Source: Gautieria morchelliformis (lineage: Eukaryota > Basidiomycota > Agaricomycetes > Gomphales > Gomphaceae). From it: DNA of 64,000 bases. Of the stretch, positions 1-64,000 are shown piece by piece. The position numbers and the translations under genes were made by a program. Where the stretch lies: the NCBI GenBank assembly GCA_015179125.1, contig WHVA01000047.1, positions 248,001 to 312,000 of the forward strand, given 5' to 3'. The notes under the pieces were generated by a model. It was given only the letters and a program-made list of their open reading frames with translations. It did not search any database and was not told where the DNA came from. The number at the start of each line of letters is the position of its first letter. Positions within the stretch are counted from its first letter, which is position 1.

Positions 1-193
1 TTGGTTGGCAAGGGGAATGATAGGAGGTGGGATAGGTTGGCACCCATGTTGAACGGACCATGCAGACCTCAGGACACCCTCTTCATGGGATGAAGACATC
101 AGAAAAACGGTGCAGACATGGTATGAGCTTATGTAACTTGTCAGTCTACAACAGGAAATTCATGCCTACCTAAGTAATTACAGGGATATGTAA

Positions 194-444
194 TTCTTTT
201 ATACCACTTGTGATACATATATAGGCATTTTAGCAATGTTATCAGACTAATCAAAGTCTTTCCTGCTGCTGCAACTTAATTCAAGAGCTTGAGAGAAATC
301 CACAGTTCTTTCATACCACTTGTGATAGGTATATAGGCATTTTAGCGATGTTATCAGACTAATCAAAGTCTTTCCTGCCGTTGCAACTCAATTCAAGAGC
401 TTGAGAGAAATCCATGGTTCTTTTATACAACTTGTGATACATAC
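194..444. repeat. 112-bp tandem repeat, two full copies and a partial third
   Basis: Copies begin at 194, 306 and 418. The phrase ATACCACTTGTGATA recurs at 201 and 313, and a variant at 425, so the period is exactly 112 bp. The two complete copies differ at only a few positions, which suggests a fairly recent local duplication. No reading frame runs through it. It lies just beyond the C-terminal end of the adjacent Plavaka gene. Confidence 0.85.
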
Positions 445-699
445 AGGTGATAATACGTGCATGGTGATATTGATGAGTCTTTGCAATTTGCAGTCTTATG
501 ACGAAATGTGAAAAGAAGAAAAGGGTGGTGGGGTGGGTGCAAGGCTATACCAGTCACAGCTTGTTGGCTTGAGGGCACAGTTTGCAAGTGCTTTGGTGGA
601 CAGTGGATGATTATGACCTGGTTCAGGGAAAGCACAGGTCCATCAAAAATCAGCGTCAAATTTGAGGCCATCATCTGACTGTGAGTTGGCTTCCTCAAG

Positions 700-2043
700 G
701 TTGTCTAAGTCCTCATCTGAACTGACACCCCTTGTTGGAACGGCATAGATTCACCGGCCTCACCATCATCACTATCATCGTCATTGACCACTTCCCAGTG
801 CATATGAGATGATTCCTGTCCTAGATGACCGATACCTCCACTGAAGTAGTGCATAAACATGTCCTGGTCCACAAGCCTGTGAAGACTTAATTAGAGTAAA
901 GAAACAATTACAATAGCATGATGCCTATTGATATAGAAAGATTCCCAATCTTGCTCATTCGGATAACTTCTTATAATTGATGGGCCTGGGCCGAGAAACT
1001 TGGAAGTATGTCCATATGTGAATGCAGGGATGATGTGGGACACATGAATGTTATGGGCAGGGTCTAGAATCCTGAAGCTAGGGCTATCTTGTTCATTGCC
1101 TACAAAGCCTACCCGGTCAAGATGAAGAGCTTTCCAGCCTGCATGGTAGCTGGTTCAGTTCCTAGCCAGTGTATCCATAGGAAATTGAATCTTTGCGGGG
1201 CTTGAGATTTCGAGGGGGGACCAGTATGGACAACCCAAGTATGGAAGATACCAAGAACTTGTGAATACCAAAAAGGGTGAGCATCTTGGGATGTCTGGTC
1301 ATCATGGGCTTTCAACATGACATAGCAGTGTGGAGTGGAAGGATTAATTGTGTCTTGTCCCCGACGGAGGTCATAAGTGGTATAGTTGATGCATAACACC
1401 TTGTGAGAACACATTTTGTTGTCCTTGAAGATTACAGTGGCACAATCAGATTCGGTAAAATTATGTTCATCGCCATCATAAGGGATGTCAAGGAGGTGGG
1501 CGAGGAGATGGTCCCATGGATGACATGCTAGATGTTATGAGCTGACACCAAAAAATGCGTGAACTTAGAATGTACCTTCAGGGCAGGGTCATTGTCATTC
1601 TTTCTAATCCACGTCCCAATATGAACTGGGTTTTTCTGACTTGCAGCGACATGATGGTGTGTGTCGGTGCTCATGTTTGACATTGGCTCAGACTCTGATA
1701 AGTCCAGGTGATGCATGCGATGACCTGTGCTGGTTTCCGCCTCTTTTCTGGCATCTACAATGTGGTGCAAGTTACTTTGGCGGCACTCTATGGAAGTGAG
1801 TTGCTTGGTGGGATTATTTTTGCTAGCGTGAGGGCAAGATGCCTTGGAGGTGTGATGCCCTAGCTCGGGCTGAAAGTAAAGTCAGATGATATAAAAGAAA
1901 GCATCCATTGGACAAACCGTTTGCCTGGAGTAGGAATCAGTGGTTCCAAACCAGCGAATTGTTGAGACGTAGTCTCCTAATGTGTGAAATTTGTAGGTCA
2001 ATAAATTGAGGGTCTTCGGCTTCTTGCCTCCGGCAGGAGTAGG
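700..2043 (-). pseudogene. Plavaka-type transposase, C-terminal half
   Basis: This is the distal half of a Plavaka-family (basidiomycete DNA transposon) protein. Reading leftwards on the minus strand, the conserved blocks appear in family order: TLNLLTYKFHTLGDYV followed by FGTTDSYS (about 1,925-2,020), HHHVAASQKNPVHIGTW (about 1,590-1,660), INYTTYDLRRGQDTINPS and HPFWYSQVLGIFH (about 1,250-1,400), HIIPAFTYGHTS (about 1,000-1,050) and DWESFYINR running on to LVDQDMFMHY (about 850-960). The same blocks occur in the plus-strand copy at 23,446-24,919. A short intron near 1,870-1,925 is plausible. The frame is not continuous, so this is a decayed copy. The N-terminal half resumes at 8,546, beyond a Ty3/gypsy insertion with TSD GGATG. 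Family assignment rests on remembered conserved blocks, not on a search. Confidence 0.8.
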
Positions 2044-2048
2044 GGATG

Positions 2049-2398
2049 TGTCAGGGTTTACGCATTTCCTTCCACAAGTTTCTATTTCCTTCCATGAGTT
2101 TCCATAACCTTCCATCACATTCTGTCACATGTCACATTCTGTCACATTCTGTCACATGTCACATTCTGTCACATTCTGTCACATGTCACATTCTGTCACC
2201 TTCCGTAACCTTCTACAAGTTTCCATCTCCCCTATTATGTAAGCCTTGCCAGCGCTATAAGACTGTAGCCCATGTGGTGGCGTTTCCTCAGCTTGATCTC
2301 TGAGGATACCCACTACACAGTTGGTCATTGTCCTAGTATCGGCTCTTATCTCCTTGAGTATCTTTGGTTGTGGCTTCGTCATTAGTGTTGCCCTCACA
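2049..2398 (+). repeat. 5' LTR of the chromovirus at 2,049-8,540
   Basis: 350 bp, starting TGTCAGGG and ending CCTCACA, matching 8,191-8,540 with about 8 differences. The first third (2,110-2,200) is a run of short repeats built on GTCACATTCT and ACATGTCACATTCTG. The remainder is unique sequence. Confidence 0.95.
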
Positions 2399-2458
2399 GA
2401 AGATCAAGCTCATAGGACGACCCCACACACTTTTCTTAACCAGCCTTCATCTCAGCCT

Positions 2459-3565
2459 ATGGCAGACCAACTCCCAGACGCATACTGGGACTCCCTAGGT
2501 GACCATGGGCCATTTCTTCGAGGCCTCCTTTCCAGCCAAGCACAGCAGCTGCAGCAACTTCAACTGCAGAATCAGGAACTGCACAGTCAGATTGTTAACG
2601 TTCATGACCACTTAGCCAATGCTGCCACCAACGCTGCTGTTGCTGCTGCTCAAGCCCTTGCGCCCTCAGTACCTCACAGTGTCCCTCCATCTACTCGCTC
2701 TATCAAAGCAGCGGAACCGGAGAAGTTCAATGGAGACCGTGCAGAGACTGAAGGGTTTATCAGGTCTATCAGATTGTCCATCGCTGTCCAGCCGGCATCC
2801 TTCCCAGATGAGCGCACAAAGATCCTATATGCTCTTTCCTTCATGACAGGAGGCTCTGCGGAGATATGGGCACACAACAAGACACAGGCTGTCATTGATG
2901 GCACCTCCTCTATATCCACTCTGGAGGGGTTCATTAAACGTGTGGAGGAGGCCTTTGGTGACCCAGATCGTGCCAGAACGGCTCGCACTAAACTGCATGA
3001 CCTTAGGATGGCGTCAGGAATGTCGGCAGATGAATACACGGCTCAATTTGAGATCCTGGCAGGCAGGACAGGCTTTAATGATGAGGCACTCGAGGATGCC
3101 TATGCTCGTGGCCTTCCAGCAGGTATCCTTGATAAGATCCACGCCCAGCCCTTTCTTCCATCCAACCTCAAAGCCTGGAAGGAAGCAGCCTGTCAGATTG
3201 ACCGCAATCATCGCCGTCTGTTAGAGGTCAGGAAGGCACAGACACCTCATGTCCCTAATCGCCCTCCTCCTGCACGTCCACTCCACACTCCTGCTACGGC
3301 TCCTGTTGTCACAGCACCACCCAGTAATGCGACACCTATGGACATTGACTCATCCCGCCGCCGCACCGAAACACGGACCTGCTACAACTGTAAGAGACCT
3401 GGTCACATTTCACCAGACTGTCCTGAACCTCGCAAGCCACGAATCCGCGCAAACCTCACGGAGGCGGACATTGCAGCAATTGTCTCTAAATCTGTGGCAG
3501 CGGCGATGGAGGAACGCAAACAGAAGGTGGAAGCCCCTGTCCAAGATGAAGGAAAGGGTTTTTAG
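2459..3565 (+). CDS. gag: Gag polyprotein of the chromovirus
   Basis: The predicted protein has 368 residues from the ATG at 2,459, the first inside the element. An upstream in-frame start at 2,321 lies within the LTR and is less likely. Order: a glutamine-rich coiled segment (about residues 20-50), an alanine-rich stretch, a central capsid-like region (about 80-270) with the typical retrotransposon-gag pattern around SIRLSIAVQPASFPDERTKI, then a CCHC zinc knuckle CYNCKRPGHISPDC (about residues 315-330). Gag packages the element RNA into particles. Its stop is 11 nt before the pol ORF, which is in another frame. How Pol is expressed cannot be told from sequence alone. Confidence 0.9.
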   Translation: MADQLPDAYWDSLGDHGPFLRGLLSSQAQQLQQLQLQNQELHSQIVNVHDHLANAATNAAVAAAQALAPSVPHSVPPSTRSIKAAEPEKFNGDRAETEGFIRSIRLSIAVQPASFPDERTKILYALSFMTGGSAEIWAHNKTQAVIDGTSSISTLEGFIKRVEEAFGDPDRARTARTKLHDLRMASGMSADEYTAQFEILAGRTGFNDEALEDAYARGLPAGILDKIHAQPFLPSNLKAWKEAACQIDRNHRRLLEVRKAQTPHVPNRPPPARPLHTPATAPVVTAPPSNATPMDIDSSRRRTETRTCYNCKRPGHISPDCPEPRKPRIRANLTEADIAAIVSKSVAAAMEERKQKVEAPVQDEGKGF

Positions 3566-3576
3566 GCCAGTCAGCG

Positions 3577-6500
3577 GTGAAAGACATGCCCCGCTCGACG
3601 AATCGGTTTTCAGTTCTCGAAACATGTACAATAGGGATCACAGGCGATATGATGCATCCTTCTCCTATCCCTGATCGAACTGAAACCAAACCAGCCATGC
3701 CAAAAACCCAACCCATCGCTCCAGTTGCTAATGCAAACCTTCCAGTCCCTCTATATGTCCGTACTGCTGACCTCCGCCGATGCACCAAAGTACCTCTCAA
3801 GGTCCACTCCGTTGACACAGGGCATCCACTTGCAATTGACTCCCTCCTTGACAGTGGTGCTACAGGGATGTTCATCGATGTGGAATTTGTAAGGGAACAC
3901 AGACTTCGGACCCGTCCCCTACCCCGTGCCATCCCCGTCTACAATATTGATGGTACCCCAAATGAGGCTGGCTCAATCAAGGAAGAAGTTGACCTCATTT
4001 GCACCTTTGGGGATCATACGGAACGTGCCACATTCTCTGTCACGAGCCTTGGACGACTTGCCATCATTCTTGGTCACACATGGCTTGTTGAACACAACCC
4101 AGAAGTTGACTGGCGTACAGGAGATGTGAAGATGACACGCTGTCCCAAGTCATGTGGGGGCAGACCTGTTGTCAGAGGGCCCACAGTCGAAACTGTTCCA
4201 GAAGAGAGTGTAGATCAAGAGGAGGTTCCCATACAGCACACCCGCTCCCTACTTGAGGAAGGAGACAGGACCTTTGTCATCTTTGTGAATGAGAGTCCTG
4301 AAATGATTGGCGCAGGCTGGACTGTCTCCCAACAGCTTGCTGAACGGGCCAGCAAGTCTGCACCAGTCAGATCCTTCGAGGACCTTGTCCCCAAACCATA
4401 CCAGGAGTTCAAGGATGTGTTTTCTAAGGAGTCATTTGACCAACTGCCTCCTCGAAAGCCCTGGGACCATGCAATTGAGCTCACTCCAGGTGCACAACCC
4501 TTCAGCACAAAGGTTTACCCAATGTCACCGGTTGAGCAAAGGGAACTGGATAACTTCCTTGAGGAGAACCTGAAGAGCCATCGTATGCGTCCTTCCAAGT
4601 CACCTATGGCATCTCCAGTCTTCTTTGTGAAGAAAAAGGACGGCAGTCTTAGATTTGTGCAAGACTACCGGAAGCTCAATGATATAACAATCAAGAATGC
4701 CTATCCTTTGCCCCTTGTTCCAGACATCATGAATAAGATTGCTGCTGGAAGGGCTAAATACTTCACAAAGCTTGACATTCGCTGGGGATATAATAATGTA
4801 CGCATAAAAGAGGGAGATGAGTGGAAGGCAGCCTTTCGGACAAATAGGGGCCTGTATGAACCTCTAGTCATGTTCTTTGGACTCACGAACAGCCCAGCAA
4901 CCTTCCAGACGATGATGAATGACATCTTCAAGAGTCTCATCGATGAAGGGGTTGTGGTGGTGTTCATGGACGACATTCTCATCTTCACAGAGTCGCTTGA
5001 AGAACATCGTAGGATTGTACGACGTGTCCTTGAAATCCTCCGGGCCAACAACCTGTACCTCAAACCTGAAAAATGCCTATTTGAGCAACTAGAGGTGGAG
5101 TATCTCGGCCTCATCCTCTCTCAAGGACAGGTTGCCATGGACCCAGTCAAGGTTGCAGGGGTGCGGGACTGGCCAATACCACATAACGTCACTGAAGTCA
5201 AATCATTCCTTGGTTTCATCAACTTCTACCGTAGATTTGTGGAAGACTTCTCACACATTGCAAAGCCCCTCAACCAGTTGACAAAACAGGATGCCCAATG
5301 GTCTTGGGATCCAAATGGCCCAGAGCAAATGTCCTTTGACAAGCTCAAACTCCTCATCACCTCAACACCGATCCTTGTCCTCCCTGATCAAGACAAACAT
5401 TTCCATCTTGAAACAGATGCCTCAGCCTATGCCACAGGAGCAGTACTGTCCCAGCTATGTGATGATGGCAAATGGCGGCCTGTGGGGTTTGTCTCCAAAA
5501 GCCTCAATGATGCTGAACGCAACTATGCCATCCATGACAAGGAGCTTCTTTCTGTGATTCGGGGATTAGAGGAATGGCGCCACATCTTAGAGGGAACAAA
5601 GCACAAGATTGAGATTCTCAATGACCATCAGAATCTCACCTACTTCCGCACTGCACAAAACCTGAACCGTCGTCAAGCACGCTGGTCACTCTACCTCTCT
5701 CGCTTTGATTTTGAGCTGATCCATCGTCCTGGTCGTCATTCAGCCAAGCCTGATGCACTCTCACGACGCGTGGATCATAAGCGGGGGGAGGAAGACAACC
5801 AAAATCAAGTCTTACTTACCCCTGACTTGTTCCACATCAAGGCGAATCCTCCAGAGGCTGGCGCGCAGTTAGTCCCAGGTGAAGGTGATGCTTTCCTCAA
5901 TCGAGTAAGGAACTGTGTAGACCGGGATGAAAAGGTTGTCAAGGCTCTCAAAGAACTGGGCTCCTCTGGAAATTTGCGAGGAGAAGAGTGGTCTGAACAG
6001 GATGGGCTTGTCCTCTATCACAACAAAGTGTATGTGCCGCTTGATGCAAAACTACGACATGACATAGTGAAAGCGCACCATGACATACCTCTCACCGGTC
6101 ACCCTGGTCGTTGGAGAACCACTGAACTAGTTGCTCGGAGTTACTGGTGGCCTGGGATGGGACGTTACATTGCAAAATACGTGAAGGCCTGTGACCTGTG
6201 CAACCGGACAAAAACCTTCCCTGCTTCTCCCATTGGCAAGCTTCTACCAAACCGTATCCCAGACCGTAGATGGCAGGTTATGTCTGTTGACTTGATCGTA
6301 GAACTGCCTACCAGTCATGGCTATGATGCTCTCCTTGTTGTCGTCGATCGCCTCTCAAAGCGTGCACATGTCATTCCCACCACTTCAGATGTAACTTCGG
6401 TGGGAGTTGCCCGACTCTTCCGTGATCATGTTTGGAAACTTCATGGGCTCCCTGAAGAAATCATCAGTGATCGAGGCACACAATTCATCTCCCAGTTCAT

Positions 6501-7476
6501 GCGTGAACTGAACAAACTTCTTGGTGTCAAAGTCGCTGCCTCTACTGCTTATCACCCCCAAACTGATGGACAGACTGAAAGGGTTAATCAGGAGATTGAG
6601 CAATACCTTCGACTATTCGTCAACCAGCGTCAGGATGATTGGTTTGAATGGATATCCTTGGCTGAGTTTGCCTATAACAACCGAATCCATGCCTCAACCC
6701 AGACTACACCCTTCATGTTGGACAGTGGCCAACATCCAAGGCTGGGACTGGAACCAGTTCGGGAAACTCGACTCGAGGCCCTGGATGAGTTCACAACACG
6801 GATGGAAGCGGCCACAAGAGAAGCTCGTTCGGCCCTGTCCAAGGCAGCAGAGGACATGGCACGCTTCTATGACGTGCACCATAAAGCAGCCCCAGTTTAT
6901 AAGCTTGGTGACAAGGTCTGGCTCAATGCACAAAACATCACAACCACTCGCCCAATGAAGAAGCTAGACCACAAGTGGCTAGGCCCCTACACTGTTAATA
7001 AGGTGGTCTCACGAAATGCCTATGGTCTAAATCTTCCTACATCCTTTGGTCGCACACATCCAGTGTTCTCTGTCGTCCTGCTTCGGCCATATGAAGATGA
7101 CCCAATCCTTGAACGTCATGCCCCTCCACCACCCCCCCCTGTCATACGGGATGGAGCCGAAGAATATGAAGTTGAAAGGATTCTAGACAGCAGGATGTTC
7201 CGTGGAAGGTTGGAGTATCTCGTGCGCTGGAAGGGCTATGGAGCTGCCGACGATCTCTGGCTACCAGCGAAAGATGTCTCTGGGGCAAAGCGACTCGTTA
7301 AAGAATTTCACCGACAGAACCCAGAGGCACCTCAACGTATCTCAGCAGCCACATATATGTCCCTCCCCTTCCAGAGATTTCAGAACTTCACAGAACCTTC
7401 CAGGCAAACTCTCTTCGACTGGACAGCAGGCAGGGCTTCTACTTATGATGTCAAGGGTCCAGAACCCCAAAGATAA
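3577..7476 (+). CDS. pol: Pol polyprotein: PR-RT-RH-IN-chromodomain
   Basis: A single open frame of 1,299 residues. Domains in order: aspartic protease with LLDSGATG (about residue 90); reverse transcriptase from FVQDYRKLND (about 358) to the active-site FMDD (about 463); RNase H with LETDASAYATGAVLS (about 610); integrase with an N-terminal HHCC zinc site (H..H about 830 to CDLC about 875), then D, D and E in SVDLIVELP, ISDRGTQF and QTDGQTERVNQE (about 903, 963, 1,001); and a C-terminal chromodomain YEVERILDSRMFRGRLEYL to LWLPAKDV (about 1,197-1,245). The order RT-RH-IN plus chromodomain defines a Ty3/gypsy chromovirus. The chromodomain usually steers integration to modified chromatin. Confidence 0.95.
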   Translation: MKDMPRSTNRFSVLETCTIGITGDMMHPSPIPDRTETKPAMPKTQPIAPVANANLPVPLYVRTADLRRCTKVPLKVHSVDTGHPLAIDSLLDSGATGMFIDVEFVREHRLRTRPLPRAIPVYNIDGTPNEAGSIKEEVDLICTFGDHTERATFSVTSLGRLAIILGHTWLVEHNPEVDWRTGDVKMTRCPKSCGGRPVVRGPTVETVPEESVDQEEVPIQHTRSLLEEGDRTFVIFVNESPEMIGAGWTVSQQLAERASKSAPVRSFEDLVPKPYQEFKDVFSKESFDQLPPRKPWDHAIELTPGAQPFSTKVYPMSPVEQRELDNFLEENLKSHRMRPSKSPMASPVFFVKKKDGSLRFVQDYRKLNDITIKNAYPLPLVPDIMNKIAAGRAKYFTKLDIRWGYNNVRIKEGDEWKAAFRTNRGLYEPLVMFFGLTNSPATFQTMMNDIFKSLIDEGVVVVFMDDILIFTESLEEHRRIVRRVLEILRANNLYLKPEKCLFEQLEVEYLGLILSQGQVAMDPVKVAGVRDWPIPHNVTEVKSFLGFINFYRRFVEDFSHIAKPLNQLTKQDAQWSWDPNGPEQMSFDKLKLLITSTPILVLPDQDKHFHLETDASAYATGAVLSQLCDDGKWRPVGFVSKSLNDAERNYAIHDKELLSVIRGLEEWRHILEGTKHKIEILNDHQNLTYFRTAQNLNRRQARWSLYLSRFDFELIHRPGRHSAKPDALSRRVDHKRGEEDNQNQVLLTPDLFHIKANPPEAGAQLVPGEGDAFLNRVRNCVDRDEKVVKALKELGSSGNLRGEEWSEQDGLVLYHNKVYVPLDAKLRHDIVKAHHDIPLTGHPGRWRTTELVARSYWWPGMGRYIAKYVKACDLCNRTKTFPASPIGKLLPNRIPDRRWQVMSVDLIVELPTSHGYDALLVVVDRLSKRAHVIPTTSDVTSVGVARLFRDHVWKLHGLPEEIISDRGTQFISQFMRELNKLLGVKVAASTAYHPQTDGQTERVNQEIEQYLRLFVNQRQDDWFEWISLAEFAYNNRIHASTQTTPFMLDSGQHPRLGLEPVRETRLEALDEFTTRMEAATREARSALSKAAEDMARFYDVHHKAAPVYKLGDKVWLNAQNITTTRPMKKLDHKWLGPYTVNKVVSRNAYGLNLPTSFGRTHPVFSVVLLRPYEDDPILERHAPPPPPPVIRDGAEEYEVERILDSRMFRGRLEYLVRWKGYGAADDLWLPAKDVSGAKRLVKEFHRQNPEAPQRISAATYMSLPFQRFQNFTEPSRQTLFDWTAGRASTYDVKGPEPQR

Positions 7477-7582
7477 GCGATATCGGCCTCTGCCTAACCA
7501 ATTCATTCCGATAAGCTATATATCCCCTCTCCACCTGTGACCGCTCACTTCCACTGCATCGACCCCACCACATTCATCAACC

Positions 7583-8137
7583 ATGTCCTCGCCCGCCATT
7601 GAGCTTGTTGCCCTCCCCAGCTTCACCCAAAACCTCTCTGACCTGCCAAACATGTCACGTGTCGATCCCACCCTCCTGCACTTCTCCGGCTTCTCGTCAT
7701 CCAGAGCAGCCAGTGAAGCCAAGCTACAAAGGATGCTTGACTGCCGTGATCTCGACGTCGCATGGTCTTCAAAGTGGTCCGTCAGCTCTGAGGACCTCAC
7801 ACCAGCGGAGAGTCAGGCGCCCACTCGCCCTGCACTCGCATTCCTCAGACCCCGACACAGACGAGAGAACACGTACTACGTCGGCGACCCTGTCTTCCTC
7901 AACGATGGAACCCCCCCTTGTGGAACTCCCTACACTTTCGAAGGCTGGGTGGGGCGGCGTTTTCGTAACATGGCAGGAGAGCGAATACGTCGAGCAAGGT
8001 TCCGAGGGCCGCACTTGCCCATGGACCCCAATCCCCCTGAGCTCATCATTGACCTGCGTTACCAGGAAGGGAAGGGCCAGGAGAGATGGTGGTCCCGCCT
8101 ATGGCATACTTGGAAACGATGTCTCGGTGGATGTTGA
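7583..8137 (+). CDS. extra ORF between pol and 3' LTR
   Basis: An open frame of 184 residues in sense orientation, 106 nt after the pol stop and 53 nt before the 3' LTR. It opens MSSPAIELVALPSFTQNL and ends with a basic, Trp-rich tail (WWSRLWHTWKRCLGGC). It has no signal peptide, membrane span or envelope-like feature and I recognise no domain. A second overlapping frame (7,599-8,144) is also open but starts later and looks less protein-like. Location alone suggests an accessory protein of this retrotransposon lineage; function unknown. It could be untranslated, but an ORF of this length at this GC is more than I would expect by chance. Confidence 0.55.
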   Translation: MSSPAIELVALPSFTQNLSDLPNMSRVDPTLLHFSGFSSSRAASEAKLQRMLDCRDLDVAWSSKWSVSSEDLTPAESQAPTRPALAFLRPRHRRENTYYVGDPVFLNDGTPPCGTPYTFEGWVGRRFRNMAGERIRRARFRGPHLPMDPNPPELIIDLRYQEGKGQERWWSRLWHTWKRCLGGC

Positions 8138-8190
8138 GGGCTAGGTGGCAGCTGTGCTTGTCGGGACGACAAGCATTGAGAGGGGGGTGA

Positions 8191-8540
8191 TGTCAGGGTT
8201 CACGCATTTCCTTCCACAAGTTTCTATTTCCTTCCATGAGTTTCCATAACCTTCCGTCACATTCCATCACATGTCACATTCTGTCACCTTCTGTCACATG
8301 TCACATTCTGTCACATTCTGTCACATGTCACATTCCGTCACCTTCCGTAACCTTCTACAAGTTTCCGTCTCCCCTATTATGTAAGCCTTGCCAGCGCTAT
8401 AAGACTGTAGCCCGTGTGGTGGCGTTTCCTCAGCTTGATCTCTGAGGATACCCACTACACAGTTGGTCATTGTCCTAGTATCGGCTCTTATCTCCTTGAG
8501 TATCTTTGGTTGTGGCTTCGTCATTAGTGTTGCCCTCACA
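8191..8540 (+). repeat. 3' LTR of the chromovirus
   Basis: 350 bp, same ends as the 5' LTR, preceded by the purine tract GAGAGGGGGGTGA and followed by the TSD GGATG (8,541-8,545). The short-repeat section near 8,250-8,345 carries most of the differences from the other LTR. Confidence 0.95.
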
Positions 8541-8545
8541 GGATG

Positions 8546-11493
8546 CCAGGTTTTGACGAGCTAGACGTTGAGTGTGTGCACTCACTTCGTGATCGAGTTC
8601 AAAAGTAGGGATTATATCACAAGTTTGAGACTTGAATCGACACATTTGGTGCCCAAACATGGTAGTGATTGTGGTCAAGGCCATGAGAGTGACCCTGGTG
8701 TGCATTTTTAGCTTCACAAGTGAATGAAACCAGTGTGCAATAAACAGAAGAGAAAGGACAATCTCATCATGCAGAGAAGGGAGATGGCCATCAAATACTG
8801 CCATGGAACACTTCGACAACCTTCAGTTGAGTACAAGAGATGATGGATGTGGACTGACTAGAAGAATATCTTCAAAGTCGTGGGCAGCAAGGTGTTTCAG
8901 ACCTGATATGTTGGAATGAAATTGGCAAATAGTATCTCGTCTGAATGGAGGAGTGTTATGAAACATATTCAACATATTAGAAAGATTTTTCTTGCAACTG
9001 TAGCAGGGGGTGGAGAGGGCACATACTGATAATCAAGCTCCACGATGGCTGCAGCGCTTTGCGTGGTTATGAGATGGAGGAGGTGAATAAGCAATGTTTT
9101 CCAGGCGCAAAGCTCCCACTCATGCATGAAGTTGACAGCAGGCATGCAAAACAAGAAGAACCACAAGTCATGCACCAATGGTACATGCGGCTCAGGTAGG
9201 CGGCTGGAGAAATCTGAGAATGCATTCTGCAGAAGAGAAAGAGTCAGTTATGCAAGGATAGTGATAACATCCACTGACCTTATTTGGAGTTAATGACTGT
9301 TCTTTAAGAACTCTCTTGACAGCTTCACTTGTGACATTACAACCTTCTTTAAATATGAATTTATGGGATAGTGAGAATTTGCAGCATCAGTCATTATCAT
9401 CCTTGCGCAATAGAGCTTCATGACGCTGAGCATCTAATTTAGTACCTAACTCGGGGACCCGAGTCATAGGAATGAGACAGTGTGGACAAGGACATCCACC
9501 AAGATCTCAAATTGAACAAAGGATTATTCTGGTGTGTCATCAGATCCATGAGATGATTGTAGTGAGTGGGAAGACTAACTTCTCAGGATAATCCGCCGTG
9601 TATGTAAAGGTCCAAGGATAGAGTCTCTGAGTTATTCCATCCGCCCACCTAATCACAATTCCATGGACCCATGCATGTAAGAACTCTTCATCTAGAAGAA
9701 GTGCCCAACAAGCTTGGAAGAGTTCACACTTCAGATGTGTCAAGATAGCAGCCTTCGCATTTGCCAATATATTCTGGAATTGTGCTAAAAAATTGTTTAT
9801 TGCGTCAGGGAGCTATCAGTCATTTAGTGAGCTCATATTTATATGCATCTTGAATAGAGAGATCACCTTTGGAAAGTAGGCTATGTGGTGAGTGGCTCTG
9901 GCATAGGGCCTAGTCCTCTCCCACTTTGATTGATTGGCAAAGTAGGTACAGCTGGGCCAAAGCAAGGCAGTTCCAAAACTGGTCAACTGGAGACTATCAG
10001 ATGTAAACATCATCCTTGCTACTGCCTGAGGAAGATTACAATCTGGCTCTGGCAGTAGATGTTGGATCTATTCTTCCACGGCCAGAAATGAGTCCGAGGT
10101 GTAAACCTCATCAAAAACACGTTGAGGTGCAGCTTGCTCGTTTGGGGGTTGCCAAAATTGTTTGTAGCCTGAAAAATGAAATCCTTTTGTGGCTGGAGAT
10201 GTGAAGGCCGCCTTTATAACCTCTGTGAGCTGGTGATAATAAAAGTGAGGGACTGAAAATTTGGGTGCCTCTGTGTTGCCGAGAGAATGTGGGACACTGT
10301 CAGGTACCAGTATATCAACAGCACTCTCAATCCAACCATCCGTGAATGCAAATAAACCGGAGTGTGAATCCACATCATTCTTATCTGCAACTTGAAGTTG
10401 ACGGGGCGACTGGAGAAGCTTATCCAATGTGTGCAAGTCGGCTACTTGAACATCCAGAGGGTTGAACCCTTCTGGAGCATGGAATACCTCCCTAACAAGT
10501 TGATCATGATTGTCAACACTTTTAAGTGATCCACAATTCCAAAACCAATTCAGCAGATTGAGGGTATTTGGATTCTTGAATGGACCAAAATCTGGCTTTG
10601 TGGAGTTCTCGGTTAAGGTCTGTGATGTCCGGGTTCTCATCTGGGGTATTTTTGGGGATGCCTTGATACTCTTGATAGAGACCAAATGTATTTGCAATGG
10701 TACATATCGTCTGTCGCACACATAATCGAACACGCGTGATCCCGAACCCATTTGGAGAATCATTTTGGGTGTGGGGGGTAGACTCCATACTTTCAGCTGG
10801 AGCCTCAATGACCGAGCTTGACAGGGAGTTGTCCTCAAGGGGTCTGGGTCCTTCAGGGAGATAATCGGGCGGCAGTTGGGGTAGAAGTCTCCGTGATATC
10901 CAACTCGTTGATATGTTAGAGTTGACCTCTGAACAACCATTGTGGGGGGATATTCTTGGACTGTCAGGAAGCTGATGTTGTGGCTGGGTACCTTCGGTTA
11001 TGCGGTTTTCGGGAAGCTGAATCGATCCGCTAGTAGATGGGATACTCGCATGCCAGGAATCTTTGACAATGCGGTTTTTGAAGGACTGGATGGGTCTGCT
11101 GATAGGTGGGATGCACTCAGGCTGAAGGGACTGCACCTGCCTGTGATCTGACAAACTTCCGTCGACCACCATAGGTTGATGATCTATGTCGTCCGTGTCA
11201 TCCACGTCCATGTGCTTGTTATACTCAATGTTGCTGGACTTAAAAAAAACATTGATCAGAGTTGAGTTCAATCATATTTTATTACCAAAGTTACTCAGGT
11301 TTGTTGCATCCATCCGTTGCTTGCATTTTATTTCAATCAGTTCTTGATGTGCTTTGTGCACTCTCTGCCGTAATGCCTCCTGCCTTGCTGTTTGTTCTAC
11401 CATGTATAACTTGCAAAAATTTTGATGGGTTGTCAGACTGGACTCCTTTTCCCATGACTTTCCACAGCGGGCTACACACTGGTAAGTGTCCAT
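8546..11493 (-). pseudogene. Plavaka-type transposase, N-terminal half
   Basis: The minus-strand protein starts at the ATG at 11,493 with a zinc-finger-like block CVARCGKSWEKESSLTTHQ...C, then an acidic disordered region (10,640-11,230). Family blocks follow: VRLCVRQTICTIANTFGLYQ (about 10,660-10,730), LLNWFWNCGSLKS (about 10,530), GFHFSGYKQFWQPPNEQ with QRVFDEVYTSDSFL (about 10,075-10,190), SFGTALLWPSCTYFANQSKW (about 9,920-9,990), FQACWALLLDEEFLHAWVHG and TYTADYPEK (about 9,590-9,740), FMHEWELCAWK (about 9,090-9,140) and HSLVKLKMHT (about 8,700). An intron at about 11,228-11,274 and others are likely. Frames change near 10,640 and elsewhere, so the gene is dead. It is the other half of the gene at 700-2,043. 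Confidence 0.8.
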
Positions 11494-12230
11494 TGGAACT
11501 TTGAACTTGAGAAGCCTTTACAGGCAGTATCTAATATGGGGCTTCAGTCACATTTCAAAGTAAGAACATGCAACAAGGTTGTCATAGCACGGAAAAAAGG
11601 TTGAGGTCTGTGGCATGTGCAGTTCTTCAAGCCTGTGCTCCGCAATGCACGTGAAAGAATCACGATTGTTCTGCTGGTGACAGGAGGCCAAGACTGACTT
11701 GAGAGTTGAGCTGAGGTGAGAGCCTGGGGCAGCGGCTCATCAGGATTGCTCTGATAGGAGGCTAATATGAAAATTAGAGGCAGACACTGCTCATCTCCTG
11801 GCATAGCCTGAGTACATTGGGCTCTGCAAAGTATGTGAAAGATCATGATTGCTTCGAAGGAGGCTAGGCAGACTCAAGAGTAGTAGGCTGAGTGCAAATC
11901 AGAGTGGCCTACTACACCGCAAAGTGTGCGAAACCAGTGATATAGGTAGGAGAGTTTGAAAGTTGGAGTCTCAACCTTCAAGACCAGCTGACTTGGAGGG
12001 ATCCCAGTTAGTGGCATATTACACATCTATTACAGCTGTTTCGGGTCCCTAAGGCAGACTTTGAAACTAGTGCTCCAAATTCATAGAAAGTTTGTTTGAG
12101 CTCAAACTTGTGAACCAGGATGAGTTAAGGTCTAATATTTTGTATGATATATATACATACATGTCCAATTCATCCACCTTATTGTCTGATTCACCTACAT
12201 CATCATCAACCTGACCAAGTTGCTGGGGGC
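11494..12230. other. gene-free stretch with weak internal repeats
   Basis: No supported gene. A motif like GCTCTGCAAAGTATGTGAAAGA recurs in diverged form near 11,640, 11,820 and 11,915, hinting at an old tandem duplication. Composition is AT-richer than the coding transposon parts. Confidence 0.4.
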
Positions 12231-13170
12231 TGTCAAGATTGGTTTTTAGGTGTTAATATCATGTATTAGTGAACACAGCGAATGCCCAAATAACTTGTGC
12301 GAATAAGTATGCCATTCTGTGAATAGGGTGAACCAATAAATGTTCAGAAGATAAGAGGGCTGCCTGATCGGGGCTTGCCCTATCTACAGTTGTAGCAAAA
12401 TAGCCCGTGACACTTGATGATGTAACGTGCAAGGTGTCATGGAAAGGTTGTCTAAGTAGCAACAATCCTTTCGCTGGCGAAGGTGCTCCTTTGGAGCCCT
12501 TCGCCGACAGCACAGATAATAGTTCAAAGGCTAAGGTAATGAAGATGAAGTATGAAAGCTCACCAGTGATGCTTAAATCTTCTTCTGGTCGAAGATAGAA
12601 ATCTACAGGAGAAGGCTCAAGAAGATAGTCACAGCGAGGTCAAGTTTTGCACAAGATGGACATATGATAATTGAACTGGGGAATATACATGCGAATGTAA
12701 ACTACTTATATTGAATGCCCGTATGGTAACAGTGAATAGGAAAGAGGCCGTCATGAGTCAGGGTTGGATAGGGGTGCACAGTCATGATACAAATAGATGA
12801 AATAAACATACAATAGAATGAAAGAGGAGTGCGAACATGAAACAATGGAGAGGAAAGAGGGCGAAGGCACCTATGTACGAAAACACGCCTTGGGACCTGC
12901 ATATACGCCACCCTGCATGGACTCTTACTCTGCCGGGTTGATCCCACATGACCTACGGGTAGGACGTCCTGTGAATGCATCCCGGACATATGAACACCTA
13001 AAGGGGTTGGATCGAGAAGATGATGGGACCAGTGATGAACCATCATGCTGGGTAAAGGGTGTTGATCATGTTTGATGGCGTGCCTGCTGGTGAATGATGC
13101 AAGTAGCGAATGGTCATTCAGTGAATGTGGCAAAGAGCGAATGGAGCGAACATAGAGGAGGAGTGGTTGG
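12231..13170 (-). repeat. truncated LTR, same family as 43,344-44,606
   Basis: On the minus strand this matches the last three quarters of the 1,263-bp solo LTR at 43,344-44,606, including the terminal TTAACGCCTAAAAACCAATC-like sequence and the TTGACA end (here at 12,231). Similarity fades near 13,170, short of the TGTCATGACG start, so the beginning is missing. The peptides read from it in both copies are by-products of the shared DNA, not a gene. Divergence between copies is considerable, so it is old. Confidence 0.8.
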
Positions 13171-14030
13171 TGTTAGAATAAATGGATAGCTATATCAAAC
13201 ATTATTCTAAGGTCTATACAATCGTCTAACTGAGCTAACATCTGGGAGAAATAATCCATGCACCAGTCACAGTGCCTGCCCTGGAAAGCAGGCACCTGGG
13301 CCCTGGTCAGAAGAAATATTGCTATGGGACTAATAGACCCATACAGGGACATCGGACACGATGGAGATTACAGTACACTGTCCTATCTATGGACGTACTG
13401 AATAGCTATCTCAGGAGAGAGGTACAGAGATGGCAAATGCCTTTCCAAGGCTGCTGTAGGCACACAGCACAGGACATACAAAGAATCTTTTCTATTCTAT
13501 TCCCCTGACCAGCTCCACTGATTATGAGCTGTATCACATGTTGAAAGGGGCTTTGTACATTGCTCCAAGGTCCCAGCTTAGATACTTGTCAGTAGGACAA
13601 GTATCCCCATCATTGTTCCTGCCCCACAGCTGTATGCACCCTGTGGAGCACTTCCACATTATCCTGACCCATTCTATCACTATCTTGAACACTGGTAGTC
13701 ACTACTATCTTAGTATAAGTAGCTACCATAAATGTATGAACAAAAACATCCAGAATATCATCCAGAACAATCCAGAATTGCTGTTTCACCTCCTGAAGTA
13801 ACTGTAGACTTGTTTGATAGCTACAGAACTTATTTCTTGATAGATTTCTCTAATTCTTTGTTGAGAGTCTACTATAACTTGTTGAGAGTCTACTATAACT
13901 GGCTATACTATACTGTTCCGAAAGTGAAAGCTTCGGACCCCTTGTTCCTCTGTTCTCACCTGTTTCTTCCTCGACTCGGTCACGTGACCTAATCAATCAG
14001 TGACGCACTCGCCCCACAGAGCTTAGTCAG
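13171..14030. other. AT-rich gene-free stretch with a 21-bp tandem duplication
   Basis: No gene recognised. A 21-bp unit TTGTTGAGAGTCTACTATAAC occurs twice in tandem at about 13,858-13,900. The stretch opens with TGTTAGAATA and has a TATA-like AGTATAAGTA near 13,714, so it could be a degraded LTR, but I found no matching end or target duplication. Confidence 0.4.
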
Positions 14031-14229
14031 CTCATGCATATACTGTGCACAGGGGTGCACGAAGAGTCCCCACTCCCTGAGTCATCAAATATATCAATTC
14101 TGATATATCTGATCTATTATTCCTAAAAGTTGGAGGGTAGGGTGAACTTAGGTGAAGATGCAGGAGGAACGATGAGAGGGAGCAGAGAGACAGTGAGGTA
14201 AGGAAAATAGACGGGTCATGACAGGGGCC

Positions 14230-14646
14230 CCCTCCAGCCATGCCATCCTTGAAACACCTTCCCTTCATGACCCGCGCATGATTGAAATACCATTGCTTCA
14301 CATGCTGTTGGTGCAGTGAGCAAAAGGACATGGACATGGACACAATGTGCCAACTTACATCAGTTATCTGCCCAACCGTGGCAGGTTTATGGAAAGAAAT
14401 TCCTTCTAAAGGATCTGTTTTCATGCTGTCTCCATGGGTCTTTGGTGCAAGATTGAAATGTGCGATAAAATCAGCAGCCTTTAATTTTGCAAATTTGCTG
14501 CGAGTGCCTTGAGTGGTTCCCAGACCAAGGTATTCATCCATATGGCTTCTCAGCCACTGAGCAGCACGTCCCTTCAGGCACACTATCTGTGAGATTGAGG
14601 GTGTCAAAGAGGGAGCCATGTCAGAGGAGGGAGCCACCTGCGCCAC
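14230..14646 (-). pseudogene. fragment of a transposon-associated protein (N-terminal part)
   Basis: A minus-strand frame starts near 14,646 and contains KGRAAQWLRSHMDEYLGLG and FAKLKAADFIAHFN. A GT-AG intron (about 14,295-14,352) joins to HVKQWYFNHARVMKG. This resembles the start of large multi-copy Agaricomycete proteins in which a ...KW...L..FL..Y block is followed by an IKxWFxNHTR-like block. Nothing recognisable follows, so it is a truncated remnant. Assignment is by memory of the pattern only. Confidence 0.4.
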
Positions 14647-14649
14647 TTA

Positions 14650-15060
14650 TATACAGGCACTGGAGAGCACATGCAATGGATATGATACTCACATCAAAGT
14701 GCAACATCCCCTTTACTATGAATGCACTGCCACTGGTCCTGTGGATGGCTCATGGCTCTAGGTCAAAGGTCTGTGAGTAGACTTGATAACTCAGAGTGCA
14801 CAACAGTGGCATAAACCACAACCACGGGGAATGACTTCTTGCTCAACTGGTACAATTTGAATGGTAACAAATGACATCTTTGATTATGATATAGCACCTT
14901 TGATCAAATTAGTTAAGCTCCCTCAGCTGACAAATGGCTAGCTCTGGATTGATAATGTGCCTTAGGAATATTAAACAACCAGCGATAAAACAAATACTTA
15001 CATATTACCCCTGTCAAATTCAAGAAACCGGTGTCAACAAACATATGGAAAGAAATCCTT
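14650..15060. other. no gene seen; possible 3' flank of the ARM-repeat gene
   Basis: No convincing frame. It lies between the transposon fragment and the likely stop codon of the minus-strand hydrolase/ARM gene, so part of it may be that gene's 3' untranslated region. Confidence 0.35.
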
Positions 15061-15063
15061 CAG

Positions 15064-18000
15064 TCATGTGTGGAAGAGGGAGGAATGGAAGGACAGACCA
15101 AGGTAATCAGAAACAAGATTGAATGTTGTTGCAGTCTGCAACCTGACATTCTTATAAGGATCATTTTGCATAGCCTGAATGTCCAAAATCAGGGTGTCAT
15201 TGATAATATGCCCACAAAGGTCATCTTTGAACCTGTGAGCCTATATGACAATTTGGAGGAGGAAACTCACTGTGATGTATGGCAGCTTCCAAGGTTTTCA
15301 AAGCCTGACATCGGACATCCTCATGTTTGTCAGCCAAAATCCCTTGAATGGCGGATACTATATCAGGGTTGAAAATCAGAGTATGGAGGTCATCTATGTA
15401 CCTGTAAGCATGTGTTACAATTTACAAGGGGAGCCTCACCATTCTCCAAGGAAGCTGTGAGGTTTTTTAAAGCTCGGATCTGAACTTGCCAATCTTTATC
15501 TCTCAAGTTGCTTTGAATGGTAGAAATTATGCCCGGAGTAAAAATTAGCTCATAAGGAGCACCTATGCATCAGTGAGTAAGTGATATAGTTTATGCAGAG
15601 GTCTCACTGTGATCCATAGAAGCTACTAGGGTGTAGGCCTTGTATTGGACATTCTCATTTGTATCAGCCAGTAACCCTTGGATAATAGATATTGTTTCAC
15701 TGTTAAAAATCAGGGTATGGAAGTCATCTGTGTATCTATAAGCATGGGTTATAATTCACAAGGGGATACTCACTGTGATCCAAAGAAGCTACTAAGGTTT
15801 CCAAGGCCCATATCTGAATTCTCCAATGTTCAGCTCTCAGCTTATTGTGAATGGCAGAAATTATCCCAGGAATAGAAATTAGATCATAAAGATGACCTGT
15901 GCATCTGTAAGTATGTGATGTAATTTATGCAGCAGTCTCACTGTGATGCGTAGAAGCTACCAGGGTGGCTAAGGCCTCACACTGAACAGCCTCATCTTCA
16001 TCAGCCAGGAACCCTTGGATAGTTGGTATCATATCAGAGGTCAAAATCAGAGCATGAGGGTTACCTATGTATCTGTAAGTATGTATGATAATTCAAAAGG
16101 GGATGCTCACTGTTATGCAAAGAAGCTACTAAGGTTTTCAAAGCCTGTATTTGAATCCATTTTTCAGCTGGCAGTTTCTTGTGAATTGCAGAAATTATAT
16201 CAGGTGTAGAGATTAGATCATAAAGATTACCTGTGCATCTGTAAGTATGTGATATAATTTATGCAGAGGTCTCACTGTGGTCCATAGACGCTACTAGCGT
16301 GTCTAAGGCCTTGCATTGGACATTGCTATCTTCATCAGCCAGTAACTCTTGGGTAGTAGATATCACATGAGGGTTAAAAATCAAAGCACGGAGGTCATCT
16401 ATGTGCATGTAAGTATTTGTTATAATTCAAAAGGGGGTACCCACTATGATCCAAAGAAGCTGCTAGGGTTTTCAAAGCCCTTATCCGAACCATCCAATGT
16501 TCAGCCCTCAGCTGATTGTGAATGGCAGAAATCATGCCAGGAGTAAAAATTAGATAATGAAGATTCCCTGTGCATCTGTAAGTATGTGATCTACTTTATG
16601 CAGAGGTCTCACTGTGATCCATAGAAGCTAGTAGGATATCCAAGGCATGGCATTGAACATCCTCATCTTTATCAGCTAGGTACCCTTGGATAGTTGATAG
16701 TGTTTTAGAGTTAAAAACCAGACTATGGAGGTCATCTGCATTCCTGTAAGCATGGGTTATAATTCATAAAAAGATATTCACTGTGAGCCATGGAAGCTAT
16801 GATGGTTGCTGAAGCATGGAACTGAGCTCTCCAACTTTTATTTCTCAGCTTGTTATAAACTGCAGAAATCATGCTAGGAGTGAAAATTAGATCATAAAGA
16901 TCACCTGTGCATCTGTAAGTATGTGATATAATTTCAGCAGATCTCTCACTGTGCTCCATAGAAGCTACTAGGGTGCCTAATGCCTCGCATTGAACATCCT
17001 CATCTTCATCAGCCAGTAACCCTTGGATAGTTGGTATCATATCAGGGGTTAAAATCAGAGCATGGGGGTTACCTATGTACCTATAAGTAAGTGTTATGAT
17101 TCAAAATGGTATACTCACTGTGATCCAAAGCAGCTACTAAAGTTTTCCAAACCCGTATTCGAAATCTCCCATGTTCAGCTCTCAGCTTATTGTGAATGGC
17201 AGAAATTATCCCAGGAATAGAAATTACATCATAAAGATTACCTGTGCACCCGTAAGTATGTGATGTAATGTATGTAAAGGTCTCACCGTGATGCATAGAA
17301 GCTACTAGGATGCCTAAGGCCTCACATTGGACATTATCATCTTCACTGGCCAGTAACCCCTGGATGGTACATATCATATCAGGATTGGAAATTAGCTTAT
17401 GAAGGTTATCTAGGTATCTCTAAGCATGTGTTATATTTCAAAGGATAATACTCACTGTGATCCATAGATGCTCCTATGACTTTCAAGGCCTGGTATTGTA
17501 TATCCACATCACCACAAGTCAGTTTGCTTTGAAGGATAGATATAATTGCACCATCATTTTGGTTGAAAAGCATTTGTAGGTAATCATTCCTGTATATACC
17601 TTCCAAAATATCAGTTGCCAATATATTATCTCAAAATATTATATCTCACTCCCATTTAGAAGCCACCTTAATATTTGGAGTGATGACAAGGTCACTTGTG
17701 AGATATTCCCTTCCAACCCTCTTTCTAATGGCCTTATCATTCTACTTTCCATTCTTTTATCTAGGTTGATAATGATCACTTGCTTTAGGAGAATCTCATG
17801 CTTTAAAGTATCCACAGCCACTTACTCCTAAATCTGCAGGTTTCCATGAAGGAAGCTATCCATTTTACAAGTTTCTCATCATTCTCCCAACCCTTCACAC
17901 AGAGGAATGTCTCTACCATCTCTTCATCCAGGCATATCCCTATAATAGAGACTAATTAGATGATATAATATGACAGCTCTTCCACCTTACATGTTCGCTT

Positions 18001-20099
18001 ACTCAATGCTATGAGCACATGAAATAGATTGTCCCACATCTCAGATGTCATAGTATGCTCAGACCCCATGAGGCTAAAAAGCACTGGGATTACACCCTGG
18101 TCCACTAGTGTTTCTGAACCCCACCCTAATACCAACAATTCGTATACTTAGCTTGTATCACATTCAATACCAAAACACTCACAAGACCAGCTCATCACTA
18201 ACAGACGATGGAGCCAGACACCCTTTTCGGTGTCAGGTCCTGTTTTTAGTCTCTGAATGACTTCTTTCATGGCGGTACCATCAAAAATATCCAGTTCAAG
18301 GACTTCTTTGAAAATGTCAGCCCAACCCCTCCACTCATGATGTCCCCCGCCCACTAGGTTTGTCCATTCTTTGACACTGCTCTCAGGGCTCAGTTTTGCT
18401 TTAGGGCAGTAGGAGGTGGGACAAAAAGCAACTGAAGCATGGATCTTTTGACCAGGCTTCATGTTTTGACCATGCCCCTTGTACATACTGAACATTGGTC
18501 CCAATTAGCCAACCCTCAAAGACCTATATATCAAGCTCACCGGTAGGTCGTTGATGACGAATCCTTATATGAAAGCCTCTTAATGGGAAGCCACTCAAAT
18601 ATTTGCCATACCAGAGTCAGTGACTCCTTGACCTCCCCTAGATTCTTCCAATCCCAATCAACCTTCGTCGGCCGCATCTGCAGGCCATTGGAGATAGCTT
18701 CATATGACATCCAAAGACCAGATGTTTTACCAAGTTTCAGGTTCAGGTTGAGTTGATTGCCACCCCCACTATGCACGATTGTCAGGATGCGGACCCAAGC
18801 AAAGAGGACACGCACATGTCTGAATGCGTCCCAGGAAACCAGACCTCTTTGATGCGGGGTCGGGAAGCGGAGCGCTTATGTCCATTTTCGTAGTTTTCAC
18901 CTTGTCTTCGTCAGCTGCGAGATCTGCGGAGCGTCTAGCCTTGGCAGCCTGGGAAGCGTCTTCCTTTCGCTGTGCGACCTTTCGTTGATACACACCGCCA
19001 TGCGCATATTCGGGTAGGAATTTGACTCGGCGCTCATCGAGCGCAAGCGCATGGCGGAAGAAGCAAACATGGTCTGTTTCATCTGTGAGAGGCAGAACTT
19101 TGCTCCGGATAGTGCCCACTGAGGAGACTGTATCCCTGAGATGAATTCTTAGTCGAGGTCGACGAAGAACCAGGCATTGAACAATCACCATACGCCAATA
19201 AAGTGAACACGGACATTCTCTTGCGAGAATGTTGTCTTGAAGCGCTCCGCCATATTGACAGGTGTCGGTTTGACAGGCCCTTTACGGAGGAGAAGGCGCT
19301 GCAATAACTTCTTCGGCTGGGGAGGATAATACTCCTTGCTCTTCTCATCCGCATAGAGCTCATATGCGCTGGAGAATAACAATAAGCTGGGGCCCAGACA
19401 TTTAAGTTCGGAAGGACACTAACAATGGTATTTGCTCTTCGTTTCCCTTATGAACCAAGCCAACCTGCCACACCAAGACCGAGAAATCACTAAACATCAT
19501 GAGGGCGGGGAAAGGGAACGTGCCTTGTGGATCATACCGGCCAAAGCACGGACCTGGTAGGCACCGCGAGAGAACCCTGGTGTTGATTCTCAGGACCGTT
19601 GAGAAAGGTGCTACCCTGGGGCTCACCAAACAAGTAGATACGATCACCGTGTTGATAATTTTGTGAGAGCCATCGATATGCAGCTATTACGATCTTTTCG
19701 AAGTTCCTGAACGATGGGGCGTCAATATTATTCGATTGCCAGTGAGGATAGTGGAGATATTACCAGGCAATCGCGAGATCTATCTTGTTATCCACGACCT
19801 GTTTCAAGTAACTCCATGATTTCCAGGATGGTTTGGCGTACGTGCCGATACCGCTGTTGTAATACGTGAGCTGGTCGTTGCCCTTGATAAGTTGACTATA
19901 GAGTTCTATGACGTTCGTATTCTAATGGGATGTGTCAGACGCAGTATCGTGGGTTGCAAGGAAAGGGCGCGCGAACGTTTGGTCCAAATTGATTGGATGT
20001 GCCGTCGATGCACACCACAAGGTTCTGTCCTTTCTTCTCACTCGAACACGCACAGCTCGTTCGCTCCTCGTCAGGTTTCACAGCATCAGATTCTATGTC
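15064..20099 (-). CDS. Tle1-like (DUF2235) alpha/beta hydrolase fused to ARM/HEAT repeats
   Basis: A many-exon minus-strand gene. The hydrolase part begins by 20,099 with QNLVVCIDGTSNQFGPN. Introns at 19,922-19,976, 19,707-19,763 and 19,577-19,626 join NVIELYSQLIKGNDQL, NFEKIVIAAYRWLSQNY and DRIYLFGFSRGAYQVRALAGMI. This supplies the nucleophile motif GFSRG. Then come VGLVHKGNEEQIPF, AYELYADEK, FIGVWDTVSSVG, HVCFFRHALALDERRVKFLP and HSDIGGGNQ, followed by WMSYEAISNGLQMRPTKVDW and LPIKRLSYKD. These are the ordered blocks of fungal DUF2235 proteins, relatives of bacterial Tle1 phospholipases. From about 18,140 down, the exons encode ARM/HEAT-type helices (GWGSETLVDQGVIPVLFSLMG), then the amplified array. 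Exon joins I checked keep frame with 45-60-nt introns, so the hydrolase looks intact; the joint near 17,830 is unresolved. The first exon and start codon are not resolved, and the stop near 15,064 is tentative. Substrate is unknown; lipid hydrolysis is inferred from family. Confidence 0.75.
15130..17460 (-). repeat. tandem array of ARM/HEAT exon pairs, about 336-bp period
   Basis: About seven A units and seven B units alternate. A exons read like FNPDMIPTIQGLLADEDE then VQCEALGTLVASMDHS. B exons read like GNLYDLISIPGIISAIHNK then LRAEHWRI..WALKTLVAS. Each exon encodes about 43 residues, one helical repeat, and ends in GGATCACA before GTGAG. A-unit markers lie at about 15,332, 15,668, 16,000, 16,335, 16,673, 17,010 and 17,348. 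Introns are about 45 nt and are as similar between units as the exons are, so whole exon-intron pairs were duplicated. Every unit I translated stayed open. Confidence 0.85.
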
Positions 20100-20995
20100 C
20101 TGCAGCAAGTATGTGCGTAGATTGTTCAAGAGCAGCTAATGAACTTTGACGAGGAAGATTGAGCATGGGGTCAAGGGCATGCCAGCGTCAGAAGCATCGC
20201 CCACCACCTGGGGCAAACTGAACATGAGCTTCTTCACCCTATAATAGGTGAGCCTCTTCCCAATGATTTCGCTGGGAAGTGTCACTCCCGGGGGACAGCG
20301 CTGCGGATCACCATCCTTCTCCAGCGTCTTTGTCGTCGCGTCCGACCCACGGTTTGTTTGACTGAGCAATGGAGAGGCGACGCGGACGATCACGAGGCAG
20401 ATGCAATGATGATATATCCCGCCACCGATGCGGCATTCGCTGGGCCGTACCTGTACCTCGTGGAAATTTACGCTAGCTTGAGTAAATCTCGTACATCAGG
20501 CAAACCGCGCGGCGCCGGTGTGACATCGTCACGACTGGTGACACTGGCTATACTGGACCCAGAAATACGCACTATGGTGATCGGTGGCAATAGATTGCCT
20601 TCTAGTCTCATAGCGATAGGTCATGCCAAGCCGTGAGACATCTTTATGTCTCGTGATAAAGAGGTATATGTCTGGCCTCACTATGCCCATATATTCTCAT
20701 CGTAATGTTGACGTCGTGAAAAGGGGTATAGTTTTGGTCCCACCATGCCCATATGTTATCACTAATACTAGTACTAGTGGCATGGCGAGGGATCCCATGC
20801 CAGTGCTCCCTGCAGGCAACGGGCTCCATCGCCGCCGATGCACCCGGACCGTGAGGTATGTGCCACTAGTGTCTCCTGGTCAACGTTCTTAAATCCGGCT
20901 ACTAGTAACCCTCTTATGCTTGTCTCTCCCACCGCTGGGTGGCATTGAAGCACCGTGACAGTCCGTGCTTATCTCCTGTCAGAGCTCTTTCACTC

Positions 20996-23900
20996 ATGCC
21001 GGTCAGCTGTTCAGGATGTCATCGCGCATTTGTTCGGCAGTCAGACCTGGGCAAGCATGAGCGCAAATGTGCTGACGTGCGTGCCGCCTGTTACGAAGTA
21101 GAGAAGCGACTTCGGAAGCGTCGCCGCTCCCATAGATCCCGTTCTCCACATAATACAAAGAGGCCGCACTTGGACAAGGAGCCGGAAGCTCCGCGAAAGC
21201 CTGCGTTGCCGGTGGAGGTAAGTGTCGTCGTTTCCCAGGGCTGTTGGAAGCCTGAATGCCCTGTCTTTAGATACCAGAATCAAGTACTACGGGCCGGCTC
21301 CGAGGGGAACCATGGTCAGAACCGCCGTGTGCAGATGCAGCATCGTATACCGACAGTTCACTTCCAGGCCTTCCACGCGACCAGCCACACATGGAAGGTC
21401 TGCAAGTGAGCACAGGCGAAGTGGCAATGGGTCGAGGCATGCGCAAGAAGAGGCCTGCTCCCAAGCTGCGCCCAGATGTGCTGCCCGATGGACCGGCTCC
21501 ACTACCCTCTCCCATACAGCCACCCACCGAGGAGAGTGATGATAGTGGCGTTCCTTGTCCACGTCGGTTCCTTCAGATCGGGAGAAATCTGCGCCTGGTG
21601 TTGACAGAGACAGTCTGCACGGCCATCAATGCTTTTGGGCTTTCACGGCTCTATTATGGACGACCGAGTCGCATTCCAGACGAATATCTTGCAGCCGGTG
21701 AGACGGTTGCTGCATCACCTGCTTCTCGGCCCCCCTCCCTCGATGCGTCACTGTGGCCATATCCGAATATTAGTTCCTGGCGCCTGGGAAGCTGGTTCTG
21801 GGGGAGCCGTGATACTAAATCAAAGGCAAGGTTTAAGGATCTCATCAACAATGTGTTGCTTTCACATGATTTTAACGTCAGGGACCTCGAGGGTGTGGCT
21901 TGGGATAGTATAGATGAGTCGCTTGCGGGGGCTCAAGGTGAGAAACAATATGGTGGAGAGGGGTGGCAAGAATCCACGGTACACATCGAGATTCCAACTG
22001 GAGTGAAAAAGAAGGCCGCCGGCAGCCATCAGTTCGAAAGCAAACAAAGTTTTGAAATCCAGGGGATGTGGCATCGTTCACTGACAGCTCTCATTCGTTC
22101 TGTTTTTCAAGACGACCCGGCAGCTCAGTACTTCCATTTTAACCCTTTCAAGCAATTCTGGAAAGATGGGACATCGAAACTCCAGCGTGTCCGAGATGAG
22201 CTATTCAACTCAGACGCATGGCTCCGGGAACATGAGGCTATCCAGAATCTGCCTCAAAAGGTAGGGGACAACTTCCCTTGGTGCCTGGCGGCATTGATGT
22301 TTTGGTCGGATGCAACCCATCTGGCCCAGTTTGGTCAGGCCAAGCATGGCCGATCTATTTGTTCTTTGGTAACCAGTCCAAATGGTTGCGTTGTAAACCA
22401 TCTGCATAGGCATGTCATCACGTCGCGTATTTGCCAGGTGTGCGTGACTTTTGTTGTTGTTTTGTCAAATTGGCTCTAATCGAAGGTTCAGCTTCCCGAC
22501 AGCATTCAAGACTTCATTCGCGCCTGCACCAAAGGTCGTGCGCTGGATCCCTTGATGACGCATTGCCGTCGCGAGGTCTACCATGCCGCGCTCAGGGTCC
22601 TGTTGGACGAGGATTTCATTGAGGCCTGGAAAAACGGTATGCTAATTCGGTGTTATGATGGTGTGGTGCGTTGGATATTCCCCCGCATCTTCACATGGTC
22701 TGCGGACTACCCGGAGAAGTGAGTCCAGATCATATGCCGGCCCTCAAACTGACAGGACTCATATCAGGGTTCTACTTGCGTGCATCCGAGATTTGGGCCG
22801 CTGTCCGTGTCCGCGGTGTATGGTATGCAAAGAGCATATATCTAGACTCGGGACGGCTCAGGATTGTCAAACTCGAGCACACCCAAGAACAGATAATGAC
22901 CAGCGCCGCTACGACGTGCAAGCGGCCCGCCGTATTATTTATGAGGATGGGTACGTAGTTAACAGTGACGCTGTGGACGCAATTCTCAAGGCAAACTCAC
23001 TTATGCCAACGGAGGTACGACTGATTAAACTCCATCCTAACAAGCTGTTGACATGGTGTGTTGGTATAGAATGCTTTCTCGCATGCCCTCTCTTGGGCCA
23101 ATTTCAATTTCTTCCAAATACTCGCATGTGATCTCATGCATGAGGTCAAACTCAGGGTCTGGAAGGCCCTCTTCACTCACTTGGTACGGATCTTGGACAG
23201 CGAGGGTGCTTCAAAGGTTCAGGAACTCAATGAGAGGTAGATGCCATCTCAACATATCTATGTCTTTTCATGTGCTTCCAGGTTCCGGTCAATTCCCACA
23301 TTTGGTCGAGCCACAGTGCGACGCTTTGCGCACAACATCGCTGACATGAAGAAACTGGCTGCCTGGGATTTTGAGGACATCTTACAGGCACGTCAATGCT
23401 AAGATCAAACATATATGTTCCCTTTTGACACATTGATAGTGCGCTATGCCCCTGTTGGAAGGGCTCCTACCTGAGCCATGGAATAGCCATATCCAAATTT
23501 TACTGTTTAACCTGGCCTGGTGGCACGGCCTTGCGAAGCTCCGCATGCACACAGATGACACACTGGAAAGGCTTGATGCCCAAACTGTCGAACTTGGCAA
23601 ATCCCTGCGTTTTTTCGCTGAAACAATTTGTCCACAATTTGCTACTAGGGAGACACCCCGCGAGGCGGCTGCACGTGCTCGGGCAGCCGCCAGGAAAGAT
23701 GTTTCCAACCACGCCAAGGGTAAACAGCCTGTGGGTACCGCTCCATCTTCCCACTCTGCACGCTGCCCTCGTACGTTCAACTTGAAAACCTACAAGTTAC
23801 ACGCGCTTGGACATTATGTTCGGGACATCCGTGAGTTTGGTACTACAGATTCATATTCAACCCAAATTGTAGGTTGGGCCTGGCACCATGCGCGGTTGCA

Positions 23901-24919
23901 CCATCACTCACCCCGGGATCTCTTATGCAGGGTGAACTGTCTCATCGTAAGGTCAAATCACGATATCGCAACCGGACAAACAAAAATTTATTCGTGCGCC
24001 AACTGGCGAAACTTGACCAACGCGCCGCTCAGATGCGCCGCAGTGCGCAGAAACTGCGCACACATAACATTGCAGTCCCAGAACACCAGGTCGGGCTCGA
24101 AGGTCGGTCTACCGAACTGTCTGAGCCCGTGTCTGCGGCACAGGCATATCATATCGCACAAGATGTTTGAAACCCACTATGTCTTGGGCCGTGGTTGGCC
24201 CAATGTATTGGGGATCCAGCCACCCAGGTAAGAGATAACTTACATTCCCGCCATGGATTGCAAGTGACACGTGCGGGGGTTAGGATTTTATTGTGCGACT
24301 GAAGGACCACCTTCTGTCACGGATTTATGGTCATCCGGGGGCGGGGGAAGAGCAAGAATTCTCAGAACAGGAACGTGACACCCTTTTTTCCCAGCATGAA
24401 CGCATATACAAGCATGCATTCCTTCGGGTCAACTACACTTCGTATGATGTGCACCGTGACCAGGACATTATCAGTCCTCGCATGGCGAAATGCGATGTCA
24501 TGGTCTGCTCCAACGAGGATGCAGCATCCTCGGCATTGTATCCATTCTGGTATGCGCGTGTCCTGGGTGTTTTTCATGCCCAGGTGTTTTGGCGTACACA
24601 TGCAGGACTCACCGCCCCCACATGAATGGAATTCCTATGGGTTTGGTGGTTGGGCCGAGATCCTAACTACTCAGCTGGGTGGAAGGAGCACCGACTCGAA
24701 CGTGTTGGATTTGTCCCACACGTCGACCCAGAGGCCTTTGGGTTCTTAGACCCGAAGGCGGTCATGCGCGCGGCGCACCTCATTCCTGCTTTTGCTCATG
24801 GCCGCACTCACACCCTTTGTCCCCCTTCCATAGCCCGGGATGTGGAGGGGGACTGGGAGTACTTCTATGTGAACAGGTGTGTGCACATAGACTGGCAGCT
24901 GGAGCACTGGAATAACTGA
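20996..24919 (+). pseudogene. Plavaka-type transposase (second copy)
   Basis: Starts MPVSCSGCHRAFVRQSDLGKH...C, a C2H2-like finger, at 20,996. An intron at about 21,219-21,270 leads to a long exon with LVLTETVCTAINAFGLSRLYYG, RLGSWFWGSRDTKSK, YFHFNPFKQFWKDGTSK and LQRVRDELFNSDAWL. Later exons give FIRACTKGRALDPLMTHCRR, VLLDEDFIEAWKNGMLIR, TWSADYPEK, CPCPRCMVCK, LACDLMHEVKLRVWKALFTHL, LAWWHGLAKLRMHTDDTLE, RTFNLKTYKLHALGHYVRD with FGTTDSYS, LKDHLLSRIYGHPG, VNYTSYDVHRDQDIISP, AHLIPAFAHGRT and DWEYFYVNR. Reading frame breaks near 22,345 and in-frame stops near 22,410, 24,168 and 24,622 show it is dead but young enough to align along its whole length. One intron (about 23,395-23,444) has a GC donor. 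Neighbours are transcribed toward and away from it without an obvious operon-like link. Confidence 0.85.
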
Positions 24920-25361
24920 AATTGATCTATGTCACGGTGTGCCTTAGTAAATGCGTGAAATAATAATAGATTAGAATCTTTTATAAACGATAACATATAC
25001 ACTTCATCAGGAAAAACCGCATTTGCCCGAGAGCCCGGACCTATATTTATCGGCTCGGCCGCGGCGTATATTTCGACCGCACACTCTCACGTGTGCTCCT
25101 ATCTATAGGTTCGTCGGGCATGGCTTCATAGCGCACGAATGACTCCATACCCCCAGCCCTGCACACTATAGTCTCCATTGCGCACCCATGAGGCTATGGT
25201 GGCCTGGCAGCGATGATAGCTGGGGCCCCCCGGGGCGCCTCCCCCATGGAAGCTCGCTTTTCTGTCTGACACTGATGCTACAACTCAACCAGCATGTACT
25301 ACTAGTTGACCAGTAGTACAATTGAACTGAACTTCGCCAAACTTAAGAGTTATTGAACTAA
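24920..25361. other. gene-free stretch between two Plavaka genes
   Basis: No frame of interest. It holds an 8-bp inverted repeat GTACTACT/AGTAGTAC at 25,296-25,319 and two GCTATG-type hexamers (25,127-25,132 in reverse, 25,193-25,198 forward). It probably contains the outer ends of one or both flanking transposons; I could not fix the termini. Confidence 0.4.
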
Positions 25362-28300
25362 TCATTAAAAAACTGGTAAGTATACAAATCTGTGAACTCG
25401 CTAACATAAAACTGCTTGGAACGGTCCAATGAATTCTCTGTCGTCATGGTACGATCAATCTTTTGGCCAAATCGAGGGATTAAATGGCAGCTGCAGCGAA
25501 TCGATTGGACGCTCACAACGGCCGCATGTCCTTTGCCTTGGGTGGGTGACACGGTGTACATGTCAACACCTGTGCATGGTTGTCGAAACTCGGAATACCA
25601 CTCAACGTACACGAGTGGGTGCGGGTATTCGATGCGAGAGGGCAGCCAGAAGATCGTCCGTACTCGCCCGACACGATAACCTAAGTGGGTAAGTGCATCA
25701 GTACACATAGAGTTATGCATCGGGGCTCACCTAATGCACCAGTCTCTTGTGCATTCGGGCCATAATGGATCAGCACTGTATCGAAGTGTTCTGGGACTTC
25801 AGGGGTCCTGCCGCGGCGTGGCACTCGGGGCGTAGCTCGGATGACATCTTTGATCACGGTATCGTCAATTTGTTGGATTGAACGGAGCATGAAGCTAATG
25901 CGTTTATACACGGGCAGCCGTGTATAAACACTAAGATCCAAGGTACACCTGGGAAGGTAAAACCTGAGGAAAGCAGTCAGCGCAGGGATAAACTCGGTGG
26001 CGCCGAATTCATTGATAAGCCTCGACACGCTGGTGTTCGGGAAGCCGGGACGTTTAGCGATGTGGTATGTTCGGCCCACTGTTTCCTCTGGTACACTTGC
26101 TGCCAGTGACGCTGGCGGTGCGGCAGTTGGCACCGGGATGAAACGCACCAAACGGCAAAGATTTTCCTCACGATCTTCATCATCCACATCAGCTTCACCT
26201 GGGGAGAGAGATGATAGGAAGCTGCCGAAGGAATGGAGTTGTTCTTGTCTAGTAAGCCATCTGGTCATCTGGATTATAAAGTCCTTACGACTGCTGGCGC
26301 GGTAACCCACTTTAGAGAAGTCAATGTGCAGTCTCTCGGGCAATTCAGTGTTGAAGCCGTCGGCTGTCCCCTGAGATATGATAGACTCAGTGTAGTGTTC
26401 TATCATATGTAGCTTGGGAATTTGAAAATGCTCTTGGATCTTGCTGTCGACGAAAACTCCTTTGTAGCGGTGGAAGTGGTCCAGGGCATCTTGGAGGCAG
26501 TTCAAGGTGGTTGTCGTGTGTGAGGGATATTGTGCGAGGTAAACAAAATCCAGGACAGCCCGTGCCACCTTGAGAGCGTGAGGTGGGAGCGCACTGGCCA
26601 TCAAGCCCACGAACACTTTCTCCATATTCTTGTACTCCGTGCCTGACCACTGGCTGATGGTCGAGATTCCCTTCTTGAAGTGATGGACACTGGGGTGACT
26701 CAGGACAGCCTGGAAACGTGCATCAGTTTCGGGATGAGTGGCTACCTTCATGCACCAGGTGGACAGATGGTCCTTGAATACCCCTTTGTGCAATTGGTGT
26801 AGGATGTCCGGGGTCAGGCAGCGGAAAATGTCACAGTGAGGGAGATTTTCCCAGAATGGCTGCCTGACCTCACGGATGCCCACGTTGTCACAGGGACGAG
26901 CCCCTTCCGCACCATCGGTGTTGATGTGCTGAATGTGATCCGCTGGACATCAAAAAAGAGTGCCAGGGTCATCTGCGAAGATAGTGGCAAGGGGGTCCCC
27001 ACGATCCTCAGGGTAGCACTTGCATATTGGACACCAGTTTTCCTTGACACAAGCGACAAGGGCCTGTTCCGGGAAATTGGCAACATAAGCTGCGAGGACT
27101 GGGAATACCTTTCGGATGCCACCGTCTGCGCAAAGAACATCCACTCCACTCGCACCGGCATTGACCATTCGTGAGAGGATAGTGCAAATACAGTAATGGA
27201 AAAGTTGCCACCCCTGGGCCTTGCATGTCCCAGCAGAGAAACACTTCAGCTTCGATATTGGGAGATATCCGAGAAGGATGTTCGCATGTGCTGACACTTT
27301 GCGACGTGTGGCCTTCGGGATGTTCCCAATCGTCAGATAAACTGGCCATGCGGCCTTGTCCCCACTGAATTGGGAGAGACGTGTCTTGTCTGATGCCAGG
27401 ATCACAGGGCATATCGTGGCCCCCGAGGGGAGTTTGGACTGTGAATCCAGGATGGGTGAGCTCTCGGGTCCTTTATTATCATGGTAGGACTTACCTGGAG
27501 ATCCCACCACCAATCGGCCGTCCACATCTCATTGTAGAGCGTTTGGTCCTTTTTTCATCCTTGAAGATGTGTTCTGGCACATAATGGAGCACCTCGCGGA
27601 AGGCCGGGTTGCCCATGAGTTCACGGACACATTCCATGGGATCCCGGTAGAACAGCTCGAGTTCTTCGACCATGTACTCTCCATTCGCATCCTTGACATC
27701 ACCATGCACTGTGATAGATTCACAGAGAAACTCAGGTCCACCGGGGGGCAGTGCATCAACCTTGGCGAGTAGTGTTCGCTTGTTGGTGAATGACGTCTGT
27801 GTGCGTGTGGTCATCTAGAGCGAGAGGTGAGTTCATGGATGTCCTGCGAGGAATAAAGAAGTCAAACTCACTATTGGCAGTTTGAGCAGTTTGTCCATGG
27901 TGGTAAAACTCATACCACTGGTCATGAGTGTCTGCGCGAGCTCCCGTTCCTCCTGATCTGCAAATGGCTCATAAAGCGACCCCCCCAGGTTGCGCCGAGG
28001 TTCATGAAGGAGGTCGAAGCGTGTGGTCCCATGTGCATGGGCCTCACCTGCAGGTCCAGGAAATACCTCCACATGTGTGGGGGATCCTGGAGCAGGTGGC
28101 CGGTTTGTAGGGACCGTTGAGGAAGAATGCCCCGCTCGGCTTCGGGGGTTCGAGGCCAAACCATCGTCCATGCTTGTATCCGGGGGAGGATCCAGCTGGT
28201 CAAACTCTACATCCATGGCCTCACTCTGCCAGCCTGCAGATGGCTCGTCGTTGCGTGGATGGGTTTCCGGATCAAATGGGTCGTACACCCGCACTTGGCG

Positions 28301-28417
28301 TCAGGCTAGTGCCACCTGATGGGCGCTCCTGCATGGTGGGCGATGGGCCATGTGCAGGCGCACACCTTGCCGTGTAGGGAGAACCTTGAAGCAGTACGGA
28401 CATGAGATTAGAGGCAT
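25362..28417 (-). pseudogene. Plavaka transposase (third copy, other subfamily)
   Basis: The minus-strand gene starts at 28,417 with MPLISCPYCFKVLPTRQG and a C2H2 pattern closing at HMAHRPPC. Then comes an acidic linker, YEPFADQEERELAQTLMTSG and MDKLLKLPI. An intron (about 27,792-27,850) leads to FTNKRTLLAKVDALPPGGP, ECVRELMGNPAFREV and YVPEHIF. An intron (about 27,432-27,493) leads to GATICPVILASDKTRLSQF, GDKAAWPVYLTIGNIPK, LCADGGIRKVFPVLAAYVA, NWCPICKCYPEDRGDPL and LTPDILHQLHKGVFKDHL. Last come ELPERLHIDFSKVGYRAS and, across an intron near 25,680-25,730, IRCSCHLIPRFGQ. This is the subfamily with LTPDxLHQxxKG, unlike the first two copies. In-frame stops at 28,301-28,303 and 26,950-26,952 and a frame change near 27,560 indicate recent decay. 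A DUF6532 gene starts 225 bp away on the other strand. Confidence 0.85.
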
Positions 28418-28642
28418 GCGAAGCTGTGGTAGCACACGTGCAAGACCGTGTTTCCTTTCCCACGGGGCTTGTTTGGTCATGCAGGCCGAGGGCCTCGGGC
28501 ATGTGACCTTTTGCAACGTTGTTGTTGTTTACCAACACAACCATATCTTAAGAAGGAATCGGGTATGGTTCTTGATACGTGATTCCTTCTTTCCCCATGC
28601 TCATTGACCCACGATGCCTCGCCAATCAATCCGCATGCAACC
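28418..28642. promoter_or_regulatory. putative divergent promoter region
   Basis: 225 bp between the start codons of the minus-strand Plavaka gene (28,417) and the plus-strand DUF6532 gene (28,643). A shared bidirectional promoter is inferred from layout only; I saw no defined element. Confidence 0.3.
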
Positions 28643-30513
28643 ATGTCAGGTAAGCGGTTTACATCTACTACTCATGTCTTGTTGATTTCCTGCCACCCGT
28701 GCCCCATTTGCACAGCCAGTCAACAGGCCCATGGGTGTCCAGTCCAACATGGGAAACACTCCATCCCATCCGCTCACTGGCGACCTTGAAGGGCCTCCCG
28801 CGTCGAGAGGCAAACGCGCCGAGCGCCATATCTCCCAGAAAGGGCAAGACATGCGTAAGTAATTTCCCCTATCACGTCGTCCATTACCATGCCCTCACCC
28901 ATCCATCAGGGGAGCAATTAGAGGCTGCCAGGCTCCGCTGAGAGAAGCTTGCCAACACACGGCAGCGCAAGGTGTGGCTCCCCTCCCAGTTATTACCTGC
29001 GTCCAAGAGGAAGGTCATGATGGAGGACTCAGACCCTGACATCGTTTCACCTCCTCACACACGCAAAAGACGTCCGCCTCTACGTGTCCCCGATGATGAA
29101 GAGGCCATGGATGTCAATATCGATGACCACAGTGTGGAACCACCTTGTGCGTTCGATGATGACCTCAGCATCCAGGCCGACAACGCTCGGAGACATCTAA
29201 TGTTGAATCCGAGGGCGCACCTGAGTCCTTAACTGAATCAGAGGACGATGAGCTCGTGCTTGTCCCTCCTACTGGTATTTCTTCTCCCCTTATGTTATAT
29301 AAAATCTGACTCCGGTGGTCCCAGTATCTACCAAAGCCTCTTCAGGATGAAGCGATGTGCAGTTTTCGTCGGTCACCGTGACCCTCCCAACACAATCGAA
29401 GGTGCATAAGGGGAAGCCTGCCCCTCAGCGCAAGCCTGCCCCGGTGCCACCGCTTCGCTCTATCACAAACACCCAATTGCATGACCCTCACGATCGCCAA
29501 TCGCTGGAACAAAGCTCCTCCACTGGTATACCCAGTTCCCCCTCTGTTCTGGCAGCCAACCGTCAGCCCCTTTGTCCATTGTTCACCTTGATATCACACT
29601 GCTCACTCCTACCCACAGGGACCCATGGGAATGCGACAGGAGAAAGGCATGCGAGGGACCACGGGACCACGACGGGAGAGAGGCACGCGAGGGACAGGCA
29701 CACACCAAGTTCGCGCGTGGTGAACACTCAACAGAACACACCACCGTCCGAGCCAGAAGTCCCCCCTGAACAGGTACCTCCGGTCGTTCGCCGAACCAGT
29801 ACCCCAATTCCAGGACGCCGTTCCAAAGTCAAACTCACTGATTTTGACGCTGAGTACCACGCCACAATCAACCTCGCATGCCGCTTTTACCGCGTCATCC
29901 TATGCACAGAGCACCCTTTCCCACTTGACCATGAACAAGAAGGGTATGTTCACGAGGCCTGGTCTCTCGCATGCAAGGAGCACCAGGTATAACTTGGCGC
30001 AGACAGTGTGGCATTTAATCTTGTGAGTACATGAACAACCTCGCCATCAGTCCTGATTACCCTCATGCATGTAGATCAAGCAATGGGGCAGTCAAGTACG
30101 TGGTGAGGTCAAGCGTAACGCGTGCCCAGTCGCCACCTTGCACTACCACTTCAGCTCCAGCCCAGATAGTGCGCACCGGACCCAGATGGCTACCCTAGCC
30201 CAGACACTCACCCACAAGCATACCTTGGTATACCGGGTATGTTGACATGTTAGTCTTGTATCCTCACTAACCCTTGAACAGGATCATGGGGCCCGGAAAG
30301 GCCTTTTTGAGAACCCCTGCCTCATCCACATTTTGCAAACCCAATGGTTTGCAGACCCTCACGACAAAGGCGTGGCCTTCCATTTATATTTCAATCCCGT
30401 TCCTCTGCCAACCATGGCTCTTGTGTTCACGGCCGTGGGTCCCGTCTGATCCCTGAATTATGAACCACTGTGCTCACTCAGCGTCCATATTGAGAACTGC
30501 ATCGATGAATGGA

Positions 30514-32057
30514 TAGACTCAAACCAGTCTCTATAGTCATTTTACTTCCTATAGAGACTGGAGGAACTTATGACGCATGTCGCGGAGTACTATCTCCGCT
30601 TGAATTCTTTAATGGGGACTTAGAATTTTCATGCGTTGGTCCACCTAAATTAGAGTCTTAGTACCTCAATTTGACAATGTCTCACTATGCTTGCTACGGG
30701 CACCTGTCCGTGCCATGGCTTCCTTCCGGACACCACTTTGTCGAAACTTGTAGCACAGTGGTTGGCCATGACTGCCAACACAGACCTCAGTGAGTTCAGA
30801 CGTTCCATGCATGAGCTGTCGCTAACACCTGACCATCCTACAATCAGCATTCCCCGCTCGTAGTACTCCAAGTACCCACCAGGTCATGATTACGCCGAGA
30901 TGACTTCCCAGACTCCAGCTGCCCCTTCTTTCTCTGTGTAAGGACAACCTCGCGAAGAAGAGCCATGATCATCGGCGCACAAGTTTCCAACTCATCGAGT
31001 AAAGTGTCCATTGAAAAGGACTCGAAGATGCTGGTTAGAGAACCCAGCTCCTGACGTGATAGCATGGTTGCTAGCACTTCCGCCTCTCTCTTTATCTTGG
31101 AGGTCAGGAGCTCCAGTGCAGACGCCGTCGTCCCGTCAGCATCACGTTGATAGAGAAAATGTAGCAGGTCTGACCCATGGGCTTTAACTAAGCACGAAGC
31201 TTGTGCCGCTACTTGCTGATCAGATGAGCGAAAGAAAGTGTCCCAGAAATCCCAAACTGAAGTGAAGCCATGGTCTGATTTCAACGCGTGAATGGCTGCG
31301 TTGAGTCTACATGTCTCGTCTTCTATCTTGACCCGTTCCCCTTGTTTCTTGTCCTCTAACTCAGCGGCAACCCTCAATATTTTGTCTTCCTGCTGCTGCT
31401 GCTGTCTGACCAGTACCTCCTTCCAAACCTCACTCTGGCGACGCTCGCGCTGTTCCCTTTCCAAATGCCCGAATGCCTTCACCTCCTCTGTGTTCATGGA
31501 CTTTTCAGCCCGCTTTTGCAGTTTTTGAGTCCCTGTGGGTCTGCCGCGTTTCCGCTTAAGAGGAGAGCTGAGGATGCTAATTGGGGAAGAAGGGGCATGT
31601 TGGGAAACCGGAGGTGCGGAAGATCCCTGGTTGGAGTACTTAGAAAACCGGTCAGTGTGCGGTCTGATGATGTCAGCGTGTCCGTGTCTTCAGGTTCAGA
31701 TGAGAACCCATCAGGAATATCAGGCTCTGTGCGCAGAGGACGCATTGCGCCCAGTATGATAGCGGGCACAGCAGCCCGGCGCAAGATCAGGCAGATATGA
31801 TGAAACCAAGTACACCAGGGTACAGTATTCAGCTAAATACAAGGGTTTGGTGAAGGGTCTGAGGGGCCAAAGCCAGATTGGAAGGCAGTACAGCGAGCGT
31901 GGCAGTGGGACACGCCTGAAAATTCTAAGTCCCCATAAAAGATTTCAAGCGGAGATGGCACTCCGCGACGCGCCTCATAAGTTCCACCAGTCCCTCTGGT
32001 AACCTTTAGAATGACTATCTTCTAATCGTTACCATTGCGGGACTGGGTTCGAGTCTA
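30514..32057 (-). mobile_element. TIR DNA transposon with DUF6589-like N-terminal region
   Basis: 1,544 bp. Terminal inverted repeats are 30,514-30,631 and 31,917-32,057, both starting TAGACTC(A/G)AAC and sharing GGAACTTATGA, CGCGGAGT and GGGGACTTAGAATTTTCA; the right one holds extra sequence. Each TIR also contains a small palindrome around CCAGTC...GACTGG. A 9-bp duplication ATGAATGGA flanks it (30,505-30,513 and 32,058-32,066). Inside, the minus strand encodes an AT-hook-like KRKRGRP, a coiled-coil and the helical region SDHGFTSVWDFWDTFFRSSD to ALLREV, then an intron and VLAVMANHCATSFDKVV. This resembles the N-terminal part of DUF6589 proteins. The C-terminal domain is absent, so this is an internally deleted, non-autonomous copy. 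Confidence 0.85.
30844..31560 (-). pseudogene. DUF6589-like protein, N-terminal part
   Basis: The frame runs from SPLKRKRGRPTGTQKLQKRA (about 31,500-31,560) through a Gln/Glu/Arg-rich coiled coil (about 31,330-31,480) to a helical domain. It has a usable ATG at 31,497. The order (AT-hook-like motif, coiled coil, block GFTSVWDFWDTFFRS, then LLREVV and RRNHDLV) matches what I remember of DUF6589 proteins. A GT-AG intron could join it to VLAVMANHCATSF (about 30,715-30,760). The domain that names the family is missing. It lies wholly between the TIRs at 30,514 and 32,057, so it belongs to that element. Confidence 0.5.
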
Positions 32058-32220
32058 ATGAATGGAAGGACGGGCAGTTGAAGGCCGTGGATTTCACAGA
32101 AAAGGCATACCGTGACAAGTACCTAGCCCATCTCGCCAACCTCAAGAGATGGAGGGAACACACGCAAGGCAAGAATCTTCTCACGCGCATGCAGCAACGC
32201 TTGCATGACGAGGCGCGGTG

Positions 32221-33651
32221 AGTGTTCACTCCAGATGTCATCTGTACCCTATTGTTCAAGTAGATTCTAGCACCCATTCAGGGGCTGGCGTGCTTCAGGA
32301 GGAAGGACAGCTTTCTCAGCTATCAAATGACGATTTCGACGAGGCCACACGGGAGGCAGCAGCGGACTCGGAAGAGGAGCAAGAGGCGAATGTGTAAGTG
32401 GCACACATTGCCCCGGCTTAGACTGAGGCGGCGGTGCCCAAGAGAGAACCAGACACATGTATGACTGATCCCCTATACTATACTACATGCCAATGATATG
32501 CAAATCCCATTCCGTGCTGTGTTTGCTATGAAATCGCTGCGAACCCGGGTTTCGAAAAGTGCGGGCTACCTCACCCCCCCCCCCTGTGTACATAGGGTCT
32601 GTATCGCTATTGTGTGCTATGAGTCCCTCAACCGATAGCGCTCCACCATGCGTAGGAGAGAATATATAGCGCTATGGTGCGCTATGGTGTGCTATGGCGG
32701 GCTATGAACAGGTACGGCGAGGCTATGCGGGAGTACATATACATGGGTAGGCGTTCGTTCTATGTGTGCTATTTCGTCTATGAAATCCTATCTATACATT
32801 GCATTTTTTCCTGATGTTACTGCCACCGCACGGTCACCACGATGCACTTTGTGCGGCTCCCTGCATCAGGTTCGAGCTTGGGATCATGAATAAGGCATGT
32901 CTTATATTAGTGAACTCACAGAGCCAACTCTCACTGTGTTTCGCTGTACAGCGAGCCGCGAGCGTATATCTGCGGCCTGTCTATAGCAGCGTCAATACTT
33001 CACGCCCTGGTGAACTTGCAACGGTGGCGAGCAACACAGCTTTCAGCGCCCGCATCTCCCCATCATGTAAGGGATCTTCCAGTTCTAGGCACCAAGTTTA
33101 TAATTTCGTCAACCCACGGGCGACGCTGCTCCATCCTCAAAAAGACAACAAGGCGCCAGAGTGACAGTCCACCGCGACGTCTGTCTACAACATAAGGCCT
33201 GGTTGCCATCGAGCTGAAATTGGACTTGGATGTCTGTTTTGCCCTGATATCTGCCAGCGTTGCCAACCAAGGTTGAATCTACCTCAGCTTGCAGGCCTTC
33301 GTGTATGTCCACCAGCATCCCAGTCACCATTATCAGCATGCCAGCCCCTTAAGAGCTCGCCATCTGAACCCCATACCGTAAACACTTCAGCGCATACAGA
33401 ATCTCGGACTCCCTCATGCGCAGGCCTGCCTGAGGCCTTTTTCATACACCCAAACCTCCGCATGCGTACTCTTGCACCGGCCCATATCAGAACCACGACC
33501 AACCTGTCCCAACTCCACGCTCCCCCAAGTCTTTCATGCCCGGCCCTGAACCTTGGATGTGTTTGCAGGCTCAGCCATCCATTTATTGAACCAAACAGGC
33601 AGACGCTGATATAAACATGCAGCATCGAGCTTGTGTGCCGTCTTGTAGGAA
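32221..33651. other. gene-free stretch with GCTATG repeats
   Basis: No supported gene. Hexamer GCTATG occurs about seven times between 32,520 and 32,725, including four tandem decamers at about 32,669-32,708 (GCGCTATGGT type). There is a run of about 11 C at 32,574-32,584. The repeats look like the sub-terminal region of a DNA transposon. From 32,800 to 33,650 I see only short, unremarkable frames. Confidence 0.45.
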
Positions 33652-34236
33652 CTAGCCAATAGACCCATGCTTCGCACCAGGTTAGTTAAGGTTAACATTG
33701 CACATGGGTAGTTAATAGAATCAAAGAATTATTGGTGAAATGAAACTACATACATTAAATACAGATGGAAATACATATTTAATCAGGCTTCAGCAACACT
33801 TCTTTGTATACAATATTAGAAGTTTTGTTCCCCTCCCCTAAAAGAACATGGACTCTGTTCCAATTAGTGCCTCTTGACACTGCAACATACACCTGTCCAT
33901 GTGAAAATACCACATATCGCAAGTCTATGCCTACCATGCCAAGAGACTGCCCTTGAGACTTGTTGATAGTCATGGCAAAGGCCAGCCTGACAGGAAACTG
34001 GCGACACTGGAGCTCAAATGGCAATTGGTCTGAGGTGGGTGTCACTGTAATCCTAGGGATAAATGCAGTCTCTCCTGCAAATGGTCCCGAAATGAGCCTC
34101 ACAAAGAGTACCCTGTTGGTCATATTGATGAGACACAATCTTGTACCATTGCAGAGTCCACGACCAAGGTCAATATTCCGAAAAAGCATGAGTACCACTC
34201 CAGGTTTAAGCCTGAGTTGAGATGGAGGAAGCCCAC
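33652..34236 (-). mobile_element. Helitron 3'-end fragment
   Basis: 585 bp nearly identical to 49,519-50,103, the 3' end of the full Helitron. It includes the terminal CTAG (33,652-33,655 on the plus strand), the sub-terminal hairpin region and the last 139 codons of the helicase (33,779-34,198: INMTNRVLFVRLISGPFAGE, FAMTINKSQGQSLG, YVAVSRGTNW). It stops abruptly at 34,236 where a Ty3/gypsy LTR starts; the rest of this copy is not found on the other side. Confidence 0.9.
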
Positions 34237-34710
34237 TGTTAAGACCTGTTCCCGAGTCCAGACCTGAGGCCTTGGCCTCGGATCTCGCTCGGGAACCTTC
34301 GGGCTTAACTCGGGTTCCCTATTGGTTCATCATTCACCCTGATCCCCTTTCCTAGATAGTCTTGTTCCATTTCTGATGATCGTCCGTTGACCCTGCTTCC
34401 TGCTCGATACGGGCATTGATGCCCTCTTTCCGTTCCTTGCAATTAGTATATAAACCCCCTGTCATGTATGCTAATTCCTCAGTCTGATATTGACTTAGAT
34501 TCCTCATATCTCCCGCTCCTCTGTCTGATCCTCATTTCCAAACCTCGGCTTCTAGCCGAATCCGTCCCCGAATCCGTTTCCTGAAATTAGGGCAGAACAC
34601 TGTAGTGGGCACAACCTACAAAGTTGAAGCTAAGCCCTCTGTTCCTGAACCTTGGTTAACCTCGGCTTGGCCCTCGGGTTGAGTCTTAAGTACGACTTAT
34701 GTTTTTAACA
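34237..34710 (+). repeat. 5' LTR of the Ty3/gypsy element at 34,237
   Basis: 474 bp with TGTTAA...TTAACA ends, a TATA-like GTATATAAACC near 34,450, and an R/U5-like section CACAACCTACAAAGTTGAAG near 34,620. These last two features recur, diverged, in the LTRs at 61,869-62,551 and 63,009-63,669 and set their orientation. Just inside is TATCAGAACTC, resembling an initiator-tRNA-type primer site. Confidence 0.8.
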
Positions 34711-37700
34711 GTATATCAGAACTCTCCACACACAGTTGTTCAATATGCCTATCACTAGATCTTACACCCGTTCCCGCGGTAGCTGCGTCACCCCGACCAT
34801 AGAGGCCCACCGCGCACGAAGTGCTTCACACCACCCCGAAAACCCCCCATTCCATCACCGCTACGACAACCCCCTCCACCTTCGAACTCGTCTCGACGCC
34901 GAGTTATAGGTGTCGGTCATGGACACATCAGCGAGGTTCCCAAGGACCCCCATGGTGAGTCCCCCGATCCTAGCGACCCCAGAAACGGTGGTCAAGGCGG
35001 CAATGACGACTCTGGCTCCGAGCATAATTCCGATCCCAATGCAGAGGCCCCAAGACCGAACCCCAACCCGAATGCAGAGGCAGATGGCAAGGAACAGGTT
35101 GGGCGCCGTATGCTTGCGGCTTTGGAAAAGCTCGCCGATAATGGACTCGGTGGAGGAGACGGCGCCGATTCAAAGGTGAAACTTCGGGAGCCTGACCAAT
35201 TCGACAGATTGGACCCGAAAAAACTCCGAGGTTTCCTCCTCCAGTGCACGTTGAATTTCCATGCCAAACCCCAAGCTTTCCAAGATGGTTCTGCGAAAGT
35301 GAACTATGTCCTGTCCTTCCTCAAGGGAATGGCTCTTGATTACTTCTAGCCCTTCCTCACTGAGGACCCCGTTAACGAGCACCTTTGGGCCTCAGACTAC
35401 GGCATCTTCATGGAAGTGCTTTACCTGAACTTCGGCCCCTATGACCAGGCTGCTGATGCCGAGGTAGAGCTCGAAAACCCCATCATGAAGGACAGTCACA
35501 AGGCGACTCGGTTTTTTGTCGACTTCTACAGACTTGCATCCATGCTTCAGCACAACAACTCAGCTTTGCATCGCAGAGCTTACTTTGCATTGCCGAAGTG
35601 AATCAAAGACGAAATGGTGCATTTCGACAAGCCCGGATCCCTTGATGACCTCTGAGATCTGGTCCAGAAAATTGACCAAAGGTATTGGGAACATTGTGGT
35701 GAAGCCTCTCGCAAGACTCAATCCGCACCCAAACCTGAGGCCAAGGACAAGTCCAACCAAAACTGAGCCCCCCAGAACAATGACCGACATCAAGGTCAAA
35801 GTTCTGGCAACTCCAACGCCAATGCTGGTAATAGCAACCACGGCAAAGGCAAGGACAAGCACGAGGGGAATAACGTATCTGAGGGTCAGAAAAAACCCGA
35901 CTACGCCAACAAACTCGGCAAGGATGGCAAACTCACACCTGAAGAACGCCAGCGTCGCATGGATAACAATCTCTGCCTAGTTTGTGCGCAGAGTGGCCAC
36001 CGTGTGAAGGAATGCCCGAAAGCCACGTTGGCTTGGGCTGCAACGGCTTCTGACGGGAAGACGTCCGACAACAAGGCCGAATCTTCGGCCTTGGGCGCAA
36101 AAAAATTAATCAGCGACCCTCCGACCTCCGTGCAAACCAAGGGTCGCGTTGACTCAACTTGCGCAGTAGGGGAGGTAAGAATCAATGCTTCTGCTCTCTT
36201 TTCTCCGAACACTCTTGTAATTAGTTTGTCCTTGTCTCTTGTCCCAAACCAAAAATTTAAAGCACTAGTAGATTCCGGCTCTACCCATTGTTTTATAGAA
36301 TCCGTCTTTGTCCGTAAATACAATCTCTGAACCCGTTCCGTAGACCCGATCCCGCTCCGTTTATTCGATGGTAGTACAAATTTGGTAATTACTGAGGCTG
36401 TAGAGCTACCTATCCGTTTCCCCGATGGTCACACCCATTCCGTAGACTTTTAAGTCACCCCCCTTGACTCGTCTGTTTCGGTAGTTCTTGGACACAACTG
36501 GCTCACCCGCTACAATCCGTTGATTGACTGGGTATTGGGCAGTATTACTTTCTGAACTTCCCTTCTGGGCAGTCCTGTGGACCCCCCGCCGGCTTCGGCT
36601 TGCGCCGCAATGGCCGAGCCACCCCCGAGTCTGGAGGCTCCTCGGGTTACCCTCCTTAATGCTGCGGCATTTTACCGTGCCTGCAAGTTAGAGGGCTCCC
36701 AGTGCTTCCAGCTAAATCTGGCGATGCCCGAGAACAAGGCTTCAGCCCACTCCGCTTCCGCAAAACCTGAACCCGTGGACCTCAAGGACGTCCCGCCGGA
36801 GTATCACGACTTCGCAGATGTGTTCAGCAAGTCCAAAGCTGATACCTTGGCTCCACACCGACCCTACGATCTCAAGATCGCTCTGGAGGACGGTGCTACA
36901 CCCCCTCAACCTCTGTTATATTCACTCTCTACCTTGGAGCTTGCCATGCTCTGGGCATTCATAGATGAGCACCTGAATATGGGTTACATTTGGCCCACTC
37001 GATCTTCGCACGGAGCCCCCATCCTCTTTGTCAAAAAGAAGAGCGGTGAACTACGGCTTTGTGTTGATTTCCAAGCACTCAACAAGATTACGAAGAAAGA
37101 TCGCTATCCACTTCCGTTGATTACCAACTTGTTGGATGCACCCTGAAAGGCTCGGATCTATACAAAAATCAACCTTTGGCATGCATTCCATCTCGTCCAA
37201 GTCGCCGAAGGTGATGAGTGGAAAACAGCTTTCCGGACCCGGTACGGCTCTTTCGAATGGTTGGTCATGCTGTTCAGCCTTACCAATGGTCCTGCGGTCT
37301 TTCAATGTTTCATGAATGACGTCTTTGGAGATATGCTTGATGTATGTGTCGTCGTGTACCTTGAAGACATACTCATTTACTCCGACGACCCGGTCAAACA
37401 TAGGGAACACGTCCGTGAAGTATTGCGGTGTCTTCAGAAACATGGCCTCTACGCCAAATCCGATAAATGTGAATGGCACCGTGACTCCATGGAATTCCTC
37501 GGGTATATGCTCTCTACCGATGGATTTACCATGTCCGAAGACAAAGTCCAAACAATCCGCGATTGGCCTGAACCTTGGAAGGTAAAAGACATACAGTCCT
37601 TCCTCGGCTTCGCCAATTTTTACTGCCTCTTTATCTTCAATTATTCCAACATCACTGTTCCCCTCACCCGGCTTACCCGTAAAGGCACCCCATGGGCATT

Positions 37701-38053
37701 TACCGAAGAGTGCCGAAAGTCCTTCAATTACCTCAAGGAGGCTTTCACTTCAGCTCCGATCCTGTCACACTGGGTTCCCGACCGACCTATGGTCGTGGAA
37801 ACCGACACCTCGGATTATGCCCTCGGCGCGATCCTGTCTCTGTTCGATGACGCAGGCGAACTACATCCCGTCGCCTTCCACTCTCAAACTTTTCCGGTGC
37901 CAAACTCGATTACAATGTTCACGATAAAGAGCTACTGGCAATCTTTGAAGCATTTCAACATTAGAGACATTACTTGGAGGGCTCCGGCTCCCCTATTGAT
38001 GTTGTCACAGATCACAAAAACTTGGAGTATTTTTCCACCACTAAGTTGCTAAC

Positions 38054-38531
38054 TGTCAGGGGACACCCTGTTTTCCATTTCCAGTTCCGACACCACACCC
38101 ATTTCCGACTCCGCTTCCAGTTCCGATTCCATCTCCGCCTCCGCTTTCGGAAATGATTCCGCTTCTGGGAGAACTTCCACCAGTTCTGTTCGCCTTGCCA
38201 GTTCCACTCCAATTTCCGACTTCCACTCTCGGAACAGTGTCGGAAATCAAACGACTTGCGTAATAGGTGGCATCAAGGGTCGATCAAGGGTCAGGGAGGT
38301 CAGGAGGATGCAGGATTGATGGTGGGTGCCAAGTGTTGTCCCTGGCTGCGCAGCGTAGTATAATACGGGCTCGCTGACATTGGGGGTCCTTAGACTTTTC
38401 TTTTTGGATTTCCCCTTGTCAGGTGAGAATCCCCTCTCTTGTATACTCTGTTCATTTATACATACTTTGGATTTACCCTTGTCAGTTGTGTGGTAGTGTG
38501 ATCTCCACAACCAGCCAGGGTTGCCCTTACA
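38054..38531 (+). repeat. solo LTR, 478 bp, TSD CTAAC
   Basis: TGTCAGGGGACACC...GGTTGCCCTTACA, flanked by CTAAC (38,049-38,053 and 38,532-38,536). Same family as 58,868-59,357. Its first 180 bp is a low-complexity run of TTCC-based hexamers. It lies in the RNase H part of the older Ty3/gypsy element. Confidence 0.95.
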
Positions 38532-38780
38532 CTAACCCGTTGACAAGCCCGCTGGTCTGAGTTCCTCTCACAATTTAACCTCATTACTCGGTTCCGTCCC
38601 GGAAAGCTCGGTACAAAACCCAACGCTCTAACTGGATGATGGGACGTCTACCTTAAAGAGGGAGGTAATGACTATGGCTCAGTCAATCCGCAAAACTTCC
38701 GACCGATTTTCACAAATCAACAACTGTTGGAATCACTTCGGGCAACTTATCTGCTCGCACACATCCTCTGAGCGAGCACT

Positions 38781-39854
38781 ATGATGGACTCCGAGAAGCT
38801 TCATGCCAACATCTTAGCCAATCTGGCATCTGACCCCGTTGCCTGCCGGCATCTCTGTGATAGTTCCGACCTGAGATGGATGCAAACCGACGACGGTTTT
38901 CTACGCCATGATGGCTGCATATACGCTCCCGATGCCAACAATCTCTGGCTCCGAGTACTCCAGTACAAACATGACCACGTACTCTCCGGACATTTTGGCC
39001 AAAACAAGACCCTTGCTCTAATCCACCGGGAATACACCTGGCCCGCAATTCGGTCTTTCGTCATCAACTTCTGTAAGTCTTGCACCACTTGCTCCCATTT
39101 GAAGTCACAGTGTCACCGGCCCTATGGCACCCTCAAGCAGCTCCCGATACCCGAGCAACCTTGGAATTCTATCTCCATGGATTTCATTGAGCAGTTGCCG
39201 GCATCCTTGGGATTCACTGCGATCCTCGTGGTAGTCTGCCGTTTAACCAAGCAGAGCATCTTCATTCTGACATACAACACGATCACTTCCACCAACCTAG
39301 CCTGCCTGTTTGCCTTGCATGTGTTCTCAAAGCACGGTGTCCCAAGCCATGTGACATCGGACCGAGGTACGGAATTTGTATCCCATTTCTTCCGTTCCCT
39401 CGGCAAAGCTCTCGACATGAACTTGCATTTTACCTCTGGTTATCACCCCGAAGGTGATGGTCAAACCGAACGTGTAAATCAAACTCTTGAAGAATATCTC
39501 CGGGTATATTGCAACTACCAACAAGACAATTGGTCCGAGTTGCTCCCGCTTGCTGAGGTTGCGTACAATAATGCTCCCAGCGCCACAACTGGCATTTCGC
39601 CGTTCTTTGCCAACAAAGGCTACAACCTGAACTTGACAGTTCACCCCGAAAGGGACATTGCTTCCTCTCGGGCCCGAGACTTCACAGTCGACCTTGACCA
39701 GCTTCATGCTGCCTTGAAAGAGCAAATCAAATCCGCTCAATCTCGGTACCAGGTCTCGGCTGACGCGCGTCGTGCTCCCACCCCCGATTGGATCCTTAGC
39801 GTTTGTAAAAGTGCAATTCTTCCAGACAACCCGGCCCTCGAAGAAGCTGGCTGA
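38781..39854 (+). pseudogene. pol: integrase region of the Ty3/gypsy element
   Basis: A frame of 357 residues covering the zinc-binding part (HREYTWPAIRSFVINFC to CTTCSHLK), then the catalytic core with SMDFIEQLP, TSDRGTEFVSHF and PEGDGQTERVNQTLEEYL. It belongs to the element at 34,237 and is one part of its pol. Confidence 0.85.
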
Positions 39855-40497
39855 AAAGTACCTCGGCCCCTTCGAGATCATTGGCCAGGCCGGATCCTGA
39901 GCTTACATCCTGTGGCTTCTGGACAGCCTTCGGGCAGTCCACCCGGTTTTCCATGTCTCAATGCTCGAACCTGTGACCCCGAACGTCATTCCGAACCGGG
40001 TTCAGTCTCCGCCGCCTCCAGTCGAGATCAACGGCAAGACAGAGTACGAGATTTCCGAGATCCTTGATTCCAAGATCAACTGATGCTGCAGACCTTGTAA
40101 CCTCCTGTACCTGGTCCGTTGGGCTGGTTATGAAGGTACCGATGAGGAGACGTCATGATTCCTTGCGACCGAGCTCAGCCATGCATCTGAGATTGTGACT
40201 GACTTCCACTTGGCCTACCCTGCCAAGCCTGGACCATGGGTTCCTTGAACCCGAGCTTCGGCTCCCCGTTTCTTTTCACTCATTATATGGTCACTTTCTT
40301 AGTTAGACACAAACACTCTTTTGCTATGTTTTATCTCGGCCGCCTTGCCGAATAGTTACGCTTGTAGTTCTCGGACCTGCATCCGTCCCCTCACTCCCTG
40401 TTTCATCTTTCACTCCCGTTTCCGATTCCAAACCCATACAGAAAACACCAAGAAAAAAGATTCACATTATTCTGAAAAAACATCATTAGTAGTCTAG

Positions 40498-40908
40498 TCA
40501 GTCCTCTTTCATAGTTGCATCCCTGTCTGCATCCATTCCATCTTCATTTCCCAACTTAGCATCCGAACCCCTGTCCCTTGTATTATCCGCATCCCCGTCT
40601 CCGTGTCCTGACCCTGAACCCATATCTGTTCCTGCTCTTTCCTCTTCCTTATCCTCCTTCTCCTTTCCCTTGTCCCCACTCCCTGAACCCGATCCCCCCA
40701 CGAACCCGAACCCCTCCCAATCCGCACCCGAACCCGATCCCCACACCCCGGCTTCTTCAGCCGCACCTGTCCACCACTGAACCCGCTTGCTAAGACGAGT
40801 GTTTTGCCGATGTGTTCTCTCAGCAAACTCCAGGATCCCCTGGAGCATATCATGCATGCGCTCAAAGAGCACGTTTTGTTGAGCCAGAAGCTCCTGAATG
40901 GCTGCCAA
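40498..40908 (-). CDS. antisense ORF near the 3' end of the Ty3/gypsy element
   Basis: A 136-residue frame on the strand opposite to pol, opening MAAIQELLAQQNVLFERM and DMLQGILEFAERTHRQNTRL (predicted helical), then a Gly/Ser/Asp/Glu-rich tail with GDKGKEKEDKEEE. It lies about 250 nt after the chromodomain region. A comparable charged antisense ORF sits beside the 3' LTR of the related element at 63,009. The low-complexity tail could make this open by chance, but the N-terminal part looks protein-like. Function unknown. Confidence 0.4.
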   Translation of the reverse strand: MAAIQELLAQQNVLFERMHDMLQGILEFAERTHRQNTRLSKRVQWWTGAAEEAGVWGSGSGADWEGFGFVGGSGSGSGDKGKEKEDKEEERAGTDMGSGSGHGDGDADNTRDRGSDAKLGNEDGMDADRDATMKED

Positions 40909-40969
40909 GGCCTGATCTCCCGAAAGGCCTGTTAACTTGGGCCACCCGGCCTCGGTAGGCAGTTGTAAA

Positions 40970-41273
40970 TGTTGGGGTTATTGGAGATAAGCTAGAACAC
41001 AGTCAGGGTGGAGGGGAGGTCGGGCAGGGGAGTGTTTCATGTCAGCAGCCTCAGGCATATGCCCGAGGCCATATATAGTGCAACACCGTAGTTAGCGGCA
41101 CCTCAGTGAACTACCTTGTTCACTGAGGTGCGTACTCTTTTCTATTGACGTCTAGATATAGAGTTACTCACTATGTTGATAGCTTCTATATCTAGGTACA
41201 GTACTAATACACACTCAGTGAACTACCTCGTTCACTGAGCTTCTATATCTAGCTACTGCGCATAACAGCTACA
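40970..41273 (+). repeat. 5' LTR of the copia element
   Basis: 304 bp, TGTTGGGGTTAT...CAGCTACA. It contains a perfect 14-bp inverted repeat GCACCTCAGTGAAC/GTTCACTGAGGTGC (41,098-41,131), a second 10-bp version (41,214-41,239), and two copies of AGCTTCTATATCTAG. Confidence 0.95.
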
Positions 41274-41277
41274 GGTT

Positions 41278-41928
41278 ATGGGCCCCGCAGAGCCCACCAT
41301 GCCATCCTCCACCTCGAAGTTGTTTGCCATCCCAAAGCTGGCTCGGGATGGCACGAACTGGGTAACTTGGAAGAGTCAGACGCTAGCTACGCTAGCGATG
41401 ACTCAAGGTGCCAGACGGCACCTAGAGGGGACCGCCAGGATCCCCCCAATGCTCCCTACTTACCCGACCAGCCACACCTTGACAGAGAAGGAAGAGGAGG
41501 AGTTAGAAGAGCTGGAAAAATGCTGGGACGACTATCATCAGCGCAAGGCGACTATCAAGGCGCAGATTTTCACTACTGTGCCCAACAGCATCCTCATAGA
41601 GGTACGGAACCTGGACACTGCGAAGGAGGTCTGGGACGCCATGTGCGCGAAGCACGAGGCGAAGGCCCTCACCGTCAAAGTCGACATGCGCCGATGCATG
41701 TACGAAATGAAATGTGAGGATGACTCGAATGTCCGCACTCACCTAGAGTCGCTCATGAAAATGCACGAACAACTTGCAAGCATGAATGCAGCACTCACCG
41801 ACGACGATCTAGTAACCATCATCCTTGCTCCCGAAGTCCTACTGCCCACTGATAAATGCCATCACGATGTCTGCAATGCACGTGAAGGCCAGATTGGAAC
41901 CCAATCAGGTGGTGGAAACGCTGATTGA
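41278..41928 (+). pseudogene. gag: copia gag region
   Basis: A 216-residue frame opening MGPAEPTMPSSTSKLFAIPK and LARDGTNWVTWKSQTLATLA, the copia-type gag (UBN2-like) pattern, with VWDAMCAKHEAKALTVKVDM further on. A second gag part with a CCHC-like knuckle (CCNCGKRG) lies after the solo LTR at 41,948-42,384. Confidence 0.85.
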
Positions 41929-41947
41929 CGAGTTCGAACGACTTACC

Positions 41948-42384
41948 TGTTGGGTGCATTTATGCTCCTGCACCAAAATCAAGCATAATATATTCAATTT
42001 GTTGTATGATTTTTCAATCTCTTCTCACATTGTTCTTGTACCATGCATCCGTTTCTTTGATAATTTTCGAAGTTTTCTAGTTACTCTCTACCCCTCCATT
42101 CCACTTTGTTATTTCTATTTTCACAGGCGGCTGCACCCAGCGGAGTCTGAAATAACTTTGACACGCGAGCTCTTGGGCGCTAAAGGGCCGGGTAGTAGTA
42201 CATGCACAGTGAGACAGATTTCCCCCTCTCTCAGTCACAACTAAATTCACTGAGAGAGGCAAGTAAATTAGTCTAGTGTTCCTTCGATTTATTGACCTAG
42301 AAATCCTCTGTAGTGAATTAATTTCTAGTCTATTCTTTTGAGCAACAAGTCCATACCTACTGCCTATAATTCCTGTCTACTACA
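41948..42384 (+). repeat. solo LTR, 437 bp, TSD TTACC
   Basis: TGTTGGGTGC...TGTCTACTACA flanked by TTACC (41,943-41,947 and 42,385-42,389), inside the copia gag. AT-rich, no coding capacity. I see no other copy of this family in the window. Orientation is assumed, as it is not fixed by internal sequence. Confidence 0.9.
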
Positions 42385-42643
42385 TTACCATCGAAGAACG
42401 TCAACTCAAGGCCGGCGAGAACGCACTTATAGCAGCGAAGGGCCGCGGAAAACCACAGCCACGCAGCGGTACCTCCAGCAGCGCTAGGACTGATGTTGAA
42501 TGTTGTAACTGCGGAAAAAGGGGCATAAGAAGGCAGATTGCCGTTCTAAGGCCAAGAAGAAGGACAAAAAAGAGGGTGACACTGACAAGAATGGCACCGC
42601 CTCGGCGAACACAGCGACGGGAGGCGAGGAATTCACCTTCACA

Positions 42644-43343
42644 ATGACGTTCGCCGGGACCGCACTCGCTCTAGGAACAAGTCCAATAACAGGCCGTGAG
42701 GTTGACGTCTACGACTCAGGAGCGTCAGGGCACATGTCACCAGACTGGCACCGGTTCATTACCTTCAAAGAGATCGCGCCATGCGCGATCAATGCCGCAG
42801 ACAAGACGATATTCCAGGCTACTGGGATAGGGAACATGAGGATAGGCATCCCCAACGGGAAAAAAACGATGCATGTTACCTTGCGAGACGTGTTGTATTG
42901 CCCGGATCTGGCATTCATGTTGATATCCCTCACGCACTGCGACACGGCCGGTTACTCAGTCCTCCTGAAGGACCGTCAATGTCTGATCCGAGACTCGAGA
43001 GGGGCGCTGCTGGGGCAGGTCCCACTCTCGAACGGGCTCTACAAGGTAGAGCATAAGTCCGTGGCTGCACCGGCAAATGCAGTAAGGAAAATGCTCACCA
43101 TCGACGAGCTGCACCGGCGCATGGGCCACATATCCTCGCTGATCGCCTGGAAACTCGTCCAGGACGGTACCATAACAGGGCTAGACTTGGATGCTTCAAG
43201 TCAGCTGAGCTTTTGTAAGGCATGCATGCAAGCTAAGCCTACACGCAAGCCGGTCCCGCAGGCGCGGGATGGACCGCGAGCCTCCACTTTTGGTGCAAAG
43301 GTCCACTCGGACGTCTGGGGGCCGGCGAACCCCCAGAGCTACG
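42644..43343 (+). pseudogene. pol: copia protease and pre-integrase region
   Basis: Contains VDVYDSGASGHMSPDW (protease active site), then ILDVLYCPDLAF-like RDVLYCPDLAFMLISL, and the integrase zinc region LHRRMGHISSLIAWKLV to CKACMQAK. Its downstream continuation is separated by the solo LTR at 43,344-44,606. Confidence 0.85.
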
Positions 43344-44606
43344 TGTCATGACGTTTTTATTCCTCATACTCAGATGCTTTGTCCTGCCATTTCTCACCCC
43401 ATTTCTGTGTTCGTTCTGATCGCCATTGTCATGTTTGGCAACCGATGCTCGCTGATTCGCGCCAATTACCATCGCCATGCCGTTAAACACACGACCGACG
43501 GCTTTGGGCTGACTTGGCAGTCATCACTGGGTCTACCCCCTCCCCTGCTCGACCCTCTTCTGATGGTGTTCTGATAGTTGGATTGTCATGACCTGTGTAT
43601 TTCCTGCACCTTGGTATCCCCATTTTCCCTTTCACTACTCCTCCTCAGTGTTCGCTCGGCTTCGCCCTCCACCTCGACCTCTCCTCCCCTATGTCACCTC
43701 TGTTCGCCCTTCCTTGCATTTTGCTGAACGGCTATTCGCTGCTCGCATCATTCGCCAGCAGGCACACCATCAAATACGATCAATACCATTCACCCGGCAT
43801 GATGGTTCATCATTAACTTCTTAATCCAACCCCATTGGGTGTTCGTATGGTCAAAGTGTGTTCGCAGGACGTCTCTTCCATAGGTCATGCAGAATCAACC
43901 CAGTAGACCAAGAGTTCGTGCAGGGTAGCATGTATGCGGGTCCCAAGACATGGTTTTGTCCATAAGTGCCTTCGCCACCTTTACTCTCTGTCGTTTCATG
44001 TTCTCCCTCTTCTCACATTCTATTGTATGTTTATTTCATCTATGTTGTATCATGACTGCGCACCCCTATCCAACCCTGACTTGTGACGGCCTCTTTCCTA
44101 TTCGCTGATACCTTACGAGCATTCGATATACGTAGTTTACATTCACATGTATATTCCCCAGTTCAATTATCATACGTCGTTCATCTTGTGCAAATTTGAC
44201 CTCGCTGTGATCATCGTCTTCAGCCTTCTCTTGGAGATTTCTATCTTCGACCAGCAGAGGATTAGGCATCACTGGTGAGTTCTCATACTTCATCTTCATT
44301 ACCTTAGCCTTCGAACCATTTTCTGCGCTGTTGGAGAAGGGCTCCGAAGGAGCACCTTTGCCAGCGAAGGGATTGTCGAGACTTAGACAGCCCTTCTGTG
44401 AGACCTTGCACGTTACATCGTCAAGAGCCACGGGCTATTTCGCTACGACTGTAGATAGGGCGAGCCCCGTTCGGGCAACCCTCTTACCTTGTGAACGTTC
44501 ATTGGTTCATCCATTCACCGAACGGCATACCTATTCGCACAAGTTATTCGGGCATTTGCTGTGTTCACTAATACACGATATTAACGCCTAAAAACCAATC
44601 TTGACA
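43344..44606 (+). repeat. solo LTR, 1,263 bp, TSD CTACG
   Basis: TGTCATGACG...CAATCTTGACA with CTACG on both sides (43,339-43,343 and 44,607-44,611). Long for a fungal LTR. A truncated relative lies at 12,231-13,170 on the other strand. Peptides that can be read from it are shared with that copy only because the DNA is shared. Confidence 0.9.
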
Positions 44607-44673
44607 CTACGATGGCAAGGAATATTTTGTCAGTTTTACTGATGACCACAATAGGTGGACTTACCTCATCCCC

Positions 44674-45750
44674 ATGGCAAGGAAGGCCGAAGCGTTCGGC
44701 TGCTATAGGCAATACGAGGCGTGGGTCGAGACCCAGCACGGCGCGAAAATAAAATGCCTGCAAACGGATCGCGGCGGTGAGTATCTTTCGCAGGAATTTA
44801 CCACGCACCTTAAGTCAAAGGGGACGGTACGGAGTCTTACCGTACATGACACGCCAGAGGAGAACGGGGTGTCAGAACGTCTGAACAGAACACTGTTAGA
44901 GCACGCGCGAGCCATGCTCCTGACAGTGGACTTGCCCAAGTTCCTGTGGACCGGGTCAGTGCAACACGCGGTCTGGTTAAAAAATCGTACCTCGATGTGC
45001 GCGCTCGACAGCAGAACGACGTACGAGCTGGTACATGGCACAAAGCCCGATCTCACAGACCTACCTGAGTGGGGCACAACAGTCTTTGTGCTGAAAGAAC
45101 ACTCCAGCAAGCTGGATGCAAAGTCTAACGAGGGCAGATGGATGGGGTACAGCGACGAGAGTAAAGGGCACAGGGTTTACTGGCCCGGAAAACGCCGCGT
45201 CACGGTCGAACACAACATCATTTTCGACGCCCCTATCCTTGTGACTCCTGCTGATGCACTGGCTGAGGGGGAGTCTGACCCGCAGGGCAGCCAGGGCACC
45301 AGCAGCATCCATCAGGCCCAAAGACCACCACCGCTACCGCCAGCACCACCAGAACAGACCATGTGGATCGACCCGCTCGAGGGGTTCGAGAGGGCGGACG
45401 CACAGCCAGACCCGCCGCAGGGTAGGGGCCAGCGCACACGAAAACCCTCTGCATACGTGCGAGGGATCGCGGACGGCGCAGGCAGCAGTACGGGCCACGC
45501 AAACGCGCCTGCCTACCCGCGAGGATTGCCGCTACCCACGGACGGCACGGCGTTGGCTGCTCTGGCAGAGCTGGACAGTCGCATCGCCGCTGAGCCTGAG
45601 GGGGAGATGTGCCGCCCCCTCGAGTACTTGATGGCAGCAGTGGCACGCGACGTAGGGGACGACCCGATCAGCGTGGCTGATGTGCGTTCCCACGACGACT
45701 GGCCACTGTGGGACGCGTCGATCAAGTGCAAGCTGCCCCAGCACGCGGAT
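44674..45750 (+). pseudogene. pol: copia integrase and C-terminal linker
   Basis: Integrase core with LQTDRGGEYLSQEF and HDTPEENGVSERLNRTLLEH, then the typical WMGYSDESKGHRVYWPGKRR block and a Pro/Gln-rich linker. The frame is followed by the inserted TIR element at 45,754. Confidence 0.85.
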
Positions 45751-45753
45751 CTA

Positions 45754-47541
45754 TGGTGCCGCTCACTTAGCCGCCACTACTTTTGTGCAAAATTTTCTCA
45801 TCCTCCAAACCACGGCCAAATTCTTATTCCTTTTGTAGAAACACTCCCTTTAGTAGTAAGAACATATTGTATTGAGGGATATCAACTAGCTTCAATTTTG
45901 AGTGAGAAAATCTTGCGAACACATCCCAGATTGGCAGGTGGTACATATCGGCCTCTACAGCTGTCAAAAAATGATTTGGCGCTTATCCCTCTTCCAGAAA
46001 CACTCTTTGGTGTATTTTGGACAGATTGTATTGACAGAATCAACATATCATTAAAATTGGATGAGAAATTCTGTTTTTGGGATTACCCCCATGGTGTGAA
46101 GGACAAAAATTAATAATTACTGGTCCAAAGAACTAGCAACAGCCTCTGGAACACGCCTGTGTGACTTGTATTTTGTGGAACTGAATTGCTTTACCTGTTT
46201 CTGAGCCTCTGTCGTTCCCATCCCTGCTCTGTATGCATCCATCCGCCGAAATGTCAATCCATGTGGCATTTCATTCTGTGTGAGATGTTCCAGGTATGCA
46301 TGAGCTGCCTTGGGAACAAGCTTGTCCTGTGACAATTTGGACAGCTTTTCAGGATCCATAGCCCATTTATATGAGTGAACATATGGTCTGAGCTCAGCAG
46401 CAATTGCAGGATCTGACAATAAAGCAAACACTTTGGCATGACATCCAATTTGTGATTTTGGCAAGTCTCGAGTCTGGACATAATGGCGAGTCCATTTGCG
46501 AACCTGTCGACCACCCCATTTGGCAGAAAAAACCACGACTTCCAGCTGCTCGCTCTGAGGTTCGACGAGCTTGCAAGCCATTTGGACCAGCCACATAATG
46601 CGTCTTTTTTGACTTCATTAACTTCTGCAAGTCTTTCAGTGCCTCTTCAAATTCTTTCTGCCTTCTTTCTCTCCTCACAATCCTCTCAGTTTGATATGGG
46701 ATCTCTCGACGTTGGCGTTTTCTGGGAGGGACAACAGGGAGACGATGTGATGTGATATTGGGTGGTGGTTCATCATCACCACTGTCTGATTCAGAATCAA
46801 CACTGGAACCACCCTCATCAGATGAATACCTGACTTCCTCAGCCCATGACTGCACATTTGGAGCCTGTCCAACATTGCCCATTTCCTGTTCAACATTGCC
46901 CATTTCCTCTTCAGCATCTTTGCTTTTCACAAACCAGTTTCGCATCATGGCAATTTGTGGATTGGCACTGATTTATTGGTGAGTAATTCAATGTTCTGAA
47001 ACTCGCAAGAAGTAATGCTCACGAGGTTTGGCTTCTGCTTGGGATGCTTCTCGTTCTTGAGCCTCCTTCCGTCTTCGCGCCTGTGTGCGAGTCGAGCCTT
47101 TTGTGTATCCAAATGCTCGGTTTGCCTCTATTTTCTTCCAATCTTTCAATTTCTTGCAACTCATCATATGCTTGAATGCATTGGGAGCATCCGAAGATTC
47201 AGCCTTCTTGCGCAGAGCACAGAGATTAGCCTCCAATTCATCACCCTCAAGCTCAGCAAGGCTTTCGTCATCTGACCAAACCTCATCTCCATCTGTCGCA
47301 GAGTCATCAGAGGGCTCACAGTTAACACCACCCTCGTACTCGCAGTTAGAATCAGAATCAGTGTCAACGGTAGTGTTAATATGGCAATAGTTTCTAGCTT
47401 TCGCAAGGTTGTTTGTCGGGTATGGTTTAACCATAGATGGTGGACGGCAGTAAGGGTTACGATTTGGGGTTAGGGTTAGAAAATTGAACCAGCCATATTG
47501 GCGGTTGCACACAAGTAGTGGTGCCTAAGTGAGCGGCACCA
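45754..47541 (-). mobile_element. TIR transposon, TA target, N-terminal transposase remnant
   Basis: 1,788 bp between TA dinucleotides (45,752-45,753 and 47,542-47,543). TIRs of 35 bp, TGGTGCCGCTCACTTAG..., match at 32 of 35 positions (45,754-45,788 and 47,507-47,541). The minus strand encodes MSCKKLKDWKKIEANRAFGY and RTQARRRKEAQEREA (about 47,040-47,170). An intron (about 46,972-47,026) leads to MMRNWFVKSKD, an acidic stretch and KRQRREIPYQTERIV, then AKWGGRQVRKWTRHYV, CHAKVFALLSDPAIAAELR and LVPKAAHAYLEHL (46,180-46,510). These are the N-terminal blocks of a very common Agaricomycete transposase-like family. The catalytic part is absent, and one frame change lies near 46,510, so it is non-autonomous. 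AT-rich filler with two diverged repeats covers 45,790-46,115. Confidence 0.85.
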
Positions 47542-47636
47542 TAGGCACTTGGGACCTGGTGGAAACACCGGATGGCGCAAGCATCGTGGGGAGTAGGCTT
47601 GTTTTCCACTAGAAGCGCGACACGAGCAGTCAGGTC

Positions 47637-48200
47637 GTGGCACACAAGACCAGACTTGTCGCACAAGGGTTCTCACAAACCGAAGGGATTGATTACAACA
47701 AGACCTTTTCCCCCACCACCAAACTCTCCGCCATCCGTATTATAGCCGCCATAGCAGTCAGGAACGACTGGGAGCTGGAGCAAACCGATATCGACGGCGC
47801 ATACCTCAACGCGCCGATCACCGAGACAGTTTACATGTGTCAACCCAAGGGTTATGAAGTCGCTGGCAGGGAAAACCACGTCTGCCACCTTAACCGTGCG
47901 ATCTACGAGTTAAAGCAGTCGGGGAGGGAATGGTACGACATGTTGTGTGGAATCATGTACAGGTTCGGTTTCACGTGATGCGAGGTGGAACACGCTGTGT
48001 TCCACCGATACGCTGACCAGGACGTGCTCATCATCGCCGTTGATGTCGACGACCTCACCATGGCAGGCAACTCGAAGGCCGTGATCCGATGATTCAAGGA
48101 CGAGTTGCGCACCATTCTCAAAATCAAGGATATGGGGGATTTACATTGGTTACTAGGTATAGAAGTCAAACGGGACCGTAAGCAGCGCACGCTCTCTCTC
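47637..48200 (+). pseudogene. pol: copia reverse transcriptase region
   Basis: Blocks KTRLVAQGFSQTEGIDYNKT, FSPTTKLSAIRIIAAIAV, EQTDIDGAYLNAPITETVYM and LNRAIYELKQSGREWYDML, then the DVDD-type active-site region, identify a Ty1/copia reverse transcriptase. Confidence 0.85.
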
Positions 48201-48260
48201 TCACAGTGAGCTTACATCAAGAGGATCCTCGAGCGGTTCAGCCTACAGGACGCCAATCCC

Positions 48261-49007
48261 TTGACCACACCACTCGATCCCCACCATAAGCTGTCCCTAT
48301 CGCAATCCCCGTCCACACCTCGACAATACGACGACATGCGCAATGTCCCCTACAGGGAGGCCATCGGCTCCCTGATGTACGCGGCGCTGGGCACGCGCCC
48401 AGACATATCGTTCGCCGTCTCCTTCCTCGCACAGTTCATGCAGAATCCAGGGAGGGCACATTGGGAGGTGGTAAAAAGAGTCTTTCGTTACCTGAAGGGA
48501 ACAAAAGACACATTCCTCGTCATTGGAGGGACGGGACAAGGCCTAGAGGCGTTCTCAGATGCAGATTGGGCCTCACAAGAACACAGACACTCTATTTCTG
48601 GTTACGTGTTCACGATTGACGGAGGAGAAGTCTCCTGGAGCTCGAAGAAGCAGCCTATCATCGCACTCTCGACGACGGAGGCTGAGTACATCGCGGCGAC
48701 GCATGCTGCGAAGGAGGCTCTTTGGATTCGGACTTTTATCGCGGAAATAGCGCGACCACTCAAGGAGCTCGTCACCATTCACTTAGACAATATTTCTGCC
48801 ATCTCTATCATGAAGAATGACGCGTACCACCCCCGTACCAAACATATCGACATTCGCTACCACTTCATACGGGACGCCGTTCGCAGGAAGCTCATACAGG
48901 TCAACTACATCCCTACCGCTGACATGGTGGCGGACATGTTCACCAAACCCCTAGCCCGGCACAAGGTAGAGTACCTGAACGCGCTGGTAGGGATGTGTTC
49001 CGCTTAA
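48261..49007 (+). pseudogene. pol: copia reverse transcriptase end and RNase H
   Basis: A 248-residue frame with YREAIGSLMYAALGTRPDIS, FRYLKGTKDTFLVIGG, FSDADWASQEHRHSISGYVF, ALSTTEAEYIAATHAAKEA and DIRYHFIRDAVRRKLIQVNY, ending eight bases before the 3' LTR. Confidence 0.9.
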
Positions 49008-49014
49008 GGGGGAG

Positions 49015-49312
49015 TGTTGGGGTTATCGGAGATAAGCTAGAACGCAGTCAGGGTGGAGGGGAGGTTGGGCAGGGGATTGTTTCGTGTCAGCAGCCTGGGG
49101 CATAAGGCCGTATATAGTGCAACGCCGTAGTTAGCAGCACCTCAGTGAACTACCTCGTTCACTGAGGTGCGTACTCTTTTCTATCGACGTCTAGATATAG
49201 AGTTACTCACTATGTTGATAGCTTCTATATCTAGGTACAGTACTAATACACACTAAGTGAACTACCTCATTCACTGAGCTTCTATATCTAGCTACTGCAA
49301 ATAAACACTACA
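49015..49312 (+). repeat. 3' LTR of the copia element
   Basis: 298 bp, TGTTGGGGTTAT...AACACTACA, preceded by AAGGGGGAG (polypurine tract) and followed by the TSD GTAAA. It keeps both inverted repeats seen in the 5' LTR (about 49,138-49,172 and 49,255-49,282, the second slightly altered). Confidence 0.95.
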
Positions 49313-49646
49313 GTAAAAGGTGACGATCTTATGCCTTGGTCACAAGGGCACACAGAACTTGACCAATGTGTGGTATTCTGATGCTACGTAGTGACAGTAT
49401 AGGAGTAAGATGCGATGGGAACCGCTGGCCAGTTCCCACGCATAAACTATACAGTGGGTCCCTAAGGGGCCCACTGGGATTATGTAATAACTAGGCTACA
49501 TGTATGATATCTAGGTTACTAGCCAATAGACCCGTGCTTCGCACCGGGTTATTTAGGGTTAACATTGCACATGGGTAGTTAATAGAATCAAAGAATTATT
49601 TGGTGAAATGAAACTACATACATTAAATACAAACGGAAATACATAT

Positions 49647-52600
49647 TTAATCAGGCTTCAGCAACACTTCTTTGTATACAATATTAGAAGTTTTGTTCCC
49701 CTCCCCTAAAAGAATATGGACTCTGTTCCAATTAGTGCCTCTTGACACTGCAACATACAACTGTCCATGTGAAAATACCACGTATCGCAAGTCTATGCCT
49801 ACCGTGCCAAGAGACTGCCCTTGAAACTTGTTGATAGTCATGGCAAAGGCCAGCCTGACAGGAAACTGGCGACGCTGGAGCTCAAATGGCAATTGGTCTG
49901 AGGTGGGTGTCACTGTCATCCTAGGGATAAATGCAGTCTCTCCTGCAAATGGTCCTGAAATGATCCTCACAAAGAGTACCCTGTTGGTCATATTGATGAG
50001 GCGCAACCTTGTGCCATTGCAGAGTCCACGACCAATGTCCATATTCCGAAGAAGCATGAGTACCACTCCAGGTTTAAGCCTGAGTTGAGATGGAGGAAGC
50101 CCACCCATGTTGAGTGAGTTGAGATACTCCACAGGATACACATTGCCATCTTCATTTCCTTTGACTGAGTCTGCACTGGGATAGAGACGCTCCTCCTCAG
50201 GGAATACATTGAGCACCTCAGCATTAATCCCATCCATTTCCATATTGCGAGGGCAAAGGATGGCACGTTCCAAAAAGTATTTGTCTTGGAGTGCCTCCCC
50301 AGTACCAATGTTAGGATAGATAGCTGCAATGAGATCTGAGACCTGTGGTCCACAGATCATGTGCTGAGGAAGTGTCAATGAATTGTCCAAAGGGAGATCC
50401 TTTCCCTGACCAACATCAGAGAGCCACTGAGCAAATTGTTCACTCTGGGGATCATGAGGGTCGACCCGCATATTTTGAGTAAGATGGAGGACCTTGACAT
50501 GATGCCACAAAGGAGATCTTTGGATAGAAGCACCCACAATCTCCTCCTTGTTACCTCGAGGAACGACAGGCAGAGTTTGCTGGAAATCTCCACCCCAAGC
50601 CACAGTAATACCACCAAATGGACGATCTGGACGCTCTAGGACATCCCTGCAGGTTCTGTCGACAGCTTCAACTACATGACGATTCTGCATAGGCACCTCA
50701 TCCCATATGATCAAATGGACCTGCTTGAGAGGTTCTGCCAGTGGTGAGCCTCTTTGATGTCACATAGAGACCCCTCATGAATCAGAATTGGTATCTTGAG
50801 CATAGCATGTGATGTTCTGCCCCCAATCAGAAGCAATGCTGCAATTCCTGAAGATGCAATGCATAGGACAATAAGACCCCTTCCTCTGATAGACTGAGCC
50901 AGGGTATTCCAGGTAAAGGTTTTGCCTGTACCACCAGGGCCATTGACAAAGAACAGAAGACCCTCTCCATTTATGGCCGAATGGAGGATCTCATCATGGA
51001 CACGCCTCTGTTCCGCATTAAGCTTGTCAATATTGGTGGCGGCTTTTTCCAGCTCTGTAGCTGGGTCATAGTCCCGCTGCTCAGCTATCCAACGGTTCCC
51101 TACCAATCCCTCCCAGTGCCCCATTATCTGTGGCATATCTGGGAACTCATCCAGAGACTTCCCCCCCTGATGTATGATCTTGTCAATGAGAAAGAGACCA
51201 AAGTCATAGATTTGATCATTGGTAGGATGGTGAATGCCATGCCTATTTTGAAGCTGATGCTCCAGGTCATCACAAATACACTCTCGAAACTCCTCCCAGA
51301 TTTGAGCAGGCTGAGCAGGGTTACACCAAAGGAGAATAGTGACAAATAACCTCCAGAGCTGGAAACCTGTTTGTATATGTGCAGCCTCCTGATGACACTG
51401 TGTCCACTCCGAATCATCTTCTAACAGGCCCCTTGCCAGGCATGCAGCCTTGTAAGTAGGACAAAGGACACCATCAAATGATCTAAGCTCCTCGAATGAC
51501 GTTGCTCCTCTGACAACTGTAAGGAGGGTTCGCAAGTAAAAGCGCTCTCCAGAGGCTGGACTTGCAAAATGAAGGCGACCGAGACTGAAACCCTGCTGGC
51601 GAGGTTTCCACCGCTTGGGTGACTTCTCCCAGACATAGTGCTCAGGAAATTCCACATAGAGTCGTTCACGTGCCTCAGGATATCTGTGATTGGCTTCAAA
51701 ATAGGCCATGAGCATGGTCTTAGCATCCTCTGCCCTCTGCAAAGCCATGCCTGGATCCATATGAGGATCAAATATCACATTGTGCTGGCCTGGCAAATGG
51801 ACTGGAAGTGCCATGACAGGAGGGACCTGAACATGCATTTTATATTCCAGCAGTCTCCAAGCACCTTCATGTGAGCTGACATAGCGTGCATCGAGGTACT
51901 GTTTAACCTCATCCCGCTCCTTATTAATGGTCATTGTGGTCCTGTCAGGCCCCTTGTACATATACTTGTGAATGTACTTGATAGAGCGCACATTGAAAGT
52001 GGGTTCCACATTAATATGGCATTCAAATTCCAAGAGGAGGGTGGGACAATAGGGAACCACGTCGCGGTTGTCCATGACGTTGCCTCTGACATTATGCTGT
52101 CTGCCATCATTAGGACGGTGATACTGTGGATAGCCATCTTCAGTGACAGATGTCACCTCACGAAATTCCTTTGGGAAATGTTTAGAACACTTGCCCTCTG
52201 TCATGCAAGAAGCCCGAGGACGTGCTTGTCCACAGGGGCCATGAGTCATTAGATCACAAACTAATTTGTAGAGCCTTGGATGCTCTTGCTGATCAGGAAA
52301 GACAGCTCAAACCAAAGCATCCACAGCTTCCGGTGTCCTGATCTTATCCTCCTCTTTAAACCATATAAGAAGGTGCATATGAGGGAGCCCCTGCTTCTGG
52401 AATTCGATCACATGGACACGTGCAACTGTGCGACCAAGGATACCATCCTTCATGATACGTTTGATCAATTGCTCCTTCTTGAGATGAAAAACCCTTGCAA
52501 CCAAGTCAGGACGATCACTGGGAGTCTGGCCTGGCTTGAGAGCATCTTTTATTTCTTTCCACTGGGGGTTTGCTGTCATTGTCACAAAGACATCTGCTGG

Positions 52601-54490
52601 ACCATGCTTCCTAGTGATTGCCATTGAATTTTGAAAATTCTCGTTCATATCCCTGACACTCCCAGTAAATGTAGCAGGCAAGATGACCTTTTGTCCCAAG
52701 TTAGCTGGATTGGCCTGATTGTCCTCAGGTCCAAACGTATCAATCATCTGATTGTAGACCTCAGCTCGCAGCTCGTGTTGATGGTATTTGATCCAATTTA
52801 GCTTCTGCTGTTCAGTCGCTGCCCAAGCATCCACAATGTATTGCTGAAAGAGCTTGCCAGCCAGGAAGAGAGTTTCAGCTTCACCCTCCCTTGGAAAAAG
52901 ACGATAATGATAGTATTTTGACATGGTCACACGCCTGTCACTTGAAGGGTCCTCCTCCTCCTCCCCCTCCTGGCCTTGTCGTGGAAGAGCTTGGTCTATC
53001 CGTGGAATGTCCCAATCCCAGCCTGATTCACCTCTGGGAAAGAGAAGGACATAGTGTAGTGGCGCATACAAAGCATGTTCAGCCTGAATTGTTGCAGTTC
53101 TCCACCTCTAAGCTGAATGACAATGTCTCTAGTGCCTCCAGGCACACCTTCTCCAGGGAGCACAATGGCAATCTCATCCGCTGTAGGAATATTATATCTT
53201 CTCTGGTCTGTATGTGCTCTGTAGGTGAGTCTGGCCTCCACAGTCAACCTATCTGGCTGGTTCCTAAGCCTTTCCATCGCCTGCTGATAGATTGGAACCA
53301 ATGGATTGTGAGCCTGCATCATTTCCTGGAGGTCACTTAAAACATCTGAATCCAAAGGATCAAAACTGTTATTGGCCTCCCTACGTCGCAAAGCCTCTGC
53401 TGGATCATAAAAGTAGAGCTGCGCATAGCTGGGTGCCCTATCCTGACCCTGAGTAGGAAGAAGAGCGCCATGAATATGATAGAGGCCTCCCTGAATTTTG
53501 AAGACATATGGCCCAGGTCTATTCACGACCTTGTCATCTATATTCACTCCCACAGAGACAATGCCAGTGCAGCATTATAGTTCCGAATCTTTTCCCTAAA
53601 CTGTTTGCCACGCCTGTCTTGGCTGACCAAAAGAGTCTTTAGTGGTTCTGGAGGTTCCATCAACAATTCAAGGTGTATCTGGCCCTTTGAACAACATATA
53701 CCAAATTTGGGCTCAGCAATGGTAGAGTCGGACAGGCGCTCTGCCTTCCAATGCCATGCTTTACATTTTGGACATTTGTCATCCATAGCACCAAGGTCAT
53801 GAGGTGCAATCCGTTGTTCAATCAAAGGGCGACGTGCTAGCGGAAGGGTTCTTAAAGGCATTGGTGGAGGCGGTGGAAGTGGAGGGGGCTGAGGAGGAGC
53901 AGGTGGATGCAGAGGCTGTGGAGGCACAGGGGGCCCTGGAGGCAGAGGAGGTACAGGTTGTTGTGGTGCAGGCTGCTGCTGGAGTGGCATTTGATCTGGG
54001 AGAGGTTCAGGGTGTCGTGCGCACCGTCGTGCCTGTCTTTGTTGTGGCAGAGGTCTAGGATTGATATTAGCAGCCTGGGCCCGCAAGGCAGCTACTGCTG
54101 CAGAGCCTACAGGGATAGGAGGAGGAGGTGCTATCTGGGCATTAGCGACCTGGACCCGCAAGGCAGCTACCGCTGCAGAGCCTACAGGGATGGGAGGAGG
54201 AGGTGCTATCTGGGCATTAGCAGCCTGGACCTGCAAGGCAGCTAGACCTGCAAGGCAGCTACCGCCGCAGAGCCTACAGGGACAGGAGGAGGAGGTGCTA
54301 TCTGGGCATTAGCAGCCTGGGCCCGCAGTGCCGCTACTGCTGCAGAGCCTACAGGAACAGGTGGCGGTGCTAACAGGGGATGTCTCTGACGCACAGGTGC
54401 CAGAGGCATATCTGTTAACCGTTCCAGTATGGCACGTACAGCATCCCGAGGACTTAGATCAGGTGGAATGGCATTTGAAGGTCCAGCCAC
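49647..54490 (-). pseudogene. Helitron Rep/PIF1-type helicase
   Basis: Order on the minus strand: a Pro/Ala-rich N-terminus with 25-residue repeats (54,070-54,490); the zinc-binding-like block CPKCKAWHWKAERLS...GICCSKG (about 53,690-53,790); QFREKIRNYNAALA; LHYVLLFPRGESGWDWDIP (about 53,000); Rep domain with SMAITRKHGPADVFVTMTAN and the HUH motif GLPHMHLLIW (52,365-52,395); the two-tyrosine motif IKYIHKYMYKG (about 51,950-51,985); helicase Walker A GPGGTGKTF (about 50,915-50,945); Walker B LIIWDEVPM (about 50,695-50,720); GGDFQQTLPVVP; and the C-terminal FAMTINKFQGQSLG, YVAVSRGTNW. All catalytic motifs are recognisable. About four breaks (frame changes near 50,740, 53,080 and 53,550, a stop at 52,307) separate the frames, so this copy is probably not autonomous. 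Confidence 0.92.
54071..54387 (-). repeat. 75-bp coding tandem repeat in the Helitron gene
   Basis: Units start at 54,071, 54,146, 54,221 and 54,313 (the third unit is lengthened by a 17-bp duplication of CTGCAAGGCAGCTA and neighbours). Each encodes about 25 residues like ANAQIAPPPPIPVGSAAVAA. It forms a proline-rich spacer at the N-terminus of the Rep protein. Confidence 0.85.
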
Positions 54491-54699
54491 AGGAGGCCAA
54501 GGAATTGCATTGTCCTGAGGGAGTAGAGGTCGAGGAAATGGCTGAGGAGGTGGAGGGTCAGGATTTGAAGACGTTCTTGAGCTGCAGCGAGAACCCTATC
54601 CCGACGACGCACAGAAGGGGACGTCATTGGCAACCGCCGCTGACGCTCCAGAGCATGCTCCTCCTGCCTATCATGCTCTGGTGTAGAGGGCTCCCTTAG

Positions 54700-56440
54700 A
54701 TTACAGCCAGTTTCAAATCAAGCCAAAAAAAATTTTTTTATCAAGGATACTCACATTTTCACAATGACTGTAGCTCACAACCAACAATAGGAGATACCAG
54801 GGATGCGGTCGATGTCCACCTAAACCGTCTAAATCACCAAACCAATCCCAGTTCACAGACCACACTGGCTAACAGAGTTGTAACTCTGGCCAGACTCAAA
54901 CTGCAATGCAAGCCCCCAGTGCACAATCCAACCAACTGACCACCCAACCTAACAAATCCACCACAGATACCAGCAAGGTGGTCAATGTCCACCTAAACCC
55001 CCTAAATCCAATATGCACCACCAAACCAATCCAGTTCACAGACCACACTGGAGTTGTAATTCTTGCCAGAACCAAACTGCAATGCAAGCTTCCAGTGCAC
55101 AATCCAACCAACCAACCACCTCAATCACTATAGGCCAGAGAGATTAGCACCGCACAGAGCCTAGCAAAAACCAAGAAGGGAAACTAATGGCCAAGTCAAC
55201 ATTAGCTTGAAAATCCAAAATACAGATGGCAAAACCTTACTGGATAGCTGGGACTGAAAGAAATAGCAAACTGATCAGTTATGGACAAACCCAAAATTGG
55301 TGCCAAAAAGGAAAATTGCTATGAGAATAGGAAGATACCTAAGGAGTGACAGCCTGGAGAACAGATCTGGAATGAAGAGGTTAAATCAAGCCTGAAAAAG
55401 TTATATAAAACAACCAAATATACCAGAGGGACTTAGATATATCTAATAAGCATCCAAGAAAAGTAAAAGTGACCGCCAAACTCACCAATGACAGGAAGGC
55501 CTGTTGGAGGACCTGATAACAAAGTCTAAATTAATTTCAAAAAAGCAACAATGTGATGAGAACGAAAACCTACCAAAGGAATAGGAGGCTTGGAAGTATA
55601 TCTGGGATGAAAAAGGCCTAAGTAAGCTTGAAAAACAGCCAAAATAAACTTTAAAAAGCAAAATCAAAAGAGAAAAACATACCCAAGGCACTGCAGAGCT
55701 TCTAGCATGAGCAAACCATGCAAAAAAGCAAAAATGAGGGCAGGATGCTCACCAGAATGCAGGCAGACACCCACAGGTAGAGTGAAGAGGAGCTGAGAGG
55801 TGTAATCTGGCCTGAAAAGGGGAACAAATGGGGCAAAAAAGCGAAAATTAACACAGAAAAGGGGAATTGCTCAGAGGATGAAACCATACCTAAGAGATAT
55901 GAGGCTGGGAGGATAGATCTGGCATGAGAAAGGCAAAAATAAGCCTAAAAAAGCGAAAATAAAAGAGAAAAACATACCCAAGGCACTGCAGAGCTGCTTG
56001 CATGAGCAAACCATGCAAAAAAAGAGAAAATGGGGCCAGGATGCTCACCAGGATGCTGGCAGACACCCACAGGCAGAGTGAAGAGGAGCTGAGAGGTGTA
56101 ATCTGGCCTGAAAAGGGGCCAAAAATGAGTTAAAAAAGCGAAAATTAAATGAGAGACACACCAGTGAATGAAAAGCTTCTGCATGCCCCATCAGGGTCAG
56201 TCAATTGATCCAGGAGGTGAGAACATACCTGAGACAGAAATAGATATGAAAGAAGCACGCTGGGAGGACGGTGGGAGAGCGTGATGGCAGGGGATAGAGA
56301 ATGCGCGTCGTGCGCAGCGTCTTAGTCAGGATTAGATGCTGCTCGCGGCTGTGCCGCTCGCATTCAAGCCCCGCCATAGTGCATGGTTTGTTTGCATCTT
56401 AGTCAGGATTATGTCAGCAGAGCGTGCTGTTTTCATATAG
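54700..56440 (-). repeat. Helitron leader with direct repeats and mini-exon-like cassettes
   Basis: A 173-bp direct duplication occupies about 54,785-55,125 (ATGTCCACCTAAACC at 54,812 and 54,985; both copies share CAGTTCACAGACCACACTGG). A 295-bp duplication occupies about 55,640-56,150 (AGGCACTGCAGAGCT at 55,686 and 55,981). On the minus strand these contain short segments bounded by AG and GT: ATTACACCTCTCAGC...ATCCTG (54 nt), CAGCTCTGCAGTGCCTTGG (19 nt) and ATCTATCCTCCC...CTTAG (29 nt). Older, diverged versions appear toward 55,340 and 55,570. Probably the 5' untranslated or mini-exon region of the helicase gene. Confidence 0.6.
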
Positions 56441-56521
56441 GGAGGGCCACAACCGCCCCCCCTAGAACTTTATACTATAGATTTACACCCTCCCCCTCTA
56501 TAGACAACTATAGGGGACCAA

Positions 56522-58142
56522 CTATGTCTCATAAAGGTCATCCATGATGGCATCCTCCAGAGTTGCCAATATGATGATGTCGTTGTCGTATGGGGCCGGT
56601 GGAGCACGTGACTCCTCCGGGGGCACCTCCGTGTCAACGGTGGTGATTGGGTGAGGCTGTTCGGCCTCACCACTAGCGGTGGTTTCTGCTTGGGTGATGA
56701 GGCCAGCATCCTCGTGGAGCATGGCCTCAACGGCCGGGTCCTCAGTCTGAGGCGGGGGCCAGAAGCATGCCAGCTCCTGGTCAAGCTGAGCGTGAGTGAG
56801 GGGTCACAGCACCACGGCCCTCACGTGGCTGGTCTCGAGGACCTTTTGTTCCTAGGTTGAAGGTGCCATCCGCGTTGTCACGGATGGCTGACGGGATTCC
56901 TTCAGGGTTGTGTATCCAACCCTTTAGGATGGCCGCGATATCGTGCGGGGTACTGCCCGCTATCACAAGACAATCCCTTGTGGGATTGCGAGCGCGTTGT
57001 TCGCGCTCGATGCATTTGAATACGCCGATCATCTCGCGCGTACGCACGAGTTGTGGTGTTTCTTTTGCCCACGCTAGGAGTTCGACGAAGCGTGGGTCGT
57101 TGAGCGGGCAGACGTCCTACCATTGAGTACAACACTGTTGGGCCTTCCCTACTGGTCATGGTAGGAGGCCCATCTCAGATATCGGTGGATCTCCGAGTGG
57201 GATGATCATCCCCTCCCCCGGGTAGGGAGGGTGAACTGTCCCCGCCGGTGGAGGCAGGGCCACGCCAGGCCCGATGTACTGGGCCTCGACCTGTGTGATC
57301 CGCCGTTGAAGGGCGGGGTCGTTGATTGTGTGCGACGGTGACACCACCAGGTATGCACTGATCGCGCTCTCCTTCGCAATGGCTAGCCCATTCAGGGTGT
57401 TGGGGGTGCCGCGCAATTTCTTGCGCTTTTTCTTCAGCTGCTCTTCCAGCCGCTGTGCCCTCCTCGGGTCATACATCTTCCAGACGGATGAGTCGGATTC
57501 CCATCTGTCCAAGACGCCGTACGCGGCGTCGGAAGGCGTGCTCTGCCCTTCCATTGTTGTCGGGGTCGGGGTCAGCGCCGACAATCGGGACACTAGCCCT
57601 GATGTTGCACGCGCCGGCAAGGGCGCCATCGTGTGAGGTGATGATGGCCCGGGCACTGGGTCCGTGGCCGGGTCATGTCGTGGCCTTTTTGAGGCAGCGT
57701 GGACTAGGGTAACCTGGAGCTAGGCTGCGCTCAGCTGCTGCTCCAGTTCCTTGATTTTGGCGTGCTCGGCTTTGAGCGCGTTGTCGCGGTCTTCGACCGC
57801 GCGTTCCAACTCCTTGACCTCTTTTTTGAGGTCATGGATGTCCCGGAAGAGCTCCTCTCACGCGTCATGCGCGATGCCTCTCGGGAGCCATCCCCAGGCC
57901 GCATTGACGGCGTCGCCGATGTCTTCATCCTGCAGTTTGACCTTGCGGGTGCCTGTCGCGGCCCTTAGGTGCGCGGCGTAGTCCACGCACATTGTGCAAT
58001 CGTCCAGGTGGACGATTGCGAGGGCATCCTCCCATCCCACGATCATCCAGTGCTCCTGGTCGACTGGAGCATGTAGGATATCTGCGGCCCCCTGTCTTGG
58101 GGCTGTTGTTCGTGTTGTGGAGGTTGACGGATCAACGTCCAT
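56522..58142 (-). pseudogene. gag-like ORF region downstream of a Ty3/gypsy pol
   Basis: Minus-strand frames carry MDVDPSTSTTRTTAPRQGA and DDCTMCVDYAAHLRAATG (57,858-58,142), a coiled coil (about 57,730-57,860), then RGTPNTLNGLAIAKESAISA, NDPALQRRITQVEAQYIGPG and PLGDPPISEMGLLP (57,156-57,656), and RNPTRDCLVIAGSTPHDI (about 56,930-56,990). These blocks resemble a gag-like protein of Agaricomycete gypsy elements. The region follows the chromodomain end of the pol remnant on the same strand with no LTR between. It is broken, with several breaks. Whether it is an accessory gene of the same element or the start of a neighbouring one is open. Confidence 0.55.
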
Positions 58143-58312
58143 CCCATCTTTGGGGGCATCATCTTCGTGGCGATGATGGTGGTAGCTTCCAAGAAGCGAT
58201 GCGCCCTTGGAAAGATCCGAGGTGAAAATTTAACCGCACCGTGGCCGGTGCATCACGTGGTCTGCACGTGACAGACGCATCTAGCGGCGTCTGGGGAGGT
58301 CGCATGGCTTGT

Positions 58313-60960
58313 TCACCCCCGAAGCTCTAGATAGTTATCTAGGGCTTCAAGGTCCTTGCAGGATGACATGGGTTCCCATGTCACGTCACCTAGTGTCCAG
58401 CGGACCTGGAACTCCAGGTCCATCGAGTTTATCCATCGATGTGCGATAATCTCGTCGACGAGCCACTCCTCGTCGTCATTCGCTCCAAAGTCATAAAATG
58501 ACTTTGCCTCATGACGAGGGAATAATTCGTCGTTGTTACCCTTGAATCGTCGTACGAGGCTCAAATGGAAGACCGGTGAAATACGACGGCTTTTCAGCTC
58601 GTCGGGAAGATCAAGGGTCACCATCTAGGCATCATTGTGGGCCTTGACGATGCCGTACGGTCCGATGTACCGTAGGACTAGTTTTCTGGCTCTTCCTTTC
58701 GGGAGAGTTAGGTTCTGTGTCGAGAGGTAGACACGGTCATTGGCCGCGTACTCCTCACTCACCATACGTTTCTTGTTTGCATGAAACGTTTGCGTCACTC
58801 GATGCTCTATGATTGCATCGTGTGCTGCCATCAGGTTCCATTTTGCCTGATGTGCGAACCGGGCTACTGTCAGGGGACACCCTGTTTTCCATTTCCAGTT
58901 CCGACACCACACCCAGTTCCGACTCCATTTCTGACTCCGCTTCCAGTTCCGATTCCATCTCCGCCTCCACTTTCGGAAATGATTCCGCTCCTGGGAGAAC
59001 TTCCACCAGTTCTGTTTGCCTTGCCAGTTCCACTCCAATTTCTGACTTCCACTCTTGGAACAGTGTCGGAAATCAAGCAACTCGCGTAATGGGTGGCATC
59101 AAGGGTTGATCAAGGGTCAGGGAGGTCAGGGGGATGCAGGGTTGATGGTGGGTGCCAAGTGTTGTCCCTTGCTGCGCAGCGTAGTATAATACGGGCTCGC
59201 TGACATTGGGGGTCCTTAGACTTTTCTCTTTGGATTTCCCCTTGTCAGGTGAGAATCCCCTCTCTTGTATACTCTGTTCATTTATACATACTTTGGATTT
59301 CCCCTTGTCAGTTGTGTGGTAGTGCGATCTCCACAACTAACCAGGGTTGCCCTTACAGCTACCCCCTTGAACGGGGTATCCTCGGCTATGGGGAGGTCTA
59401 TCTGCGGCATATAGTCGTGGTTCAGCTCAAAGGGCATGAACCCTGTGGTCGCGCTGACGTTGCTGTTGAGGGCGACCTCAACCATTGGGCATTTCAATGC
59501 CCAATCCTTCTGGCCGTATCTGACGACCGCGTGCAATATCTGACCGATCGAGCGGTTTGCCTGCTCGGTGGCTCCATCCGTTTGGGGATGGAAGGCAGTT
59601 GACATGAGGAGCTTAGTCCCCATGAGTCGCTGTAGTTCACGCCAGAAGATCGACGTGAACTTCGAGTCTCTATCCAAGACAATGGAGTCGAACGATCTCC
59701 TTCAGAAACAGCCAGGCTACTCCCTTGGCTGACACGCTCGTCGTTGTTGGTACGAGGTGTACGAGTGACGTTAGTTGGTTGATGACTACCATCAGGTAGT
59801 CACAGTCATTGGATTTGGGCAGAGGCCCCATGAAGTCGATGCCAATCAACTGCCATGGCCTATCCGGAATGGGTAGGCTGTGTAGTAGGCCTTTGGGCCG
59901 TTGTGGCCCGGTCTTCGTCATCTGGCACTTTGCGCACACCCTGACGCACACCCGAGATTCGGGATCCGGGACGGGCTGATATGGACAAAAAACCAGCTCA
60001 AAAGAGACGTCATTGCCGCCCCCCGCTCTGTTCTTCAGGGGGGAAGGAGGCTGATCGAAATCATCATCGATCGGGCACATCAGATAGTCGGTCACTACGG
60101 CCATCTGAAGACTTCGAACTATGTTCGAAGATCATATTGGTGGCCGGGCATGAGCCCAGACATAGAGTTGTTCTGCACATAGGGTGCGCCATGATCTTTG
60201 AGAACATGGCGTCCCTATGGTACGCGTCTCGTAAGACCTTAGACAGGTCTACACCTTGCTCGATGATCCGGCGCAGGGGCGCGCCGTCATTTCCTGCGGC
60301 GATGACTTTCACATCATCGTCATCGTCGTCGCGTGCTGCGGCGACGCTCGCGGGCTTTTGTGAGCCCTCATTTAATGCGGCGGATTCCATTATTCCCGCC
60401 TCTGTCTTCTCAGCGAGGCGTTTAGACCGTCTCGTCGCCGCTGTTCACAGTTAGATATACCGGTCGGTGGGCAATAACTCCCTGTCCGGGTCTAAACACG
60501 CATCTGCGTTTACGAAGATGTGGTCCGGGTGATTGTCATCACTCGTGTCGTTCTCGTAGTAGCGCGACAGGCAGTCTGCTACCTTGTTCTCTACACCGTC
60601 AACATGTACGGTGTTGAAGTTGAACCGGGAGAGAAACTCCCACCATCTGACCTGGCGGTCAGACAGGCTCTTCTGGGTCTCAAAGTACTCAAGCCCTTTG
60701 TGGTCTGTGACGAGGGTGAACCTTTGCCCCAGCAGTTTGTCCTCCCATTTTCATGAGAGCCTCGAGCACCGCAATCGTCTCGTGCTCATGAGTCCGGTAG
60801 TGTGTGGCATTGTGTGTGTAGAGATCCAGTGCACCCTGAAACACGCTCTGCCGTGGCCCATGCGGCCGCCCTCTACGCTGTCCAAACTGTCCTCGACGAC
60901 AACGGTGACCGCGATGAGGGCTACGGCCATGATTCTCAGCAATGGTAACTTCTGCGCACA
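58313..60960 (-). mobile_element. Ty3/gypsy pol remnant: RNase H, integrase, chromodomain
   Basis: Minus strand: RNase H end THNATHYRTHEHETIAVLEA (about 60,765-60,830), with the downstream region to about 60,480; zinc-binding part and integrase core IGIDFMGPLPKSNDCDYLMV (about 59,800-59,870), MDRDSKFTSIFWRE (about 59,640-59,677), HPQTDGATEQANRSIGQ (about 59,540-59,600); then AANDRVYLSTQNLTLPKGRA and a chromodomain EWLVDEIIAHRWINSMDLEF...VTWEPMSSC (58,340-58,490). The 5' part (gag, protease, reverse transcriptase) and LTRs are missing. A solo LTR of another family sits within it (58,868-59,357). It is broken, with several breaks. Confidence 0.85.
58868..59357 (+). repeat. solo LTR, 490 bp, TSD GCTAC
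   Basis: TGTCAGGGGACACC...GGTTGCCCTTACA flanked by GCTAC (58,863-58,867 and 59,358-59,362). Nearly the same sequence as 38,054-38,531, 12 bp longer in the TTCC-rich hexamer section. It is plus-oriented, inside the integrase part of a minus-strand Ty3/gypsy remnant. Confidence 0.95.
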
Positions 60961-61339
60961 TTATAGCCTTACTTTTTGCGCTTGCATACGCCCCCCACCC
61001 CCCCTCCTTTCACTCGCATCATGCACGAATGCTTTTTCCCTACGGGGTTTTTAAACACCTTGCATCGTCAACAGGTTTTCTAGCCATGTTTTCTTTTCTA
61101 TTTACATGTACTTACTGCCCCTGTAATACGGCCCTCGAAAAAAGAAATCCCCTTTATTTTCTGCTCTAGGCCATTCCTCCCACGTGAGAAATTTGATATG
61201 TGCAGTCTGCCATACTGGCCCAGGTAGGCCCTACTCTAAAATAATACAAACTGATCTTGGACCAGTCTAAGACATGTTACATAATTGCTGTGTTGAAGTT
61301 AGGCATATGCTGAAACAAGTGTTTGCTTTGTCCCTATCA
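60961..61339. other. gene-poor gap
   Basis: AT- and C-rich stretch between the Ty3/gypsy remnant and the plus-strand gene that follows; short C runs near 60,990-61,010. It may hold the promoter and first exon of the downstream gene, but I could not define them. Confidence 0.35.
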
Positions 61340-63008
61340 GCTTATGGCAAAAGCTGAAAGGAAACATGCCATATTCCCTATAACCTTTAATCGTGAAGAT
61401 TTTACTGATGATCTAGGAGCAGTATCCACCAGCAGCTCAGAGGATGTTGGTGATGAGGCATTCACCAAGTTGGGCGATAACGACAGTAGCTCTGGACTGG
61501 TGCCAGAAGGTAACAGACCCAAATTTCCCTCTAAAGTGAGTGCAAAAATTATATCTATGCCATACCTGACTGATTCAAGCATTGTCACTTAGCGCTCCCG
61601 TTTAGAACAGGCTCGAGTGAATGATATTGAAGTTGACATCGCTAACCTTGGACGTGAGCTTGCGGCACTCAAAAATGCCGATTCCCAAGGCTCCAGCTCT
61701 TCAGGTTTCCAAATTCTCATAAGGTGACCCTAGAAGATACTGGTTCCAAGCTCAATGGAAAGGATATCGAACGTATTCGCCAGCTCGGTGGAAAATTTGC
61801 AATTATGCACATGCTGTGGATCAGCAATGCACAGGCTGCATTTCGTACACCGCTGAATGGGGATTACATGTTACAACCGTTCATTTCCGACTTCCGACCC
61901 TCAGTTCCGCCACACCTTCCACCCCTCCGATATTTCCGCAACACATTCCGCCCCTCCGATATTTCCGACATTCCGCCCATTGTTCTATTCCCTTGTTCTT
62001 TCGACTCTATTACTCAGACCCACCGGACCCGTTTCATCATTCATCAAAACCACATATCCGGTCACCCTTGTAATTCGTTGTCAGATATGTTTTCCCAACC
62101 CCTTGTTCTTTGCCATTGTTCTACCTTACCCTGAACCCCCCTTGTAGTCCCATTGTTCCCAATAGTTAGTTCCCACGCATTGTCTACTCGACTTCCGTTT
62201 CCCCCGGAATTTGCTTAGTACTATGTCATTACCTGTTGTCTCAGCTCTTTGTATAAAAGCCTGTCATGTATGTCTCTTATTCTGCAATCAGATAATCGCC
62301 TTCGATACTTGATTTCCTTCGCTCCATCTCCTGTTCTTAGCACAGCGAGTCTAGCAAGATCTCAGTCTCTCCGCCTTCCGCCTTCCGCCTCAGTTCTGAC
62401 CCAAGTTCCGACCAAACCTTTGGTTCAGTACTTTCCGACTTCGGACTCAGTTCCAAAATACTTAGGACGATAGTTCATCGGGGGCGCAACCTATAAGTTG
62501 AAGCCGCTGTCCTTTCCAGTTCCGACTTAGTGGAAATCTCGATACGTAACATTACACTCCAATGGACCATTTCAAGCCAGGCATTTCTCCAGCTGTAAGT
62601 TATTACTTAGTCCATTTCACTGTGCTGATATATTTGTAGTTCACTTATGGTATGAGCAATGAACACTCGAATAGCTCATCCAGAATCAGAAAACATCTTG
62701 GATCCAGAATCTTTGGATTCCCACCCGATCTCTTTGTCAAAGCTGACTGGTGACTTGCAAGCTGTCGTGTATTGGCTGGGTGGATGGAAAATTCTGACGG
62801 TACCTCGTTCTATACGCTGTTCGCCCCTATTCTTTATCAGGATGGCCAACATGATGTAAACCATGTTTTCCTCAATAAGGCGCTATTTGATGTATGTCTC
62901 TATTACATATTCTATAATTGGGGTTTTCTTATATATTTACACACAGGTTTTCAATGTTATAATTCGTGGTCCAAGTGCCCTTGACCATGAGCCTGGTGTT
63001 AGGAGTGT
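61340..63008 (+). pseudogene. multi-copy basidiomycete protein of unknown function, interrupted by an LTR
   Basis: Plus-strand exons: YQLMAKAERKHAIFPITFNR with an acidic segment (61,340-61,509); an intron (61,510-61,592); SRLEQARVNDIEVDIANLGR and ELAALKNADSQGSSSS (coiled coil, 61,593-61,705); VTLEDTGSKLNGKDIERIRQ, LGGKFAIMHMLWI and PLNGDYTPMDHFKPG, the last split by the solo LTR 61,869-62,551 with frame kept across the TTACA duplication; FTYGMSNEHSNSSSRIRKHL, APILYQDGQHDVNHVFLNKA; an intron (about 62,891-62,946); and VFNVIIRGPSALDHEPG. Similar proteins are multi-copy in Agaricomycetes and have no known role. A frame change near 61,720 and a TGA near 62,749 indicate decay. The 3' end is cut by the LTR starting at 63,009. 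Confidence 0.6.
61869..62551 (+). repeat. solo LTR, 683 bp, TSD TTACA
   Basis: TGTTACAACCGTTC...TACGTAACA flanked by TTACA (61,864-61,868 and 62,552-62,556). It has a TATA box GTATAAAAGCC near 62,250 and GGGCGCAACCTATAAGTTGA near 62,485, shared with the LTR at 34,237, which gives plus orientation. Rich in TTCCGAC-type repeats. Confidence 0.92.
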
Positions 63009-63669
63009 GTTACATATCGAGATTTCCGCTAAGTTGGAACTGGAAAGGACAGTGGCTTCAACTTGTAGGTTGCGCCCCCAATGAACTATCGTCCTAAGTA
63101 TTTCGGAACTGAGTCGGAAGTCGGAAAGTACTGAACCAAAGATTGGTCGGAACTTGAGTCGGAACGGAGGTGGAAGGCGGAAGACGGAAGGCGGAGAGAA
63201 ACTGAGATCTTGCTAGACTCGCTGTGCTAAGAACAGGAGATGGAGTGAAGGAAATCAAGTATCGAAGGCAATTATCTGATTGCAGAATAAGAGACATACA
63301 TGACAGGCTTTTATACAAAGAGCTGAGGCAACAGGTAATGATATGGTACTAAGCAAATTCCGGGGGAAGCGGAAGTCGAGTAAACAATGCGTGGGAACTA
63401 ACTATTGGGAACAATGGGACTACAAGGGGGGTTCAGGGTAAGGTAGAACAATGGCAAAGAACAAGGGGTCGGGAAAACATATCTGACAACGAAACACAAG
63501 GAGGACCGGACGTATGATCTTGATGAACAGTGAGGTGGGTCCGGTGGGTCCGAGTAATAGGGTCGAAAGAACAAGGGAAATATACAAGGGGCGGAATGTC
63601 AGAAATATTGGAGGGGCGGAAGGTGTTGTGGAACTGATGGTCGGAAGTCGGGAATGAACGGTCGTAACA
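63009..63669 (-). repeat. 3' LTR of a minus-strand Ty3/gypsy element
   Basis: 661 bp, an inverted relative of 61,869-62,551. Read on the minus strand it starts TGTTACGACC and ends TATGTAACA. The purine tract AGAAGGGAGA lies immediately upstream on that strand (63,670-63,685), marking it as the 3' LTR of an element that extends past the end of the window. No matching TSD is expected within the window. Confidence 0.85.
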
Positions 63670-63791
63670 GTATCTCCCTTCTAAGGTCGAGCCCCGCGAG
63701 ACCACAAGTCGGAATCACGTGACTTGTGAACAAATGCGTCGGAGTTCGAAAGATAGGCGGGAAACAAGACGTGTCTTCGTTTTGATCCATC

Positions 63792-64000
63792 ATGAGCACT
63801 CCAGTCGACTTCTCCAAAATGTCCAGTGCTGAGATGAAGCAGCACTTTGCTGACATGCTTGCACAGAAGGAACTGGCCGAAAAGCGCGAGGCCGAGGAAG
63901 CCGCGCGGAAAGAGAGGGAGCGTCTGGAGGAGGAGCGCCAGGAGAAAGAGCACAAGGAACAGGAGCGTCGGGAGCAGGAGTGGAAAGAGAAGGAGGAGCG
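63792..64000 (+). CDS. antisense ORF beside the 3' LTR, runs off the window
   Basis: Open from ATG 63,792 to the window end: MSTPVDFSKMSSAEMKQHFA then a long charged coiled coil (EKREAEEAARKERERLEEER and onward). It is on the opposite strand to the Ty3/gypsy element whose 3' LTR is at 63,009, as judged by LTR orientation and polypurine tract. It could be an accessory antisense gene of that element. If my orientation is wrong it would instead be the start of gag. Confidence 0.5.
   Translation, partial: MSTPVDFSKMSSAEMKQHFADMLAQKELAEKREAEEAARKERERLEEERQEKEHKEQERREQEWKEKEE

Follow-up and report, generated by a model that had tools for sequence, protein, structure and literature searches.

A Tle1-like hydrolase head joined to an armadillo-repeat array in Gautieria morchelliformis, a candidate recognition receptor

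Bacterial Tle1 is represented here by the structure 4O5P, which we take to be Tle1, the record itself reading 'uncharacterized protein'. To our knowledge, no T6SS is to be expected in a basidiomycete host. For the related Tox-ABhydrolase-1-type domain, transfer to fungi has been described and action on lipids proposed (PMC3482391, available part). In Agaricomycetes, PF09994 proteins combine a hydrolase head with WD40, TPR or ARM/HEAT tails (P0009 of Clathrus columnatus, P0005 and P0006 of Pleurotus, P0036 of Laccaria bicolor), and no NACHT or NB-ARC domain was found in P0009 and P0036 at E ≤ 0.001. Effector heads followed by C-terminal repeats are also a feature of fungal NLRs, both of the HNWD/HET-E type and in the patatin-NLR PLP-1 (PMC10197012, in the portion available). 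According to the accessible text of PMC4986451, the repeats of fungal NLRs are variable in number and diversify under selection; internal identity above 85% serves in this field as the mark of highly conserved repeats and applies to a fraction of them, not to all. Armadillo proteins such as beta-catenin, importin-alpha and the designed ArmRPs are solenoids of three-helix repeats of ~41 residues.

The stretch of DNA analysed here (the window) comprises 64,000 nucleotides of Gautieria morchelliformis, and its locus 20099-15064 on the minus strand is a real gene encoding a hydrolase head and an armadillo (ARM) array. Like the other Agaricomycete PF09994 proteins, its family has the same hydrolase head and then a repeat superstructure, but a word-based search found no relative of its array in any other species. 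It is also laid out as one repeat per phase-1 exon, with its evolution measured; the other PF09994 proteins were compared at the level of domains. As in fungal NLRs, an N-terminal effector-like domain is followed by C-terminal superstructure-forming repeats; unlike them, the protein has no nucleotide-binding domain, its repeats are ARM and their internal identity is far below 85%. No NACHT or NB-ARC came up in Pfam scans at E ≤ 1, either of the head and array start of the paralog L024 (612 aa, matching 1 family) or of the 849-aa window tail (matching 25 families); at this threshold, HMMER filters lose most matches above about 0.1. The GFSRG, DTV and HSDxGGG motifs of Tle1 and Tox-ABhydrolase-1 align with the head, although the Gautieria protein is multi-exon with an ARM tail and its similarity to 4O5P over the whole sequence is weak (E = 0.059). 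The array shares its repeat architecture with armadillo proteins, but identity is 11-17% among the matches listed, and the Gautieria array is fused to a hydrolase and most variable at groove-face positions.

Nine head exons (20099-18183) are followed by 18 repeat exons (18125-15064; Table 1). The sequence-only reading had the head continuing through splice-compatible exons into about 14 or more repeats, which is borne out, and both of its boundaries hold to the base: the first aligned exon opens at 20099 and the TGA stop closes at 15064. All 18 repeat exons are open and in phase 1, with one stop at the end. The joined exons from 18487 to 15064 form a single frame whose sole stop is terminal; read in either of the two alternative frames, the joined exons contain 85 stops. 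In-frame splicing from donor 18182 to acceptor 18126 links head and array, the GT donor at this junction is kept in 12 of 14 aligned copies, and the deposited proteins P0001 and P0002 each span both parts (P0001, the deposited protein of the window gene, retains only 8 of the 18 repeats). Two separate adjacent genes, split near 18,140, would fit the existence of L029, an array without its head, and the junction intron in the window is itself a predicted one; given the in-frame splice sites, the conserved donor and two deposited models that cross the junction, we consider such a split very improbable. The claim of one gene with an enzymatic head and an ARM array is thus well supported.

Table 1 Exons of the window gene.
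Feature	Coordinates	Strand	Remarks
Head exon 1	19977..20099	-	no ATG where paralogs start
Head exon 2	19764..19921	-	
Head exon 3	19627..19706	-	carries first base of the G codon of GFSRG
Head exon 4	19524..19576	-	GFSRG nucleophile elbow; GC-AG intron next
Head exon 5	19424..19464	-	
Head exon 6	19189..19368	-	
Head exon 7	18816..19135	-	WDTV and linker; frame break 18901-18860; ends in HSDI
Head exon 8	18541..18768	-	starts with GGG of HSDIGGG
Head exon 9	18183..18487	-	connects head to array
Array exon 1	18003..18125	-	3' end may be 17991, as in P0001
Array exon 2	17826..17939	-	
Array exon 3	17650..17760	-	
Array exon 4	17456..17599	-	
Array exons 5-17	15271..17409	-	13 exons of 120-123 nt in phase 1, each encoding one ARM repeat; introns 45-46 nt
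Array exon 18	15064..15224	-	C-terminal cap and TGA stop

Reading frames of the window head match PF09994 (T6SS_Tle1-like_cat, DUF2235) in pieces of 53.2, 42.8 and 33.0 bits, against a curated cut-off of 27; the L024 head reaches 276.6 bits. GFSRG is formed by splicing across intron 19626-19577 and HSDIGGG across intron 18815-18769, and the GxSxG nucleophile and HSDxGGG motifs, present in the joined window exons, are conserved in 44 aligned proteins. The GC donor of the intron after head exon 4 is found in 14 of 14 aligned copies. The predicted head hydrolase would most likely act on lipids. The head had been described as an intact-looking DUF2235 hydrolase; family and motifs stand, but intactness does not. 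An ATG at the family start site is absent from the window and present in 12 of 13 paralogs, the thirteenth (L026) running off its contig, and the linker carries a one-base frame break relative to the paralogs, located between 18901 and 18860. The placing of a putative upstream exon at 20225-20208 is conjectural. A 56-nt intron (18901-18846) over the break would mend the frame, but was rejected because most paralogs read the same stretch in frame, and a real or assembly indel is the likelier explanation. The deposited model skips 26 nt at this point, shorter than any other intron of the gene. The break may be an assembly error, and the window copy may be a pseudogene.

The regular ARM units correspond to array exons 4-17, and the last 14 introns of the gene are all 45-46 nt. 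Two repeat types, A and B, alternate through exons 5-17 with a 337-bp period, and Tandem Repeats Finder independently placed an array at 15315-17476 (period 337, 6.4 copies, score 2260). The repeats are armadillo. Pfam scans identified PF09994 in the L024 head and armadillo repeats, and the AF2 prediction of the repeat part gave an ARM solenoid of three-helix repeats of ~41-42 aa, in agreement with Foldseek and VIA, whose listed matches were ARM proteins. Against the PDB, the tail sequence matched RSPH14 (E = 2.7e-5) and Vac8 (E about 7e-4). Leucine 20 is invariant across all 95 repeat units and leucine 35 across all 51 of type A.

The array had also been called recently expanded and of high identity, a description that the comparisons contradict. 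Within the window gene, repeats of the same type share on average 56% amino-acid identity, and 1 of 25 such pairs reaches the 85% used for NLR repeats. Most of the window array predates the duplications of four compared paralogs, because repeats at the same position in different paralogs are closer (nucleotide identity 0.84-0.86) than same-type repeats within the window gene (0.74); the best match was the same-position repeat in 87 of 120 comparisons. A conversion-like patch was seen in one repeat.

Across the genome, 14 related head loci were aligned, with modelled arrays of up to 24 repeat exons. As modelled, arrays stay open through to the last repeat type in the window (18), L021 (20), L024 (18), L026 (18) and L019a (24), so repeat number varies (18, 20 or 24) among paralogs of one genome. 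No difference in repeat number was seen between the near-identical copies L010 and L027, which are collinear at 98.7% over 9.25 kb. In L009, L010 and L025, the array chain comprises 4 exons and then breaks off, though the locus sequence continues, and the modelled heads of L016, L019b, L021, L025, L027 and L028 contain stops or frame changes. In one array copy, a copia Gag ORF stands where the head would be. Plavaka and PIF1-helicase coding sequence is present in the window, which also holds ORFs reading like gypsy and copia elements (candidate assignments).

Omega estimates among the four paralogs (head 0.45, array 1.08) indicate purifying selection on the head and not on the array. For the groove positions 26, 29, 30, 33, 36, 37 and 40, presumably those of designed ArmRP work, omega was 1.06 and for H3 alone 0.99, not tellingly above 1. 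On peptide binding, the available part of PMC10684580 places the shifts mostly in helix 3. A site-class test was applied after these estimates, and M2a preferred a class with omega 3.4 over neutrality (p = 1e-5; p = 0.023 after removal of repeats 7, 8, 12, 14 and 15). Posteriors exceeded 0.9 at five array sites, four of them in repeats 7, 8 and 14 that are mispaired or carry an indel. The highest site averages fall around helix 3. The array pair L019a/L021, with omega 0.52, argues against a uniform array signal. Over 95 repeat units of eight genes, omega was 0.62-0.75, and of 41 positions only position 40 had an uncorrected p < 0.05. The site model supports probable diversifying selection on the array, gene conversion being able to inflate such tests. 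That the array evolves fast relative to the head is supported in these four paralogs, and repeat number differs between paralogs.

A homologue search scored 7995 candidates, of which 1858 proteins passed E ≤ 1e-3. Most names given among the best 120 of the 1858 read 'hypothetical', 'WD40 repeat-like' or 'T6SS phospholipase effector Tle1-like'; where a source is named among these 120, it is, by our reading, an Agaricomycete. A word-based search with the repeats alone found three proteins, all from Gautieria morchelliformis, and head plus ARM array in the present form has so far been seen only in Gautieria. On a head tree of 118 of these best 120 proteins (P0003 and P0004 were left out as over-long), tail labels, read by eye from partial Pfam annotation and with P0002 labelled ARM from its sequence, change 6 times, or 3 times when unlabelled tails are ignored. 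Free exchange of tails was rejected, since tail types cluster on this tree.

We favour an intracellular recognition and hydrolase receptor that lacks a nucleotide-binding domain and has diversified one repeat at a time, at a probability of roughly 0.5. In such a protein, a DUF2235/Tle1-like serine hydrolase would form the N-terminal part and an ARM solenoid of about 18-24 repeats the C-terminal part. The solenoid would bind a non-self or altered-self protein along its helix-3 groove, and binding would free or cluster the hydrolase, which could then attack membrane lipid and cause cell death or lipid signalling. With one repeat per symmetric (phase 1-1) exon, recombination or gene conversion could add or swap whole repeats and keep the frame. 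The recognition-plus-effector role already proposed is one that we infer, together with enzyme activity, substrate, ligand, regulation and immune role. Several results speak against it: many copies are broken (the arrays of L009, L010 and L025, and the window head without the family start), tails are not freely exchanged on the head tree, omega is below 1 for the L019a/L021 pair and for the 95 units, and the M2a result weakens after filtering.

The damage would also suit a decaying, transposon-associated family whose copies were dispersed along with repeats and have for the most part become pseudogenes, an array omega near 1 reflecting relaxed constraint. Plavaka, PIF1-helicase and gypsy/copia-like ORFs lie in the window, a copia Gag ORF replaces one head, and the window head and six others are disrupted as listed above; but five arrays run stop-free to the last repeat type, leucines 20 and 35 are fixed, the omega 3.4 class is preferred over neutrality and the head omega is 0.45, and we regard decay as rather unlikely. 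An ordinary lipid hydrolase with an ARM tether, a Vac8-like scaffold whose duplication would serve dosage or membrane specificity and which has no non-self role, is less likely still. ARM arrays are common as scaffolds and the tail does match RSPH14 and Vac8, but many copies per genome, a varying repeat number and a fast array would be unusual for a housekeeping scaffold, and the repeat-only search stayed within one species.

No report of an immune role of fungal DUF2235/PF09994 proteins was found under those names in the open-access literature; the nearest statement, in the available part of PMC10269595, lists DUF2235 with other domains that Armillaria upregulates when attacked by mycoparasites. 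Tentatively, and with less confidence than for the receptor itself, mushroom-forming fungi might possess a second type of intracellular receptor for immunity or allorecognition, one without a nucleotide-binding switch, in which a Tle1-like lipid hydrolase is wired to a repeat sensor; in Gautieria, the ARM groove would have been diversified by positive selection, with the one-repeat-per-exon layout acting as an exon-shuffling machine. If the recognition reading is true, fungal innate immunity would gain a class of effectors that lack a NOD and use a bacterial-type toxin domain as executioner, and the exon-per-repeat ARM array would be a testable model for generating binding specificity.

The DUF2235 (Tle1-like) hydrolase head and the ARM repeat array of the window belong to a single multi-exon gene. 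Splice sites, open frames and an alignment of 14 copies were used to locate 9 exons for the head and 18 for the array. When the tail is joined, one frame is open with its sole stop as the final codon, and each of the remaining two frames contains 85 stops. Every array exon starts in phase 1, the array splice sites have GT donors and AG acceptors, and the final 14 introns of the gene are 45 or 46 nt long. The GC donor that follows the GFSRG exon is kept in all 14 aligned copies (the window gene and 13 paralogs), so this head intron is probably genuine.

Coordinates of the gene, of transposon-like neighbours in the window and of an array copy elsewhere in the genome
Feature	Position	Strand	Description
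DUF2235-ARM gene	20099-15064	minus	head and array
Joined tail	18487-15064	minus	single open frame
GC-AG intron	19523-19465	minus	after GFSRG exon; gcacg donor
Gypsy-like region	2042-8483		ORFs 2297-3565 and 3550-7476 (by appearance); lying between direct repeats of 300 nt with 96% identity and a spacing of 6142
Plavaka-like stretch	10068-11271		resembles the Plavaka matches (by appearance)
Plavaka transposase match	21271-22479		below curated cut-off
Plavaka transposase match	25681-26949
Helitron-like region	49647-53574		PIF1 helicase in 50711-52306, adjoining ORFs
L029 array copy	L029:2596-4281 (G000:C261:159095-160780)		matches the array of L024 at 99.84% over 3.8 kb with introns

The deposited partial protein of Gautieria morchelliformis (P0001) is identical to the window over the first 290 head residues and omits 26 nt at the head frame break. 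Of the 18 repeat exons, it reproduces 7 exactly and includes an eighth whose boundary differs; the public model thus hides most of the array. The frame break itself is a single base in the exon 7 linker of the head. One-base gaps also separate nearly identical copies, with 3 gaps and 3 mismatches over 3.8 kb between L024 and L029 and 2 one-base gaps inside the gene between L010 and L027, and the break is therefore a possible assembly error. At the start codon, by contrast, the window differs by a substitution: the ATG is absent from the window head and present in 12 of 13 paralogs, the thirteenth (L026) being truncated by a contig end. The window copy may combine a dead head with a whole array.

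In the 122 Mb assembly of Gautieria morchelliformis (Gomphales, Phallomycetidae), the aligned set comprises 14 loci, including the window, with a closely related head; the more distant heads L011-L015, L020 and L022 were excluded. Array matches also occur on contigs C929, C143, C981 and C261, and 186 were counted in the genome search. Modelled repeat exons number 24 in L019a, 20 in L021, 18 in the window, L024 and L026, 16 in L027, 12 in L017, 11 in L023, 4 in L009, L010, L019b and L025, and 0 in L016 and L028. Because the array model admits stop-free exons only, low counts reflect a broken exon chain, except in L019b, where the examined stretch stops 76 bases beyond the last exon. L019a is the copy whose start, head frame and modelled array exons are all whole; in L024, a splice acceptor of the head differs by one base. 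At L029, a DUF2235 head was not found in the stretch examined around the array copy, and a copia-type ORF (Retrotran_gag_2, Pol_BBD) runs in frame into array exon 1.

Searching with the L024 protein gave 1858 matches at E<=1e-3. Among the best 120 of these, tails assigned by reading were WD40 in 93, ARM/HEAT in 14 and TPR in 6, with 7 unassigned. A head tree with 118 rows requires 6 changes among the four tail labels, against a shuffled mean of 26.1, and tails therefore change rarely. A repeat-only search, by a method that requires shared words, returned three proteins, all from G. morchelliformis. In P0036, a DUF2235-TPR protein of Laccaria bicolor, matches just over their cut-offs were observed for EAD11 and TPR-S, which we take to be conflict-system domains.

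The sequence-only reading had proposed a recent, high-identity repeat expansion, which is wrong for the window copy. The array alternates between two repeat types (A and B), and the mean identity of same-type repeats is 56% for amino acids and 74% for nucleotides, that of introns 78%, with 85% reached by 1 of 25 same-type pairs. Repeats at the same position across four paralogs are closer (0.84-0.86 nucleotide identity), and the best match lies at the same position in 87 of 120 comparisons. Most amplification is thus older than these duplications. One fresh exon duplication is present in L021 (exons 7 and 8, 95%). The nearly identical L010 and L027, which may be alleles, agree at 98.7% across 9.25 kb, with a divergence of 0.4% for the head and upstream part that reaches 2.2% within the array and 2.1% downstream of it. 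A single 250-bp stretch at repeat 5 holds 25 of their 99 mismatches, as expected from a conversion tract. Within the array, introns have diverged as much as exons (22/781 vs 40/1965 bases).

For the tests of selection, we took the four loci (window, L024, L026 and L027) whose modelled repeats number 16-18 and follow one order. For array repeats 5-16 (492 codons), omega is 1.08 and not distinguishable from 1 (2dlnL 0.45), and the counting method gives 0.87-1.37 for the six array pairs; for the head (431 of 480 codons) it is 0.446, well below 1 (2dlnL 20.0). In site-class models with kappa and branch ratios fixed, M1a (nearly neutral) was rejected for the array against a model with a positively selected class (2dlnL 22.8, p=1.1e-5), which has an omega of 3.37 and takes up 17.5% of codons; the corresponding test of the head gave p=0.14. 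Repeats 7 and 14 match best at a different position in L024 and L026; with these two left out, the array test gave p=1.6e-5, and with the indel repeats 8, 12 and 15 removed as well, p=0.023. Five sites have a posterior >0.9 (unit positions 33, 30, 36, 26 and 25), four of them in the doubtful repeats 7, 8 and 14. Averaged over 12 repeats, positions 26, 29, 30, 33, 36, 37 and 40, presumably the peptide groove of designed ArmRPs, have posteriors above the others (permutation p=0.0021), with position 37 low on its own. Helix 3 taken as a block gave p=0.067, and periodicity of the posterior gave p=0.025 at 3.6 residues, 0.18 at 3.3 and 0.07 at 3.9. Against diversification, the L019a and L021 arrays have an omega of 0.52 (0.42-0.62) by counting, although index pairing is doubtful for this pair. 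For 95 repeat units drawn from eight genes, type A repeats have an omega of 0.62 and type B repeats one of 0.75; excess change at p<0.05, uncorrected over 41 positions, is seen at position 40 only.

DUF2235 is described as a lipid-acting toxin domain found in fungi, and some such domains are suggested to be used in fungal conflict (Zhang et al. 2012, PMC3482391). Fungal NLRs couple an effector to repeats under positive selection (PMC4986451), and cell death by the NLR PLP-1 requires its patatin-like phospholipase head (PMC10197012); the term "DUF2235" is absent from the main texts of PMC4986451, PMC10197012 and PMC9815663. DUF2235 is also listed among upregulated domains in Armillaria ostoyae attacked by Trichoderma (PMC10269595), and one DUF2235 gene is named in a Botrytis plant infection data set (PMC7824268). 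NACHT-like matches separate from this family are present in the Gautieria genome (32 by exon-level count, mostly weak). We give a recognition-plus-hydrolase model for the DUF2235-ARM family a chance of about one in two, and past gene structure, fold and selection, everything in this model is what we infer. Since the nucleotide-binding domain (NOD) is absent, the family is by definition not an NLR; even so, the DUF2235-ARM proteins of Gautieria may work like one.
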